The notes under the pieces: model-generated
Told to the model about the DNA's origin: nothing
Seen by the model: the letters and a program-made list of their open reading frames with translations, nothing else
The model's database searches: none
From: Acidobacteriota bacterium
Lineage (GTDB): Bacteria > Acidobacteriota > Vicinamibacteria > Vicinamibacterales > UBA2999
Direction: 5' to 3'
DNA: 64,000 bases
Assembly: GCA_947482665.1 (NCBI GenBank)
Contig: CANKJK010000009.1
Coordinates: forward strand, 65,603-129,602
Part shown: piece by piece, positions 1 through 64,000 of the stretch
Layout of the letters: each line of letters starts with the position of its first letter
Numbering within the stretch: the stretch's first letter is position 1
Made by a program: the position numbers and the translations under genes

Positions 1-531
1 GGCATCGAGCAGTGCCTGCACCACCGCCATGTGCCGTTCCGCCGTGGCCCACATCAGGGCCGTCTGGCCGCGCGCCGACTCCGCCGCGTTGACGGCGGCA
101 CCCGCGCCAAGCAGTCGCTTCACCGAGTCGACACTGCCCGAACGGGCTGCGCTCATCAGCGGCGTTTCACCGGACACAATGGGGGTACCCGGATTGGCGC
201 CGGCCTTCAGAAGGCTGGCGATCACACCGGCGCTGCCGTTGACACTGGCCAGCCAGAGCGGCGTCGCGCCATATTCGTTCGCCGCGTCGATCCGGGCTCC
301 GGCGGCAATAAGCGCATCCACGATCGCCGGCTCGTTCCAGTGCGCCGCCCAATGCAACGCGCTGGCGCCGTCGGCCGTGGCCGCATTGACGTCAGCATGC
401 TGTTTAATGAGGGCGACTACGCCGCTCACATCGCGCTGGCGTGCCGCTTGGACCACCCGAACGTCAGCCGAACCCGCGGCCCCGGCCGGCACCGCCCACG
501 CAGACGCCAGAAGGAGGACGCCCAGCGCCAA
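1..531 (-). CDS. Secreted ankyrin-repeat protein, N-terminal part (cut by window edge)
   Basis: The 177 visible codons give a Sec-like signal (hydrophobic core LGVLLLASAWAV) followed by about four ankyrin repeats with typical phrases such as ADGASALHWAAH, GETPLMSAARSG and GQTALMWATAER. The C-terminus lies outside the window. There is no ATG or GTG in frame. The TTG chosen here sits just before the hydrophobic segment. Another in-frame TTG at 609 would overlap the end of the upstream DUF1552 gene by about 20 nt and would add an Arg-rich N-region (HRRRR). The gene follows the DUF1552 gene on the same strand, so it is probably the last gene of the operon starting at 5868. It belongs to the same ankyrin family as the proteins at 4402, 16908, 23146 and 47307. 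Family role is unknown; ankyrin repeats usually bind protein partners. Confidence 0.8.
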   Translation of the reverse strand, partial: MALGVLLLASAWAVPAGAAGSADVRVVQAARQRDVSGVVALIKQHADVNAATADGASALHWAAHWNEPAIVDALIAAGARIDAANEYGATPLWLASVNGSAGVIASLLKAGANPGTPIVSGETPLMSAARSGSVDSVKRLLGAGAAVNAAESARGQTALMWATAERHMAVVQALLDA

Positions 532-589
532 TTCCGTGGCACGCCTCCGCCGGTGGGCGCCCGCGCCAGCGCTGGAGGCCGGCCCGAGG

Positions 590-1930
590 CTACAGCGCCA
601 GCGGGCCAAGGGTGCCATCGCTATCACCGAACTGCTCCAGGCGCACGCCCAGCCGCTCCATCATCGCGAGCTGGAGATTCGCCAACGGCGTCCCCTTCTT
701 CACGCGTATGTGGCGGCCACCGCCGATCCGGAACTCCTTGCCGCCCAGCACGACCGTGGGCACGTTGAACATCAGGTGCTCGTTGGAGTTGCTCATGCCC
801 GATCCATAGAGCAGGAGCGTGTGATCGAGCAGGCTCCCATCGCCATCGTTGATCCTGGCAATCTTGTCGAGGAAGAACACGAACTGCTGCAGCATAAAGA
901 TATTGAGCTTCGCCTGCTTCTCCAGCTTCGCCGGATCGTCCTGGTGATGCGAGAGCGGGTGATGGGGATCGGGCACGCCGATCTCCGGGTAGGTGCGAAC
1001 GCTCTGCTCCTGCGCCATCAGGTAGCTCGCCACGCGGGTCATGTCGGTCTGGAAGGCCAGGGCCAGCAGATCGAACATCAACTTCGCGTGTTCCTCGAAC
1101 GTGCCCGGCACGCCTGCCGGCCGATCGACCACCGGCAACTGTTTCTCCACCTGCTCTTCGGCCTTCTGCACCCTGCGCTCGACGTCGCGCACGGCATCGA
1201 GGTACTGATCGAGCTTCAGGCCATCGCCAGGCCCGACCGTCTTGCGCAGGGCCGACAACTTGCCGTTGACGCCATCGAGGATGCTCTTGTCGCGCAGGAT
1301 CAGATCCAGCCGCGCCTTGGAGTCCGTTGTATCGCTCGCACCGAACAGCCGCTCGAAGACCGCACGCGGGTTGTTTTCCATCGGCAGGGGCGTCGTGGCA
1401 TTCCGCCAGGCGATCGTGCTGCTGTAGGCGCAGCTGTAACCCACACCGCAGGACCCGCCCATGGCGGGCGGTTCGATTCCCAGTTCAAGACTGCCCAGCT
1501 GCGTCTGCTGCCCGAGTTCGCGTGCGATGTACTGATCCCACGACGTGCCCGCGCGGAGGTCGGCGCCTTCGGTGGCCTTCGCCTTGACACCAGTTGCCCA
1601 AGTGGTCTGGCAACGAGGGTGCACGCCTCCATCCCGCGCATCGGCTTCCTTGCTGTCGAGGCCCCCGATCACCAGCATGCGGTCGCGGTACGCCTCGAGC
1701 GGTGAGAGCACCGGCGACAGCACGAGTGCGCCCTCGCTCGCAGGCGTGTACTTCGCCATGTTCATGCCCATCGGGACATAGACGATGCCGACTCTCCTGG
1801 GCGCGGACGCGGCCGTGAGACGCGTCGGCACGAACGCCGGCACCATGGCGTCCAGCATCGGCAGCGCAATCGCGGTACCCAGCCCCCGCACGACGGTGCG
1901 GCGCGACAGCATTTTCCCTGTGACGGTCAT
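590..1930 (-). CDS. DUF1552 (HXXSHH family) Tat-exported protein
   Basis: A 446-residue protein. It begins with a twin-arginine signal (SRRTVVRG, Arg10-Arg11, then a hydrophobic stretch to about residue 35), so export is predicted to be folded through Tat. The family motif HPLSHH is at residues 324-329, followed by a glycine-rich GSGMSNSN segment near 376. These are hallmarks of the DUF1552/HXXSHH family (PF07586), whose reaction is not established; the histidines may bind metal. The ATG overlaps the stop of the DUF1592 gene by 4 nt (ATGA), implying translational coupling and a shared job. Three more DUF1552 proteins occur in this window, each directly after a DUF1592 gene. The family call is secure and the biochemical role is unknown. 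Confidence 0.93.
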   Translation of the reverse strand: MTVTGKMLSRRTVVRGLGTAIALPMLDAMVPAFVPTRLTAASAPRRVGIVYVPMGMNMAKYTPASEGALVLSPVLSPLEAYRDRMLVIGGLDSKEADARDGGVHPRCQTTWATGVKAKATEGADLRAGTSWDQYIARELGQQTQLGSLELGIEPPAMGGSCGVGYSCAYSSTIAWRNATTPLPMENNPRAVFERLFGASDTTDSKARLDLILRDKSILDGVNGKLSALRKTVGPGDGLKLDQYLDAVRDVERRVQKAEEQVEKQLPVVDRPAGVPGTFEEHAKLMFDLLALAFQTDMTRVASYLMAQEQSVRTYPEIGVPDPHHPLSHHQDDPAKLEKQAKLNIFMLQQFVFFLDKIARINDGDGSLLDHTLLLYGSGMSNSNEHLMFNVPTVVLGGKEFRIGGGRHIRVKKGTPLANLQLAMMERLGVRLEQFGDSDGTLGPLAL

Positions 1931-4380
1931 CCTTCGGCTCTCCTCATCTGGAACGGCATACTGCGGACGACGGCCATGACCAGCGACGACCAGCGCAGCC
2001 CGCCTTTTTCGGCATCGCGCATGATCTGCCGCACGGCCGGCTGATCCTGATACTCCACGCCGCGGCCGAGCGCGTAGGTCAGAAACTTCTGCGTCATGGT
2101 GGAGAGGAACAGTTCACGGAAGCCGACCAGGCCTGCCCGAAAGTCGACCGGGCCGCTGAACTTCACACCACCACCCGGGAACGATCCCGAGGGGTCGATC
2201 GGGCTGGTGCCGTCAATCGTCCGCCACTGCCCGATGGCGTCGAAGTTCTCGAAGGCGAAGCCCAGCGGATCCATCTGCCCGTGACACGCCGCGCACACGG
2301 GGTTTCTCCGGTGCTGCTCCATGCGCTCGCGCACTGTGCGCGGTGCCTCGCCTCCCTTGGTCTCCGGAAACGGCGGCACATTGGCTGGCGGCGGTGGCGG
2401 CGGGACACCCAGGATGTTCCGGAGAATCCACGCCCCGCGCAAAACGGGCGAGGTCCGATGCGCGTAGGACGTCACCGTCAGGATGCTGCCGTGGCCCAGG
2501 ATGCCCGCGCGCCGGTCATCCGGATATGCCACCCGGCGGAAGTGACTCCCCCGCACATACGGGATGCCATAGTGACGGGCTAGGCGTTCATTCACGAACG
2601 TGTAGTTCGCCGTCAACAACTCCATGACGGGCCGATCCTCGGCGAACTGCGCCTTCAGGAAGAGTTCCGTCTCCTCCTGAAACGACCGCCGCAGATTCTC
2701 ATCGAACTCCGGCAATGCCTTCGTGTCTGGACGTTGCCCCGCCAGGGTCCGCAGCGTCAGCCACTGGCCGAAGAAGTTGGTGACGAGCGCACTCGCGCGC
2801 GGGTCGCGCAACATCCGGGCTACCTGGCCTTCCAGCACCGCACGGTCACGCAGCCGGCCCTGCGTCGCCAGCGTCAGTAACTCCTCATCGGGAATCGTGC
2901 TCCACAGGAAGAAGGACAGCCGGCTCGCAAGCGCCACGTCGTCCACGCGATAGGGTGTGCCCGCCTTCACGCCGGCCGGCTGCTTCTCGACGCGGACCAG
3001 GAAGTCAGGATCGCTCAGCAACCGCTCCAGGCCCCACTGGACGCCCGCATCAAAGGTGCCGCGCGCCGCTCGGCCGCTGGCGAAGGCCTCCATGAGCGGC
3101 TTCACGTCAGCCTGCGTCACGGACCGCCGGTAGGCTCGTCTGGCAAGCCCGGTGAAGATCCGACGGGCACAGACATCCTCCCCTCCGGAAACCGGCTTGC
3201 ACACGAAGATCCGCCGCCGGCTCGGACTGTCGTCCGATGGATGGCCATTGAACGGGCCCGCGATGTCCATGGTGTCGATCGCTGACTTCACCTTCCCACC
3301 GCCGGCGCTAGTGTCGGTCACACTGGCGAAGCCGTCGCTCGATGGAGGAATCCGCAAGGGTCCCACGCCCTCGACAACGTCTGTCCAGTCGAGGAACGCC
3401 ACACCAACGGCATGGAGGCCGGCCTTGACCGGCAGCGTGAACTCCAACCCGGCGTCCGGTTCGCCCGCCCCGGGTTCCGCATAGGCACCGGCGGGCTTCG
3501 CGCCGCCGACCGCGAAGGTCTTCACGCGCTCGCCATCGATGCGCACGTCAATCTGGCTCTTCTCGGCCAAGCCGCGCACGCGATTGCCGAGCGCCTGCGC
3601 GTGCCGCTGAAGGCGGAGCCGAATCTTGTAGTCACCATCCAGCGGAAACTGATGCCGCACCAGCAGGCCCCCACGCGTCCCGGCGGGCAGGTCGTTGCTC
3701 ATGCGCTCGTCCTGCAGCAGCGTGAGATACGGCAGGCGATAGGACTCGACTGTGGGCCGCAGCGTGGGGTCACCGACGGCGACGCGCGCGATTTTACGGG
3801 CGGCCAGCACGTATCGTTCGAGCAGGCCCGGCGACATCGTGAGCACGTCGGCCACGTTGTCGAACCCGTAGCCGGAGTCGTCCGCCGGCAGCAGGTCGAG
3901 CTGCTCGATGGAGACGGCCAACAGGTCCCGGATGGCATTCGTGTATTCCGTCCGGTTCAGACGATGGACCACATGCAGGCCGGGATCCGGCGCAGCGGCA
4001 GCTTCCTGATCAAGGCCGTTCTCGAGCGTCGCCACGAGCGCACTGCGCGTCGCGTCATCGGGCCTGGGATTGCCGGGCGGCGGCATTGAGCCGATCCGCA
4101 GTTTGCGAACCACCTTTTCCCAGGCTGCCGCGCGCGGCGACAGGCGGTCAGTCTGGATATCCTGCAAGACGAGGTCGCCAGCCTTCGTGCGGGTGTTATG
4201 ACAGCCGACGCAGTACCGGTCCACCGTGGCCTTGACCGCCTCCGGAGCCATCGCGAGCGTCACCGGGGTGGCCGGCGTCGCGGACCTGGCCTGCCCGCTT
4301 CGGGCTTGTGTCGGGGCTGAGGCCACGGCGAGCACGGCCGCCATACAGAAAAGCGTCTTGAGTGGGGTCATCGTGAACAT
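1927..4380 (-). CDS. DUF1592/DUF1588/DUF1585 diheme secreted protein
   Basis: An 817-residue protein with a signal peptide (about 1-26) and two c-type heme motifs: CVGCH (57-61) at the N-terminus and CAACH (696-700) near the C-terminus. The order fits the planctomycete-type architecture: N-terminal PSCyt-like heme segment, DUF1587 (HRLNRTEYTNAIRDLL), an all-beta middle region, DUF1595 and DUF1592 (LASRLSFFLWSTIPDEELL), DUF1588 around the second heme, and DUF1585 at the end (FLTYALGRGVEY). The function of this architecture is not known; the hemes imply electron transfer in the periplasm. It lies 21 nt after the ankyrin gene and overlaps the DUF1552 gene by 4 nt. It is the first of four such proteins in the window. 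Confidence 0.93.
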   Translation of the reverse strand: MFTMTPLKTLFCMAAVLAVASAPTQARSGQARSATPATPVTLAMAPEAVKATVDRYCVGCHNTRTKAGDLVLQDIQTDRLSPRAAAWEKVVRKLRIGSMPPPGNPRPDDATRSALVATLENGLDQEAAAAPDPGLHVVHRLNRTEYTNAIRDLLAVSIEQLDLLPADDSGYGFDNVADVLTMSPGLLERYVLAARKIARVAVGDPTLRPTVESYRLPYLTLLQDERMSNDLPAGTRGGLLVRHQFPLDGDYKIRLRLQRHAQALGNRVRGLAEKSQIDVRIDGERVKTFAVGGAKPAGAYAEPGAGEPDAGLEFTLPVKAGLHAVGVAFLDWTDVVEGVGPLRIPPSSDGFASVTDTSAGGGKVKSAIDTMDIAGPFNGHPSDDSPSRRRIFVCKPVSGGEDVCARRIFTGLARRAYRRSVTQADVKPLMEAFASGRAARGTFDAGVQWGLERLLSDPDFLVRVEKQPAGVKAGTPYRVDDVALASRLSFFLWSTIPDEELLTLATQGRLRDRAVLEGQVARMLRDPRASALVTNFFGQWLTLRTLAGQRPDTKALPEFDENLRRSFQEETELFLKAQFAEDRPVMELLTANYTFVNERLARHYGIPYVRGSHFRRVAYPDDRRAGILGHGSILTVTSYAHRTSPVLRGAWILRNILGVPPPPPPANVPPFPETKGGEAPRTVRERMEQHRRNPVCAACHGQMDPLGFAFENFDAIGQWRTIDGTSPIDPSGSFPGGGVKFSGPVDFRAGLVGFRELFLSTMTQKFLTYALGRGVEYQDQPAVRQIMRDAEKGGLRWSSLVMAVVRSMPFQMRRAEG

Positions 4381-4401
4381 GGCAGGCAGTGTCGTGACTA
4401 T

Positions 4402-5868
4402 CTAGTAGGAGCCGCCGGCCTCGCGGAGGATGACGGCGGTCGACGGGTGGCTGTAGAGCATCATGATGACGATGACGCCGTCCGCGATGCGAAGCGGTGT
4501 CTCGCCGGCCTTGTTCTTCACATTGATCGAGGACCCCTGCGTGAGCAGGTACCGCACGACCGTGTCGAAGCCCCCGTGTGTCGCCACATGCAACGGCGCA
4601 TTGCCAAGCGCGTTGATGGCGTTGACGTCTCCGCCCACCTCAACGGCCAGCTTCACGGCGGCGAGATGGGCACTTTCCGGAATATTGCTTTCCAGGTCGT
4701 AGAACCCGGTGACACCGGCGGCCGCCATCACGGGCGTTGTGCCGTCCTTCGCAGCACGCAGCGGATCTGCGCCATTGGCCAGCAGAAACTTCATGGTGTC
4801 GGCATCAGCCGCCAGCGACGCGACGAAGAACGGCGTCGCCCCCGTCAGTGCACCACCCCCGATAATCGTGCCGGCTGTGCCGGTCGCCCCTGTCCGCCCG
4901 AGCGGCGGCGCCTTGGTGACCGCGGCGTTCACGTCGGCGCCGTGCTCGAGCAGCAGGCGCATCAACTCGCGCTTCCGGTCGCGGGGAATTCCGCCCATGC
5001 GCTGCAACTCATTGCCGTCACGGCCGAAGCTGATGCTGGTCGCATTGTCCCAGTTCCCGACGACCCAGTGGAGCACCGTGTAGCCGGCTTTGGCGGCATT
5101 CGGATCGGCGCCACGCTCAAGCAGCGTCCGGACTAGATCGACGTGGCCTCTGAGCGCCGCGACATGCAGGACGGTCGTGCCGTCGACGGCCTCGGCGTTC
5201 AGGTCCGCCTTTCTTTCGAGGAGCAGGCTGATCGTCTCCCGGTCGTCCAGGCGAGCGGCGAAGGCCAGGGGCGTGTAGCCGGCCGTTGAGCGGGCGTTCA
5301 CATCGGCGCCATGCTCCACGAGCAGACGTGCGATCTCGCGATGTCCCTCGGCAATCGCCCACATGAGTGGCGTCTGCCCCTTCGTGGCCTCATGGGCGTT
5401 GACGTTGGCGCCGGCGGCGAGCAGCGCCTTGACCACGCCGGGACGCCCGGTCAGCGCGGCGCTCATCAGCGCCGACTCCCCCGTCGGCAAGGTGGTGTTG
5501 GGATCGGCGCCGGCCTTCAGCAGACGCGAGACCATGGCCTCGCTGCCATTGGCCGCGGCCATATGCATCGCCGAGACGCCGAAGTCGTTGACGAGGCCAA
5601 CTTTCGCGCCGGCCGCCAGCAGGAGATCCGCCGTCTCGACGTCGTCCCACTGCGCCGCCCACAGGAGGGCCGTCGCGCCGTCGGGCTGGCGGGCATCGAC
5701 GTCACCTGCGCGGCTCTTGAGCAGGACTCGCACCAGCGCCCGGTTCTGCTGGCGAACCGCGTCGGCCAGCGGCGCGCCGGCCGGGGGTGCCGCGAACGCG
5801 TGTGACGCGGCTATGGTCCCGAAGAGCAGACACGTACAGATAGAACGGCAGGACAGTATTCGAGCCAT
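4402..5868 (-). CDS. Secreted ankyrin-repeat protein
   Basis: A 488-residue protein with a signal peptide ending near AFAAPPAG (about residue 26), then roughly eleven ankyrin repeats up to the C-terminus (GATALLWAAQWDD, GQTPLMWAIAEGH, GTTVLHVAALRGH, GATPFFVASLAAD). Two repeats are interrupted by loops. One follows GYTVLHWVVGNWD; the other is a Gly/Thr-rich stretch before GATPFF. The same two breaks recur in the sister proteins at 23146 and 47307. It appears to be the first gene of the operon that continues with DUF1592, DUF1552 and a second ankyrin gene. The upstream gap carries a TCCGGTATT motif. The protein is probably periplasmic and acts through protein-protein contacts; what it binds is not known. 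Confidence 0.92.
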   Translation of the reverse strand: MARILSCRSICTCLLFGTIAASHAFAAPPAGAPLADAVRQQNRALVRVLLKSRAGDVDARQPDGATALLWAAQWDDVETADLLLAAGAKVGLVNDFGVSAMHMAAANGSEAMVSRLLKAGADPNTTLPTGESALMSAALTGRPGVVKALLAAGANVNAHEATKGQTPLMWAIAEGHREIARLLVEHGADVNARSTAGYTPLAFAARLDDRETISLLLERKADLNAEAVDGTTVLHVAALRGHVDLVRTLLERGADPNAAKAGYTVLHWVVGNWDNATSISFGRDGNELQRMGGIPRDRKRELMRLLLEHGADVNAAVTKAPPLGRTGATGTAGTIIGGGALTGATPFFVASLAADADTMKFLLANGADPLRAAKDGTTPVMAAAGVTGFYDLESNIPESAHLAAVKLAVEVGGDVNAINALGNAPLHVATHGGFDTVVRYLLTQGSSINVKNKAGETPLRIADGVIVIMMLYSHPSTAVILREAGGSY

Positions 5869-5903
5869 GCGTGGGGAGCTTACAGGCCGCCCACAGGGGC
5901 CGC

Positions 5904-5912
5904 AATACCGGA
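5904..5912 (-). promoter_or_regulatory. Recurrent intergenic motif TCCGGTATT
   Basis: On the minus strand this reads TCCGGTATT, about 36 nt before the ATG of the ankyrin gene. Near-identical copies (TC-N-GGTATT) lie in the gaps at 8302-8310, 22486-22494 and 37118-37126. It may be an operator or promoter element. The call rests only on recurrence. Confidence 0.35.
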
Positions 5913-5953
5913 AAACCTAAAGAAAACCAGGCTCTCCGCGAAGACAGGACCGC

Positions 5954-6772
5954 CTACTTGGAGGCGGTAAAGGCGACCGTTTCGTCCGAGACCTGGACGG
6001 TGCCCTTCATCGCGGTGCCGGCAGCGTCCAGCTCCCCCTTCCAGACGTAGGAGTCTCCCTGGATCGCCTGCTCGTATCGAAAGGACACCACATTCCCCTT
6101 CAATTCGCCGTTGATCGGCGTGCTGCCGAAACGGTTGGAGGTGCAGGTCCCCGTGAGACGCCCCGCCTCTTCGCGGAACACGCAGTCGGCACCTACGCCG
6201 ACGCCGCTTCGCCGGATGGCCACCATTGTCCACGCGCCCCCGATGCCACCCACTGCCGTGTTCTGCCGTGCCATCGGCGCGGCGGGACGCGGTGCCGCCG
6301 CGACCGTCACAGGACTCACCACATCCGCCCGTCGCGCCACCGGCGCCGTCACCCGCACCCACTGTCCCACCAGCGCGTTGAGCGCCGAGGCGGCGTCCTG
6401 TGGCACGGCGACCGTGACAAGCGCGAGTTTCGAGGCCGCATCGACCGATGTCACAGACGCCTCCGTGAGAAACCCGTAGGAGACGTCGGCCATCTCCGCC
6501 TTCGCCGGCGCGTACACGACGGCGTCGCCAGCGGCTGACCAGACGAGGGTGACGGGCCCCGGTGTCTGTCGTGCCATCAGACGCTTCGCGGTGGCCTCCG
6601 TCACTGGTACGCGGAGGGTTGCGGACGCACCGTCCACCGTGACCACCTCCGCATGCCAGCCAAAGCTGCGCTCAGCGGCCCGCGCCGACACGGGCAGAGC
6701 GGCCACCACCAGACTGGCAGCGATCAGCATTCCCACGCGACGTTGGCGCATGCGCCTACCCTCATTCACCAT
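5954..6772 (-). CDS. Secreted hypothetical protein with lipocalin-like C-terminal part
   Basis: A 272-residue protein. The ATG at 6772 is preceded by a good ribosome binding site (AGGAGG, 5 nt spacing). A second ATG at 6751 is possible. A signal peptide runs to about ARAAERS. The middle (about 35-150) is a beta-rich region without a family I recognise. The last 95 residues (GGIGGAWTMVAIRRSG, CTSNRFGSTPINGEL, VSFRYEQAIQGDSYVWKGEL) look like a small beta-barrel or lipocalin-type domain often seen in acidobacterial secreted proteins. It lies 101 nt downstream of the cytochrome/DUF1080 gene on the same strand. Function unknown. Confidence 0.75.
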   Translation of the reverse strand: MVNEGRRMRQRRVGMLIAASLVVAALPVSARAAERSFGWHAEVVTVDGASATLRVPVTEATAKRLMARQTPGPVTLVWSAAGDAVVYAPAKAEMADVSYGFLTEASVTSVDAASKLALVTVAVPQDAASALNALVGQWVRVTAPVARRADVVSPVTVAAAPRPAAPMARQNTAVGGIGGAWTMVAIRRSGVGVGADCVFREEAGRLTGTCTSNRFGSTPINGELKGNVVSFRYEQAIQGDSYVWKGELDAAGTAMKGTVQVSDETVAFTASK

Positions 6773-6873
6773 CACGACCTCCTGCGCGGGACATCCCGCG
6801 TCTGACGACGCGACAGCGCCGCCAACCCTATGCGCAAGGCGCTCAGAGCACTGCTCCCCGAATGCGGCAGCCA

Positions 6874-8268
6874 TCACTTCCCCGCGGCGCCGTCGTCCAC
6901 CTTGATCCGCATGTTGCGCCACCGGATCTTCCCACCCTGTGATTGAAACGCGATGTACCCGCCGCCAAGGGCAGCGAACTCGTGCCGCGTGACCGTCGAA
7001 CCCAGCACGCCGTTGACATACGACTTCACGGTGCCGTCGCGCGAGGAGACGATGCGGATCGAATTCCACTCTCCGATGGGCCGCTGCGCCGCGCGGACCG
7101 CAGCATGGTCGTACGTTCTCTCGATCTTGGCGTTGACGCCGATGGCCTCGAGCAGGTCCCGTTCGTGGCCCTCCACCTCGATCATCTTCGGCCACAGGTC
7201 TGCGGACTGCACGAAGATGAGCGTCCCGTTGCTGGCCTGAAAGAGCCACGGCGGGCCTTCCCAATCCTCCGGCCTGTCCCACCGGTAGTCGAACCGCAGG
7301 TCGTAATAGAGATACTTCTTCGCCGTGTACGCAAAGCCGTGAATCTTGCAGTCGCAGCGCAGTTCGTCGTCCGCGACAGAGAACACACCGGACGGGTCGG
7401 TCTGCACACAGCCGTCAGGCGGCGCGCCGCAGTTCGGGCGAAGCGCGAACTTCAAGCCCGAAAAGTCCTTGCCATTGAAGATCCGCTCGAAGCCCGGCTC
7501 GTCGAGCGCCAGGGTCTTCATCACGGCATAGTCGGGCGTGAGCGCCCGCCGGCCCGCCGGATACTTGTTCTGCTTCAGGATGTAGGCGCCGATATCCGCA
7601 CGGATCTGCTGCGAGATGGCCGTCGTGTCGTAGGCCGGCATCGCCTCGAGCTTCTTGAAGAAGTAGTAGACACTCGGCCACACCCGCACGCCGCCGGACT
7701 CCTTCTGGAGAAACCTGTCGCCGAACCCTCGCGCCGTGTGGCAGAAGCCGCAGTTGCGGTTGAAGGCGAGCCGGCCCCGCTCGGCCTGCTCCTCCGTGTA
7801 GTAACGGCCGCCCGAGTAGTCGTCGCGAGGAATGGTCCCCGCGTCGGCCGCCTGCAGGACCGGCTTCGCCAGGTCCGCCAGAGCCGTCAGCTCCATCGCG
7901 CCGGCAGCCACGCCACTCTTCTCCAGCAAGTAGGCCAGCACGTCCGCGTTCTGCTGCGGGCGAAGACCGCCCGGGCTGTGCAGCGGCATCTGGACCTGGA
8001 TGTACCGGAGGAGCTGCCCCACGTCGCGGGCTTTCCACTTCGCGAGGAAGGCCGCGCCGGCCACGGGCGGGGCGATGTCGCCGCCCATCAGATCCTGCAG
8101 ATGGCACATCTGGCAGTTCGCGGCGTACACGGTGGCGCCTCGCGCGGCCTGCGGTGCAGAAAAGACCGGGTTCCAGGCGGCGGGTTGCGCCGGCAGATCC
8201 ACCGTCAGGGCAAATGCTCCGAGGGCTGTCAGTGCGAAAGCGACGAGAGCATGGGTCGGTCGAAACAT
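6874..8268 (-). CDS. Diheme cytochrome c fused to DUF1080 domain
   Basis: A 464-residue protein with a signal peptide (about 1-28), a first cytochrome c domain with CQMCH (52-56) and a second with CGFCH (173-177). A C-terminal DUF1080 / 3-keto-disaccharide hydrolase-like domain follows from about residue 255 (FERIFNGKDFSGLKF to the end). DUF1080 is a concanavalin-like beta-sandwich family linked to sugar binding or hydrolysis. The fusion would place it directly beside an electron carrier. The first cytochrome domain closely resembles the stand-alone cytochromes at 22512 and 52117. The gene is divergent from the PQQ dehydrogenase at 8365, a plausible electron donor. Domain calls are firm; substrate is inferred only loosely. 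Confidence 0.88.
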   Translation of the reverse strand: MFRPTHALVAFALTALGAFALTVDLPAQPAAWNPVFSAPQAARGATVYAANCQMCHLQDLMGGDIAPPVAGAAFLAKWKARDVGQLLRYIQVQMPLHSPGGLRPQQNADVLAYLLEKSGVAAGAMELTALADLAKPVLQAADAGTIPRDDYSGGRYYTEEQAERGRLAFNRNCGFCHTARGFGDRFLQKESGGVRVWPSVYYFFKKLEAMPAYDTTAISQQIRADIGAYILKQNKYPAGRRALTPDYAVMKTLALDEPGFERIFNGKDFSGLKFALRPNCGAPPDGCVQTDPSGVFSVADDELRCDCKIHGFAYTAKKYLYYDLRFDYRWDRPEDWEGPPWLFQASNGTLIFVQSADLWPKMIEVEGHERDLLEAIGVNAKIERTYDHAAVRAAQRPIGEWNSIRIVSSRDGTVKSYVNGVLGSTVTRHEFAALGGGYIAFQSQGGKIRWRNMRIKVDDGAAGK

Positions 8269-8301
8269 CCGGCAATCATGCCTAGCGCACGACGGGACGC
8301 C

Positions 8302-8334
8302 AATACCTGATTACCGGATGTCCGGAATATCAGG
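8302..8334. promoter_or_regulatory. Inverted repeat in divergent promoter region, with GGTATT motif
   Basis: The gap between the divergent cytochrome/DUF1080 and PQQ dehydrogenase genes holds an imperfect palindrome (CCTGAT...CCGG, 4-nt centre, CCGG...ATCAGG). Its minus strand contains CCGG-N3-TCAGGTATT (8302-8317), also present at 22479-22494. It could be an operator controlling both genes. Confidence 0.4.
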
Positions 8335-8364
8335 GGCTGCCGGGATCAGCTAACGTTCCCCGCC

Positions 8365-10338
8365 ATGTGCATGTCTTCCTGGCGTCGCGCCGCCCTGCTG
8401 CTCCTGACCACTGCCGCCATCTCAGCCGCGCCAGCCGCACAGCGCGGCGCCACCAGCCCAGAGGGCGAGTGGCGCGCCTACGCTGGCGATGCCAGGGGGA
8501 CGAAATACTCGCCTCTGGCGCAGATCTCCAGGGAGAACGTCTCGAAACTGGCGATCGCCTGGAAGTGGTCCACGGCAGACAAGGCGATTCAGGCGTCCGA
8601 CCCGGTGTGGCGGGCCTCCCGCAATGAGGACACGCCGCTCTACGTCAAGGGCACGCTCTACACGCTCACGCCTCTCGGCCTCGTCGCAGCGCTCGACCCT
8701 GGGACGGGTGCCACGAAGTGGGTGTACGACCCCGAAAGCTACAAGACCGGCCGCGCGACCAACGTTGGCTTCGTCAACCGTGGGATGGCGTTCTGGTCTG
8801 ACGGCAAAGCGGATCGCCTGATCGTGTCGACGCCCGACGCGTACCTGCTCTCGATCGACACGACCACAGGCAAACCCGATCCCGCCTTCGGTGCCGCGGG
8901 GAAGGCGGACGCCATGCAGGGCATTCCAAAGGCCACCCGGGCCACCAATCTCTCCGGCCGCCGGCCCCTCGTTGCCGGTGACGTGATCGTCGTGGGTAAT
9001 ACCGTCCAGGATGGCGCGGCCAACATGGACTCGAATCCTCCCGGCTATGTGAACGCCTTCGACGCCCGCACTGGCACACTCGTCTGGACGTTCCACACCG
9101 TGCCCAAGAAGGGCGAGCGTGGCTACGAGTCGTGGCTCGAAGGGTCCGCGGACTACTCGGGCAACGCGAACGTCTGGGGCGGCATGGCCTACGACGCGGA
9201 ACTGGGGTACGTCTACCTCGCGACCTCGACGCCCACCAACGACTACTACGGCGGACACAGGCCCGGCGACAACTTGTTCGCCGAAAGCATCGTCTGCCTC
9301 AATGCGAAGACCGGCGCCTACGTGTGGCACTTCCAGGCGGTGCATCACGGCCTCTGGGACTACGACTTCCCGGCCGATCCCATCCTCGGCGACCTCACCG
9401 TCAACGGGCGCAAGGTGCCCGCGGTCATCCAGGTCAGCAAGCAGGCCTTCACCTACGTCCTCGATCGCCGGACGGGCACACCGGTGTGGCCCATCGAAGA
9501 GCGGCCTGTCCCCCAATCGACCGTGCCGCGAGAGCACACCGCGGCCACACAGCCCATCCCCAGCAGGCCACCAGCCTTCGACCTTCAGGGGACGATGCCG
9601 GACAACCTGATCGACTTCACGCCGGAGTTGAAGGCGAAGGCCCTTGAGAAGCTGAACCTCTTCGAGCACGGTCCGGTCTTCACGCCGCCGTCACTCAAGG
9701 GCACGATCGTGCTGCCCGGCATGTTCGGTGGAGCCAACTGGGGCGGGGCCGGCTTTGACCCGGAGACGAGCACCCTCTATGTGCCCTCCAGGATGTATCC
9801 GTCGGTCGAGCGCGTGGCGGTGCAGGACCCGAAGCGCACGAACCTGCTCTATCGCATGGGGGGCACGGGCCCAGCGGTCGAAGATGCGGCCATCGATGGT
9901 CTGCCCATCTTCAAGCCGCCTTACTCACGCGTGACAGCGCTCGACCTGAACAAGGGCGACCTCACGTGGATGGCGCCGCTCGGGAATGGCCCACAGAGCC
10001 ATCCCTTGCTTAAGAACTTGAAGCTCGGACCGCTCGGGGATCAGATCCACGGCGGGAGCGTACTCGTGACGAAAGCGCTCGTCTTCGTCAGCGTCACGCA
10101 CCTGCAGTACAACGGGCAGCCCAACCCGCCGAAGTGGGCCGCCCACGGGGACAAGAACATGACGCAGAAGGCGATCTATGTCTTCGACAAGGCCAGCGGC
10201 CAGCTCGTGCACACGATTGAGCACCCGATGGGTGCCGCGGCACCGATGACGTTCACCCACAATGGACGGCAGATGATCGTGTTCGCGGCGGGCGGGGGCG
10301 AGGACTGCGAGCTGGTCGCGCTCGCGTTGCCGCGTTAG
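8365..10338 (+). CDS. PQQ-dependent quinoprotein dehydrogenase (glucose/alcohol type)
   Basis: A 657-residue secreted protein with a signal peptide ending near ISAAPAAQ. An ATG two codons later is an equally good start. It is an eight-bladed quinoprotein propeller. WRAYAGDARGTKYSPL opens the first blade, and the segment around FQAVHHGLWDYDFPADP carries the HGLWDYD signature of PQQ glucose/alcohol dehydrogenases. Later blades include GGANWGGAGFDPETSTLYVPS. There is no C-terminal cytochrome c domain, so electrons must pass to a separate carrier; the divergent diheme protein is a candidate. It acts in the periplasm on a sugar or alcohol. The exact substrate cannot be read from sequence. Confidence 0.9.
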   Translation: MCMSSWRRAALLLLTTAAISAAPAAQRGATSPEGEWRAYAGDARGTKYSPLAQISRENVSKLAIAWKWSTADKAIQASDPVWRASRNEDTPLYVKGTLYTLTPLGLVAALDPGTGATKWVYDPESYKTGRATNVGFVNRGMAFWSDGKADRLIVSTPDAYLLSIDTTTGKPDPAFGAAGKADAMQGIPKATRATNLSGRRPLVAGDVIVVGNTVQDGAANMDSNPPGYVNAFDARTGTLVWTFHTVPKKGERGYESWLEGSADYSGNANVWGGMAYDAELGYVYLATSTPTNDYYGGHRPGDNLFAESIVCLNAKTGAYVWHFQAVHHGLWDYDFPADPILGDLTVNGRKVPAVIQVSKQAFTYVLDRRTGTPVWPIEERPVPQSTVPREHTAATQPIPSRPPAFDLQGTMPDNLIDFTPELKAKALEKLNLFEHGPVFTPPSLKGTIVLPGMFGGANWGGAGFDPETSTLYVPSRMYPSVERVAVQDPKRTNLLYRMGGTGPAVEDAAIDGLPIFKPPYSRVTALDLNKGDLTWMAPLGNGPQSHPLLKNLKLGPLGDQIHGGSVLVTKALVFVSVTHLQYNGQPNPPKWAAHGDKNMTQKAIYVFDKASGQLVHTIEHPMGAAAPMTFTHNGRQMIVFAAGGGEDCELVALALPR

Positions 10339-10431
10339 AGATGCCCGATGGGGACACGAGACGAGCAGGGCAGACCGAGACAGGCGAGGTATCCCGTGTT
10401 CGACCAGTTCAGTGACGGAAGAAGGAAAGAA

Positions 10432-10508
10432 TGGTCGGGGCGACTGGATTCGAACCAGCGACCCTCTGCTCCCAAAGCAGATGCGCTACCAGACTGCGCT
10501 ACGCCCCG
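10432..10508 (-). tRNA. tRNA-Pro (anticodon TGG)
   Basis: On the minus strand the gene starts CGGGGCGTAGCGCAG and pairs its 7-bp acceptor stem with CGCCCCG. The anticodon arm is TCTGC-TTTGGGA-GCAGA, giving anticodon TGG. The T-arm holds GGTTCGAATCC, and CCA is encoded at the 3' end (10432-10434). Total length is 77 nt including CCA. It sits between the PQQ dehydrogenase and NHL genes, on the opposite strand to both. Confidence 0.97.
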
Positions 10509-10645
10509 ACTCAGGTGATTATCCCACGACCGAGCGGTGTTGCACGGTCGAGTCCGGAGACCCTCAATCGCACCCACCATCCCCGGCGAGCCGACCGGCC
10601 CGTTCAGGAGTAGGATTGGCACCTATTTTCCGGAGAACTTTCCCA

Positions 10646-11707
10646 ATGCGACTGACAATTCGCACCGTATCCGCGGCCGCCATTACGGCCGGCTCAGTCG
10701 TGCTCGCCGCCATGGTCCACATCGCGGCGCAGTCCGCCCCCGCCGCACAGTCGGCGGCCGCACCACTCCCGCCTCCAGCTCCGGGCTACACACAGGTCCT
10801 CCCATGGGGTCCGGTGCCCCACGATCCCGCGCCGATCCGTGATTACGTCGTCTGGAACAAGGACATCTTCTGGGAAATGGGACGCGTCGCGGTCAACACG
10901 AAGGGCGATCGCCTCTACGCTTTCCGCCGCTCGGACCCGCCGATCCTGCAGATCGACCCCACCACCGGGAAAATCCTGAAGGAATTCGGAAGCGGCATGT
11001 TTGTCTGGCCTCACGGGATGTATGTCGACAAGGACAACAACCTCTGGGTCACCGACGCGACGGTGTCCAACACCGATCCGAATCTGGCCAAGCAGTTGAA
11101 GCCGGCCGTGGCGGCTGGCTACGGACACCAGGTCTTCAAGTTCAGCCCCGAGGGCAAGCTCCTGCTGACGCTCGGCACGAAGGGCATGGCCGGCGAATCA
11201 CCCACACTCTTCAACGCCCCGGCCGACGTGATCGTGGCGAAGAACGGCGACATCTTCGTGGCCGATGGCCACGTCGGGACGCGCATCGCCAAGTTCGACA
11301 AGACCGGTAAGTTCCTCAAGTCGTGGGGCACCAAGGGCAATGGTCCGGGGCAGTTCATTCAACCGCACGGCCTCGCGCTCGACTCTCAGGGACGTCTGTT
11401 CGTCGGAGACCGAGGCGGCAACGGCGGACGTGTCGCCATCTTCGACCAGGACGGCCGCTACATCACGGAATACAAGCAGTTCGGCAATCCGAGCGGTGTC
11501 GCGATTACGCCGGACGACACGATGTATGTGACCGATCAGGGCAAGAAGATTGTCACGGTCGGCAACGCCAGGGACGGCGCGGTCTACGGCATCATTCCGG
11601 ACATCTGGGCGGAAGGCGTCAGCGTGGATCGGAATCACACGGTCTATGCGGGCGAGGTCTTCCGCCGCCACATGAAGAAGTTCACCTTCACGAAGCCCGG
11701 GCACTAA
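10646..11707 (+). CDS. Secreted NHL-repeat beta-propeller protein (PAL-like)
   Basis: A 353-residue protein starting at ATG 10646. Codons upstream in the same frame run through the tRNA gene and are not used. A signal peptide covers about 1-33. NHL repeats follow: FVWPHGMYVDKDNNLWVTDA, PADVIVAKNGDIFVADGH, IQPHGLALDSQGRLFVGDR and PSGVAITPDDTMYVTDQ. The pattern resembles peptidyl-alpha-hydroxyglycine alpha-amidating lyase-like six-bladed propellers, but lyase activity is not shown by sequence alone. It is followed within 53 nt by the VOC gene and probably forms an operon with both VOC genes. A second NHL protein lies at 25808. Confidence 0.88.
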   Translation: MRLTIRTVSAAAITAGSVVLAAMVHIAAQSAPAAQSAAAPLPPPAPGYTQVLPWGPVPHDPAPIRDYVVWNKDIFWEMGRVAVNTKGDRLYAFRRSDPPILQIDPTTGKILKEFGSGMFVWPHGMYVDKDNNLWVTDATVSNTDPNLAKQLKPAVAAGYGHQVFKFSPEGKLLLTLGTKGMAGESPTLFNAPADVIVAKNGDIFVADGHVGTRIAKFDKTGKFLKSWGTKGNGPGQFIQPHGLALDSQGRLFVGDRGGNGGRVAIFDQDGRYITEYKQFGNPSGVAITPDDTMYVTDQGKKIVTVGNARDGAVYGIIPDIWAEGVSVDRNHTVYAGEVFRRHMKKFTFTKPGH

Positions 11708-11760
11708 CAGGCCCAGGCTCCACACTCACCACCAACAGCACGTCACCACAGGAGACACAC

Positions 11761-12324
11761 ATGCTCGACTCACTTGAAGGCTTGATGAATCAGTACGAAC
11801 GGGGCGCTCTGAACCGGCGCCAGCTGATGAGCGCCCTGCTCCTGCTGGCCGTGCCGGCCGGCGCCGCCGCCCAGACTCCGAAGGCCGTCACGCCCGGCCT
11901 GTCGATCAACCACGTGCATCTCTACGTCCCGGACCTTGATAAGGCCATCAAGTTCTATGGCGAGGTGCTCGGCGCCGTTGTCCGCGACACGTCGCCAGAC
12001 AATGCCACGCTGCTGCTCCCCGGCAAGGCCTGGATCAGCCTGACGAAGTACACCGAGGGGAAGGCCTACATCAACCACATGGCGTTCGGCGTCGACTTCG
12101 ACCAGAAGGGCGGCGACGCGACGAAGGTCGCCAATGCCATCAACAAGATGTACCCGGAATCCAAGGCCAAGCCGACAGGGCCGACCGTCCACGGCGCCAA
12201 TACGCGGTCCGTCTATCTCTACGACCCCAACGGCATCTACTTCCAGATCGTGCCGAAGGACGACGACGGTTGGCTGCCCACAGGACCCGCGGGAAGCAAG
12301 ATTCTCAAGGGCGGCAAGGCCTAG
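11761..12324 (+). CDS. Exported VOC-family (glyoxalase-like) protein
   Basis: A 187-residue protein with a well-placed ribosome binding site (AGGAGA) before the ATG. The N-terminus carries LNRRQLMSALLLLAVP, a twin-arginine-like signal, so export is likely. From about residue 45 it is a VOC (vicinal oxygen chelate) domain: INHVHLYVPDLDKAIKFYGEVLG, a central NHMAFGVDF, and a C-terminal VYLYDPNGIYFQIVP. His and Glu/Gln positions typical of metal ligands are present (NHVH near the start, FQI at the end). VOC proteins include glyoxalases, dioxygenases and resistance proteins; the reaction is not assigned here. The next gene encodes another exported VOC protein. Confidence 0.88.
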   Translation: MLDSLEGLMNQYERGALNRRQLMSALLLLAVPAGAAAQTPKAVTPGLSINHVHLYVPDLDKAIKFYGEVLGAVVRDTSPDNATLLLPGKAWISLTKYTEGKAYINHMAFGVDFDQKGGDATKVANAINKMYPESKAKPTGPTVHGANTRSVYLYDPNGIYFQIVPKDDDGWLPTGPAGSKILKGGKA

Positions 12325-12337
12325 ACAGGTGCGCGCC

Positions 12338-12886
12338 ATGCGACGCCTGACGTCTCCACTCGTCATCCTCACGGTCGGCCTTCTCGCCGGCTACGCGGCC
12401 GGGTCGCGCTCGCTGCGCGCCCAGACCGCGCCGCCGCTCGCCGGCACGTTCACCCACGTCGGGATGATCGTGCCCAACGTCGAGAAGGCGTCGCACGATT
12501 TCGCCGAGCTCTTCGGGCTGGAGTACAAGGCACCGTCCGAGTTCACGGCGATGGTCTACCCCGCCGACTTCAAAGGCGACCCCAAAGCCCATCCGAAGAC
12601 GGTGACGTACAAGGTGGGGGACAACGTGAGCGTGGAGCTGCTGGAACCGATCGGGGGCAAGAGCCCCTGGAGGGACTTCCTGGACTCCACGGGAGGCGTG
12701 GGCGGCCTGCACCACATGGCGTTTGCGGCCAAGGGCATTGACGCCCACATGGCCGCGTTGAAGACGCGCGGCGGCGTGATTGAGTTCGGGGGCAGCGCCG
12801 GCGCGACCCCCGTGCAATACGCCTACGTCAACATGCGGCCGAAGCTGGGTCTGACGATCGAACTGAACGGCCCACCCAAGCCGTAG
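12338..12886 (+). CDS. Exported VOC-family protein, second copy
   Basis: A 182-residue protein beginning at ATG 12338, 13 nt after the previous stop. A signal peptide (hydrophobic LVILTVGLLAGYAAG, cleavage near LRAQTAPP) precedes one VOC domain: FTHVGMIVPNVEKASHDFAELFG at the N-terminal half and GLHHMAFAAKGIDAHMAAL in the C-terminal half. It ends MRPKLGLTIELNG, whose Glu is at the usual metal-ligand site. It resembles methylmalonyl-CoA epimerase/glyoxalase-type VOC folds, but CoA substrates are unlikely outside the cytoplasm. It is the last gene of the NHL-VOC-VOC run and is followed by a stem-loop. Confidence 0.85.
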   Translation: MRRLTSPLVILTVGLLAGYAAGSRSLRAQTAPPLAGTFTHVGMIVPNVEKASHDFAELFGLEYKAPSEFTAMVYPADFKGDPKAHPKTVTYKVGDNVSVELLEPIGGKSPWRDFLDSTGGVGGLHHMAFAAKGIDAHMAALKTRGGVIEFGGSAGATPVQYAYVNMRPKLGLTIELNGPPKP

Positions 12887-12906
12887 CCCGGCTCGCGCAG
12901 TCCAGA

Positions 12907-12935
12907 CTGAGGCGGGCCCGTCGGGTCCGCCTCAG
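12907..12935 (+). terminator. Stem-loop between convergent genes (probable terminator)
   Basis: CTGAGGCGGGCCC and its complement form a 13-bp stem (one G-T pair) around a 3-nt loop, 20 nt after the VOC stop. ATTT follows, so the T-tract is weak. The right arm overlaps the stop codon region of the convergent DUF1552 gene. Confidence 0.6.
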
Positions 12936-14266
12936 ATTTCGAGACGCCCCGTGCTGTCGCCGAACCGATCGGCCGGCACACCCATCTTGTCGAGCAGCGA
13001 CAGCTGCAGGTTTGTCAGCGGCGTGCCCTTCGGGTGACGCACGTGACGGCCGCCCTTGATCCCGAATGTCGACCCGCCAAAGACAATCGTCGGCACGTCG
13101 TACGGCAGATGCAGGTTCGAGTTGCTCATGCCGGAGCCATACAACATGAGCGTGTGATCCAGCAGCGACCCCTCACCATCCGGCGTCGACGCCAGGCGCT
13201 CGAGAAAGTGGGTGAAGAGCTGCAGGTGGTACACGTTGAGCTTGGCCTGCTTCTCGAGCTTCTCAATCTGGTCCTGATGGTGCGACAGGCCGTGGTGCTG
13301 CTCGGGAACACCAATTTCCGGGAACGTGCGCACACTGAGTTCGCGGCCGACCATGAAGGTGGAGATGCGTGTCAGGTCCGCCTGCAGTGCCAGCACGTTC
13401 AGATCGAACATCAGCTTCGTGTAGTCCTTGAACTCCGTCGGAATGCCCGCAGGCTGCTCGACGGACGGCAATTCACGGCCCGACTGCTGCTCCGCCCGCT
13501 CGACGCGCCGCTCCACGTCGCGTACGGCGTCCACGTACTCGTCCAGCTTGGCCTGGTCGCCAGGACCGACGCGCTTCTTCAGCTTGACCATGTCCGAGGA
13601 CACTGAATCCAGCAGGCTCTTCCCCCGCCGCATGTCGGCCAGGCGCGTCCTGGCGTCGGTGCTGTCGCTGGTGCCGAACAGCCGCTCGAACACCGCGCGC
13701 GGGTTGTACTCCATGGTCAGCGGCGTCGACGGCCCGCGCCAGCACATGGTCGCGGTGTAGGCGCACGTGTAGCCCAGGTCACACGCGCCCAGGAGGTCCG
13801 ACGACTCCAGCGCGAGCTCCAGCGACGCGAGCTGCGTCTCGTTGCCGATGGCCTTGGCGGCCACCTGGTCCATGGAGATGCCGACCTGCATGTCGGGTCC
13901 CTCGGTGCGCTTCGCATGCTGCCCCGTCAACCAGCACGGCTGAATGCGCGAGTGCACCCCGCCGCCATCGCGAGCATCGGCGTTCTGCATGTCCAGGCCG
14001 CTCAGCACGACCGCGCGATCCTTGAACTTCTCCAGCGGCTGAAGGATCTCCGACAGCTCGAGAGGGCCTTCCGTGGGTGGCGTCCACTTCTTCATGTACG
14101 CACCCATCGGGACGTAGATGGAGGCCAGGCGCTTCACCGGTGCCGCCGCGCTGAGGCGCACCGGCGTGAGGGCCGGCACCATCGCGTCCAGCAACGGGAG
14201 GGCGAGTGACGCCCCGAGCCCTCGCAGGACAGTGCGGCGCGGCAGATTCAGCTTGGTGACGATCAT
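12932..14266 (-). CDS. DUF1552 (HXXSHH family) Tat-exported protein
   Basis: A 444-residue protein with a Tat signal (PRRTVLRG, Arg10-Arg11) and the family motif HGLSHH near residue 325. LLDHTLMLYGSGMSNSN follows, then FGGSTFGIKGGRH, and the protein closes with a short FGDSTGRLEI tail. It is closely similar in layout to the DUF1552 proteins at 590 and 43413. Its ATG overlaps the upstream DUF1592 stop by 4 nt, the same coupling as in those two loci. It is the last gene of the minus-strand run from 22416. Reaction unknown; the conserved His cluster suggests metal binding. Confidence 0.93.
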   Translation of the reverse strand: MIVTKLNLPRRTVLRGLGASLALPLLDAMVPALTPVRLSAAAPVKRLASIYVPMGAYMKKWTPPTEGPLELSEILQPLEKFKDRAVVLSGLDMQNADARDGGGVHSRIQPCWLTGQHAKRTEGPDMQVGISMDQVAAKAIGNETQLASLELALESSDLLGACDLGYTCAYTATMCWRGPSTPLTMEYNPRAVFERLFGTSDSTDARTRLADMRRGKSLLDSVSSDMVKLKKRVGPGDQAKLDEYVDAVRDVERRVERAEQQSGRELPSVEQPAGIPTEFKDYTKLMFDLNVLALQADLTRISTFMVGRELSVRTFPEIGVPEQHHGLSHHQDQIEKLEKQAKLNVYHLQLFTHFLERLASTPDGEGSLLDHTLMLYGSGMSNSNLHLPYDVPTIVFGGSTFGIKGGRHVRHPKGTPLTNLQLSLLDKMGVPADRFGDSTGRLEI

Positions 14267-16785
14267 GATGCGGACGCTCTCCTCATCTGGAACGGCATGC
14301 TCCGGACGACACCGAGGATCAGATTCGACCAGCGATAGTCGGAAGGGGCCGCATCCCGCATGATCTTCCGAACCGCCGCCATGTCCGACGGCTCCACGCC
14401 GCGCCCCATCGCGTAGGTTAGCAGCTTGGAGGTCACCGTGCCGACCAGTGCCTCCGGGCGCTTGAGCAGTGCCTGCCTGAACTCAGCCGGGCCGCTGAAC
14501 TTGGTGCCATCGGGCAACGTGCCAGAGGCATCCACCGCGCTGGCGCCGTCCAGATCGCGCCACTGGCCGACGCCGTCGAAGTTCTCCAGCGCAAATCCCA
14601 GCGGGTCCATCTTCGAGTGGCAGCTGGCGCACACCGGATTCTTTCGGTGCTGTTCCATGCGCTCACGGACTGACGTCGCGACCTTCTTGCCATCCGCGCT
14701 CTCGGGCAGTGCCGGCACGTTGGGTGGGGGCGGCGGCGGGGGCGTGCCGAGAAGGTGCTCCAACAACCAGGCGCCGCGCTTGACCGGAGACGTCCTCGTG
14801 GACATCGAAGTCACCGTCAACAGACTCCCCTGCCCAAGGATGCCGCCACGGCGGCCATCGGCAAACGTCACACGACGGAAGCGGGGACCGTACACATTCG
14901 GGATGCCGTAGTGCCGGGCGAGCCGCTCGTTGACGAACGTGTAGTTCCCCGTCAGCAATTCCATGGCACCGTGGTCCTCGCGGACCTGACTGTCGACAAA
15001 CAGCTCCGTCTCCTTGATGAAGGCCTGGCGGAGGTTTTCGTCGAAGTCCATGAACGCCTTCTGGTCCGGCCGATGCAGGCGCATGTTCCGCGTGTAGAGC
15101 CACTGGCTGAAGAAGTTCTGAATGAAGCTCGCCGACTTCGGATCGGCCAACATGCGCCGGACTTGCTGCTCGAGAACCATCGGCTCCTTGAGGCGGCCCG
15201 CGATCGCCAGGTCGAGCAGGCGGTCGTCGGGGATGCTGCTCCAGAGGAAGAACGACAGGCGCGACGCCAGTTCCACGTCGCTCAGCCGATAGGCCGCAGC
15301 CGGCTTGACGCTGGCGGGATCCTCCTCAATCCGGTAGAGAAAATACGGAGAGACGAGCACGCGCTCCAGGGCGCGCTGAATGCCGCCGTCAAAACCATCC
15401 TCGGTGCGTCCCGCTCGATAGAACTCCAAGAGCGTGGTCACATCCTCATCCGTCGCCGCGCGGCGATACGCCCGCCGAGCGAGCTTCGAGACGATGGTTT
15501 TGGCGCAGGCGTCCTCACGTGCGGCCGCGCTGACTGGACCCGCCTTTGTGCCGGCCGCCTGCCGCGCCGCGGAGGACACGGGCACCACGTGTGCGCCTGC
15601 CGCCGAGGTCTTCATCGGCGTTGGAGCGGACGGGTCGCACACGAAGATACGCTTCCGGCTCTCGGTTGTCATGGGCCGGCTCGCCTTGAAGGGCCCATCC
15701 ACAAACACCGTGTCGACTGCCATTTCGACGCGACCGGTATTCACGCCCGACGCCTTCGCCGACTGGGTGCCGAAGCTCGCAGCTGGAAACCGCGACGGCC
15801 CGATCCCTTCAGGCGCCCACGTCCGGTTCTGAAAGGACACGCTGATCGTGTGCGGGCCCGCCTTCGCGGCAAAGCGGACGACCAGGGCGTCGTCGGCAGG
15901 TGGACGCGGCGCCGAGGAGTATGGATTTGGACCCACCGCATCCGGCCCTCCGACGGGCATCAGCGCGAGCCGCTCCCCATCGAGCCGGATATCCACCTGC
16001 TCCGCGGTGGACAAACCACGAGGCTCGGTATCCAGATAGCTGCGCTGCATCGTGACGTGGACGCGGTACTCCCCATCGACCGGAAACATGTGCCGCACCG
16101 TCGTGCCCCCTCGGGAGCCGAACGGCAGGTCCTCACTCATGCGCGAGTCCTGGAGCAGCACCATATAGGGCAGGTTGTATGCCTGCAGCCCGGGTTTGAC
16201 AGTGGGGTCGCCAAGGGCGAGCCGACTAATCTTTCTCGCAGCCGCCATGTAGCGCTCAAGCAAACCGGACGACACCGAGAGCACATCGGCGATATTGTCG
16301 AAGCCGAAGCCGCTCGTATCAGCTGGCAGCAGGGCCGGCGCGTCGATCTCGAGGGCAAGCAGGTCGCGCACAGCGTTCGCATACTCCGCGCGATTGAGGC
16401 GATGCACTGCGGGGCGGCCCGGATTCGGGGTCTTCAGGGACTGCTCATCCAGCGAGGTCTCCAGCCAGGAGACGAACCCACCCATGGTCTGCTCATCGGG
16501 GCGCGGGAGGCCCGCCGGCGGCATCGCACCCACGTGCAGCTTGCGGACCACCTTCTCCCATATCTCGGGATGCTCCGACATCTGCCCGAGCGGCGCCTCA
16601 TCGAGCAACAGGCCCGCGGCCTTCTGGCGCTTGTTGTGGCAGGTGACGCAGTACTTGTCGACCAGCGCCTGCTGCGAAGCGGCTGGAGCAGAGGCCGTCA
16701 GAGGACCAGCGGGACCAGCGATGGCAGGGACCGGCGCTGCCGCGACGGCGAGGAGGATGGCGGAGAAAACGGTCAGTCGGGTCAA
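14263..16785 (-). CDS. DUF1592/DUF1588/DUF1585 diheme secreted protein
   Basis: About 840 residues from a TTG start (GAGG 4 nt upstream) that gives a clean signal peptide (MTRLTVFSAILLAVAAAP). A GTG at 16836 would add 17 residues before it. The heme motifs are CVTCH near the N-terminus and CASCH about 120 residues from the end. The domain order matches the protein at 1927: DUF1587 (HRLNRAEYANAVRDLL), beta-rich middle, DUF1595/DUF1592 (LASRLSFFLWSSIPDDRLL), DUF1588 and DUF1585 (LLTYAMGRGVEP). An insertion rich in Ala/Lys (about residues 385-415, APTPMKTSAAGAHVV) just before the DUF1595 segment is absent from the other three copies. It is translationally coupled to the DUF1552 gene at 12932. 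Confidence 0.9.
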   Translation of the reverse strand: MTRLTVFSAILLAVAAAPVPAIAGPAGPLTASAPAASQQALVDKYCVTCHNKRQKAAGLLLDEAPLGQMSEHPEIWEKVVRKLHVGAMPPAGLPRPDEQTMGGFVSWLETSLDEQSLKTPNPGRPAVHRLNRAEYANAVRDLLALEIDAPALLPADTSGFGFDNIADVLSVSSGLLERYMAAARKISRLALGDPTVKPGLQAYNLPYMVLLQDSRMSEDLPFGSRGGTTVRHMFPVDGEYRVHVTMQRSYLDTEPRGLSTAEQVDIRLDGERLALMPVGGPDAVGPNPYSSAPRPPADDALVVRFAAKAGPHTISVSFQNRTWAPEGIGPSRFPAASFGTQSAKASGVNTGRVEMAVDTVFVDGPFKASRPMTTESRKRIFVCDPSAPTPMKTSAAGAHVVPVSSAARQAAGTKAGPVSAAAREDACAKTIVSKLARRAYRRAATDEDVTTLLEFYRAGRTEDGFDGGIQRALERVLVSPYFLYRIEEDPASVKPAAAYRLSDVELASRLSFFLWSSIPDDRLLDLAIAGRLKEPMVLEQQVRRMLADPKSASFIQNFFSQWLYTRNMRLHRPDQKAFMDFDENLRQAFIKETELFVDSQVREDHGAMELLTGNYTFVNERLARHYGIPNVYGPRFRRVTFADGRRGGILGQGSLLTVTSMSTRTSPVKRGAWLLEHLLGTPPPPPPPNVPALPESADGKKVATSVRERMEQHRKNPVCASCHSKMDPLGFALENFDGVGQWRDLDGASAVDASGTLPDGTKFSGPAEFRQALLKRPEALVGTVTSKLLTYAMGRGVEPSDMAAVRKIMRDAAPSDYRWSNLILGVVRSMPFQMRRASAS

Positions 16786-16864
16786 AGGCGCCTCACATCT
16801 CCATGTTGACTGGCGCCGCGCCTGGGAACCAGGCACGCGAACGAACGGACGGTCTGAATGGCTC

Positions 16865-16894
16865 GGCGCCAGGGCACGGGTGTGTCCTGGCGCC
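16865..16894 (-). terminator. Stem-loop downstream of ankyrin gene
   Basis: GGCGCCAGG and CCTGGCGCC form a perfect 9-bp stem around a 12-nt loop, 13 nt after the ankyrin stop and before the next DUF1592 start. No T-tract follows, so it may be a weak terminator or an mRNA processing structure separating the two halves of the run. Confidence 0.4.
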
Positions 16895-16907
16895 GCCCAG
16901 CCCGTGC

Positions 16908-18683
16908 TTACTTCTTCTGGACGACCGGAACGGCGATCTCTTTGGTCGCCTTCACGTCCTTCACGTAGCCGTTGCCCGTGACGTCTAGCGCGTCGCTCGC
17001 CTCGATGCCACGGTCCTTCATCAGCTTCACCAGCAATGCCGCTGTGTGCCGCTGTGACTTGTAGAAGTTGGAGTACATCACACCGTTGGCGATCGTCAGC
17101 GGCGTCCAGCCGAGAATGTTCCGCGTGTCGAGCTTGGCACCCTGCTCCACGAGATACTGCGCAACCAGATTGAAACCCTTGTAGGCCGTGCCGTGCAGCG
17201 CCGTCTCTCCGTTGTCGTCGATGGAGTTCACGTCCAGACCGAGAGAGAGACAGTACTTCACGGCCTCCAGGGATTCCTGCTCCGTGCCGGCATCCTCGCC
17301 CGGGTTGAACTGATCAACGCCCGCTGCCACCAGGATGGCATTGGTGTTCTCGACGTTGGGGATCTTCGGATCCGCGCCCATCGATACCAGGAGCTTCATC
17401 ATCTCCGGATCGATGCCCTTGGCTGCCAGCAGGAAGGCCGTCGCCCCCGTCCGGTTCAACCGGTTCCGGTAGCCGTCGCCCATGCCGGGCACGGTCATCC
17501 TGGCATTGATGTCGGCGCCCTTCGTCACCAGCTGCTTGGCCAACTCGAGGCTCGTCACGCGGCCCGCCTGTGGAGGATGCGGCAGGTGGCCGTCATGAAG
17601 TCGACGGGTCACCACCAGCTGCTGCAACGGTGTAATCCCGCGGCCGTTCGCATTGGGATTGGCACCGCGGTCGAGCAGATACGCTGCCATTTCGAACTGC
17701 CCGTTGACGATGGCGATATAGAGCGGCGTCGTGCCGTCCGACGCGGGCTCGTCAATCTTCGCCCCGGCTTCAAGCAGGACCTTCACCGCGTCGAAGTGAC
17801 CGGCGCGCGCGGCAAAGAGCAGCGGCGTCAGACCTTCCGTGATCGTCCGGGTGCCGTAGCTCTGGACCGAGATGTCCCGGCCCTTCGGATAGACCTTCTT
17901 CAGCACCAGCGGATTGTTACCGCGGTTGATATCCGCCTCGTCGTCTGAGGGATCACCGTAGACCTTCGGCTTGCCGTCGCCCCCCAGCTTGGCCGGCTCC
18001 GCCGAGGCCACGACCGGCTTGCCGTCACCACCGAGGCGTTCAGGCTCTTCCGACACCTTCCCAGAAGCCGTACCCGTGCGAGCCGCGTACTCACTCTTCG
18101 GCTGCGGCTTCTTCGCACGGATATTGGAATGGGCGTTCACTTCCGCGCCGGCCTCCGTCAGGATCTTGATCGCCGGCACGTTCCCCTCGACGGCCGCCCA
18201 CATCAGAGCCGTCTGTCCGCGCGACTTCTCCTTGGTGTCCACCTTGGCCCCATGGGCCAGCAGCACCTTGACGGCGTCGGCGTTGCCATTGCGAGCCGCC
18301 TGCATCAGAGGCGTCTCGCCGGTGGCCATCGCGATATTCGCGTCAGCGCCTGCCTTCAGCAGACGATCGATGATCGGCGCATTGCCCAGACCTGCCGCGA
18401 GGCTCAGCGGTTCGATGCCGTAGTTCGTCACAGCCCTGGCCTTCGCCCCGGCCGCAATCAGCGCGTCCACGATGGCGGGCTGATCCCCCTGCGCCGCCCA
18501 GTGCAGCGCGGTCATCCCGTCCGGCGCCGGCGCATTGACGTCGACGCGCCTGGCCAGGACAGCCTTGACGGCCTTCAGATCACCCACTCGGACTGCCGAG
18601 ATCAGCGGGGTGTCGAGGGTCGCCGCCAGCCCCGTCGTCGCAAGCGCGACGACGGCCACGAGAGCAAGAGCACTGCGCTTCAT
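16908..18683 (-). CDS. Secreted ankyrin-repeat protein with disordered insert
   Basis: A 591-residue protein, the longest of the ankyrin set. A signal peptide (MKRSALALVAVVALATTGLA) is followed by about four repeats to residue 186. A polar, low-complexity insert (about 187-282) contains LGGDGKP twice (217-223 and 233-239). About seven more repeats follow (GLTPLLFAARAGH, GTTPLYIAIVNGQ, GATAFLLAAKGID, GETALHGTAYKGF). The C-terminus has a 25-residue tail (GYVKDVKATKEIAVPVVQKK) missing in the sister proteins. It starts 2 nt after the DUF1552 gene at 18686, so it is part of the same operon. Binding partner unknown; the neighbouring DUF1592/DUF1552 pair is the obvious candidate. Confidence 0.92.
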   Translation of the reverse strand: MKRSALALVAVVALATTGLAATLDTPLISAVRVGDLKAVKAVLARRVDVNAPAPDGMTALHWAAQGDQPAIVDALIAAGAKARAVTNYGIEPLSLAAGLGNAPIIDRLLKAGADANIAMATGETPLMQAARNGNADAVKVLLAHGAKVDTKEKSRGQTALMWAAVEGNVPAIKILTEAGAEVNAHSNIRAKKPQPKSEYAARTGTASGKVSEEPERLGGDGKPVVASAEPAKLGGDGKPKVYGDPSDDEADINRGNNPLVLKKVYPKGRDISVQSYGTRTITEGLTPLLFAARAGHFDAVKVLLEAGAKIDEPASDGTTPLYIAIVNGQFEMAAYLLDRGANPNANGRGITPLQQLVVTRRLHDGHLPHPPQAGRVTSLELAKQLVTKGADINARMTVPGMGDGYRNRLNRTGATAFLLAAKGIDPEMMKLLVSMGADPKIPNVENTNAILVAAGVDQFNPGEDAGTEQESLEAVKYCLSLGLDVNSIDDNGETALHGTAYKGFNLVAQYLVEQGAKLDTRNILGWTPLTIANGVMYSNFYKSQRHTAALLVKLMKDRGIEASDALDVTGNGYVKDVKATKEIAVPVVQKK

Positions 18684-18685
18684 CG

Positions 18686-20002
18686 TTAGATCCCCGCCAG
18701 TTCGCCCGTGCTGTCGCCCAGCTTGTCCTGGGGAGCCCCAACCTTGCGCAGGAGCGAAAGCAGCATGTTCGTCATGTGCGTTTCCACCGGGTACTTCAGG
18801 TGGCGATTGCCCTTCAGCGTGCCGCAGCCGCCGCCCACGAGGAGCACCGGCAGGTCAAGCGCGCTGTGGAGGTCGCCGTCACCGAGACCCGTGCCATACA
18901 TCATGATCGAGTGGTCCAGGATGTTGCCGTCGCCATCCGGCGTCGCCTTGAGGCGGTCCAGATACTGCGCGAAGAGCGACATATGGTACGTGTTGATCTT
19001 GGCGTGCTTCGCCAGCTTCTCCGGGTTGTTCTGGTGGTGCGAAACGTCGTGGTGCGCCTCGGGCACGCCGATGAACGGATAGGGCCGGCTCGTCTGCTCA
19101 CGCGAGAGCTGATACGCGATGACCCGCGTGATGTCCGCCTGATAGGCGAGAAACTGCAGGTCGAACATCAGCCGCACGTGCTCGTCGAACGTATCCGGAA
19201 TACCCGAGGGCTTATCCCCGACCTCGATGGGCGAGGTCGCATTCTGCTTCTCGACCTTCTGAATGCGCTGCTCCACCTCACGAACCGACTGGAGGTAGGC
19301 GTCCATCATCAGCTTGTCGCTCGGCCCAATCCGCTTCTGGAGGCGCGCCATGTCATTGCGGACCGAATCCAGGATGCTGCGGTCATTCTTGAGATCAGCC
19401 ATCCGGGCGCTTGCCGTCCCGCCATCACCGAACAGGCGCTCGAACACCGCCCGCGGGTTGTTCTCCATCGGGAGCGGCGTGGTCGGCGTGCGCCAGGAGA
19501 ACGTGTTGGCATACACGCAGCTGTAGCCGTTGTCGCAATTGCCGACCGTGAAGTTCGGCTCCGTGGCCATCTCCAGTGAAATCAGCTGGGTGTCCTTGCC
19601 GAGCACCCGCGCCGCCAACTGGTCCGTCGTGGTCGTCAGTTCCACGTCGGCGCCTTCGGTGCGCTTGCAGGGCGTGCCCGTCAGCCAGGCCTGGCTGGAC
19701 CGCGTGTGTGGCCCGCCGCCGCCATCCACCGTCGCGTTGCCGAGGCCCTCGACGACTACGACCTGATCCTTGACGTTGGCGAGCGGGCTCAGAATCGGCG
19801 AGAGCTCAAAGTTGGGACCATCCCCCTTCGGACGCCAGTAGGGCTGCGACATGCTGTTCGGCACGTACACGAACTGCATGCGCATCGCCGCCTTTGGAGC
19901 AGCAAAGGCCGGCACCATCGAATCGAGATACGGCAAGGCCAGCGCGGCTCCAACGCCGCGAAGCATTGTGCGGCGTGGAATGGACAGCTTCGTGATCATC
20001 AT
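18686..20002 (-). CDS. DUF1552 (HXXSHH family) Tat-exported protein
   Basis: A 438-residue protein with a Tat signal (PRRTMLRG, Arg10-Arg11). The family motif is HDVSHH, followed by ILDHSIMMYGTGLGDGD. This last segment differs from the GSGMSNSN or GCGMSDSN found in the other three DUF1552 proteins, and the protein also has KCGT-like changes (GGGCGTLKGNRHLKYP), so this copy is the most divergent. It starts 5 nt after the DUF1592 gene at 20008. It is followed after 2 nt by the ankyrin gene, giving the order DUF1592-DUF1552-ankyrin within one transcript. Confidence 0.93.
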   Translation of the reverse strand: MMITKLSIPRRTMLRGVGAALALPYLDSMVPAFAAPKAAMRMQFVYVPNSMSQPYWRPKGDGPNFELSPILSPLANVKDQVVVVEGLGNATVDGGGGPHTRSSQAWLTGTPCKRTEGADVELTTTTDQLAARVLGKDTQLISLEMATEPNFTVGNCDNGYSCVYANTFSWRTPTTPLPMENNPRAVFERLFGDGGTASARMADLKNDRSILDSVRNDMARLQKRIGPSDKLMMDAYLQSVREVEQRIQKVEKQNATSPIEVGDKPSGIPDTFDEHVRLMFDLQFLAYQADITRVIAYQLSREQTSRPYPFIGVPEAHHDVSHHQNNPEKLAKHAKINTYHMSLFAQYLDRLKATPDGDGNILDHSIMMYGTGLGDGDLHSALDLPVLLVGGGCGTLKGNRHLKYPVETHMTNMLLSLLRKVGAPQDKLGDSTGELAGI

Positions 20003-20007
20003 GACGA

Positions 20008-22416
20008 TTAGCTCCTGACGTCTGAGCGCCGCATCTGGAACGGCGCGCTGCGGACAATTCCCAAAATCACCGACGAGAACGAATTGTTATTGGTTTTGGC
20101 ACCACGAACAATGGCACGGACAGCTGGTCCGTCGTACGGCTCAAGCCCGCGCCCGAGCGCATAGATGAGCAACTTCTCGGTCATCGTGGTGACAAACCGA
20201 TCCGGGTTAGCCACCAGAGCCTGACGGAGCCCGTCGACGCCGTCGAACTTTGTACCGTCCGGCAGTGCACCGGACGCGTCAATCGGCTTGTAGCCCTCGT
20301 CGAGGTCACGCCACTTGCCCACGGCATCGAAGTTCTCCAGGGCAAAGCCTGCCGGGTCAATCATCGAGTGGCACGCGGAGCACACCGGATTCGCCCGGTG
20401 CTGCGCCATGCGCTCCTTCATCGTGGCCGGGGCCGCGCCTTCCTTCTTTTCAGGCAGCGGCGGCACATTGGCCGGCGGTGGGGGTGGTGGCGTGCCGAGG
20501 AGGTTCTGCAGAATCCACTTACCCCGGATCACCGGAGACGTGCGATTCGGCCGCGAGCTGACCGTCAGGATGCTGCCCTGCCCCAGCAGGCCGCGACGAT
20601 GCCCGTCAGTCAGCGTCACGCGCCGGAAGTTCCGCCCTGTCACGTTCTGAATACCGTAGTGCTTCGCGAGCCGCTCATTGACGAAAGTGTAGTCGGCCGT
20701 CAACAGGTCCATCACGCTGCGGTCATCGCGCATGATGCTCCCGAAAAACAGCTCCGTCTCTTTCTGGAAGGCCTGACGCAGCGTGGCATCGAAGTCGGGA
20801 AAGAGGTCATCGGCCGGCGAGACATTCGGCACATTACGCACGTAGAGCCACTGGTCGAGGAAGTTGCTGACCATGGCCTCAGACCGTGGATCCGCGAGCA
20901 TCCGCTTGACCTGCTTCTCAAGCACGGCCGGCTGCCGCAGGACGCCGCGACCAGCCGCATCGAGCAACTCATCGTCAGGGATGCTGCTCCAGAGGAAGAA
21001 CGAGAGGCGCGATGCCAGCTCATAGTTGCCGATCTTGTAGTTGGTGCTCGGCGCGACGCCGGCCGGGTCGGTTTCCATCCGGAACAGGAAATTCGGTGAC
21101 ACGAGCAGCCGGCGCACCGCCAGCTCGATGCCCTGTTCGAATGTCGCGTCCGCGCGGCCAGCCTTGTAGAAGTTCAGGAGTTCGGCCATGTCTGCCTCGG
21201 CCACCGGACCCCGATACGCGCGACGGGCCAGGGACGACAGAATCTTGCGCGCGCACGGCAGTTCGTCCGCCGCGCCCGTCGGCTGACACACCAGCATGCG
21301 GCGCCGGCTCGGCGTATCGCCGGGACCCGCCACCGCGAATGGACCGTTGATGGTGACGGACCCGAGATAGGTCATCTGAATCAGCATCGACCCGGTCAGG
21401 TCATACACACGCGGCTTCTGGAACCAGCGGCGCGAGCTTTCGATATAGGCGCCATTGATCTGGACGAAACCGACGCCCACGTCACGCGGACCGGCCTTGA
21501 CGGGCATGCGGAACGTGAACGCCATCGTGCCCGCGACGCGGTCGTTGGAGCGGGGCGTCTGCGGCGTGACCGTGAGCTGCTTCACGCGCACGCCGTCGAT
21601 CAGCACCTCGAGTTCCTCGTTCTGCGGTGTCGTCGCGCCCGTGAGCTCGATCTTGAACTCGTATTCCCCATCGACGGGAAACAGGAAGTGAATCAGGCGT
21701 CCGCCTCGCGTGCCGACCGGCATCCCCTCGGCCCGGTCGTACTGCGGCTCGTCATTGGGCACACGGTAGGTTTCCGCGGTCGGAGAGGTCGGCGCCACGC
21801 CCAGGGCCATCCGGCTGATCTTCTTAGCGGACAGGAGATACCGCTCCAGCAGCGCCTGATTGATCTTCAGCACGCCCGCGATGTTGTCGAAGCCGTAGCT
21901 CCCGTCGTCGGCCGGCAGCAGATCCGCGACGTTGACATCAAGATCGAGTAAGTCGCGAATCGCGTTGTGGTACTCCGCACGATTCAGACGGTGGAAGCTC
22001 TCAGTCCGGCCCGGATTGGGCTTCGCGGCGCCGAGCCCGTCCAGCTCACCCTCGAACCACGACCGGAGCGCTTGATACGCGTCCTTCTCTGGCCTCGGCG
22101 CGCCGGCCGGGGGCATCATTCCCGCGCGCAGCTTCCGCACGATGGATTCGCCGGTGCCCGTGTTCTGGTCCAGAGCGGCTGGATCAAAGTCGGCGAGCAC
22201 CAGGCCACCAGCCTTCTGACGCTGGCTGTGGCACGTGACGCAGTACTTATTGAGCGTGGCCCGCACTTCGGGCGCCTGGAGCGACGAAGCCGCCGGCTTC
22301 GGTGCCTGCTTGGCCACGGCGCCAGCCGCCATGGTTGGTACCGACCCAGCCGTGAAAAGCGCCGCGAGGGCGCAGGCAGAGATTCCGTACGAAAACGCGC
22401 GAGACCTGTGCGTCAT
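20008..22416 (-). CDS. DUF1592/DUF1588/DUF1585 diheme secreted protein
   Basis: An 802-residue protein with a signal peptide ending near GSVPTMAAG. The heme motifs are CVTCH (N-terminal, in NKYCVTCHSQRQKAGG) and CSACH (C-terminal, NPVCSACHSMIDPAGF). DUF1587 (HRLNRAEYHNAIRDLL), a beta-rich carbohydrate-binding-like middle, DUF1595/DUF1592 (LASRLSFFLWSSIPDDELL), DUF1588 and DUF1585 (LLIYALGRGLEP) follow in order. It heads the run that continues with DUF1552, ankyrin and a second DUF1592/DUF1552 pair down to 12932. A partly palindromic ATACC...GGTAT site lies about 60-80 nt upstream. Electron transfer in the periplasm is inferred; the substrate is unknown. Confidence 0.92.
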   Translation of the reverse strand: MTHRSRAFSYGISACALAALFTAGSVPTMAAGAVAKQAPKPAASSLQAPEVRATLNKYCVTCHSQRQKAGGLVLADFDPAALDQNTGTGESIVRKLRAGMMPPAGAPRPEKDAYQALRSWFEGELDGLGAAKPNPGRTESFHRLNRAEYHNAIRDLLDLDVNVADLLPADDGSYGFDNIAGVLKINQALLERYLLSAKKISRMALGVAPTSPTAETYRVPNDEPQYDRAEGMPVGTRGGRLIHFLFPVDGEYEFKIELTGATTPQNEELEVLIDGVRVKQLTVTPQTPRSNDRVAGTMAFTFRMPVKAGPRDVGVGFVQINGAYIESSRRWFQKPRVYDLTGSMLIQMTYLGSVTINGPFAVAGPGDTPSRRRMLVCQPTGAADELPCARKILSSLARRAYRGPVAEADMAELLNFYKAGRADATFEQGIELAVRRLLVSPNFLFRMETDPAGVAPSTNYKIGNYELASRLSFFLWSSIPDDELLDAAGRGVLRQPAVLEKQVKRMLADPRSEAMVSNFLDQWLYVRNVPNVSPADDLFPDFDATLRQAFQKETELFFGSIMRDDRSVMDLLTADYTFVNERLAKHYGIQNVTGRNFRRVTLTDGHRRGLLGQGSILTVSSRPNRTSPVIRGKWILQNLLGTPPPPPPANVPPLPEKKEGAAPATMKERMAQHRANPVCSACHSMIDPAGFALENFDAVGKWRDLDEGYKPIDASGALPDGTKFDGVDGLRQALVANPDRFVTTMTEKLLIYALGRGLEPYDGPAVRAIVRGAKTNNNSFSSVILGIVRSAPFQMRRSDVRS

Positions 22417-22475
22417 GATGGCCTTAGGATACAGCCCCCCACCTGAATGAGGAAGGACGAACGGGGCCCGGAACG

Positions 22476-22494
22476 ATACCGGACCTCAGGTATT
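22476..22494. promoter_or_regulatory. ATACC-N8-GGTAT inverted repeat with TCAGGTATT motif
   Basis: The gap between the DUF1592 gene (start 22416) and the cytochrome gene ending at 22512 carries ATACC-N8-GGTAT. It includes CCGG-N3-TCAGGTATT, the same 16-nt pattern found on the other strand at 8302-8317. Candidate regulator-binding site. Confidence 0.4.
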
Positions 22495-22511
22495 TCCTAG
22501 ACAAAATGCGA

Positions 22512-23024
22512 CTATTGGCCCGGCTGGCGGGCGGCAATTCTGATGCGCTTCATGGCGTCAAGGCTATCCGGCAGCGCCGTGGGTCCGGCAGGGAACCCGT
22601 TGCGGTGCAGGACATGGGCAATGAGCTGAGCATATTCGGCCGGGCTCAGCGAGCCTTCGTCGCCCTTGGGCATGGAGCGCCGCATCAACTGGAACAAGTC
22701 GGCCAGGGCATGCCCGTCCCACTTCGTGACAAACGGCGCCCCGGCCAGTGGCGGCGCATCCTCTCCCCCGCTCATATCCGGCTGGTGGCAACCCGCACAC
22801 ACATCCAGGAAGAGGCCCTCGCCTTCCGCTGCCTGCTCAGCAGAGTAGACGCCCGACCACGTGGTCGTCGGTGCCTGCGCAGCCGCCCCGGCGCAGGTCC
22901 ACGCCACCGCGACCGACAGAACCAAACACAGCCGCGACCCTACGCGAGACACCAAGGGCAGTGCCGAGACGACCCGGCGGGCACCTGAGCGGGTTTCCGT
23001 GACATGCGCTGAGCGATGCGGCAT
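22512..23024 (-). CDS. Secreted monoheme cytochrome c
   Basis: A 170-residue protein from ATG 23024. No strong ribosome binding site is visible, and a start slightly downstream is possible. A long Arg-rich N-region precedes the hydrophobic signal (LCLVLSVAVAWTCAGAAAQ). CAGCH (76-80) is the heme site, in the pattern YSAEQ..G..L...CAGCHQPDMSG. MPKGDEGSLSP supplies a likely axial Met. It ends with the HRNGFPAGPTALPD segment shared with the cytochromes at 6874 and 52117. Such single-domain cytochromes commonly accept electrons from quinoprotein dehydrogenases. It is divergent from the ankyrin gene at 23146 and lies upstream of the DUF1592 run. Confidence 0.85.
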   Translation of the reverse strand: MPHRSAHVTETRSGARRVVSALPLVSRVGSRLCLVLSVAVAWTCAGAAAQAPTTTWSGVYSAEQAAEGEGLFLDVCAGCHQPDMSGGEDAPPLAGAPFVTKWDGHALADLFQLMRRSMPKGDEGSLSPAEYAQLIAHVLHRNGFPAGPTALPDSLDAMKRIRIAARQPGQ

Positions 23025-23095
23025 GGTGGAGATCCTATCCAGAATCCGCTTACGCGGCACGCTGGCACTTTCCCAGACGCGCGCCTGAGGCTTCG

Positions 23096-23101
23096 TATAC
23101 T
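23096..23101 (+). promoter_or_regulatory. Possible -10 box (TATACT) for ankyrin gene
   Basis: TATACT lies 44 nt before the ATG at 23146 in the gap between divergent genes. No convincing -35 hexamer is seen at 16-18 nt spacing, so this is tentative. Confidence 0.25.
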
Positions 23102-23145
23102 CTCCGGTCCAGAGGGCGCGCTGAGCCCGCCCAAGGAGAACGAAC

Positions 23146-24594
23146 ATGCAGGCGTGGACCCGACTGTGCACCGTTGCGCTGCTGGCATTCGCCGTGAGTC
23201 CTGCGGCCAACGCCGGCGTACGGGACCTGCGCCTGATCGACGCCGTCAGGCATGGCGACACGGCGACCGTCCGGCGCCTGCTGACCATCAAGGCCGACGT
23301 CAATACCACGCAACCCGACGGCGCCACCGCTCTGCACTGGGCCGCGGAGCGTGACCGGCTCGATGTGGCCGACCTGCTGCTCAAGGCCGGGGCGCGTGCC
23401 ACGGCTGAAAATGACTACGGCGTCACTCCGCTGACGCTCGCCGCGGCCAACGGAAGCGCCGCGATGATTGACCGTCTCATCGCCGCCGGCGCCAAGCCGA
23501 ACACGGCGCTCCCTTCGGGCGAAACGGCACTCATGACGGCCACGCACACCGGCAAGGCCGAGGCGGTGCGTTCGCTCCTGAAGCACGGCGCCGATGCCAA
23601 CGCCCGTGAACGCATCAAGGGCCAGACCGCGCTGATGTGGGCGCTCTGGCAACACCATGACGACGTCACCCGGGCGCTCATCGAGGGCGGGGCCAGTATC
23701 ACAGCCGCGTCCGAGAGCGGCTTCACTCCTCTGCTGTTCGCGGCCCGTGAAGGCAATCTCGACATGCTGAAGCTGCTGGTCGACAAGGGGGCTCCGATCA
23801 CCGATGCCGCCAAGGACGGCACCACCGCGCTGCACGTCGCGGTCGTCCGCGGCCATGTGGACATGGCGCTGTACCTGCTCGACCGGGGGGCGGACGCCAA
23901 CTCCCATGGCCCGGGATTTGCCCCGCTGCACTGGGCGGCCGGCACCTGGGAAACCGGCCACTCCCACGATTACATCTTCAATGAAGTCGCCGTGAACACC
24001 GTCCCTGAGTGGAGCGTGCTCGCCGGCATTCCGACACCACAGGCCAAGCGCGACCTGATTGTGGCCTTGCTCGCCCACGGCGCGGACGTCAACGCGCGCA
24101 TGAGAAAGGCCCCGCCGCGCTTCGGTCACTCGCTCTTCAAGACCGAAATCCTCCCGGGCGCGACGCCGTTCTATCTGGCCACGATCACCGCGGACATCCC
24201 GACCATGCAGCTCCTGCTACAGAAAGGCGCGGACCCGACACTGACTGCAGCGGGCGACAACACCGCGCTCATCGTCGCGGCCGGGCTCGGGCGCGTCGAG
24301 CAGGAAACGCGGGTCCCCGAACCGCGCGTGAGTGAGGCGGTCACGCTCGTGCTGGACCTCGGCGCTGATATCAACCAGCCGAACGAAGCCGGCAACACCG
24401 CACTCCACGCAGCCACGATGGCGGGGCTCGACGACGTTGTCGCCTACCTGGTGCAACGCGGCGCGGCGCTCAACACCAAGAACAAGATGGGCGAGACACC
24501 GCTCAAGCAGGCCCACGGATTCATCGACAAGTTCCTGCTCTACATGCGGCCCAGCACGGCGGCAGTCCTGGAGAAGCTGGGAGCGACCGAGTAA
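23146..24594 (+). CDS. Secreted ankyrin-repeat protein
   Basis: A 482-residue protein with a ribosome binding site (AAGGAGAA) and signal peptide (LCTVALLAFAVSPAANA). Around eleven ankyrin repeats follow: GATALHWAAERDR, GETALMTATHTGK, GQTALMWALWQHH, GTTALHVAVVRGH, GNTALHAATMAGL. As in the other family members, a loop follows PLHWAAGTWETGHSHD, then a break before GATPFYLATITAD. The C-terminus ends RPSTAAVLEKLGATE. That tail is nearly the same as RPAITAILRKLGATE in the copy at 47307. This copy is not attached to a DUF1592/DUF1552 pair; it is divergent from a cytochrome c gene. Confidence 0.92.
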   Translation: MQAWTRLCTVALLAFAVSPAANAGVRDLRLIDAVRHGDTATVRRLLTIKADVNTTQPDGATALHWAAERDRLDVADLLLKAGARATAENDYGVTPLTLAAANGSAAMIDRLIAAGAKPNTALPSGETALMTATHTGKAEAVRSLLKHGADANARERIKGQTALMWALWQHHDDVTRALIEGGASITAASESGFTPLLFAAREGNLDMLKLLVDKGAPITDAAKDGTTALHVAVVRGHVDMALYLLDRGADANSHGPGFAPLHWAAGTWETGHSHDYIFNEVAVNTVPEWSVLAGIPTPQAKRDLIVALLAHGADVNARMRKAPPRFGHSLFKTEILPGATPFYLATITADIPTMQLLLQKGADPTLTAAGDNTALIVAAGLGRVEQETRVPEPRVSEAVTLVLDLGADINQPNEAGNTALHAATMAGLDDVVAYLVQRGAALNTKNKMGETPLKQAHGFIDKFLLYMRPSTAAVLEKLGATE

Positions 24595-24619
24595 GGCGCC
24601 GCGCCTGCGCGCCGCACAC

Positions 24620-25303
24620 CTAGCCCACCACGAACGCAGAGGCCGAGCCGAAGAACGGGTCCGCGTAGCCGATCCAGCTCGTGCCGAATCCGATGCGCCC
24701 GTCGAGGAACCGGAAAAACGGCGCCTCGGAATACTGTTCCTCGTCGCTGGCGGAGTACTCATCTCCCGCCCCATCGACATAGAGCTGCTCGGCCTGCACC
24801 AAACGCTCCGGGTGCGTCATCACCATGCAGGCCAGGGCGAACGCCCCGAGGCCATATTCATGCGAGGCAAAGAGTTCCCGGGAGTGCCGGATGGATCGTC
24901 CGCGATGCCTCGCGCCGAACTGCGCGGGCACGAGCAGGAAATCGCTACCAGGCACGCGAGGCACTCGGGCAGCCATCGCGACGGTGCGCTCAGACTGGCG
25001 CAGACGGTCCGGACCCAACCGATCGAGACGTGACAGGGATGTCTCCCGCACGCGCGCCAGCACCGCCATGGCCTGCGCGAGGGCGGTGTTGTAGACGGGC
25101 GCGAGCGCCCGCCAATCGGGCACCACGAACCAGGCCTCCGCGCCGTCCGGCAGATGTCCTGCGGGCCCAGGCTCCCCCGCTCTGAGTTGCGGAAACAACG
25201 CCGACACCGTGGCCCACTGCTCACCCACAGGTCTGGCGCGGTAGGAAGCCGGATACGCACGAGGATTGGTGGCTTCTTCTCCCGCGAACGCCAGTTGACT
25301 CAC
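24620..25303 (-). CDS. Hypothetical protein
   Basis: A 227-residue protein from a GTG start (GGGAG about 8 nt upstream). No signal peptide or membrane segment is seen. It has an aromatic-rich C-terminal part (EEQYSEAPFFRFLDGRIGFG, GYADPFFGSASAFVVG) and a helical centre (TALAQAMAVLARVRETSLSR). I do not recognise the family. It is the third gene of a short minus-strand run after the NHL protein (25808) and the DUF1569 protein (25346). Its codon use and GC content look like its neighbours, and no convincing overlapping gene exists on the other strand. Confidence 0.6.
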   Translation of the reverse strand: MSQLAFAGEEATNPRAYPASYRARPVGEQWATVSALFPQLRAGEPGPAGHLPDGAEAWFVVPDWRALAPVYNTALAQAMAVLARVRETSLSRLDRLGPDRLRQSERTVAMAARVPRVPGSDFLLVPAQFGARHRGRSIRHSRELFASHEYGLGAFALACMVMTHPERLVQAEQLYVDGAGDEYSASDEEQYSEAPFFRFLDGRIGFGTSWIGYADPFFGSASAFVVG

Positions 25304-25345
25304 GCGAGCGCTCCCATGTCGACCCTCTGGCGCATGCGTCGGCTC

Positions 25346-25795
25346 TTACGCGCCGAACTGCCGGAGATGATGGTCGAGGTGTTTGTACATGAGCCGCCCC
25401 CACTCGTCTCCCGTCAAGGCACCAAAGAACGTGTGCACGCGGTTGTTCACACCGCCACGTCCTTCCGCGCAGAAGCGTACGACGTAGTCATACAGCCGCC
25501 GCCGCTCCACCTCGAAGTCGCGCTCGTCCGTGATCAGGAAGTCCGGGCCGGTCGGGCCGTTCTTCTGGAGCGGATCCCGGCCGAGAGCCTTGCGCTTGAC
25601 GAAGGGCGCAAGCAACTTGCCCAGCATCACCTGCCGGCCGGTCTTCTCCCCGAGCGGGAACTGGAATCCTACGGTGCAGTGCGCCAGCATCTGCGGCGCT
25701 GACATCTTCCCCCACTGACGCACCGCACCAGGATGCAGCGCAGCCACGCGCGCCAGCACGGCATCCCGATCTGTCACGCTGAACAGGTTTTCCAT
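25346..25795 (-). CDS. DUF1569 / DinB-like protein
   Basis: A 149-residue cytoplasmic protein. The N-terminal helix region with WGKMSAPQMLAHCTVGFQ and the C-terminal YKHLDHHLRQFGA match the DUF1569 family, which shares the DinB four-helix fold. The His residues in AHC and HLDHH are the expected metal ligands of that fold. Members are often annotated as putative metal-dependent or thiol-dependent enzymes, with no firm reaction. It starts 12 nt after the NHL protein gene and is likely co-transcribed with it. Confidence 0.82.
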   Translation of the reverse strand: MENLFSVTDRDAVLARVAALHPGAVRQWGKMSAPQMLAHCTVGFQFPLGEKTGRQVMLGKLLAPFVKRKALGRDPLQKNGPTGPDFLITDERDFEVERRRLYDYVVRFCAEGRGGVNNRVHTFFGALTGDEWGRLMYKHLDHHLRQFGA

Positions 25796-25807
25796 CCGTC
25801 GTCCCGG

Positions 25808-27028
25808 TTATCGTCCAGGCACCGGAACCATGCCCGCGAACGTGAACCGCTGGATCCGGTTCCCCGGAATGGTTTCACCCACGTAGAGATTGCCCTTCGA
25901 GTCCACGCCCATCGTGTGGATCACCAGCAACTGCCCGCCGCCACGGCCACTGCCTCCACCCGTGAATGCGCCCAGAATCTCGAGCGTCTCGCGCTTCAGA
26001 ATCCAGATCTTGTGATTGGCTCCGTCGGCGACGTACATGAACTCCTGCGCCGGGTCCGGCGAAAACGCCACGGACATGACAGACCCGAAGGCCTTTGTCT
26101 CAGGAGCGATCAGCACTTCCTTGAGATAGGTGCCGTCCTTCTTGAAGAGCTGCACGCGGTTATTGGCCCGGTCGCACACATAGAGCACGCCCGCCTTGTC
26201 CTCAACCAGGCAGTGCACGTGATCGAACTGCTCGCGACGCTTGACGACGTCGAAGACCGCGCCTTCCTGCGTCGCCGGCGTCGGCTCGTCGCTCGGCGGC
26301 CGACCGTACGCCCCCCAATGGCGCTTGTAGGCGCCGGTCGTCGCATCGAACACGATCACGCGCCGGTTGTCGTAGCCGTCGGCGACGAAAGCCTCATTCG
26401 TCCTGGCGTCCACGAGGATGCTCGTGGGCCCGCCGAGGTTGATGGTGTCGCTGCTCTTCTTCCCCTGTTCCTTGCCGATACGGAGCAGCAGCTTTCCGTC
26501 ATGCGAGAGCTTCAGCAGGGACGACGGCGCCGTACTGCTGTCCACCCAGACGTTGCCCTGAGAGTCAACCGCGATACCGTGCTCCGAGGTTGGCCACGCC
26601 CCGTCCGGATAGGGGCCCGATACCTGCGGTCCGAGGGGTACGCCCTTCTGATCGTGAATCAGTCCCCAGGCCTGCACGACCTGGCCCACCTGATCGAACT
26701 CAATGACGGGAGGCGCCGGGTAGCAGCATTCCGAGTAGCCCGAGAGCGCGAAACGCTCTGAGAGGTTGGTCGTCGCGCCGGGCCTCTGGGCGATCCAGAC
26801 GTGGTCCTTTGCATCGACGAAGACCGCGCCGACGCTCCCGATGATCCACTTCTTCGGCAGTTCCTTCGGCCATGACGGGTCGTACTTGAACGTCGGCATC
26901 ATCTGGCGGGCGCCGGACGACTTCCGTCCGGGCTGGCGGGCGGCGTGAAGGGCCACGCCAGCGCCCAGCAACAGGGCCAGCAGGACAAGTCCGCCACGGC
27001 GCAGCACGAATCGAGTGGTCTGCATCAT
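25808..27028 (-). CDS. Secreted NHL-repeat beta-propeller protein
   Basis: A 406-residue protein starting ATG-ATG behind a GGGGAG ribosome binding site. A signal (RRGGLVLLALLLGAGVALHA) is followed by a six-bladed NHL-type propeller. Blades include WIIGSVGAVFVDAKDHVWIA, TSEHGIAVDSQGNVWVDSS, LGGPTSILVDARTNEAFVAD, CLVEDKAGVLYVCDRANN and HTMGVDSKGNLYVGET. The order and spacing resemble the NHL protein at 10646 and known peptidyl-amidating-lyase-like propellers of acidobacteria. Activity is unproven. It heads a minus-strand operon with the DUF1569 and hypothetical genes. Confidence 0.88.
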   Translation of the reverse strand: MMQTTRFVLRRGGLVLLALLLGAGVALHAARQPGRKSSGARQMMPTFKYDPSWPKELPKKWIIGSVGAVFVDAKDHVWIAQRPGATTNLSERFALSGYSECCYPAPPVIEFDQVGQVVQAWGLIHDQKGVPLGPQVSGPYPDGAWPTSEHGIAVDSQGNVWVDSSTAPSSLLKLSHDGKLLLRIGKEQGKKSSDTINLGGPTSILVDARTNEAFVADGYDNRRVIVFDATTGAYKRHWGAYGRPPSDEPTPATQEGAVFDVVKRREQFDHVHCLVEDKAGVLYVCDRANNRVQLFKKDGTYLKEVLIAPETKAFGSVMSVAFSPDPAQEFMYVADGANHKIWILKRETLEILGAFTGGGSGRGGGQLLVIHTMGVDSKGNLYVGETIPGNRIQRFTFAGMVPVPGR

Positions 27029-27170
27029 CTCCCCTTCTCATCAACGGCGCGGCCCGCCCGGCACACGAATGGCGGAGCGAGACGCGCGACGGGGAATCCT
27101 ATCGCGAGTTGGAAAGACTGCGGCGGGCTTTTGCGGGGTCGAAACGAACGGGCGGGGGTAGATACGGAGC

Positions 27171-27198
27171 CCGGGGGCGGGCCGTTGCCCGCCCCCGG
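27171..27198 (-). terminator. GC-rich stem-loop after Vgb-like gene
   Basis: CCGGGGGCGGGC and GCCCGCCCCCGG form a perfect 12-bp stem with a 4-nt loop, 15 nt beyond the stop of the gene at 27214. There is no T-tract on either side, so it may terminate weakly or protect the 3' end of the transcript. Confidence 0.5.
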
Positions 27199-27213
27199 TT
27201 GGTGTCACGGTGG

Positions 27214-28929
27214 CTAGTCGAGCGCTTCCAGCCGCATGATCTGCGCGTTGCGGGTGTTGGCGAAGATCAGCGCGGGAGTCTTGGACGTCGGGTCCCAGGA
27301 CACGCGCTTCGTGTCAAATGAACTGAACGGCGACGGCATCGGAATCTCCAACACCTGCCCGGACTTCGTATCGACACGGAAAAAGCAGTCGCAGGTGTTG
27401 CTCGGGAGGTACACGCGCTCCTTCGGATCCGGCGTCGACGACGTGTACGGCGTGCTGAATCGCGGACCAACCTTCCATTCCTTGAAGGTCTTGGCCTTGG
27501 TATCGAACATGCCGAGGGCTTCCTTGCCGTAGTACGAGAACCAGAACCGGCCCTTGTCGTCGATACGGCCGCGGCGTGGCACAGCCGCGGTGCCACCGGG
27601 AACCGGATAGATCAAGGCTTCGTTCTTGGCCACGTCCACGCCCATGATCTCGCCGGTCATGAAGCTCGTGCCCCAGGGATTTCCCTGCGGATCGATGTCG
27701 AAGCCGTAGCCGCCCATGTTCTTGCCCTGCGGCAGATTCGCGGGCTTCCGGAAATCGCCGTCGACCTTTGCGGTCGCCACGTCGGTCCGCTGGAAGCCCA
27801 GCCACACCTTCTTGCCATCCTTGGACACGGCGATGAACTGACCGGCCGTCCCCTCGACGTAGGTCAGCTTCTGCGTGGCCGGCTCCCACTTGTGGAGCTC
27901 CGATTTGCTACCAGGCCGACGCATCGAGAACCACAGGTTGTCCTGCTTATCGATGGTGATGTCCCGCACGCCGGGAATGTCGCCCTTCTCCACCGGCGGC
28001 ATCTGGAATTCCTTGAAGTCGCCCGACTTCGGATTCAGCACGCCAATCCACATGGCGCTCTCATCCGTGTACCAAAGATTGCCCTTGGAGTCGGTCTGCG
28101 AGTCGTGCGGCACGGTGTCCTTGCGGGGCATGTCCCAGGTCGTGATGATGAACTTGCCGCCGGCGCCCTTGCTGCGCGGCAGGCGGACGAAGTCATAGGG
28201 GTACTTCGTCTTGCCACCGCTCATGTTGTATTTGGCGATGAACTCGGCCAGTTCCTTCTTCGGAATCGGGCCGCCGGACGGGCTGTACTCCCACCAGTTC
28301 GGAGACGCCTCGGCGTGATCCAGTTCGGCCTTCGTCTTCTGCACGGTGCGGCCGCGGCCGGCTGTGCCCATCGTGGACCCGTCCGGGTAGTACTTCAGCA
28401 TCCGTGTGATGACCGGCACGAGCTGTTCGGCGGTGTACTTGGTCCGAAAGATCCGCTCGAGCGAGTGGCAGTAGACGCAGCTTTCGATGTTGAACACGGC
28501 CTTGTCCAGCATGTCGTTCTTCTCGGGCAGGCTCAACGCCCATTCCCGTGAGGTCAACTGCTTGCTGAGGTCCTTCGTCTCAACCACTTTCAGGTCGAGC
28601 TTCGCAGACTTGCCCATCGCAATCTCGACGACACCGGCTTCGGGCAGGTCGTAGCCCGTGGCGCGCATCGTCACGGAATACTTGCCGGGGCCGACGTGCG
28701 AGGCCGGAAATACGTATTTTCCTCCTGGCCCGCTGATCACGCTGATGGTCACATTCGCGCCCTCACGACGGGCGGAGACGACCACACCTTCCATCTTGCC
28801 TTCCTTGTCGGAGCTGACGACGCCGCTCAACGCGGCTCCGCCCTGTGCTCCAAGCCGGACCGGCGCCATTCCGAATAACGTCGCGATCACAATGGCCGCA
28901 ACGGCCACCACACCAGTCTTCAGACGCAT
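27214..28929 (-). CDS. Virginiamycin B lyase-like propeller with carboxypeptidase-regulatory domain and heme motif
   Basis: A 571-residue protein; the ATG at 28929 follows GGAGGAG with good spacing. After the signal peptide (about 1-28) comes a carboxypeptidase regulatory-like beta-sandwich (about 33-115: ALSGVVSSDKEGKMEGVVV...GPGKYSVTMRATGYDLP). A helical segment with CVYCH (151-155) follows, a possible covalent heme site. The remainder is a seven-bladed streptogramin (Vgb) lyase-type propeller (SQTDSKGNLWYTDES, ITIDKQDNLWFSMRR, FDIDPQGNPWGTSFM, RIDDKGRFWFSYYG). True Vgb enzymes lack a heme site. This acidobacterial type is more likely a secreted redox or binding protein than an antibiotic resistance enzyme. 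Confidence 0.85.
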   Translation of the reverse strand: MRLKTGVVAVAAIVIATLFGMAPVRLGAQGGAALSGVVSSDKEGKMEGVVVSARREGANVTISVISGPGGKYVFPASHVGPGKYSVTMRATGYDLPEAGVVEIAMGKSAKLDLKVVETKDLSKQLTSREWALSLPEKNDMLDKAVFNIESCVYCHSLERIFRTKYTAEQLVPVITRMLKYYPDGSTMGTAGRGRTVQKTKAELDHAEASPNWWEYSPSGGPIPKKELAEFIAKYNMSGGKTKYPYDFVRLPRSKGAGGKFIITTWDMPRKDTVPHDSQTDSKGNLWYTDESAMWIGVLNPKSGDFKEFQMPPVEKGDIPGVRDITIDKQDNLWFSMRRPGSKSELHKWEPATQKLTYVEGTAGQFIAVSKDGKKVWLGFQRTDVATAKVDGDFRKPANLPQGKNMGGYGFDIDPQGNPWGTSFMTGEIMGVDVAKNEALIYPVPGGTAAVPRRGRIDDKGRFWFSYYGKEALGMFDTKAKTFKEWKVGPRFSTPYTSSTPDPKERVYLPSNTCDCFFRVDTKSGQVLEIPMPSPFSSFDTKRVSWDPTSKTPALIFANTRNAQIMRLEALD

Positions 28930-29017
28930 ACCTACTCCTCCCGCATCGGGCCACCTGGCCACTGACGGACCGCCGTACTATAGCGGTGAACGCCGTCGGC
29001 CCCATCGGCCCGTACAC

Positions 29018-29062
29018 AAAAAAAGGCCCGCCCTGTCGCGAGTTGTCGTGACAGGGCGGGCC
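29018..29062 (-). terminator. Rho-independent terminator of cytochrome gene
   Basis: On the minus strand GGCCCGCCCTGTC pairs over 13 bp with GACAGGGCGGGCC around a 12-nt loop. A run of seven T residues follows. It lies 28 nt after the stop of the cytochrome gene at 29090. Confidence 0.9.
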
Positions 29063-29089
29063 CGCGTGCGCCGGTAGGCGGCGGCCGCG

Positions 29090-29494
29090 CTACTGCTGGA
29101 TGGACTTCAGGTAGCGGACAACGGATTCGATCTTCTTCCGCGTCTCCGCCGGTTCTTGTCCCTTGCGGCTGAAGGCGTCGCCCCAGATGGGCATCCCCTG
29201 CCCGCCGTGGCCGGCCTTGGCGTTCCGGCCGTCGATCGTCCTGAACAGAGCTTCATCGTCGAACTTGCCGCCCGCACGCGCCGCGATCTTCGTCAGGTCC
29301 GGCGGCTTGGGCTGCATCGCGGTGGAGGCAGGGCCGTCCCCCTTCGCGGAGGGGCCGTGACACGACGCGCAGTAAAGCAGGTAGACGGCGTTTCCGGTGT
29401 TCTCGGCCGCCTTCGTCTGAGCGAACGCGGGCACCGCGAACGAGGAAAGGGTGACCGCAGCGGTGACCGAACGAACAAGAGCGAGGCGCATCAT
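29090..29494 (-). CDS. Secreted monoheme cytochrome c
   Basis: A 134-residue protein starting at the first of two adjacent ATGs, with AAGGAG about 10 nt upstream. A signal peptide (cleavage near FAQTKA) precedes a class I cytochrome c domain with CASCH (42-46), GDGPAS after it, and MPIWGDAF supplying the axial Met. The helical end (KKIESVVRYLKSIQQ) completes the fold. It resembles small diffusible cytochromes of respiratory chains. It stands alone, followed by a strong terminator. Confidence 0.9.
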   Translation of the reverse strand: MMRLALVRSVTAAVTLSSFAVPAFAQTKAAENTGNAVYLLYCASCHGPSAKGDGPASTAMQPKPPDLTKIAARAGGKFDDEALFRTIDGRNAKAGHGGQGMPIWGDAFSRKGQEPAETRKKIESVVRYLKSIQQ

Positions 29495-29627
29495 AAGCGA
29501 GAGTCTCCTTCTAGATATTCTTACAGCGATTTGCGTGCCAGATACAGGCCATGAGCGGCACGGGTGCGCCGGACCATCAAGATCGGCGGGCCTGGAAAAT
29601 CCCACAGCGAGATGAATTAGGTCACGC

Positions 29628-29969
29628 CTACTCACCGGCCAACCTTCGGCCCACGGCCACGCCGAGCAGATAGGCCCCCTCCTGCTGCATCCACACGTGC
29701 CGGGCGTGATTGTCCGCCAGTTCGACAATAAGTTGGCGGTCGGCTTCCGGTAACGCCGCGGCGATACGCTCGACAAGCCCTTCCTGGTGCGCAATGTCGA
29801 CCGGGGCGAAGAGTTCGTCCTCGTGCACGGCCTGGAGGAGCGCCTCGTATTCGTCCTCGCACTGCTCCTCGACGTCCGAGAACCCCGGCTCGAGTCGGCG
29901 CGCGCCGTCCAGATCGATCCTCGCCGCGCAGGCCTCCGCCAGTTCCGTCAATTCATCGCGATCCGCCAT
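29628..29969 (-). CDS. Small acidic hypothetical protein
   Basis: A 113-residue, acidic, mostly helical cytoplasmic protein with a good ribosome binding site (GGGGAGG). No family is recognised. It contains a Glu/Asp-rich centre (SDVEEQCEDEYEALLQAVHE) and ends GVAVGRRLAGE. It starts 27 nt after the stop of the ScfR-like regulator gene on the same strand, so it is probably in its operon. It could be a small partner of the regulator, but no motif supports a role. Confidence 0.6.
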   Translation of the reverse strand: MADRDELTELAEACAARIDLDGARRLEPGFSDVEEQCEDEYEALLQAVHEDELFAPVDIAHQEGLVERIAAALPEADRQLIVELADNHARHVWMQQEGAYLLGVAVGRRLAGE

Positions 29970-29996
29970 GGTGCCTCCCCGGGCAGTGTAGAACGG

Positions 29997-31436
29997 CTAG
30001 GTCCATTTGATCGGCGCGTAGAAGGAGACCCCCCGTACCTGCTCGTTGACCTGGAGCGGATGCTGCAGAGGCGGAAACGCCCGCTGCTCACAGTCAAGGC
30101 GATCACAGAGGCGACAGCTGGGACCAATCGGGACGCGCACGTCGCGGCTGGACAGGTCCAGGCCATCGGCATAGACCAGCTCCCGGGCCTGCGCCAATTC
30201 GCAACCCAGCGACACCGCATACTGCGTGCGCGGCGCCCGGTACCCTCCGCCCTGTTTGCGGACCGTGCTCGCCAGTTCGAAGTACGACTGCCCGTCTGGC
30301 ATCTCCGCAATCTGTGTGTGGATCATCCCGGGCGTCAGAAACGCCTCGAATACATTCCAGCGGGGACAGGCGCCGGTAAACCGAGCAAAGCGCATGGGGG
30401 TGGCGCTGAATCGTTTCGAAATGTTCCCGGCCGCATCGATGCGCAGCATATGGAACGGCACGCCCTCGGAGCCAGGGCGCCGGAGCGTCGTCAATCGGTG
30501 GCACACCTGCTCGAAGCTCGCGCGAAAACGATGCCCCAGCAGTTCAATGTCGTAGCGCTCGGCCCTGACGGCCTTGAAGAAGGCGTCATACGGCATCAGC
30601 ACGGCGCTGGCGAAGTAGTTCGCGAGTGCCACGCGGCAGAGCGCGCGGGACTCGTCGGTCGTCAGGCCCGGCTCCGCCGCCAGCCGATCGATGGCCTCCC
30701 GATGAGCCAGCAAGCCGAGTTGGTGCGCCAGCTGGAAGTTCCGGCTCCCCCGGCGCAGCACCTCGGACAGCCACAGGACGCGCCGGTCCGGATCGAACCG
30801 TCGAAGTGCCCCCTGCATCTCCCCGGTCTTCTCGATCCGGACCGTGACGTCGTGCGTCCGTTGCAGGTGCTGGGCAAGGTTCGAGAAGATGGCATCCGGC
30901 TGGTGCAGATTCGCCGCCCCGGCGAGCGACTCAGCGCCCTCTTCCAGTTCGGGAAAGTAGTTGAGGTGCCGCTGGAGCAGGTCGCTCACCTCTTCGGTCG
31001 GGAAGCGCGTCTCCGGCATCGCGCCCACGGCGGCGCCGTCAGAGAATTTCACGGCCAGGTTCCGGGCTGACTCCCGCGCCTCGTTGTACGCCTCATACAG
31101 CCGAAGCATCGCGCGCACGGCAGCCGGGTGGGTGGCCGCCATCTCCCGCACATCATTGGCGATGAGGTCACTGCTCTCAAACAGCGGGTCCCCCAGAGCC
31201 TCGAGCAGCGCAGAGAGCGTCCGGTCATCGTGGTCGCTGGAGAGACTCTTCAGGTCAACCGGAAGCAGCGACGCCAGCTTGACGAGCAGATCCGCCGGAA
31301 AGGACCGGCGATTGTGCTCGATGAGGTTGAGATAGCTCGCTGAGATGCCAAGACGCGAGGCGAGTTCCGCCTGGGTCATCCGCTGTTGCCGCCGGAGAGA
31401 GCGCACTTTGGCGCCCAGGGCCAGTTTTACGGGCAT
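29997..31436 (-). CDS. ScfR/RamB-like XRE-family transcriptional regulator
   Basis: A 479-residue cytoplasmic protein. Residues about 8-62 are an XRE helix-turn-helix (MTQAELASRLGISASYLNLI). The middle contains an IrrE/ImmA-like segment (FQLAHQLGLLAHREAIDRL...). The C-terminal part is the ScfR-type domain with clustered cysteines (near GPSCRLCDRLDCEQR) that may bind a metal or FeS cluster. Members (for example RamB of corynebacteria) control acetate and short-chain fatty acid metabolism, especially glyoxylate shunt genes. Here the gene is divergent from aceB-aceA, which fits that role exactly. It may sense a CoA-linked or redox signal; that is inference. Confidence 0.9.
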   Translation of the reverse strand: MPVKLALGAKVRSLRRQQRMTQAELASRLGISASYLNLIEHNRRSFPADLLVKLASLLPVDLKSLSSDHDDRTLSALLEALGDPLFESSDLIANDVREMAATHPAAVRAMLRLYEAYNEARESARNLAVKFSDGAAVGAMPETRFPTEEVSDLLQRHLNYFPELEEGAESLAGAANLHQPDAIFSNLAQHLQRTHDVTVRIEKTGEMQGALRRFDPDRRVLWLSEVLRRGSRNFQLAHQLGLLAHREAIDRLAAEPGLTTDESRALCRVALANYFASAVLMPYDAFFKAVRAERYDIELLGHRFRASFEQVCHRLTTLRRPGSEGVPFHMLRIDAAGNISKRFSATPMRFARFTGACPRWNVFEAFLTPGMIHTQIAEMPDGQSYFELASTVRKQGGGYRAPRTQYAVSLGCELAQARELVYADGLDLSSRDVRVPIGPSCRLCDRLDCEQRAFPPLQHPLQVNEQVRGVSFYAPIKWT

Positions 31437-31467
31437 GGCTGCTCCTCTCGCATCCCGCTCGGAGTCC

Positions 31468-31491
31468 TTTTCAGAAATTCACTACTGAAAA
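31468..31491. promoter_or_regulatory. Inverted repeat TTTTCAG-N10-CTGAAAA, candidate operator
   Basis: Perfect 7-bp arms separated by 10 nt lie in the AT-rich gap between the ScfR-like regulator and aceB, about 30 nt before the regulator start. Position and symmetry suit a dimeric regulator, possibly ScfR itself. Confidence 0.5.
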
Positions 31492-31555
31492 CCATTTACA
31501 CACAGACAGCAACACCTATACAGGCATAAAGTCTAATAAATATTGCGCGGACCAG

Positions 31556-31583
31556 AGAATACAACCGAAAATTGACAAGTCAA
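31556..31583 (-). promoter_or_regulatory. Promoter of ScfR-like gene overlapping TTGAC-N2-GTCAA palindrome
   Basis: On the minus strand TTGACT (-35, 31578-31583) and TATTCT (-10, 31556-31561) are separated by 16 nt, giving a predicted start near 31549. The -35 box is half of a 12-nt palindrome, TTGAC-AA-GTCAA (31572-31583), just before the aceB start. Confidence 0.45.
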
Positions 31584-31592
31584 CTCTCTCGT

Positions 31593-33176
31593 ATGACCAG
31601 AGACACCACCTCCTCAGCCGTGCTCACCGGCCCGGACGTTCCCGGGCAGGGAGAGATCCTCACTCAGGACGCGCTCGCCCTGATCACCGACCTCACACGG
31701 CGCTTCCGGCCGGAGCTCGAACAGCTCCTCTCGGCACGCCTCGATCGTCAGGCCCGCTGGGACGCAGGCGACGCGCCCGACTTCCTTCCGGACACCGCCC
31801 ACATCCGCACCAGCGAGTGGCGCATCAGTCCGCCACCGGCGCCCTTACAGGACCGCCGCGTGGAGATCACAGGCCCGGTGGACCGCAAGATGGTCATCAA
31901 CGGTCTGAACTCCGGCGCGCAGATGTTCATGGCCGACTTCGAGGACGCCAACGCCCCGACGTGGTCCAACCAGATCGCCGGTCAAATCAACCTCCGCGAT
32001 GCCGTGCGGCGGCAGATCACGTTTACGAGTCCTGAAGGCAAGGCCTATCGGCTCAATGAACGCACCGCGACGCTGCTCGTCCGCCCTCGCGGCCTCCACC
32101 TGCCCGAGCGTCACGTCCTCGTGGATGGCGCGCCGGTGCCCGGAAGCCTCTTCGATCTCGGCCTCTTCGTCTTCCACAACGCGGCCGAGCAACTCCGGCG
32201 AGGTCTTGGTCCGTACTTCTACCTCCCGAAGCTGCAGAGCCATCTCGAAGCCCGCTGGTGGAACACGGTCTTCGTGTACCTCGAGGAACGCCTGGCCCTG
32301 CCGGCCGGCTCCATCCGGGTCACCGTGCTCATCGAGACGCTGCCGGCTGCGTTCGAGATGGACGAGATCCTCTACGAGCTCCGCGAGCACATGGCCGGCC
32401 TGAACTGCGGCCGCTGGGACTACATCTTCAACGCCATCAAGACACTCCGCACGCATGCGGACTTCGTTCTCCCGGACCGCTCACAGGTCACGATGGACAA
32501 GGGCTTTCTGCGGGCCTACTCCCAGCTCCTCATCAAGACGTGCCACCGCCGTGGCGCACATGCGATGGGCGGCATGGCGGCGCAGATTCCCCTGAAGGAT
32601 CCGGCCGCCAACGAGGCCGCGTTCGCGAAAGTCCGCGCCGACAAGCTGCGCGAGGTCACCGACGGACACGACGGCACGTGGGTGGCCCACCCGGCGCTGG
32701 TTCCTGTCGCGCAGGACATCTTTGCCAATGCCGCCCCGAATCAGCTGCCTCGGCTCCGCGAGGACGTCACGGTCACGCGCGACATGCTGCTGGCGTGTCC
32801 GGACGGCACGCGGACGGAACACGGACTGCGGCACAACATCCGCGTCGGCACGCAGTATCTCCACGCCTGGCTGCAGGGTTCGGGATGCGTGCCGCTCTAC
32901 GGACTCATGGAAGACGCCGCCACCGCCGAGATCTCACGGACCCAGGTTTGGCAGTGGCTGCATCACGGCGCACGCCTTGACGACGGCCGCGTCGTGACCC
33001 GCGAGATGGTCACCACCATCATCGCGGAAGAACACGCCGCGCTGCGCGCCGCCACGGATGGCGGCTCGCGCACGGCGTTCGACGCGGCAGCCGCGCTCTT
33101 CGCGCAGCTGTCGACGGCTGACACCCTGGAAGACTTCCTGACCCTGCCGGCGTACCGCGCGCTGGCCATCCCCTGA
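31593..33176 (+). CDS. aceB: Malate synthase A
   Basis: A 527-residue cytoplasmic enzyme condensing glyoxylate with acetyl-CoA to malate, the second step of the glyoxylate shunt. The sequence shows [20 protein letters not shown], the family signature [16 protein letters not shown], and [13 protein letters not shown] with the catalytic Asp. Length fits malate synthase A. I chose ATG 31593. An in-frame TTG at 31572 lies inside a palindrome and would add 7 residues. Neither has a clear ribosome binding site. It is followed by aceA after 28 nt and preceded by the divergent ScfR-like regulator. Confidence 0.97.
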
Positions 33177-33204
33177 ACCCACCACCACACGAAGGAACCG
33201 ACCG

Positions 33205-34446
33205 ATGGCCGAACAGAATCGCTGGGCTGGCGTGACGCGCCCCTACTCTCAGGATGCCGTGCTGAAGCTGCGTGGCAGCGTCCGCATTGAACATACCCTC
33301 GCGCGCCGTGGCGCAGAGCGCCTGTGGGCGCAGCTGCACAACGAGCCGTACATCAACGCGCTGGGTGCCCTGACGGGCAATCAGGCGGTCCAGATGGTGC
33401 GTGGCGGCCTGAAGGCGATCTATCTCTCAGGCTGGCAGGTGGCGGCTGACGCCAACTCCGCCGGGCAGACCTATCCCGACCAGAGCCTCTATCCGTACGA
33501 CAGCGTCCCGACAGTGGTGCGCCGCATCAACGCGGCCCTGCAGCGCGCGGATCAGATTCAGCACGCCGAGGGGAAGGTCGACCGCGACTGGTTCGCGCCG
33601 ATCGTGGCCGACGCGGAAGCCGGCTTCGGCGGCCCGCTGAACGCGTTCGAGTTGATGAAGAACATGATCTCGGCCGGCGCGGCTGGCGTGCACTTCGAGG
33701 ACCAGCTCTCCTCAGAGAAGAAGTGCGGTCACCTGGGCGGCAAGGTGCTCATCCCGACCAGCCAGTTCATCCGGACGCTCGTGGCGGCGCGCCTTGCGGC
33801 GGACGTGATGGACACGCCGACCGTGTTGGTGGCCCGCACCGACGCCGATAGCGCCAAGCTCCTGCTGTCGGATGCCGACCCCGTCGACTGGCCGTTCATC
33901 GACAAGAGCCAGGAGCGCACGCCTGAGGGCTTCTACCACCTGAAGGGCGGCATCGAGTGCGCCATCGCCCGCGGTCGCTCCTACGCGCCGTATGCCGACA
34001 TGATCTGGTGCGAGACGTCCGTGCCGAACATTGACGAGGCGCGCGAATTCGCCAAGGGCATCCACGAGGCGTTCCCGGGCAAGCTGCTCGCCTACAACTG
34101 CTCCCCGTCGTTCAACTGGAAGAAGGCGCTCAGCGACAAGGACATCGCCGACTTCCAGAAGGAGCTGGGCCTCATGGGCTTCAAGTTCCAGTTCGTCACG
34201 CTGGCTGGGTTCCACTCGCTCAATTTCGGGATGTTCAACCTCGCGAAGGGCTATGCGGAACGCGGCATGTCCGCCTACGTCGAGCTCCAGACGGCGGAGT
34301 TCGCCGGAGAGAAGGATGGCTACACGGCGACCAAGCACCAGCGCGAGGTCGGCACCGGGTACTTCGATCTGGTCTCAGAGACCGTGTCCGGTGGCGCGTC
34401 GTCCACGCTGGCGCTCAAGGAATCGACCGAGGCGCACCAGTTCTAA
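33205..34446 (+). CDS. aceA: Isocitrate lyase
   Basis: A 413-residue cytoplasmic enzyme splitting isocitrate to glyoxylate and succinate, the first step of the glyoxylate shunt. The active-site signature [10 protein letters not shown] is present after [37 protein letters not shown] and [14 protein letters not shown] are typical of the family. Length is normal for the short bacterial form. It lies 28 nt after aceB and ends in a strong terminator, so aceBA forms a two-gene operon, probably controlled by the divergent regulator. Confidence 0.98.
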
Positions 34447-34471
34447 GCGACAGCAGGCCGAGTGGCGTGAA

Positions 34472-34506
34472 GGGCCCGTCCGCACACCGTGCGGGCGGGC
34501 CCTTTT
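34472..34506 (+). terminator. Rho-independent terminator of aceBA
   Basis: GGGCCCGTCCGCAC pairs with GTGCGGGCGGGCCC (14 bp, one G-U) around a 3-nt loop and is followed by TTTT, 25 nt after the aceA stop. Confidence 0.85.
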
Positions 34507-34587
34507 CAATTTCGGCTGCGTCCGGCGCAAGGTTGGGCTCACTCGGCGCGGGAGAGGCCTGGGGCCACAAGTCACCCTTTGCACAAT

Positions 34588-34695
34588 GCCCCACGCCGAG
34601 GAACATGTGGGTCCAGCGCGACTGAAGTGAACAAGCCGGGGGTTTGCCTCTGGCGCCCGCGGAGCGCAGGAACCACATGTTCCTCGGCGCGGGGC
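34588..34695. repeat. 32-bp imperfect inverted repeat in intergenic region
   Basis: Arms 34588-34619 and 34664-34695 are reverse complements with three mismatches and are separated by 44 nt. Both carry GGAACATGTGG; the second arm itself contains a small palindrome (GGAAC-N5-GTTCC). It lies between the aceA terminator and the convergent aspartokinase gene. No open reading frame explains it, and no transposase is near. Confidence 0.75.
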
Positions 34696-34730
34696 CTCCG
34701 GCTGCGAAACGGCGAGGGACCGAGGGAGGC

Positions 34731-36143
34731 TCAGGCCTGCGACGACTGGCCCAGGCGGAACGCCCGGTGAATGGCGAGCACGGCGCCGGGCGCTTCCGAC
34801 TCCGTGACGACGAGCGAGATGTTCCGCTCGGACGATCCCTGGGAAATCGCGATGACGTTGATGCCGGCCGTCGACAGCGCGCCGAAGACGCCCGATGCCA
34901 CACCGGGCGTCCCGCGCATGCGGTCGCCGACTGCGGCCACGATCGCCACCGGCTGGCCGGCGATATCCTCGATGTGGCCGCGTGTCAGCTCCGGCTCAAG
35001 GGTGGCCCGAAGCGCCCGCAGCACCGCCGGCGCGGACGCCTGCGTGATCGCGAAGCAGATGTTGTTCTCCGAAGAGGCCTGGGAAATCATCAGCACGTCC
35101 GCCTGCTGCACGGCCACCACCTCGAAGGCCTTGGCCACGATCCCCGGAATCCCCTGCATCCCCGTCCCGCTGATCGTGACCAGTGTCACCTGGCGGATCG
35201 ACGTCACCGCCTTCACGCCGCGCGCGGCCGGATCACCGTCGACGCTGACGCGCGTGCCTGGATGAGTGGGATTGAAGCTATTGAGAATCCTGACGGGAAT
35301 GCGCTGCCGGAATGCCGGCAAGATCGTCTTGTAGTGCAGCACCTTCGCGCCGTAGTAGGCGAGCTCTGACGCTTCACTGTAGGAGATCTCGGCCAGCGTC
35401 CTGGCGTCCGGCACCTCGGACGGATTGGCAGACATGACGCCGTCGACATCCGTCCAGATCCATACCTCGTCCGCATCGAGCGCCGCACCCAGAATCGACG
35501 CCGAGTAGTCCGAGCCACCCCGGCCCAGCGTGGTCGTGATGCCGTCCGTCGTCGCGCCGATGAAGCCGGTGAGCACGGGTATCCCGCCAGCCTGCACGAG
35601 CGGCAACAGATGCACCTGCGCCCGCTCCCGCGTGTCATCCATCAGGGGCTCGGCGCCCCCGAACTGGTCGGTGGTGATGATGACCTGTGTTGCGTCAACG
35701 GACTCGGAAGCCCGGCCAGCCGCGGCGATCGCAGCCGAGAGGAGAGGGGCGGCCAGGGTCTCTCCGATGCCGCTGATGGCGTCCATCAGCCTCGGCGTCA
35801 GATCCCGGACCATCGACAGACCGAAGCAGAGCTTCTCAAACCCCTCGAGCCGGTCCGTGAGCTGACGGACCACCGCGGCATGACGGGTGGCATCGCCGCC
35901 CGCGACCGTCGCGGCCACCTCAAGATGCCGACGTTCCAGTTCCCGTCGCACCTCCGGGTCCCACTTTCCCGTCGCCGCCTGACGGGCGGCGTCAATCAGG
36001 ACGTTGGTGACCTTGCTCATGGCCGAGGTCACCACGGCGACTTCGTGCCCCTGGGCAGCGGCATGGACGGCCAGTTGCGCGGCCTGGGCGATACGCTCGG
36101 CGGAGCCAACCGAGGTCCCGCCGAACTTCATCACGATACGCAT
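34731..36143 (-). CDS. lysC: Aspartate kinase
   Basis: A 470-residue cytoplasmic enzyme phosphorylating aspartate, the first step to lysine, threonine and methionine. The N-terminal KFGGTSVGSAERI and the central TDGITTTLGRGGSDYSA are the amino-acid kinase signatures. Two ACT domains fill the last 150 residues (VTISGTGMQGIPGIVAKAFE, AISQGSSERNISLVV). The latter phrase is typical of the ThrA/MetL/LysC-III class, suggesting feedback control by an end product. It is monofunctional: there is no homoserine dehydrogenase domain. It ends close to the intergenic inverted repeat at 34588-34695. Confidence 0.95.
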   Translation of the reverse strand: MRIVMKFGGTSVGSAERIAQAAQLAVHAAAQGHEVAVVTSAMSKVTNVLIDAARQAATGKWDPEVRRELERRHLEVAATVAGGDATRHAAVVRQLTDRLEGFEKLCFGLSMVRDLTPRLMDAISGIGETLAAPLLSAAIAAAGRASESVDATQVIITTDQFGGAEPLMDDTRERAQVHLLPLVQAGGIPVLTGFIGATTDGITTTLGRGGSDYSASILGAALDADEVWIWTDVDGVMSANPSEVPDARTLAEISYSEASELAYYGAKVLHYKTILPAFRQRIPVRILNSFNPTHPGTRVSVDGDPAARGVKAVTSIRQVTLVTISGTGMQGIPGIVAKAFEVVAVQQADVLMISQASSENNICFAITQASAPAVLRALRATLEPELTRGHIEDIAGQPVAIVAAVGDRMRGTPGVASGVFGALSTAGINVIAISQGSSERNISLVVTESEAPGAVLAIHRAFRLGQSSQA

Positions 36144-36185
36144 GGCGATAGGGTCATGGAGGACGCGCCAGTGGCGCGGGAAGGA

Positions 36186-37088
36186 CTAGCCGCCTGAGCG
36201 GCTGCCGAGGTCGAGCACGTCAGCAAGGGAGACCGGCGCGGAACCCGCCTTCAGGAACGCGACCAGATCCAGTAACTGCTTGAGCGACAGCCGAGTCGCG
36301 TAATCACTCGGCATGGGCGTGCCCGTGACTGGGACGACCGAGGCCACATCCGCCCTGGGAATGGCGCGCAGCACAGGAGGTAGCGATGCGGTGTCGTAGA
36401 AGTGGAACTCGCCGTCTCCGCTCTCCGCGCGGATGCCGACGTACTTCGCGCCGCCCTTGGTCGTGATGCGGACCCGCACATACGCCGGGTCGACCGATCG
36501 ATGAGGCACCACCACAATGCGGTGGAAGATCTCGCGCGCCGAACGGCCGCTCATGCGGCTCGTCAGATTGGGACCCACCCGACCGCCCTGGCCGTCGAAG
36601 GTATGGCAGACATGACAGCTATCCAGCACGGACCGGTTGAAGAAGACACCCCGGCCCGCCGTCGCGTCCCCAGTCAGCATGGGCTCCCTGCCCGGTGCCG
36701 CGGCGACAGGAGCCGCCGCCTTGGCTGTGTCCCCACTCGGCACAACTGGCTGGAGCGACGCGACGTAGACCGCCAGGTCGTCAAGCTGCGTCGCGTTCAG
36801 CCGGGGCGTGAACTTCGGCATCATGGTGCCGGGACGGCCCTCTTCTGCGGTCTTGCGCACGAAGGGCATCGTGAACTTCGTGCCGCGGAGCGCCGGAGCA
36901 CGACCACCTGCCCCCTCATCCCCATGACACATCTTGCAGTTGGAGGCGAACAGGGTCTTACCGGATTCAATCTGCTCGTGACGCGGAGCCGCGGCACGCA
37001 GCGCGGTCTCACGCCCTGAGGCGAGACACACTGCGAGGAGCCACAGCAGCGTGGCAGATACGCGGAAAAATTTCGTCCAGGGAATCAT
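36186..37088 (-). CDS. Secreted diheme cytochrome c
   Basis: About 300 residues from ATG 37088, which gives a tidy signal peptide (FFRVSATLLWLLAVCLASG). An in-frame ATG at 37109 is the alternative, and neither has a clear ribosome binding site. Heme 1 is CKMCH (51-55), with MPKFTPRLN as probable axial Met region. Heme 2 is CHVCH (158-162) in a second domain (GRGVFFNRSVLDSCHVCH) ending with a KQLLDLVAFLKAG helix. The second domain has a family pattern seen in cytochromes fused to membrane-bound dehydrogenases. It lies 42 nt before the aspartokinase start, and a TCGGGTATT motif is upstream. Confidence 0.88.
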   Translation of the reverse strand: MIPWTKFFRVSATLLWLLAVCLASGRETALRAAAPRHEQIESGKTLFASNCKMCHGDEGAGGRAPALRGTKFTMPFVRKTAEEGRPGTMMPKFTPRLNATQLDDLAVYVASLQPVVPSGDTAKAAAPVAAAPGREPMLTGDATAGRGVFFNRSVLDSCHVCHTFDGQGGRVGPNLTSRMSGRSAREIFHRIVVVPHRSVDPAYVRVRITTKGGAKYVGIRAESGDGEFHFYDTASLPPVLRAIPRADVASVVPVTGTPMPSDYATRLSLKQLLDLVAFLKAGSAPVSLADVLDLGSRSGG

Positions 37089-37117
37089 CAGCTGCGAAAT
37101 TGTCCCCATGATTATCC

Positions 37118-37126
37118 AATACCCGA
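37118..37126 (-). promoter_or_regulatory. Recurrent intergenic motif TCGGGTATT
   Basis: On the minus strand this reads TCGGGTATT, immediately upstream of the diheme cytochrome start. A further ACCGGT-centred palindrome lies about 35 nt upstream. It matches the motif at 5904, 8302 and 22486. Confidence 0.3.
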
Positions 37127-37171
37127 CCAAACATGGCTAGGGGGAATCGGGTACATCTTACCGGTATCTGG

Positions 37172-38620
37172 TTATTCGACGCAGGCTGGTAGTTTTGATG
37201 CGCCCATGAGGTGGGCATCGATAGCACTGGCCGCGCTCCGCCCCTCGGCGATGGCCCACACAATCAAGGACTGGCCCCGCTGCATGTCGCCGGCAGAAAA
37301 GACGCCCGCAACTGAGGTCATCCAGTGCTCGTCCCGCTTGACGGTGCCTCGGTCGGTCAGCGCGACACCCAATTCCTCGAGCAACGGCCCACGTTCGGCA
37401 CCGACAAACCCCATCGCCAGAAGAACGAGGTCGGCCTTCAGCTCAAACGCGGAACCCGAGATCGGAATCACGGTCAGCCGGCCATCCTGCCGGACCACCT
37501 CGACCCTGGTCGCCTGCAGCGCGGTCACGTGCCCGGCGCCGTTCCCGACGAAGCGATCGGTGGACACCCCATACAAACGCTCCCCGTTCTCCTCGTGCGC
37601 GGAGGACACACGGTAGACGTTCGGCCACTGCGGCCAGGGATTGTCGGCCGCCCGCTCGGCGGGAGGCTGTGGCAGCAGCTCCAACTGCTGGATGGAGGCT
37701 GCCCCCTGCCGGGTCGCCGTACCAAGGCAATCCGCTCCGGTGTCGCCGCCGCCAATGATCACCACGTGTTTGCCCGCAGCGGAAATCGCCTCGCCCTCGG
37801 GGATCGTGTCACCCTCACACCGGCGGTTCGCCTGCGTCAGGTATTCCATGGCGAAGTGCACACCGGCCAGGTCACGACCGGGGACCTTCAGGTCACGCGG
37901 CGCGCCGGCGCCCCCGGCCAGCAGCACCGCACCGAAGTCCTGCCGCAGCCGTGACAGGGTCACATCCACGCCCACGTTCACGCCGGGACGGAACACGACA
38001 CCTTCGGCCTCCATCAAGCGGAGGCGGCGGTCCAGCACGGCCTTCTCCATCTTGAACTCCGGAATGCCGTAGCGCAGCAGGCCACCAATCCGATCGGCCT
38101 TCTCAAACACCGTCACGTCGTGACCAGCCCGGTTCAGCTGATCGGCCGCTGCCAGGCCGGCAGGTCCCGACCCGACAATCGCCACCGACTTCCTGGTACG
38201 GAAGGCGGGCGGGGTCGCGGTGACACGGCCCTCAGCAAACCCCTGCTCGATGATGGCGACTTCGACGGACTTGATGGCCACGGGCTCGCGACTGATGCCC
38301 ACGACGCACGACCCCTCGCACGGCGCCGGACAGAGACGGCCCGTGAACTCCGGGAAGTTGTTCGTGGCATGCAGCCGGTCCAGCGCCCCCTGCCATCGGT
38401 CCCGGTAGACGAGATCATTCCAGTCAGGAATCAGGTTGCCGAGCGGGCATCCCTGGTGGCAGAACGGAATCCCGCAGTCCATGCAGCGGGCCGCCTGCGC
38501 CTGCAGGTCAGACGTCACGTACGGGAGCGCGGTCTCCCGCCAGTCCTTGACCCGTTCAGCCACGGGCCGCGACGGATGCTTCTGACGCTGGATTTCGATG
38601 AATCCGGTTGGCTTACCCAT
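37172..38620 (-). CDS. gltD: Glutamate synthase (NADPH) small subunit
   Basis: A 482-residue protein supplying electrons from NADPH to the large subunit. The N-terminal iron-sulfur segment has [17 protein letters not shown] and [10 protein letters not shown]. The FAD site is [20 protein letters not shown] and the NADPH site [32 protein letters not shown] closes the FAD domain. The ATG chosen (38620) overlaps the gltB stop by 8 nt; codons before it lie within gltB. It forms a GOGAT complex with GltB for ammonium assimilation. Confidence 0.97.
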
Positions 38621-41600
38621 TGAGACTCTTCCCCTGATGGCTGGCCGGCGCCGCCGGCGCCTGGCCGAGCAGCTCGGCAAACGTCGGCTCACGGTGTTCG
38701 GCCCGAGCCCGTGCCTCGGCGGCGAGCGCGCGCTTGTACTCGCGTGGCATGACCTTTACGAACTGCGTCAGCGAGGCTGCCCAGTCCGCCAGAATGCGCG
38801 CCCCGAGCGCGCTGCCCGTCTCAGCCACGTGACGCTCGACCAGTGCCTTCAGCGCCGCCACATCGCCAGACTCGAGCGGTTCCAGGTCCACCATCTGCCG
38901 GTTGCAGCGCCCCGCGAAGCGCCCGTCCACATCGCGGACATAGGCAATCCCGCCGCTCATGCCGGCCGCGAAGTTGCGGCCAGCCGTGCCCAGCACGACG
39001 ACCACGCCCCCGGTCATGTACTCGCACCCGTGGTCGCCGACACCCTCCACGACGACCTGCGCCCCGCTGTTGCGGACGCAGAACCGCTCGCCCGCGAGAC
39101 CGCGCACGAACGCCTCTCCACTGGTCGCCCCGTAGAGTGCGACGTTGCCCACCAGGATGTTGTCCTCCGCGACGAAGGTGGCTGCGGCCGGCGGGAAGGC
39201 GATCAGGCGCCCACCCGAGAGGCCCTTGCCGAAGTAATCGTTGGCATCACCCTCGAGTCGCATCGTGATGCCGCGAGGCACGAAGGCGCCGAAGCTCTGC
39301 CCGGCGTTGCCCTCGAACCGGAGCCGGATCGTATCGTCAGGCAACCCGGCGCCGCCCCACTTCCGCGTCACGGCCGACCCGAGCATCGTGCCAACGGTCC
39401 GGTTGGAGTTCCGAATCGGCAGCGCCACGTCGACGGCCGTGCCATGTTCGACCGCATCGGCACAGCGCACCAGGAGCGTGTTATCCAGCGCCTTGTCGAG
39501 GCCATGATCCTGCGCGATCACGGCACGCCGGGACACGCTGGCCGGCATATCCGGGGCATGCAACACCTTCGTCAGGTCGAGCCCGTGCGCCTTCCAGTGG
39601 TCGATGGCGGGAATCACATCGAGGCACTCCACGCGCCCGACCATGTCGTCGAGCCGGCGGAAGCCGAGCGAGGCCATCAGTTCCCGCACCTCCTCCGCGA
39701 TGAAGCGGAAGAAGTTCTCGACAAACTCCGGCTTGCCCGTGAACTTCTTGCGGAGCTCAGGGTCCTGCGTGGCCACGCCCACCGGGCAGGTGTTCAGGTG
39801 GCAGACCCGCATCATCACGCAGCCCATGACGACCAGCGGTGCGGTCGCGAAGCCGAACTCCTCGGCACCCATGAGGGCCGCGACGACCACATCCCGCCCC
39901 GTCTTCATCTGCCCATCCACCTGCACGACGATCCGGTCGCGCAGCCGGTTCAGCACCAGCACCTGCTGGGTTTCCGCCAACCCCAGTTCCCACGGCACAC
40001 CCGCGTGCTTGATGCTCGTCAGCGGCGAGGCGCCCGTGCCGCCGTCGAAGCCAGAGATCAGCACGACATCGGAATGCGCTTTGGCCACACCGGCCGCCAC
40101 CGTGCCGACGCCCACTTCCGCCACCAGCTTCACGTGAATCCGCGCCCGCGGATTCGCGTTCTTCAGGTCATAGATGAGCTGCGCCAGATCCTCGATTGAG
40201 TAGATGTCGTGGTGCGGCGGCGGCGAGATGAGTCCGACGCCTGGCGTGGCATGGCGGACCTTCGCGATCCACGGATACACCTTCGAGCCCGGCAACTGAC
40301 CGCCCTCGCCGGGCTTGGCGCCCTGCGCCATCTTGATCTGCAGGTCATCCGCGTTGACCAGATACTCGCTGGTGACACCGAACCGCGCCGACGCCACCTG
40401 CTTGATCGCGCTGCGCCGTAGGTCGCCGTTGGCATCCGGCACAAAGCGCGCGGGATCCTCGCCACCCTCGCCCGTATTGGAACGGCCACCGAGGCGATTC
40501 ATCGCGATCGCCAGCGTCTCGTGCGCCTCCTGGCTGATCGAACCGAAGGACATGGCGCCCGTGGAAAACCGCTTCAGGAGGGTCTCAACCGGCTCGACCT
40601 CGCTCAGCGGCACGGCAGGGCCCACCGGCTTGAACTGAAACAGGCTCCGCAGCGTCGCGCGCCGCTGGCTCTGGTCGTCCACGGCCTTCGTGTACTGCTT
40701 GAAGATCGAGTACTGGCCGCTGCGCGTCGCATGCTGCAGCTTCTGCACCGTGTCGGGATTGAACAGGTGGAACTCTCCGTCGCGGCGCCACTGATACTCG
40801 CCGCCCCCGTCCAGTTCCTTCGGTCCAACCGGCTTCCGGCCGAACGCCCGATCGTGACGGGCCCTGACCTCCTCGGCAATCACATCGATGTTCACGCCAC
40901 CGATCTGTGACGCGGTCCCCGTGAAGTACCGTTCGACAAACCACTCGTTGAGGCCCACGGCCTCGAAGATCTGCGCGCCGCAATAGCTCTGCAGTGTCGA
41001 GATGCCCATCTTGGACATCACCTTCAGCACGCCCTTGTTCAGGGCCTTGAGGTAGTGCGCAACGGCGTCCTCCTGGGAAATGCCTCTGAGCATCCCCTGC
41101 CGGACCATGTCGCCCAGCGTCTCAAACGCCAGATACGGATTGACCACTCCCGCCCCGTACCCGAGGAGGAGCGACACATGGTGCACCTCACGGGCGTCAC
41201 CCGACTCGATCACCAGGGCGCAGCGCGTGCGCGTGCCCTCGCGCACCAGATGGTGGTGCACGCCTGCCGTCGCCAGCAGGCTCGGAATCGGCGCCATCTC
41301 CGCGCTCACGCCACGGTCCGAGAGGATCAGGATGGTGTAGCCGGCGGCCACCGCCTCACTCGCCTGCCGGCACAGCTCGGCCATCGCCCGCTCGAGTCCT
41401 TCCCCGTTCTGGTTCGGGTCAAACAGCATCGAGAGGGTCGTCGATCGAAACGGCGACCCGGGAGGCAGATGCCGGAGCTTCGCCACATGGTCGTTGTGAA
41501 TGATGGGGTAGGTCACCTTGATCTGTTCACACGAGCGCGGCTCGGGCGTCAGCAGATTCCGCTCGGGCCCGATCGTCGAACCCATCGACGTCACCAGCTC

Positions 41601-43223
41601 TTCACGGATGGCGTCCAGGGGCGGATTGGTGACCTGCGCGAACTGCTGCGAGAAGTAGTCATAGAGCAGACGGGGCCGATCCGACAGCACGGCCAGGGCG
41701 CTGTCCGATCCCATCGATCCGATGGCCTCCTCGCCGTTGACCGCCATCGGCGCGAGCAGGATCCGGAGATCTTCCTGCGTGTAGCCGAAGGCCTGCTGCC
41801 GCAGGAACACCGTCTCGTGGTCCGGCTCCTCCGCCCTCGCTGGCGGCAGATCGTCGATATCCACCAGGTGCGTCTTCAGCCACTCGGCATACGGGTACTG
41901 CGCAGCGAGCTCGCCCTTGATCTCGTCGTCGTCGACGATGCGGCCCTTGACGGTATCGACGAGCAGGATGCGGCCCGGATGCAGCCGCTCCTTCACCACG
42001 ATGTCCTCGGGCTTGAAGCTGAGCACGCCCACTTCGGACGCCATCACGACCATGTCGTCCTTCGTGACGTAGTACCGCGATGGCCGCAGGCCGTTCCGGT
42101 CGAGCACGGCGCCGATGACCGACCCGTCCGTGAAGGCGATGGCCGCCGGGCCATCCCAGGGCTCCATCAGGCTCGAGTGGTATTCGTAGAACGCCCGACG
42201 CTCCGGGCTCATCTCGGTGTTCCCGCTCCAGGGTTCCGGAATCATCATCAGGACGGCGTGCGGCAGGGGCCGGCCGGCCATGTAGAGAAACTCGAGCACG
42301 TTGTCGAAGGTGGCCGTATCACTGCCGCCCTCGCGGATCACGGGCAGCAGTTTCTTGAGGTCGGCCCCGAAGCGGTCCGACGCCAGCAGGCCCTGCCGGG
42401 CGCGCATCCAGTTGATGTTGCCCCGAAGCGTATTGATCTCTCCGTTATGGGCAATCAGGCGGTAGGGATGCGCCAGCGGCCAGGACGGAAACGTGTTCGT
42501 GCTGAAGCGCTGGTGCACGAGCGCCAGCGCCGAGTCCATGTCGGGGTCCTGCAGGTCCACGAACATCGAGCCGAGCTGATCGGCCGTGAGCATGCCCTTG
42601 TAAATGAACGTCCGGGACGACAGGCTCACGATGTAGAAGAACTTCTGGGACGCGACGCCGATGTCGAGCGCATCAATGGCGCCCTCGATCCGCTTCCGGA
42701 TGATGTAGAGCGCCCGTTCAACGGCCATCGGGTCACCGCTCGACGCTGCGGCGTCCGGCACCTCGACGAACATCTGCCGGAACATCGGCTCCACCGCCAC
42801 GGCACTGGCGCCAACCGTGGAGTCGTCCGTCGGCACATCGCGCCAGCCCAGCAGACGCGCGCCCTCCTCGGCGACGACGCGCTCGATCACGCCGATCACG
42901 GCCGCGCGATCCTGGGCATCGCGGGGCAGGAAGACGAGTCCGGCGCCGTACCGACCGGCCGGCGGCAGCGGGAAGGCCACCACCTTGCGGAAGAAGCGGT
43001 CGGGCATCTGAATCAGGATGCCTGCGCCGTCACCGGTGTTCACTTCACACCCGCACGCGCCGCGATGTTCCAGATTTCGGAGAATCTGCAGCCCGTTCTC
43101 CACGATCGCGTGGGACCGCTTGCCCTTCATCTGCACGACGAATCCGACGCCGCAGGCGTCGTGCTCGCGCGACGGATCAAACAAGCCTTGGGCGGGAGGA
43201 GTACCGGTGTATTCGGCTGACAT
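38613..43223 (-). CDS. gltB: Glutamate synthase (NADPH) large subunit
   Basis: A 1536-residue protein. The N-terminal glutaminase domain begins after a short propeptide with catalytic Cys24 (EHDACGVGF). The FMN domain carries [20 protein letters not shown] and [17 protein letters not shown]. The 3Fe-4S cluster Cys residues lie in [11 protein letters not shown]. The C-terminal GXGXG-type beta-helix contains [14 protein letters not shown]. It transfers the glutamine amide to 2-oxoglutarate to give two glutamates. It overlaps gltD by 8 nt. The upstream gap is AT-rich with a plausible promoter. Confidence 0.98.
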
Positions 43224-43250
43224 AGAAGGATCTGTTGTACTGATCGACCG

Positions 43251-43279
43251 TTAATAATGGAAATACAATGTTCACACAA
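43251..43279 (-). promoter_or_regulatory. Possible gltB promoter
   Basis: On the minus strand TTGTGT (43274-43279) and TATTAA (43251-43256) are 17 nt apart in an AT-rich gap, with the ATG 28 nt after the -10 box. The -10 match is weak. Confidence 0.3.
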
Positions 43280-43351
43280 CTTCCATCTCTATATTAGATG
43301 GATGAAGTATGACCGCTCACCGGCGGGCCAGGGTCTGCGAAAAGACGCCCC

Positions 43352-43388
43352 AAAAACAGAACCGCCGCGGCTCACGCCGCGGCGGTTC
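43352..43388 (-). terminator. Terminator of the DUF1592/DUF1552 operon
   Basis: On the minus strand GAACCGCCGCGGC pairs over 13 bp with GCCGCGGCGGTTC around a 4-nt loop, followed by TGTTTTTG. It lies 25 nt after the stop of the DUF1552 gene at 43413. Confidence 0.85.
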
Positions 43389-43412
43389 GTCACACACGCG
43401 CAGGGCGGTGGG

Positions 43413-44756
43413 CTAGAGCCCTGTCAGTTCGCCGGTGCTGTCCCCGAAGCTCTCCGCGTTGACACCCATCCGGTGCAACAGTGAGAGCTGGAGGTTACAG
43501 AGCGGGGTCCCCTTCGCCACCTTGATGTGATTGCCACCTGTGATGCCGTGGGCTTTACCGCCTACGACCAGCGTCGGCAGGTTCTCCGGCAGGTGGAGAT
43601 TCGAGTCGCTCATGCCGCACCCGTAGAGCATCAGGCTGTGGTCCAGCAGCGACCCATCCCCGTCCGGCGTGTTCTTCAGCTTCTCGAGGAAGTAGGCGTA
43701 CATCCCCAGGTGGAAGGTATTGAGCTTGGCCTGCTTGGCCAGCTTCTCCGGATTGTTCTGATGATGCGAGAGCGGATGATTCGCATCCGCGATCCCAATC
43801 TCGGGATAGGTCCGGTTGCTGAGTTCGCGGGAGATCACGTAGGTCGCAATCCGCGTCAGGTCCGCCTGCCACGCCATGGCCAGCAGGTCGAACATCAGCC
43901 GGCCATGTTCCTCGAAGGCCACGGGGATCCCGGTCGGCTGCTCCACCACCGGCAGTTCGCGGTCACTCTCCTGCTCCGCCTTCTGGACGCGGCGCTCTGC
44001 GTCCCGCACGGCTTCCAGATACTCGGCCACCTTGCTCCGGTCCTTGGCCCCCAGTTGCTTGTTGAGAGAGGTCACCTCGGAGGTTACCGAGTCCAGCAGG
44101 CTGCCGTCGCGCCGGATCCCCCGGAGACGGACCTTGGCGTCGGTGCTGCTGTTGTCGCCGAACAGGCGCTCGAAGACCGCGCGAGGATTCACTTCCATCG
44201 GGAGCGGCGTGGTCGGCGCGATCCAGGAGATCGTCGACGTGTACGCACAGGTGTAGCCGTAGTCGCAGACGCCCAGGACATCCACGGATTCCAGGGCGAG
44301 TTCCAGCGACTTCAGCTGCGTGGCATCGCCAAGCTGCTTCGCGGCAACCTGATCCATCGACGCAGCCACTTTGCCCGTCGCCTCGGTCTTGAGCGCGTGT
44401 GCACCCGTGAGCCAGGCCGACATCACCCGCGAGTGCGGGCCACCGCCGTCGTTGTCACCAGGCACGGCGGGGTGACTGTCCAGGCCGCTGACGACCGTCA
44501 ACTGGTCCTTGAACGCGGCGAGCCGCTGCAGTGTCGGGGTGAGCGCGAAGCCGCGGCCGTCGGCCTCGGGCGTCCACATCTTCATGTTGACGCCCATCGG
44601 GACGTAGAAGGCACCGAACCGGCGAACCGGCTGCGCCGCCGTCTTCGAGAGCGCGGTGAGCGCCGGGACCATCGAATCCAGCAGAGGCAGCGCGATGGCC
44701 GCACCGGCACCACGCAGGACCGTACGGCGAGACAGGTGGGTCTTGGTAATCATCAT
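43413..44756 (-). CDS. DUF1552 (HXXSHH family) Tat-exported protein
   Basis: A 447-residue protein with a Tat signal (SRRTVLRG, Arg10-Arg11), the family motif HPLSHH near residue 330, and LLDHSLMLYGCGMSDSN after it. It ends FGDSTGELTG, very close to the end of the copy at 18686. The ATG overlaps the DUF1592 stop at 44753 by 4 nt. A strong terminator follows, so this pair forms a complete two-gene operon, with the ankyrin partner divergent at 47307. Function unknown. Confidence 0.94.
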   Translation of the reverse strand: MMITKTHLSRRTVLRGAGAAIALPLLDSMVPALTALSKTAAQPVRRFGAFYVPMGVNMKMWTPEADGRGFALTPTLQRLAAFKDQLTVVSGLDSHPAVPGDNDGGGPHSRVMSAWLTGAHALKTEATGKVAASMDQVAAKQLGDATQLKSLELALESVDVLGVCDYGYTCAYTSTISWIAPTTPLPMEVNPRAVFERLFGDNSSTDAKVRLRGIRRDGSLLDSVTSEVTSLNKQLGAKDRSKVAEYLEAVRDAERRVQKAEQESDRELPVVEQPTGIPVAFEEHGRLMFDLLAMAWQADLTRIATYVISRELSNRTYPEIGIADANHPLSHHQNNPEKLAKQAKLNTFHLGMYAYFLEKLKNTPDGDGSLLDHSLMLYGCGMSDSNLHLPENLPTLVVGGKAHGITGGNHIKVAKGTPLCNLQLSLLHRMGVNAESFGDSTGELTGL

Positions 44757-47218
44757 GACTCGGCTCTCCTCATCTGGAACGGCAGACTCTTTACGATTCC
44801 CATCACGATGGACGACCAGCGGTAGTCGTTCGCCGCGGCGTCCTTCACGATCTTCCGCACGGCGGGCATGTCGTAGTACTCGACACCCCGGCCCAATCCG
44901 TAGGTGGTGAGCTTCCGCGTCAGCGTGCTCAGGAACTCCGACCGGTACCCGGTGAGGATACCCTGCCTGAACTCAGCCGCGTCCTTGAACTTCATCCCGT
45001 TTGGGAACTGCCCGGAGGCGTCCACGGGGCTGTTCGAATCCATGTCCCGCCACTGCCCGATCCCGTCGAAGTTCTCGAGACCAAACCCCAGCGGGTCGAT
45101 GAGGGTGTGGCAGCTGGCACACACCGGATTCTTCCGATGCTGCTCCATCCGGGCTCGGACGGACTTCGGCGCCTTGCCGTCATTTTCCGGGAACGGGGGC
45201 ACATTCTTGGGCGGCTGGGGCGGTGGCGTGCCCAGCACGTTCTCGAGCACCCACTTGCCACGGAAGACCGGCGAGGTCCGATCCGGATAGGCCGTGACCA
45301 GCATCACGCTGCCCTGTCCCAGCAGGCCGGCGCGCTTGGTATCCGGATACGTCACCCGGCGGAAGTGGCTGCCGTAGACGCCCGGAATGCCGTAGTGCTT
45401 CGCCAGCCGCTCGTTCACGAACGTGTAGTTGGCGGTGAGCAGTTCGAGCGCGCTCCGATCCTCACGCACCTGGCTCTGCAGGAACATCTCGGTCTCGCGG
45501 GAAAACGCTTCGCGCAGGTTGTCGTCGAATTCCGGATAGATCAGGTAGTTCGGCAACTGGGCCGGCACATTCCGCAGCATCAGCCACTGGCCGAAGAAGT
45601 TTGCGAGCAGCGCGTCCGACCGGGGGTCGGCCATCATCCGCTTCACCTGCCGCTCGAGCACGCCTGGCTGGCGCAACCGCCCCTGCTCGGCGGTGCTGAG
45701 CAGTTCCTCATCCGGGATGGAACTCCAGAGGAAGAAGGAGAGCCGCGAGGCCAGATCCAGTTCGCTCACGGGCACGACGGTCTTGCCGGCGGGCACGACG
45801 GTCTCGCGCTCGCTTCGGAACAGGAAGGCCGGCGCGATGAGCATGCGCTCCAGAGCGGACTCGACGCCCGCCTCGAAGCCTCCACCGGAGAGCCCCTCTT
45901 TGTAGAACGCCATGAGGGTCTGGAGTTCAGCCGGCTTGACCGGACGGCGATAGGCGCGGCGCGCGAGGCGCGAGACGATGCGCGTCGCACACACATCGTC
46001 CCCGGCCTGACCCGGCGCCGGACGGCACACGAAGATGGCCTTGCGGGACGGCGTGTCCTTCGGCGCGGTCGCCTTGAAGGGCCCCACGATCTCGATGTTC
46101 TGCACGCCCGACTCGATCTTGCCGTTGGCGGTTTCCGTCGAGCCGAGTTGGCCGTAGCTCGTGCTGCCAACCGGGAGACGATCCGGTCCCACGCCCTCAA
46201 TCACGACGGTCCGCTTCACGAGTGCCACGGAGATCTCGTGCACGCCTGCCTTGGCCTGGAACCGCACTTCCTGCGGACCCGGGTTCGGCCGCTGGCCGTC
46301 GCTCGCCATGATCGAGAGGTTGGTCGTCGACTTCTCGATCGTGAACTGCTTCAGGCGGACGCCGTCGAGGCGGACATCGGCCACGCTGTCTTCGTGGCGT
46401 CCGCGCCACTGATCGCCGTAGTCCTTGGTGAAGTCGACGCGGATGGCGTACTCACCGTCGAGCGGGAATGTGTGCCGGACAGACAGACCGCCGCGCGTGC
46501 CGAACGGAAGCGAATCGTCGCGCCGGTCTTCCTGCACCAGCAACGTCGGCACCTTGTAGAACGCACTCGCCGGCCGGATCTCCGTGCTCCCGACGGCCAG
46601 CCGCGCGATCTTGCGGGCGGCCGACACATACCGGTCCAGCAGGGACGGTGAGACCGAGAGCACATCGCCGATATTGTCGAATCCGAAACCGGAGTTGTCA
46701 GCCGGCAGGTAGGTCGGCCCGTCGATCTCAAGCGCCAGTAAGTCTCGGATGACGTTCACGTATTCGGTGCGGTTCAGGCGATGGATGACCGGGCGCCCCG
46801 GGTCGGGCTTCCCCGCCGCCGTCGCATCGAGCGCCCCCTCCAACGAGGCAATCACGCTCTCATAGACGGGACGGTCGGGACGCGGCGCGCCGCCGGGCGG
46901 CATCGTGCCTGCCCGCAACTTGGTCAGCACCCGCTCCCAGACTTCGGAGTGCTCGCCCACCTTTGACAGGTCGAGTGAATCGAGCGCGAGGTTCGCGTAC
47001 AGCGACTTGCGCTTCTCGTTGTGGCACCCGATGCAGTACTTGTCGAGGACCGGCTTGACAGCCGTCTCGGGTGCCGCCGCACCCAACGCCATCTTGGCGG
47101 CGGCCGCCTGTGCCTGAGACCCGGCCTGCGCTCCGCGCGCCGCCTGCAGTGCTACGCCCCCGGCGAGCGCCAGCACGGCCGCACCGGCCGCAACCCTGAC
47201 TTGGAAAGTGTGAAACAT
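44753..47218 (-). CDS. DUF1592/DUF1588/DUF1585 diheme secreted protein
   Basis: An 821-residue protein. ATG 47218 is preceded by GGAG at 5 nt and opens a signal peptide (VRVAAGAAVLALAGGVALQA). The heme motifs are CIGCH in the N-terminal segment and CASCH near the C-terminus (NPVCASCHTLIDPLGFG). DUF1587 (HRLNRTEYVNVIRDLL), a beta-rich middle with FPLDGEYAIRVDF, DUF1595/DUF1592 (LASRLSFFLWSSIPDEELL), DUF1588 and DUF1585 (LTTYGLGRGVEY) follow. It is coupled to the DUF1552 gene and divergent from the ankyrin gene, with 88 nt between start codons. Predicted periplasmic redox role, substrate unknown. Confidence 0.93.
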   Translation of the reverse strand: MFHTFQVRVAAGAAVLALAGGVALQAARGAQAGSQAQAAAAKMALGAAAPETAVKPVLDKYCIGCHNEKRKSLYANLALDSLDLSKVGEHSEVWERVLTKLRAGTMPPGGAPRPDRPVYESVIASLEGALDATAAGKPDPGRPVIHRLNRTEYVNVIRDLLALEIDGPTYLPADNSGFGFDNIGDVLSVSPSLLDRYVSAARKIARLAVGSTEIRPASAFYKVPTLLVQEDRRDDSLPFGTRGGLSVRHTFPLDGEYAIRVDFTKDYGDQWRGRHEDSVADVRLDGVRLKQFTIEKSTTNLSIMASDGQRPNPGPQEVRFQAKAGVHEISVALVKRTVVIEGVGPDRLPVGSTSYGQLGSTETANGKIESGVQNIEIVGPFKATAPKDTPSRKAIFVCRPAPGQAGDDVCATRIVSRLARRAYRRPVKPAELQTLMAFYKEGLSGGGFEAGVESALERMLIAPAFLFRSERETVVPAGKTVVPVSELDLASRLSFFLWSSIPDEELLSTAEQGRLRQPGVLERQVKRMMADPRSDALLANFFGQWLMLRNVPAQLPNYLIYPEFDDNLREAFSRETEMFLQSQVREDRSALELLTANYTFVNERLAKHYGIPGVYGSHFRRVTYPDTKRAGLLGQGSVMLVTAYPDRTSPVFRGKWVLENVLGTPPPQPPKNVPPFPENDGKAPKSVRARMEQHRKNPVCASCHTLIDPLGFGLENFDGIGQWRDMDSNSPVDASGQFPNGMKFKDAAEFRQGILTGYRSEFLSTLTRKLTTYGLGRGVEYYDMPAVRKIVKDAAANDYRWSSIVMGIVKSLPFQMRRAES

Positions 47219-47306
47219 AGTCACTCCGCGCCAACTACACACGTTGAGTCAGCCCTGTTCTTGATTAACATTGTAAAGCGAAGTGTGCGTGCAGGCAGGA
47301 GGAATC

Positions 47307-48731
47307 ATGAAGTCCAGGATGACGGGAATCGTTGCGCTCGGGATCGTCGCGTTACTGACGTCCGGCGGGGCGGCGCAGGCCGCCGATACGCTGGTTGACG
47401 CGGTGAAGCGGCAGGATCAGTCGGCCATCAAGGCCCTGCTGCAGCGCAAGGTAGACGTCAACGCGCCCCGGCCCGACGGTGCCACGGCCCTCCAGTGGGC
47501 CGCCAGCCGTAACGACGTCGCCGTGGCGGACCTGCTCCTCAAAGCCGGCGCCAAGGTGGACGCGGCCAACGACTACGGCGTCACGCCTCTGTCGCTTGCG
47601 GCGCTCAACGGAAGCGGCCCCATGGTTGAACTTCTGCTCAAGGCTGGCGCCAACCCGAACCTTCCGCTGCCGTCTGGCGAGACGCCGCTGATGACCGCCG
47701 CGCGAACCGGCAGCGTCCCGGCCGTGGCCGCTCTCGTGGCAAAGGGCGCGCAGGTGAATGCCGCCGAGCCCGTGGCCGGGCAGACCGCCCTGCTCTGGGC
47801 GCTCTCTGAACGCCACCTGCCCGTCGCCAAGGCACTCGTGGAGCACGGCGCCGATATCAAGCAGGGCTCCAAGGCCGGATACACGCCACTGATGATGGCG
47901 GCCCGATTCGGCCAGGTGGAAGCCGCGACCTATCTCCTGGAGAAGGGCGCCCCCCTCAACGCGGTGAGCACCGAGGGGCTCGACGCTCTGATGGTGGCCG
48001 TCCTGCGCGGGCAGGTCGACATGGCGCTCGCTCTGCTCGACAAGGGCGCGAACGCGAAGAACGACGCCGCCGGCTACACGGCCCTGCACTGGGCCTCCGG
48101 CAAGTGGGAAAGCAGCATGACCCACGACTACCCGGATGCGTCCACGGAGGAATGGCGTTATCTGAACGGCGTGCCGGCGCGTAAGGCCGAACTCGTCACG
48201 GCGCTCATCACCCACGGCGCCGACGTCAATGCACGCATGAAGAGTGCGCCGCCGCGCTACGGCATACATCTCTTCCACATGATGCCGCTCCAGGACGCCA
48301 CGCCGTTCTTCCTCGCGGCGCTGAGCTCGGACGCCGCGACGATGAAGCTGCTGGTCGCCAAGGGCGCGGATCCCAAGGTGGTCAACCAGAACAAGTCGAC
48401 GGCGCTGATGGTCGCGGCCGGCCTTGGCCGCGTGCCTGGCGACAGCATCATCACGGACGAGGACTCCGCCGAAGCCGCCAAGGTGTGTCTCGATCTCGGG
48501 ATCGACGTCAACGCCGTCAACGAGTCCGGAGAGACGGCGCTGCACGGCACCGCGTACTACGGCAATCCCAAGGTCGCGCAGCTGCTCGTGGAACACGGCG
48601 CCAAGATGGGCATGAAGAACCGCAACGGTCAAACAGCCCTGAGCATTTCCATTGGCTACAACCAGAACGCCATGACGCTGACACGTCCGGCCATCACGGC
48701 CATCCTGCGGAAGCTCGGCGCGACCGAATAG
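47307..48731 (+). CDS. Secreted ankyrin-repeat protein
   Basis: A 474-residue protein; ATG 47307 follows AGGAGG with ideal spacing. The signal peptide (IVALGIVALLTSGGAAQAA) is followed by about eleven ankyrin repeats (GATALQWAASRND, GETPLMTAARTGS, GYTPLMMAARFGQ, GETALHGTAYYGN). The two family-specific breaks are present: after ALHWASGKWESSMTHD and before DATPFFLAALSSD. The C-terminal tail is RPAITAILRKLGATE. It is divergent from the DUF1592 gene, so the module is preserved although the order differs from the loci at 4402 and 16908. Confidence 0.93.
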   Translation: MKSRMTGIVALGIVALLTSGGAAQAADTLVDAVKRQDQSAIKALLQRKVDVNAPRPDGATALQWAASRNDVAVADLLLKAGAKVDAANDYGVTPLSLAALNGSGPMVELLLKAGANPNLPLPSGETPLMTAARTGSVPAVAALVAKGAQVNAAEPVAGQTALLWALSERHLPVAKALVEHGADIKQGSKAGYTPLMMAARFGQVEAATYLLEKGAPLNAVSTEGLDALMVAVLRGQVDMALALLDKGANAKNDAAGYTALHWASGKWESSMTHDYPDASTEEWRYLNGVPARKAELVTALITHGADVNARMKSAPPRYGIHLFHMMPLQDATPFFLAALSSDAATMKLLVAKGADPKVVNQNKSTALMVAAGLGRVPGDSIITDEDSAEAAKVCLDLGIDVNAVNESGETALHGTAYYGNPKVAQLLVEHGAKMGMKNRNGQTALSISIGYNQNAMTLTRPAITAILRKLGATE

Positions 48732-49979
48732 TTACGACCCGATGCGGTACAGATGTGTGTCGGTGCGGATGAAGACCGCGCCGCCCGACACGGCCATCGA
48801 CGCCAGCATCGCCCCATTGAGCACGTTGACGGCCAGGCGCCGGAACGCCGGACCGGCGGCGAGTACTGTCGTCTCACCCTCCTCGCTCTGGAAATAGATG
48901 CGGCCGTCAGCACTGACCGGCGACGCCGAGAAGTTGCCGTTGAGCCGCTGCTGCCAGAGGAGTCGCCCGGTCCGGGCCTCCACGCACGACGCCACACCCG
49001 TATCCGAGACGATATAAAGCTCCTCGCCCACCAGGACCGGCGAAGGCGTCAGCGGCGCGCCTCGGGCCAGCGTCCAGGCCACGTGCGTCTTTGTGACGTC
49101 TCCGCTGCCGCCGAGACGTACCGCCATGACCGCGGGCTGTTGAAAGCCCGTCGTCAGAAACACGAGCCCGTGCCCGGCGACCGGGCGCGGCACATTGGAG
49201 AACCCCTCGCCGTAGGAGACCCGCCACAGTTCGTCGCCCGACGCCGGGTCGTACCCCGACGCACGGAACGCGCCGACACTGACCAGCACATCGCGGTCGT
49301 CGACGCGCACCACGATGGGCGTTGAGTAGGCCTGGGACCACGGCCGCCGCCGCGACGTCTTCCACCGCGTCTTGCCCGTGCGCACGTCGAGCGCCACCAC
49401 GTAGGCCTCGTCGAATCCATCGCAGTTGACGATGAGCAGATCCCGGTACAGCACGGGCGAGCCGCCGTTGCCATGCTGGGTCTCGTGACTGAGCTTCGTC
49501 TTCCAGAGGATCGCGCCGTCGGTCGAGATTGCCGCCGTGCCTTCCGCGCCGAAGTGCACATAGACGCGGTCTCCATCCACAATCGGCGTGGGCGACGCGA
49601 GGCTGTTCTTCGGATTGAGGAGCTGCGCGGCCCTCAGCCGAAAGACCTCGGTGTCGACGAGCAACCGGCCTGACTCCACCTCGAACCCCAGCAGCCGCAA
49701 CGACGCCGCGCGGTCCCCGGTGGAGGTCGTCAACCACACCCGTCCGTTCGCAACGACGGGCGAGGACCACCCGAGGCCTGGCACGGCGACCTTCCATCGG
49801 ACGCCCTGTTCTTCGCTCCACGTGAGCGGCAGCCCCTTGTCGTCGGACAGACCCTGCCCGCCCGGTCCCCGGAACTGCGGCCAGTCCGCGCTCGTGGCCG
49901 GCACGCTCACGACCGCGCAGGCCGCCAGCACGGCGATCAGCAGAGGCAGGCAACGGCGGGGATACGAGAGAGGCGGCAC
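48732..49979 (-). CDS. PQQ-like beta-propeller lipoprotein
   Basis: A 415-residue protein. The GTG at 49979 gives an N-terminus with a lipobox (LAAC at the end of LPLLIAVLAAC), so it is predicted to be lipid-anchored outside the cytoplasm. The rest is a PQQ-like/BamB-type propeller: DWPQFRGPGGQGLSDDKGLP, WSSPVVANGRVWLTTS, TPIVDGDRVYVHFGAEGT and GSPVLYRDLLIVNCDG. Such proteins often lack bound PQQ and act as scaffolds. Upstream codons would run into the divergent methyltransferase gene. Only 32 nt separate the two starts. Confidence 0.87.
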   Translation of the reverse strand: MPPLSYPRRCLPLLIAVLAACAVVSVPATSADWPQFRGPGGQGLSDDKGLPLTWSEEQGVRWKVAVPGLGWSSPVVANGRVWLTTSTGDRAASLRLLGFEVESGRLLVDTEVFRLRAAQLLNPKNSLASPTPIVDGDRVYVHFGAEGTAAISTDGAILWKTKLSHETQHGNGGSPVLYRDLLIVNCDGFDEAYVVALDVRTGKTRWKTSRRRPWSQAYSTPIVVRVDDRDVLVSVGAFRASGYDPASGDELWRVSYGEGFSNVPRPVAGHGLVFLTTGFQQPAVMAVRLGGSGDVTKTHVAWTLARGAPLTPSPVLVGEELYIVSDTGVASCVEARTGRLLWQQRLNGNFSASPVSADGRIYFQSEEGETTVLAAGPAFRRLAVNVLNGAMLASMAVSGGAVFIRTDTHLYRIGS

Positions 49980-50011
49980 GGTGAGGCGCGGATGATAGCA
50001 TCCCGTCTCGC

Positions 50012-50839
50012 ATGGTCTGCTTCCGACTCCGCCGCGGGGCGCGTCTCGTGGCACGCGTGAGCGCGCTGCTCCTCACCATCGCTCTGCCCGCAGGGGCCCA
50101 ACAGACTGACGAGCCGCAGATCGGACAGGCCGGCAAGGACGTCATCTGGGTGCCGACTCCACCCGAACTCATCGAGACGATGTTCACGCTGGCGGGCATT
50201 ACCAGGCACGACTATGTGGTGGACCTCGGCTCCGGTGACGGCCGGGTGGTCATTGCCGCCGCGCGGCGGGGTGCCCGCTCACTGGGCGTGGAGTACGACC
50301 CGGTGCTCGTGCGCCGTTCGCGCGAGGCCGCGGCCCTCGCCGGTGTCGCGGGGCGCGCACGCTTTGTCCAGGGCGACATGTACAAGGCACGAGTCCCCCA
50401 GGCCACGGCGCTTGCACTGTTCCTGCTTCCCACCAATCTCGCGAAGCTCCGCGACCAGTTCCTCGCACTCAGGCCCGGCACGCGCATCGTCATCAACACC
50501 TTTGGGATTCCAGGCTGGCGTCACGACGCTGAAGCCTCGCTCGACGTGTGCGACCCGTGGTGCAGCGCGAAACTGTGGATCGTCCCCGCCCAGGTGGCCG
50601 GCGTCTGGCACACCAGCGAGGGCACGCTGACGCTCACGCAGCACTTCCAGGATCTCTCGGGCATCCTCGCTACGCCGCAGGGCTATCTCCCGCTCACCGA
50701 GGGGCATCTGGCCGGCACGCAGGTCTCGTTTGACATTGGCGCGCGTCACGTCGTGGCGAGCGTGGGCGGGGGCACGATGACCGGCACCGCAGAGACCGCG
50801 GGACGGCCCACACCCTGGCACGCCCACCGGCGCCCGTGA
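50012..50839 (+). CDS. SAM-dependent methyltransferase with signal peptide
   Basis: A 275-residue protein. Residues about 1-30 form a Sec-type signal (RVSALLLTIALPAGAQQ). The rest is a class I methyltransferase fold with motif I DYVVDLGSGDGRVVIAAA, motif II GVEYDP and motif III GRARFVQGDMY. The C-terminal half is a beta-rich extension (about 190-260). SAM is made in the cytoplasm, so export is puzzling; the signal may instead be an uncleaved anchor. It is followed by the HpcH/HpaI-like gene after 40 nt. Confidence 0.82.
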   Translation: MVCFRLRRGARLVARVSALLLTIALPAGAQQTDEPQIGQAGKDVIWVPTPPELIETMFTLAGITRHDYVVDLGSGDGRVVIAAARRGARSLGVEYDPVLVRRSREAAALAGVAGRARFVQGDMYKARVPQATALALFLLPTNLAKLRDQFLALRPGTRIVINTFGIPGWRHDAEASLDVCDPWCSAKLWIVPAQVAGVWHTSEGTLTLTQHFQDLSGILATPQGYLPLTEGHLAGTQVSFDIGARHVVASVGGGTMTGTAETAGRPTPWHAHRRP

Positions 50840-50879
50840 GCCGACACGGAACCTCCCCTCACCCACCGACGGAGACACC

Positions 50880-51737
50880 ATGACACCTCGACCACCCGTT
50901 GCGCTCTTCCGCCTGTCCCTCGTGAGCGCCGCCCTCGCCGCGGCACTGCTTGTCTCTGCCACGCACGGCGGTGGCGTGCGGGCTGCCGAACCGGCACGCC
51001 TCAACCAGGTGATCGAGCGGTTCCAGCAAGGGCTGCCCTCGTTCAACAACGAGCAGTGGCGCTACATTGCGATGGAGCACGCGCCGTGGGACACCAAGGA
51101 AGTGGTGCAGATCCTGAAGAGCCTCAAGCCCGAAGGCGCGACACGCCCGAAGCTCACGCCGATCATCCGCATGCCGCAGGAAGCCGACGACAACTTCAAG
51201 TGGGCCGTCAAGCAGGCGCTCGACGTCGGCGTGATGGGCGTCATCATGCCGCATGTCACGTCGAAGCAGGAGGCGCTGAACTTCGTGCGGTCCATGCGCT
51301 ATCCCCCGCAGCGGGGCGCGCGCCATCCCGAACCCGTCGGCGTGCGGGGGTGGGGACCGACCGGTGCCGTGCCGTACTGGGGCCTCGACAACCGGTCCTA
51401 CACGCTGGAGAAGGCCGATGTGTGGCCGCTCAATCCGCAGGGGGAACTGCTCGCCATTCTGATGATCGAATCCCGCGAAGGCGTGAAGCACATCGACGAG
51501 ATCCTCTCGGTGCCCGGCGTGAGCGGCGTGCTGGTCGGTCCGAGTGACCTGAGCATGGACCTCGGCGTCGGCCCCGATCCCGCCCACCCGGAGGTGGAGG
51601 CGATGACGGCCACCGTCGCCAAGGCGTGTGTCGCGCGGAAGATGCTGTGCGGGACGTTTCAGTCCCCTGACGTGAAGAAGCGCCTCGACCAGGGCTTCCG
51701 GCTCTTCACGGGCGGCTCGGGCAACTATCAGGGATAG
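50880..51737 (+). CDS. HpcH/HpaI-type aldolase with signal peptide
   Basis: A 285-residue protein with a Sec signal (LVSAALAAALLVSATHGGG). The body is a HpcH/HpaI aldolase/citrate lyase beta-barrel: ALDVGVMGVIMPHVTSKQEA, LLAILMIESREGVKHIDEIL with the metal-binding Glu, and GVLVGPSDLSMDLG with the conserved Asp. The family cleaves 2-keto-3-deoxy sugar acids or related compounds using a divalent metal. Secreted forms are unusual. It starts 40 nt after the methyltransferase gene and is followed after 4 nt by the ArsC-like gene. Confidence 0.85.
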   Translation: MTPRPPVALFRLSLVSAALAAALLVSATHGGGVRAAEPARLNQVIERFQQGLPSFNNEQWRYIAMEHAPWDTKEVVQILKSLKPEGATRPKLTPIIRMPQEADDNFKWAVKQALDVGVMGVIMPHVTSKQEALNFVRSMRYPPQRGARHPEPVGVRGWGPTGAVPYWGLDNRSYTLEKADVWPLNPQGELLAILMIESREGVKHIDEILSVPGVSGVLVGPSDLSMDLGVGPDPAHPEVEAMTATVAKACVARKMLCGTFQSPDVKKRLDQGFRLFTGGSGNYQG

Positions 51738-51741
51738 CCAC

Positions 51742-52101
51742 ATGCCTGCCGCGCCCATCACGATCTACCAGAAGCCGACCTGCACGACGTGCCGGCAGGT
51801 GGCCGCCGCGCTGACGGACGCGGGCATCGCCTTTGAGTCGGTGAACTACTTCACCGACCCGATCCCGGAGGCCACACTCCGCCGGTTGCTCACGAAGCTG
51901 GGCCTCACGCCGCGGCAATTACTCCGGACCAAGGAGGCCCGCTACAAGGAGTTGCGCCTCGATGAGCTCTCGGTCACCGACGATGCGCTCATCGCCCGGA
52001 TGGTGGAGTTCCCGGAGCTCATCCAGCGGCCGATCGTTGAACGCGGCGCCGACGCGATCCTCGCCAGGCCAGCGGACCGCATCCGCGCCTTCCTCGCCTG
52101 A
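51742..52101 (+). CDS. ArsC-family (arsenate reductase/Spx-like) protein
   Basis: A 119-residue thioredoxin-fold protein. YQKPTCTTCRQVAAAL holds a CxxC motif at the usual active-site position, and ELIQRPIVERG is the C-terminal family signature. ArsC-like proteins reduce arsenate or act as regulators or oxidoreductases. A CxxC in place of the usual lone Cys is known in members of this family. It starts 4 nt after the aldolase stop, so the two are probably co-transcribed. No other arsenic gene is in the window, so an arsenate role is unproven. Confidence 0.85.
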   Translation: MPAAPITIYQKPTCTTCRQVAAALTDAGIAFESVNYFTDPIPEATLRRLLTKLGLTPRQLLRTKEARYKELRLDELSVTDDALIARMVEFPELIQRPIVERGADAILARPADRIRAFLA

Positions 52102-52116
52102 AGAGGGTCGGAGCGG

Positions 52117-52542
52117 TCAGCGCACCGGCCCGAACGCGATCGGGAGCTTCTTGAGCGCCGCAGCGTCCGTCGGCAGTTCGAACACACCGGCGGGAGCGCC
52201 GTTACGTTCGAGGATGTACGCGATCACATCAACGTACGCCTGACGGCCCAGCTTCCCCGGATGTGCCGCGGGCATCAGTTCCTGCGCGGGATCGATCAAG
52301 GTCCCGACCGGTTCGCCCCGCCACCGCTGCAGAAACGCCGCCCCCCGCAACGCGGGCCCGCCATCGGCTTTCCGGCCATTCAGGTCCGGACTGTGACAGA
52401 CGGAACACTCGGCCCGGTAGATGGCGCGCCCGCGCTTGACCTGTTCCGGCGTGTAGAGGCCACCATCCGCGGCCGCCGCGGCCACACCACCCAGTGCGAG
52501 CCACGCCGTCACGAGATAGGAATACCTGAGTTGCCTGGTCAT
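52117..52542 (-). CDS. Secreted monoheme cytochrome c
   Basis: A 141-residue protein from ATG 52542 behind GGAGG. The signal peptide ends near AAAAADGG. The heme site is CSVCH (46-50) in YTPEQVKRGRAIYRAECSVCH. LMPAAHPGKLGRQAYVDVIAYIL supplies the axial Met and a C-terminal helix, and ERNGAPAGVFELPTD is the family end segment. It closely resembles the cytochromes at 22512 and in the N-terminal half of the protein at 6874. It is convergent with the ArsC-like gene. Confidence 0.88.
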   Translation of the reverse strand: MTRQLRYSYLVTAWLALGGVAAAAADGGLYTPEQVKRGRAIYRAECSVCHSPDLNGRKADGGPALRGAAFLQRWRGEPVGTLIDPAQELMPAAHPGKLGRQAYVDVIAYILERNGAPAGVFELPTDAAALKKLPIAFGPVR

Positions 52543-52666
52543 GTGGGCCTCCACAGAGAACACTGCAAGGCGCGCACCGGGAGAAGGCTCCGGACTGGCG
52601 CAGTCGGTGTCAGCCCGGAATGGAGCACGCCTGGTTGCAACCGCGAGCTTTCGGACTCGAGGGGGA

Positions 52667-53299
52667 CTATTGCCCTGGCAGCATGATGTGCGCGCCGGTG
52701 GTGCCGCCATCCATCACCCACGCGCCGCCCTGCTTGTTGTTGTCCGGCAAGCCCAGGGACTGAGGCGTCGCACCAGGCACGGCGATGGTCGTATGAGTGC
52801 GGAGCGTCTTCGCGTCTGGGCCGTTGATGTTGATCCAGGGTGATCCGTACTCGGGCTTGATGCGCGTGCCGTTCTTCTCGGCCGCCGCCACCTTGGCCTG
52901 CTCCTCCTCGTTCGTCTTGCTCTCAGCCCTGAACCGGCGATTCTGCACCACGCGCGGGAGACTCCCGATACTCGTGCACTGGGCGGCGACCGGATTGCGG
53001 CGATCCTCGCCCGACCGGTCGAAGCACACCAGCCGACCCGTGCCGGCCTTCAGCGTCTCGTAGGTGTAGTCCGCCTTCCAGCGAATCACCCCGAGTGACG
53101 GACGGAGGTTCGCCGGCGCGCCTGAGAGAATGCGCTCGACGTAGTCGTCGTTGGAGAGCCCGGCCAGCAGTCCACCGGCCGCAGGCGCGGGCGCGGCGGC
53201 ATCATGGTTGTGGTCGTGCTGGGCCGCGGGTGCCGGCGTCTGGGCCGCAGCGGCGGCCGCGATCGACAGAGACAGTGACAGGGTCAGTGCTGCGCGCAT
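52667..53299 (-). CDS. Secreted hypothetical protein with His-rich segment
   Basis: A 210-residue protein from ATG 53299 with AAGGAG at 6 nt. A signal peptide (LTLSLSLSIAAAAAAQ) is followed by a short His/Asp stretch (AQHDHNHDAA) that could bind metal. The domain after it (DYVERILSGAPANLRPSLG, VIRWKADYTYETLKAGTGRL) is not one I recognise. Similar secreted proteins occur in acidobacterial genomes without known role. It is 124 nt from the cytochrome gene and on the same strand. Confidence 0.78.
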   Translation of the reverse strand: MRAALTLSLSLSIAAAAAAQTPAPAAQHDHNHDAAAPAPAAGGLLAGLSNDDYVERILSGAPANLRPSLGVIRWKADYTYETLKAGTGRLVCFDRSGEDRRNPVAAQCTSIGSLPRVVQNRRFRAESKTNEEEQAKVAAAEKNGTRIKPEYGSPWININGPDAKTLRTHTTIAVPGATPQSLGLPDNNKQGGAWVMDGGTTGAHIMLPGQ

Positions 53300-53653
53300 G
53301 GCGTGCTCCTTGAGGACGACACCGACAGGCGTGGTCCATGGGCGAGTGTAGCGCAGCCTCTGCCATTCCCAGCGCCGGTACCGCCGTCCCGCACACACTG
53401 GACGCTCGTCGTGCTCGCGGTGTCGCCGCCACTCCTCGTCGACCCGGCCCTCGCCCACGTGGGGACACTGACTCAGATCAACGAGATGAGCGCGCAGATG
53501 CGTCCGCCGCACCTCCGATCACGCACGTACCTTGATGCCGCCGCGCCGATTCGCACCCCGGCATGACACGGCACGTCAGAGACTGTCCGCGCTGCGCCAC
53601 TACCCTGCGCCACTGCCCTGCTTCACTGTCCTGAGCGATTGCGTCGGGCTCAG
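53300..53653. other. 354-nt intergenic region without convincing gene
   Basis: The region contains a short plus-strand reading frame (about 87 codons) with no ribosome binding site and no recognised domain, which I do not call. Near the right end is a 13-nt tandem repeat (53592-53630). No strong terminator was seen. Confidence 0.5.
53592..53630. repeat. Three imperfect 13-nt tandem repeats
   Basis: CTGCGCCACTACC, CTGCGCCACTGCC and CTGCTTCACTGTC follow each other directly, about 24 nt beyond the malQ stop. Copies 1 and 2 differ at one base. Confidence 0.75.
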
Positions 53654-55162
53654 CTATGCCGCGCCCGACGGACCCGGTCGACCATAGAGCCGTCCGAACT
53701 CCGCGAGCCGCTCGGCGTGCCACGGCTCGACCTGGCCCCACGTGAACCGCCACGTCCACCAGCCGTCCGCCTGCCCCGGCAGGTTCATGCGGGAGACTGC
53801 CGGCAGTTCCAGCACGTCCTGCAGCGGATAGATCGCGGTGTCCGCCACGCTGGCCGCGGCGGCCCGAATGAGCGACCACGCAATCTCGTGCCCATCCGTC
53901 GCCAGATACCGGCGAGCGAAGCTGCGTTCGTGATCGCCGGCCTCGGACCACCAGCCGACGACCGTGTTGTTGTCGTGCGTACCGGTGTACACGACGCTCT
54001 CGGGCTCGTAGTGGTGCGGAAGGAAACGGTCCGACGCATCGCCTTGGAACGCGGACTGGAGAATGCGCATCCCCGGGTACCCGCAGGCGCGGCGCAATGC
54101 CTCGACGTCCGGAGTGATAACACCGAGGTCCTCGGCAATCACCGGCATTGGCCCGAGCGCGGCCTGGAGCGCGTGGAACAGCGCGACTCCGGGACCAGGC
54201 ACCCACGAGCCCCGCACCGCCGTGGGTTCGTCCGCCGGAATCTCCCAGTGGGCCGCGAACCCCCGGAAGTGATCGATACGCACCACGTCGACCAGCGCGA
54301 ACGTGCGGCGGACCCGGGCCACCCACCAGGCGTATCCGTCGACAGCGTGCACGGGCCACCGATAGAGCGGGTTCCCCCACCGCTGCCCGGTGGCACTGAA
54401 GAAGTCCGGCGGCACACCGGCCACGACGCGCGGCCGGCCCGCCGCGTCGAGGTCGAAGAGGTGCGGATGCGCCCACACATCCGCGCTATGGGCCGAGACG
54501 AAGATGGGTACGTCGCCGACGACCCGGATGCCTCGTCCGAGGGCATAGCGCCTGAGGGCCGCCCACTGTCGGTCGAACACCCACTGACCGAACCGCCAGA
54601 CGTGCAGGTCGTCCGCGTACCGGAGACGAGCCGCGGCAAGCGCCAACCGGTCACGTCCGGCGAGCGCGGCGGGCCAGTCGGGCCACTCCACGCCGGGATG
54701 GGCGTCGGCCAGGGCCATGAAGAGCGCGTAGTCCTCGAGCCAATCGGACTCTGTCAGACAAAACGCCTCGAAGTCCGCGCGCGCCGCGGCGTCCGCTCGC
54801 CGGTTGAAGCCTGCGGCCGCCAGACGCAGGCGCGAGAGCCGGAACGGCACGACGACGTCGAACACCGCATGTCCGTCGGTCACCCCGGCCGGTGGTGTCA
54901 GGTCGGCTGCGTCGAGCCAGCCCGCGCGAACCAGCGCGTCGAGATCGATCAGCAGCTCATTGCCGGCAAACGCCGACCGGCTCGTGTAGGGCGAGTGTCC
55001 CGGTCCGACGCCGGTCAACGGCAGGATCTGCCAGAGCTGCTGGCCGGCAGCCGCCAGCCAATCGACGAAGTGATACGCCGCCGCGCCGCAGTCCCCGGAC
55101 CCATGCGGCCCTGGCAGCGAGGTTGGGTGCAACAACACACCGCTGGCGCGCGGAAGCCTCAT
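53654..55162 (-). CDS. malQ: 4-alpha-glucanotransferase (amylomaltase, GH77)
   Basis: A 502-residue cytoplasmic enzyme transferring glucan segments between maltodextrins. The GH77 signatures are present: SGVLLHPTSLPGPHGSGDCG at the N-terminus, VVRIDHFRGFAAHWEIP with the catalytic Asp, VIAEDLGVITPDV with the acid, and VYTGTHDNNTVVGWW. Length is normal. It overlaps the end of glgX by 4 nt and is the last gene of glgP-glgB-glgX-malQ, so it probably recycles the short oligosaccharides left by debranching. Confidence 0.97.
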   Translation of the reverse strand: MRLPRASGVLLHPTSLPGPHGSGDCGAAAYHFVDWLAAAGQQLWQILPLTGVGPGHSPYTSRSAFAGNELLIDLDALVRAGWLDAADLTPPAGVTDGHAVFDVVVPFRLSRLRLAAAGFNRRADAAARADFEAFCLTESDWLEDYALFMALADAHPGVEWPDWPAALAGRDRLALAAARLRYADDLHVWRFGQWVFDRQWAALRRYALGRGIRVVGDVPIFVSAHSADVWAHPHLFDLDAAGRPRVVAGVPPDFFSATGQRWGNPLYRWPVHAVDGYAWWVARVRRTFALVDVVRIDHFRGFAAHWEIPADEPTAVRGSWVPGPGVALFHALQAALGPMPVIAEDLGVITPDVEALRRACGYPGMRILQSAFQGDASDRFLPHHYEPESVVYTGTHDNNTVVGWWSEAGDHERSFARRYLATDGHEIAWSLIRAAAASVADTAIYPLQDVLELPAVSRMNLPGQADGWWTWRFTWGQVEPWHAERLAEFGRLYGRPGPSGAA

Positions 55163-57261
55163 GCCTTCACCTCTCCCGCGGTGACCCCGGCGGCATCGCG
55201 CAGCAGCACGACGCTCCGCGAGCGCAGCACGAACGCGCCTCCCGGCGGCGCCTCCCGGCGCATCCGGCCGTTCAACTCCGTCGTGTCGAGTTCGCCCGCC
55301 CAGTTGCCACTGCGCGGATCGGGCAGGTGGAACACAACGTCGAAGTCCCGTGCATTGAAGAGCATGAGCACCGGCGCCTCACTGCGGCCCGGCTGCCCGA
55401 TCCACGCACCCAGCACGCGCGAGCCGCGGTTGTTCCACTCGTGCGGTTCGAGCGGCTGCCCCGTCCGCCGCAGCCAGCTCAGGTCATACCGGCCCATCAC
55501 ATCGGCGCGCCCGTGGTACCAGCGGAGGCCCGAGAACGGCAGGAGACGCTGACGCAGTCGCACCACGTGGGCCACAAAGTCCCGCAGCGCCCCGTCGGCG
55601 GCGGACCAGTCGAGCCAGCTCACCGCGGTGTCCTGACAGTACGCGTTGTTGTTGCCCAACTGGGTCCTCCCGATCTCATCACCAGCCGCCAGCATCGGCG
55701 TGCCCTGCGCGAGGAGGGTCGTGGCCAGCAGTGCGCGCGTGAGCCGCGCCCGTACGGCACGCACCTCGGGGTCGGTGGTCGGACCTTCCACGCCGCCATT
55801 CCAGCTGAGGTTATGGGACTGCCCGTCGGCATTACCTTCGCCGTTCGCCTCGTTATGTCGCACGTCATAGCTGACGAGATCAGCGAGCGTAAAGCCGTCG
55901 TGCGAGACGACGTAGTTGACCGACTCCGCTGGACGCCGCCAGGCGGACTGATAGACCGCCGACGAGCCGGCCAGCCGCTGCGCGAACTGCCCGCGTGTCG
56001 CGTCCCCACCCAGCCAGAACGCGCGCACGGTATCGCGGAAGGTGTCGTTCCACTCCAGCCACCCGGCAGGAAACTGCCCGAGCTGGTAGCCGCCCGGGCC
56101 CAGATCCCACGGCTCCGCGATGAGGGTGACACCCGCCAGCACCGGGTCCTGCTGCACGGCCGAAAAGAACGCGCCGCGGGGGTCGAAGCCCGCGTCGCCC
56201 CGGCCCAGCACCGTGGCGAGGTCAAACCGGAACCCGTCCACGTGCATCTCCGCCGTCCAGTAGCGCAGGCTGTCGAGGACCCACTGCAGCACCCGCGGAT
56301 GGCGCACGTCGACCGTGTTGCCGCACCCGGTGTCGTTCTCCAGGCGCGGCGGCTCCCCGGAGTGGCGATACCAGCTCGCGTGATCGAGGCCACGCTGGCT
56401 GATAGCTGGCCCCCCGAGGTCGGTTTCGGCAGTGTGGTTGTAGACGACGTCGAGCACCACGCTGATACCCGCCTCGTGGAGCGCGCGCACCATGGCGCGA
56501 AACTCCGCGCGGGCGGTGGCGCCATCGGGCGCCGTGGCGTAACGAGGCTCCGGGCAGAACGCGCCCACGGTGTTGTAGCCCCAGTAGTTGACGAGGCCAA
56601 GGTGCACCAACCGCTCCTCGTCGAGGAACTGATGGACCGGCAGCAGACTCACGGCCGTCACGCCGATGGCCGTCAGATGGGCGATGGCGGCCGGATGCGC
56701 GAGTCCGAGATAGGTGCCGCGCAGAGCCTCCGGCACGCCGGGCATCTGCTTCGTGAAGCCCTTGACGTGCACTTCATAGAGCACGGTCTCCTCGAGTGGC
56801 CGGCGCGGCAGTCTGTCGCCCACCCAGTCGACCACGTCGGCGACCACGCGCGCCTTGAGCGCATCCACGGCGTTGTCCCGGGTATCCATGCGCTGCGGAT
56901 GATCGGGACGGGCGTCGCGGTGCGGGCCGGTCCAGTCAAAGCGGCCCACGATCTCGCGCGCCCACGGATCCAGCAGCACTTTGTGCGGATTGAATCGGTG
57001 TCCCTGCTCCGGCAGCCACGGTCCATGCGCCCGAAGGCCGTAGACCATGCCGGGGCCCGCGCCGGGCACGAAGCCGTGGAAGACATCGCCGCTCCTCGCC
57101 GGCAGCACCACGCGGGCTGTCTCGACGGTGCCCGACTCGTCGAAGACCGACAGCTCAATCCGCTGCGCGTGTCCGGAGAAGACAGCGATGTTCACGCCGC
57201 CATCGCGGACCGTCGCGCCCATCGGCCAGGGCTGTCCCGCGTCGAGCGTCAGCCGCGCCAT
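55159..57261 (-). CDS. glgX: Glycogen debranching enzyme (GH13)
   Basis: A 700-residue cytoplasmic isoamylase-type enzyme cleaving alpha-1,6 branches of phosphorylase limit dextrin. The N-terminal CBM48-like domain is followed by a GH13 barrel with [24 protein letters not shown] (nucleophile Asp), [10 protein letters not shown] (acid Glu) and [31 protein letters not shown] is typical of GlgX. It overlaps glgB by 13 nt and malQ by 4 nt, indicating tight coupling in the glycogen operon. Confidence 0.97.
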
Positions 57262-59402
57262 TCGAAAAAGACCGTCGCCAGAGGCGGCACCGTCAGCACC
57301 AGCGACTGCGGCCGACCGTGACTCGCCACCGGCTCGGTGGACGCCTCGGCAAAGGGCGTCCCCGTGTTGGAGCCCGAGTAGGCCGCACTATCGGTGTTCA
57401 GACACTCCCGCCAGCGGCCGGCGAGCGGCACCCCGAGACGCAGGCCCTGATGCACGACGGGAGCGAAGTTCGACACCACGAGCACGCGCGGCAGGCCATC
57501 GCTCCCCTTGCGCACGAAGGAGAAGAGACTCCGGGCCTCGTCGTCGTGACAGATCCACTCGAAGCCGTCCGCGCTGGTGTCGCATTCGTGGAGCGCCGGC
57601 GTTCGGCCGTAGAGATGATTCAGGTCGCGCACCAGACGCTGGAGTCCGGCATGTTCCGGGTACTGCAGCAGGTGCCAGTCGAGCGACTGGGCGTGATTCC
57701 ACTCAGCGCCCTGGCCAAACTCCCCGCCCATGAACAGGAGCTTCTTGCCCGGGTGCCCCCACATGAATCCGTAGAAGGCGCGCAGGTTCGCAAACTGCTG
57801 CCACCGGTCCCCGGGCATCTTGTGCAGCAGCGACCGCTTGCCGTGCACCACTTCATCGTGAGAGAGCGGCAGGATGAACTGCTCGGTGAAAGCGTAGATG
57901 AGCCCGAAGGTCATCTCGCCGTGGTGATAGGGACGGTGAATCGGGTCGCGCGACATGTAGGCCAGCGTGTCGTGCATCCAGCCCATGTTCCACTTGTAGT
58001 GAAAGCCCAGGCCACCGGCATAGGTCGGCCGCGAGACCGCGGGAAACGCCGTGGACTCCTCGGCCACGGTGATGGCCTCGGGCCGTTCTCCGCCAATCAC
58101 CTCATTGACGCGCTTCAGGAGTGAGATCGCTTCCAGATTCTCGCGTCCGCCGTGGACATTGGGAATCCACGCATCCGGCTGGCGGCTGTAGTCGCGGTAC
58201 AGCATCGAGGCCACGGCATCCACGCGGAGTCCATCCGCCCCGAAGCGCTCGAGCCAGTAGAGGGCGCTGCCGGCCAGATAGTTGCGCACCTCGCGACGGG
58301 CGTAGTTGAAGATGAGCGTGTCCCAGTCGGGGTGATACCCCTCGCGCGGGTCCGCGTACTCGTAGAGGTGGGTCCCGTCAAACCGCGCAAGGCCCCACTC
58401 ATCCGAGGGAAAGTGCGCGGGCACCCAGTCCACCAGGACGCCAAGGCCCGCGGCGTGCGCCCGGACCACGAAGCGCCGCAAGCCGTCCGGATCGCCATAG
58501 CGCGCCGTGGGACAGTAGGCGCCCAGCGACTGATACCCCCACGAGCCGTCAAAGGGGTGCTCGCTGATGGGAAGCAGCTCCAGGTGCGTGAAGCCCAGAT
58601 CGGCGGCATAGGGCACCAGGGTATCGGCCAGTTCATCCCAATCCAGCCACCGGTGCCCGTCCTCGGGCCTGCGCCGCCAGGAGGCCAGATGCACCTCGTA
58701 GATGCTCACGGGCGCGCCATGGGCATTCGCGGCGCGGCGGGCCTCCGACGGCGCGACCACCGGGCGGAGCGCCGCCACTACGCTCGCGTTGGCGGGCCGC
58801 AGTTCGCTCGCCCGGGCCAGCGGGTCGGCCTTGAGCGGCAGCAGATGCCCGTCACGGTCGAGCAGCTCGTACTTGTAGTGCGCGCCAGCCGTCACGCCCG
58901 GAATGAAGATCTCCCAGATACCGCACTCGCGCCGGAGACGCATCGGGTGTCTGCGGCCGTCCCAGGTATTGAAGTCGCCGACGACACTGACCCGCGAGGC
59001 GTTCGGCGCCCACACGGCAAAGGCCGTCCCGGCCACGCCCTCCATCTCGATCGGCCGCGCCCCGAGCGCCTCGTACGGGCGCAGGTGCGACCCTTCCGAG
59101 AGCAGCCACACATCAAGCGGGGTAAGCACGGGGCCAAAGCGGTACGCATCGTCCTCAGTGGAGACCGCGCCGTCCGCCCACGTCACGCGGAGCCGGTAGC
59201 CGGCCTCGGGCGTGGGCGTCTCGAAGAGGCCACGCGCATCGGTCACGCGCATCATCGCCTCGGTCCACGCCGACGCATCAACCACTGCCACGGCGGTCGC
59301 CCCCGGCCGCCACACGCGCAGCACACCCTCATGCGGGCCAAGCACCGCGAACGGATCGGGATGCCGGGCTTCCGAGAGTGCGTCGATCTCGGCGGGGGTC
59401 AT
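57249..59402 (-). CDS. glgB: 1,4-alpha-glucan branching enzyme (GH13)
   Basis: A 717-residue cytoplasmic enzyme that makes alpha-1,6 branches. The ATG at 59402 is 7 nt after the glgP stop; codons before it lie within glgP. The N-terminal CBM48 region (GHRLRV-like, [20 protein letters not shown]) precedes the GH13 barrel: [37 protein letters not shown] (nucleophile), [16 protein letters not shown] (acid) and [16 protein letters not shown]. It lies between glgP and glgX in the operon. Confidence 0.97.
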
Positions 59403-59409
59403 CGTCGCG

Positions 59410-61839
59410 TCAGCGCCGCGGCTCGACGTGCCACACCCGCGCGGCGTACTCCGCAATCGTGCGGTCCGAGGAGAAGTAGCCCATGCCGGCCACGTTGAGG
59501 ATGGCCGCTCTGGCCCAGGCGTCCCGTTCTCTGAAGAGCGCGTCCACGCGCGCCTGGGCCGCGAGATAGCTGTCCAGATCCGCGAGGAGCAGATAGTGGT
59601 CTCCACCCCAGAGCAGCGAATCCATGAGTGCCCGGTAGCGCGAGGGCTCATCCGGCGAAAACGCGCCGCCACCAATCGCGTCCACGACGGCGCGCACCGT
59701 CCGGTTGTGCTCGTAGATCTCCATGGGACGGTAGCCGGCCTGTCGTCGGGCCGCGACCTCCGCCGTCGAGAGCCCGAAGACAAAGATGTGGTCGTCGCCG
59801 ACCTGCTGCCGGATTTCGATATTGGCCCCGTCGTCGGTGCCGATGGTCAACGCCCCATTGAGCGCGAGTTTCATGTTCCCCGTGCCGGACGCCTCCGTGC
59901 CGGCCGTGGAGATCTGCTCCGACAGGTCCGCGCCAGGGATGATCGTCTCCGCGAGCGAGACCCCATAGTTCGGGAGGAACACCACCTTCAGCCGGCCATC
60001 GAGCCGCTCGTCTGCATTGATGACCTGACCGACATCGTGAATGAGCCGGATGATGGCCTTGGCTGCGACGTATCCAGAGGCGGCCTTTCCAGCAAATATC
60101 ACAGTGCGCGGGACCCAGTCGTGGGGCCCTGACGCCAGCATCGCCTGATAGCGCGCCACCACCTGCAGGACATTGAGCAACTGGCGCTTGTATTCGTGGA
60201 AGCGCTTGACCTGCACATCGAACAGGCTCCCCGACGCCACCGCCACGCCCGTCAGCCCTGCGATGGTCGACGCAAGGCGGGCCTTGTTCGCGTGTTTGGC
60301 CGCCAGAAAACGCCCGCGAAATGCCGAGTCGTCCGCGAGCGGCCGCAACCGCTCCAGCTGCTGCAGGTCGGTCCTCCAGACCGGACCCAGCGCCTCATCG
60401 AGCAGAGCCGAGAGCGACGGGTTGGCCTGCGCCAGCCAGCGCCGCGGCGTCACGCCGTTGGTAATGTTGGTGAACCGTTCGGGCCAGCGGCGCGCGAAGT
60501 CCGCGAAGATCGTTTCAGTCAGCAGCGCGCTGTGCAAGGCCGAAACGCCATTGACCGTGTGGCTACCCGCGACCGCCAGGTGCGCCATCCGCACCCGCTT
60601 GTCGCCCTGTTCATCGATGAGGGACAACTGCTGCAGCAGCCGCACATCGCCGGGCTCGACGGCGTTGATCGCGTTCAGCAGTTCAAGATTGATGCGGTAG
60701 ATGATCTCCATGTGCCGCGGCAGCACCTGCTGGACCAGGCTCACCGGCCAGGTCTCCAGTGCCTCAGGCATCAGCGTGTGGTTCGTGTAGCTGAAGCATG
60801 CCCGCGTCAGCGACCACGCCTCCGCCCACGCCAGACCGTGGTGATCGATCAGCAGCCGCATCCACTCGGCGATGCCGATGGCCGGATGGGTGTCGTTCAG
60901 GTGGATCGCGACCTTCTCCGGTAGCGCCGCCAGGGCGTGCCCTTCTTCCAAGTGACGCGCCAGGATGTCCTGCAGGGACGCGCTGGTGAAGAAGTACTCC
61001 TGCTTCAGACGGAGTTCGCGGCCGGCCGGGGTGCTGTCATTCGGATAGAGCACCCAGGAAATGTTCTCGAACTGATTCTTGAACTCCGCGGCCCGGGCAT
61101 AGTCGCCGCTGTTGAAGGCGTGCAGGTCGATGTGCGCGGGCGCGGAGGCCCGCCACAGCCGGAGCGTGCTCACCCGGTCGGTGCCGTGCCCCGGCACCAC
61201 CATGTCGTAGGCCTTGGCGTTCACCGTCGCCCCGGCATGCCAGCGGCCGCCGCCGCCTGACGCCGCCGCTGGCTCGACCCAGCCATCGAAGTGCACGGGG
61301 TAGCAGACGCCCATCCGCGGGAACTCCCAGGGGGTCCCGTCCTCGAGCCACGGATCGGGGTGCTCCACCTGCCGGCCACCATGCATCCGCTGGGCAAACA
61401 TCCCGAACTCGTAGCGGATACCGTAGCCCCAGGCGGGCAGTCCTTCGGTGGCCATCGAATCCAGAAAGCACGCGGCGAGCCGGCCAAGGCCCCCGTTGCC
61501 CAACGCGGCATCGGGCTCACCGGATTGCAGGTCTTCGAGGGTACGGGCGTGCGCCGCAGCCACCTCGACCGCTCCGGGCGTCAGGTCCAGCGCGGCCAGC
61601 GCGTTCCCAAGGGTGCGACCCATCAGGAACTCCATGGAGAGGTAGTAGACGCGCTTCGCGCCGCTTGTCCGGTCCTCAGCCTGCGCACGCACCCAGCGCT
61701 CCGAGAGCTGCTCACGGGCCAGCAGCGCGACAGCCCGGAGCACTTCATCCGGACGGGCCTTCCGGGGCTCAACGCCCACCTGGGTCAGCAGCCGGTCGCG
61801 CACAGCGTCGAGGAGAGGGGATGGGCCGCCGGAATTCAT
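59410..61839 (-). CDS. glgP: Glycogen (alpha-glucan) phosphorylase
   Basis: An 809-residue GT35 enzyme releasing glucose-1-phosphate from glycogen. [38 protein letters not shown] and the PLP-site signature [14 protein letters not shown] are present, along with [18 protein letters not shown]. It is the first gene of the minus-strand glycogen operon. The gene is divergent from glgC, so breakdown and synthesis genes share one intergenic region with a short inverted repeat. Confidence 0.97.
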
Positions 61840-61865
61840 GGTCTACTCATGGGGAGCGTGAGGCC

Positions 61866-61883
61866 CGGGACGGTGATGTCCCG
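61866..61883. promoter_or_regulatory. Inverted repeat CGGGAC-N6-GTCCCG between glgP and glgC
   Basis: Perfect 6-bp arms with a 6-nt spacer lie in the 115-nt divergent gap, 27 nt before the glgP start. It may be an operator coordinating glycogen breakdown and synthesis. Chance occurrence is possible in GC-rich DNA. Confidence 0.3.
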
Positions 61884-61954
61884 AGCACGTTCGCACAAAC
61901 GTACTAGAAGACGGCGCCGGATGACAGTCGGCGGCACGTCCCGGGAGAACACAC

Positions 61955-63223
61955 ATGTCCCTGCATATGACGCAGGTGCCCAGCATGGACCTGCCTCGCA
62001 AGGCCGTCGCGCTGGTGCTGGCGGGCGGCCGCGGCAAGCGGCTGATGCACCTCACGGACCGGCGCGCCAAGCCAGCCGTCTATTTCGGGGGCAAGTTCCG
62101 CATCGTGGACTTCGCCCTCTCGAACTGCCTGAACTCCGGTATCCGCCGGATTGGCGTCATCACGCAGTACAAGAGCCACAGCCTCATGCGCCACATCCAG
62201 CGCGGCTGGGCCTTTCTGAACGCCGAGATGAACGAGTTCGTGGACGTGCTGCCCGCGCAGCAGCGGGTGGACGAAGACCTCTGGTACCGCGGCACCGCCG
62301 ACGCGGTCTTCCAGAATCAGGACATCGTGGCGTCCTACCGCGCCGAGTACGTGCTGATTCTCGCCGGCGACCACGTCTACAAGATGAACTACGCGCAGAT
62401 GCTGGCCGACCACATCGCGCTCGGGGCCGAGTGCACGATCGGCTGCGTGGAGGTCGCGCGCAGTGAGGCGCACGCGCTGGGCGTGATGGCGGTCGACGAA
62501 TCACGCCGCGTCATCGATTTTGTCGAAAAGCCGGCGGACCCGCCCACCATTCCCGGCAAGCCCGACCGGTGCCTGGCCAGCATGGGCATCTACATCTTCA
62601 AGGCGGCGTTCCTGTTCCGGGAGCTTGAGCGCGAGATGGCCGACCCCTCGTCGAGCCACGATTTCGGGAAGGATGTGATCCCGCGCCTCGTCAAGATGGG
62701 CGTGGCGGCCGCGCATCCGCTGGAGATGAGCTGCGTTGGTCAGCGCGAGGGCTTCGAGCCCTACTGGCGCGATGTCGGCACGGTGGACGCCTACTGGGAT
62801 GCGAACATCGACCTGACGGCGACGGACCCGCTGTTTGATCTCTACGACACGCAGTGGCCGATCTGGACCCATCAGCAGCAACTGCCGCCCGCCAAGTTCG
62901 TGCACAACTACGGCAACCGGCAGGGCATGGCGCTCGAATCGCTCGTCTCGAGCGGCTGCATCGTCTCGGGCCACATCGAGCGGACGATGCTCTTCTGGGG
63001 CGTCCGCGTCCACAGCTTCTCGAATGTCACCTCATCGGTCATCCTGCCCAACGTGCAGATCGGCCGCGGCGCCCGCGTGCACAAGGCCGTCGTCGACCGC
63101 GGCGCCCAGATCCCGGACGGGATGGTGATTGGCGAAGACCCCATCGCAGACGGCGAGCGCTTCTACCGCGCCCCGAGCGGAGTCACGCTCGTCACGCGCG
63201 AAATGCTGCGCGCCCTGCCGTAA
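61955..63223 (+). CDS. glgC: Glucose-1-phosphate adenylyltransferase
   Basis: A 422-residue enzyme making ADP-glucose, the committed step of glycogen synthesis. The ribosome binding site GGGAGA precedes the ATG. The N-terminal [19 protein letters not shown] and [19 protein letters not shown] are the nucleotide-transferase signatures. [24 protein letters not shown] and the C-terminal left-handed helix ([20 protein letters not shown]) match GlgC. Its TAA overlaps the glgA ATG by 1 nt, so the two are translationally linked. Confidence 0.97.
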
Positions 63224-64000
63224 TGCCGGCCGCCCTGCGCGTCCTCCACGCCGCCGCGGAGGTCTTTCCACTCGTCAAGACCGGCGGCCTGGCTGACGTC
63301 GTCGCGGCGCTGCCCGTCGCCGAGCGCGCGGCCGGGTGTGATGCGCGGCTCCTGCTGCCCGGCTACCCGGCCATCCTCGATGCCCTCCGCACGCCCCGCA
63401 CGGTCTGCGAGGCCGGGCCGGCGTTCGGCGCGCTCCGGGTGCGCCTGCTCCGCGGTCGCCTGCCGGACACGGACATGCCGGCGTATGTCATCGACGCGCC
63501 GTATCTGTTCCGCCGCGCGGGCGGCCCCTATCTGGATGCGGCCGGGGCGGAATGGCCCGACAACGCCCAGCGCTTTGCCCTGCTCGGGTGGCTGGCCGCG
63601 CATCTGGCCGCGGGCGATGCAGACGACCGCTGGCAGCCCGACGTCGTCCACGCCCACGACTGGCACGCCGCGCTTGCTTGCACCTACATGGCCGGACACG
63701 CGGCTACGCGGGCGCGCAGCGTCTTCACCATCCACAACCTCGCATTCCAAGGGCTCTTCCCGTTGCCCGACGCGGCCCTGCTCAACCTCCCGTCGCGCTG
63801 GCTGACCAGCGACGGACTTGAGTTTCACGGTCAGCTCAACTTCATGAAAGCCGGCCTCGTACACGCGGACCTGGTCACCACGGTCAGCCCGACCTACGCC
63901 CGAGAGATCGGCACCGTCGAGTTCGGCTGCGGGCTGGAGGGCGTCATCCGCGCTCGCGGAGCCTCCGTTGTCGGCATCCTCAATGGCATCGACGACCAGC
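63223..64000 (+). CDS. glgA: Glycogen synthase, N-terminal part (cut by window edge)
   Basis: About 259 codons of a GT5 starch/glycogen synthase that adds glucose from ADP-glucose. [20 protein letters not shown] contains the ADP-glucose-binding [16 protein letters not shown] and [14 protein letters not shown] are typical of the N-terminal domain, and the visible part ends at [11 protein letters not shown]...GILNGIDD. The C-terminal domain lies beyond the window. The start overlaps the glgC stop by 1 nt. Confidence 0.96.

Follow-up and report, generated by a model that had tools for sequence, protein, structure and literature searches.

The closest described relatives of the locus analysed here belong to several separate systems. 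Bacteroides 3-keto-glycoside eliminase/hydratases and hydratases (8rr2, 9fbe, 8tda and 3osd, the last being BT2157 by its title) have the same fold as the model of about residues 256–459 of the protein described below, P0001 (Z 17.2–18.6, rmsd 2.2), but they carry no heme, and 8rr2 retains the histidine of a QDHG motif where the clade of P0001 has Glu or Gln instead. In Caulobacter, lactose use couples the periplasmic 3-dehydrogenase LacABC with DUF1080 proteins, and the DUF1080 proteins CCNA_01705 and CCNA_01698, one of them proposed to be periplasmic, are encoded close to a sugar dehydrogenase (excerpted text of PMC9007349). That system differs from the present one in that LacABC is not PQQ-type and CCNA_01705 is a single DUF1080 domain (same excerpts). 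The Coprinopsis cinerea pyranose dehydrogenase CcPDH oxidizes sugar with PQQ, delivers the electrons to a heme domain and has a carbohydrate-binding module, but is eukaryotic and combines heme b and a CBM1 in one chain (abstract of PMC4332668); its likeness to P0001 and to the neighbouring protein P0002 is one of function. E. coli Gcd and the TIGR03074 family align with P0002 over the catalytic part, but P0002 is without the membrane domain of Gcd. The CBM66 of Bacillus subtilis (4azz) belongs to the same β-sandwich class as P0001 (Z 15.5), although the identity is 8% and DUF1080 structures match better. No fusion of a cytochrome to a DUF1080 domain is described in the excerpted texts of PMC9007349 and PMC5673643.

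Such a fusion is encoded in a stretch of 64,000 nucleotides, here termed the window, from contig CANKJK010000009.1 of an Acidobacteriota bacterium (GCA_947482665.1, here G000). P0001 is a 464-residue diheme cytochrome c–DUF1080-like protein (6874–8268, minus strand) whose N-terminus, judged by eye, resembles a signal sequence, so that the protein is probably secreted. Both PF13442 (54.9 bits, in two stretches) and PF00034 (36.5 bits) exceed their cut-offs, and the two CXXCH motifs lie inside cytochrome c domains, which by this test makes P0001 a c-type cytochrome. Heme domain 1 spans residues 40–114 (7927–8151, minus strand) with CQMCH at 52–56 and Met94, while heme domain 2 covers about residues 158–235 (7564–7797, minus strand) with CGFCH at 173–177 and Met210; the two methionines are candidate axial ligands. 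In a 12-row alignment of heme domain 2, C173, C176, H177 and P211 are invariant and M210 is nearly so. The DUF1080/PF06439-like β-sandwich follows at residues 259–456 (6901–7494, minus strand; 61.2 bits against a gathering cut-off of 26.8). An earlier note on this DNA had read one polypeptide with two heme domains and a DUF1080 domain, and the open reading frame, the Pfam matches and both CXXCH motifs confirm it.

We consider P0001, at a probability of about 0.5, to be a diheme cytochrome that carries electrons, possibly for quinoprotein dehydrogenases, and whose DUF1080-fold module has been retooled. A quinoprotein such as P0002 would oxidize a sugar or another polyol or alcohol, using PQQ obtained from outside, and the two hemes of P0001 would pass the electrons onward to the respiratory chain. 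The C-terminal domain would derive from the DUF1080 fold with loss of the conserved polar residues of the family, and its β-sandwich may act as a carbohydrate-binding or docking module. Electron transfer is a plausible role for P0001; secretion, transfer from P0002, the binding role and the substrate are all features that we infer.

The fusion architecture recurs in paralogues of the same genome and in three other assemblies, and is thus not a chance arrangement. All seven PF06439 loci of G000 have at least one CXXCH in the same reading frame. Among the matches listed in the class search, fusion relatives occur in G135 and G143, members of the same family as G000, and the fourth assembly, QHWY01000485 (L052), has two fusion genes in a row. 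A scan of species genomes with a single peptide pattern, which may miss fusions elsewhere, matched 44 loci, 39 without CXXCH and five with CXXCH-bearing DUF1080 proteins: three ND5_Bin_3_1 records (G135 C448, C122 and C36), VFZH01000178 (G143 C178) and QHWY01000485. Four of these five records are titled Acidobacteria and VFZH01000178.1 (L050) is titled Acidimicrobiia bacterium; despite this title, G143 is classed in the same family as the window genome and Acidobacteria bacterium ND5_Bin_3_1. In the phylum sample only G000 and G143 matched at E ≤ 1e-35 (2/396 genomes). The weakest of the seven G000 fusions gave 6.2e-49 in the P0001 search, and among the matches listed no family genome outside G000, G135 and G143 did better than 4.7e-24. 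The clade was therefore found in four assemblies only, within this limited search.

A branch with support 100/99 sets the 14 fusion domains apart from 28 other DUF1080 domains in a tree of both groups. The other domains came from the same species scan and were retrieved by a fusion-clade profile, and thus form no balanced sample; they remained once domain hits shorter than about 166 residues had been dropped, together with rows identical in their first 60 letters. Long branches, seen in two fusion rows and among the other domains, leave the inner branching unsure. Heme domain 1 is fused in 7/14 members (the window, L038, L039 at 9118, L043, L044, L045 and the first gene of L052) and is a neighbouring gene in three more, directly downstream in L040, upstream with a 4-nt overlap in L041 and upstream in L047. 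It was not found, fused or adjoining, for L039 at 11490, L042, L046 and the second gene of L052, which comes after the diheme gene. The occurrence of heme domain 1 as a fused part at some loci and as a separate neighbouring gene at others supports a function shared with the heme 2–DUF1080 part.

Across a divergent intergenic region of 96 bp (8269–8364) lies the gene of P0002 (8365–10338, plus strand), a 657-residue PQQ-type dehydrogenase that matches the whole PF01011 β-propeller profile with 592 bits. The closest NCBIfam model is TIGR03074, the membrane glucose/quinate dehydrogenases, whose cut-off of 832.65 bits P0002 does not reach (384.2 bits), and P0002 would be a distant relative of that family. 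The match takes in the profile only from position 145 and the protein from residue 24 onward, showing that the N-terminal membrane part is absent; because of this absence P0002 would need another electron acceptor. Alignment with E. coli Gcd (NC_000913.3) reveals that D354, W404, T424, D466 and K493 are retained while H262, E591 and N607 differ; D354, D466 and K493 belong to the catalytic site of Gcd. A divergent PQQ dehydrogenase next door, as previously proposed, is thus borne out by the profile score, the short gap and the retention of several of these residues.

The linkage between fusion genes and quinoproteins is looser. PF01011 genes immediately adjoin 3/14 fusion members: in the window, at G000 C5 (L042; divergent, 295.5 bits) and at G135 C305 (L043; on the same strand and truncated where the contig stops, 57.8 bits). 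Eleven members have no immediate PF01011 neighbour, five of these on contigs under 9 kb; six of the 14 members lie on such contigs, L043 among them. For the two C2 members of G000, the distance to another PQQ gene is about 5.6 and 7.7 kb. An immediate divergent PF01011 gene at 2/7 G000 members has a binomial chance of about 0.002–0.003, a figure that counts the discovery case and assumes 2,900–3,500 genes and 17 PQQ genes (G000 matches of at least 79 bits); with the discovery case left out, 1/6 is adjacent and the chance is about 0.06. Of 14 stretches around G000 PQQ genes, two gave DUF1080 sequence in tblastn, L096 and L098, which are the C2 and C5 members already described. A P0002-like gene is present in 8/27 class loci, taken around the best heme domain 1 matches listed with flanks of about 1.5 kb. 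A looser association of fusion genes with quinoproteins is suggested by these gene positions.

The specific pair is not conserved. Used as tblastn queries (E ≤ 1e-4), the heme and DUF1080 parts of P0001 both failed to hit any of 15 stretches (0/15) of 7.5–19 kb around P0002 relatives (44–64% identical). These stretches come from ten other genomes, among them G143 and G135, and in three (L140, L141 and L142) the PQQ gene sits at the end of its contig or close to it. The neighbourhood genes came from a simple gene caller, which missed the PQQ gene of L140/L145, and tblastn was used for this test. The expectation of a conserved P0001–P0002 neighbourhood accordingly fails, all 15 stretches being without such a cytochrome. 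This absence feeds the strongest competing explanation, which we hold to be somewhat unlikely, namely that the two genes are neighbours by coincidence, P0001 serving another oxidoreductase and P0002 working alone or free of cofactor. The contact of a PF01011 gene with just 3/14 fusion members also favours coincidence, as does the distribution of the two proteins: P0002-like genes (E ≤ 1e-100) occur in 39/43 family genomes, with up to 11 per genome, and strong P0001 matches in G000, G135 and G143 only, among the matches listed. P0002 also scores 218.5 bits against the NCBIfam model acido-empty-quinoprotein, below the cut-off of 650. Against coincidence stands the adjacency at 2/7 G000 members, a weak counterweight once the discovery case is removed.

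The supply of cofactor bears on the same question. Neither PqqC nor PqqE was found over cut-off in G000 (97.46% complete), while both exceed their cut-offs in the same 19/192 class genomes, a positive control that includes none from the family of the window genome; a separate search of G000 by itself likewise yielded no PqqE above threshold. E. coli PqqU matches 7/43 family genomes (E ≤ 1e-20), G000 not among them. The lack of PqqC, PqqE and PqqU-like hits in G000 is a further point for coincidental neighbours. One study reports PqqU in the class Vicinamibacteria, finds its own acidobacterial PqqU producers to lack PQQ biosynthesis genes, and describes scavenging of PQQ via PqqU for bacteria without those genes, Vicinamibacteria included (excerpts of PMC12124388). 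Perhaps the whole family of the window genome relies on outside PQQ or holds cofactor-free quinoproteins.

The surroundings of the pair were also inspected. A palindrome, CCGGATGTCCGG, lies at 8314–8325 in the intergenic region and was rejected as an operator: it is the sole exact copy in the window, where its pattern shows no enrichment (19 matches with up to two mismatches, 16.6 expected), and the second divergent locus, L042, does not contain CCGGANNTCCGG. Between 6700 and 10700 neither a sigma-70 promoter-like nor a terminator-like site was found. Downstream of P0001, a 272-residue protein (5954–6772, minus strand) has no Pfam match over cut-off and shows weak similarity (16.8 bits for the best domain) to small proteins that four relatives encode next to PQQ genes; its gene is possibly co-transcribed with that of P0001. 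Downstream of P0002, a tRNA-Pro (TGG; 10432–10508, minus strand) stands between P0002 and the NHL and glyoxalase-like genes, which were for this reason rejected as members of the unit; glyoxalase-like and transporter genes flank the G000 C2 fusion paralogues too. The open reading frame 10412–11707 as listed crosses this tRNA, so that a start near 10627 is probable for the NHL-repeat gene. Elsewhere, the window repeats four gene sets (590–5868, 12932–18683, 18686–24594 and 43413–48731) of DUF1552 (HXXSHH), DUF1592/1588/1587/1585/1595 with cytochrome, and ankyrin-repeat genes, several assigned by sequence alone; genes resembling these are found on G135 C132 and close to the C2:253 kb locus of G000. 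The protein at 27214–28962 has carboxypeptidase-regulatory and virginiamycin B lyase-like domains plus a CXXCH motif. A plasmid comparison matched nine records, none covering 80% of the query.

P0001 keeps the DUF1080 fold. In the AlphaFold model (mean pLDDT 72.6) the blocks of this region have pLDDT values mostly of 73–91, with a minimum of 58 at 281–290. The 14 best rows of the structure search are all DUF1080-type entries (Z 16.6–19.3), led by 3hbk (Z 19.3, 182 aligned, rmsd 2.7) and 9fbe (Z 18.6, 171 aligned, rmsd 2.2) and followed by 4jqt, 3u1x, 8v31, 3osd, 8rr2, 8tda and others to Z 16.6; ERGIC-53 and CBM66 rank below (Z 15–16). A profile–profile comparison assigns 99.8% probability to the match between the fusion domain and 12 other DUF1080 domains. 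The fold and the PF06439 score uphold the family assignment of the earlier note, 3-keto-disaccharide hydrolase, as regards kinship, while "hydrolase" proves loose because the PDB titles read 3-keto-glycoside eliminase/hydratase (8rr2, 9fbe) or 3-keto-2-hydroxy-glucal hydratase (8tda, 8v31).

The conserved polar positions of the family are replaced. At the His column of the LQxHG motif, His is present in 0/14 fusion domains against 26/27 other DUF1080 domains with a letter there; the fusion clade has Glu (8/14) or Gln (6/14), the latter in P0001 as Gln444 (codon 6937–6939, minus strand, by alignment). The same column reads QDHG in the second domain of 4jqt and in 3hbk, 3u1x, 3h3l and 8rr2, and QDNG in 9fbe. 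From the chain numbering and the 9fbe change, it appears to correspond to H275 of the Bacteroides lyase, whose H275N variant was used to eliminate a 3-keto-glucoside and is deficient in hydration (excerpts of PMC13273386). In the EYQxLDD motif, Gln is kept in 1/14 fusions against 26/28 others (E364 in P0001) and Asp in 0/14 against 25/26 (G367), conservation alone suggesting a role for both. A position occupied by Arg in 19/28 others is Phe in 13/14 fusions. Fold residues are retained, W401, N419 and G348 each in 14/14 and N402 in 11/14, and two structural positions are partly lost, a Trp (7/14 against 21/21 elsewhere) and a Thr (7/14 against 27/28). The clade has conserved residues of its own, C280, C287 and Y314 in 14/14 and H310 in 11/14.

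Replacement by Asn of what seems to be the same His reportedly impairs hydration, so the fusion clade is unlikely to perform the known hydration step. Elimination or a different reaction is possible, the latter in view of the conserved Y314, C280, C287 and H310 of the clade, and Glu at the replaced His position could still serve as acid/base. It is conceivable, yet unlikely, that the locus forms an oxidation–elimination unit, in which P0002 or another dehydrogenase would oxidize C3 of a glycoside, the hemes would take the electrons and the DUF1080 domain would eliminate the aglycone with no hydration. Loss of the His is compatible with this scheme, as the hydration-deficient H275N lyase still eliminates (PMC13273386, excerpts), and Caulobacter offers a precedent in pairing LacABC with DUF1080 proteins (PMC9007349, excerpts). 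The scheme is opposed by replacement of the conserved Asp and Gln too. The usual oxidizers of the 3-keto pathway are also not linked to the G000 fusions: PF13618 (Gluconate_2-dh3), presumably the LacC family, has no match in G000 with a positive Caulobacter control, the GMC C-terminal family gives a single match, separated by more than 120 kb from the closest DUF1080 locus of the same contig, and no Gfo/Idh/MocA match falls within 40 kb of the seven G000 DUF1080 loci. Moreover, we know of no PQQ enzyme that oxidizes sugars at C3.

More speculative still, and rather improbable, the fusion clade may be a retooled enzyme acting directly on the quinoprotein product, its electrons leaving via the attached hemes, as a fused oxidation–elimination or other keto-sugar machine with a DUF1080-derived pocket of H310, Y314, E364 and Glu/Gln444 and the invariant pair C280/C287. 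Such a machine is not described in the literature searched. The full model proposed earlier, in which PQQ oxidation would leave a 3-keto-sugar for P0001 to hydrolyse by elimination plus hydration, draws on the domain annotation and gene proximity but is very improbable, as the hydration His and the Asp are missing in 14/14 fusion domains (with Gln left in a single one), the gene pair is not conserved and neither PqqC nor PqqE exceeds its cut-off. Both checks put forward with that model, active-site residues on alignment and a conserved neighbourhood, went largely against it; its electron-transfer part is plausible on indirect grounds.

The reading of P0001 as an electron-carrying cytochrome with a retooled module draws together the two CXXCH domains joined to PF06439, the linkage of heme domain 1 in 10/14 members, the three PF01011 neighbours, the retention of Gcd residues in a P0002 without membrane part, and a DUF1080 fold kept while H, D and Q are replaced. 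For the β-sandwich as a binding module speak the CBM66 fold match and the overlap of DUF1080 and CBM66 annotations (excerpts of PMC5673643). The same reading is weakened by the absence of the pair from the 15 stretches, the 11 members without a PF01011 neighbour, the Glu at the His position in 8/14, the conserved residues particular to the clade, the variation of the Trp and Thr at structural positions and the missing PqqC/PqqE and PqqU-like hits.

The clade suggests that the PF06439 name, 3-keto-disaccharide hydrolase, misleads for the cytochrome-fused form, in which the residues linked to the known chemistry are gone and the fold stays. Should electrons indeed pass from quinoproteins to the hemes, P0001 and its partners would be a convergent bacterial equivalent of the fungal PQQ–heme–CBM sugar dehydrogenases, occurring in bacteria apparently dependent on scavenged PQQ.
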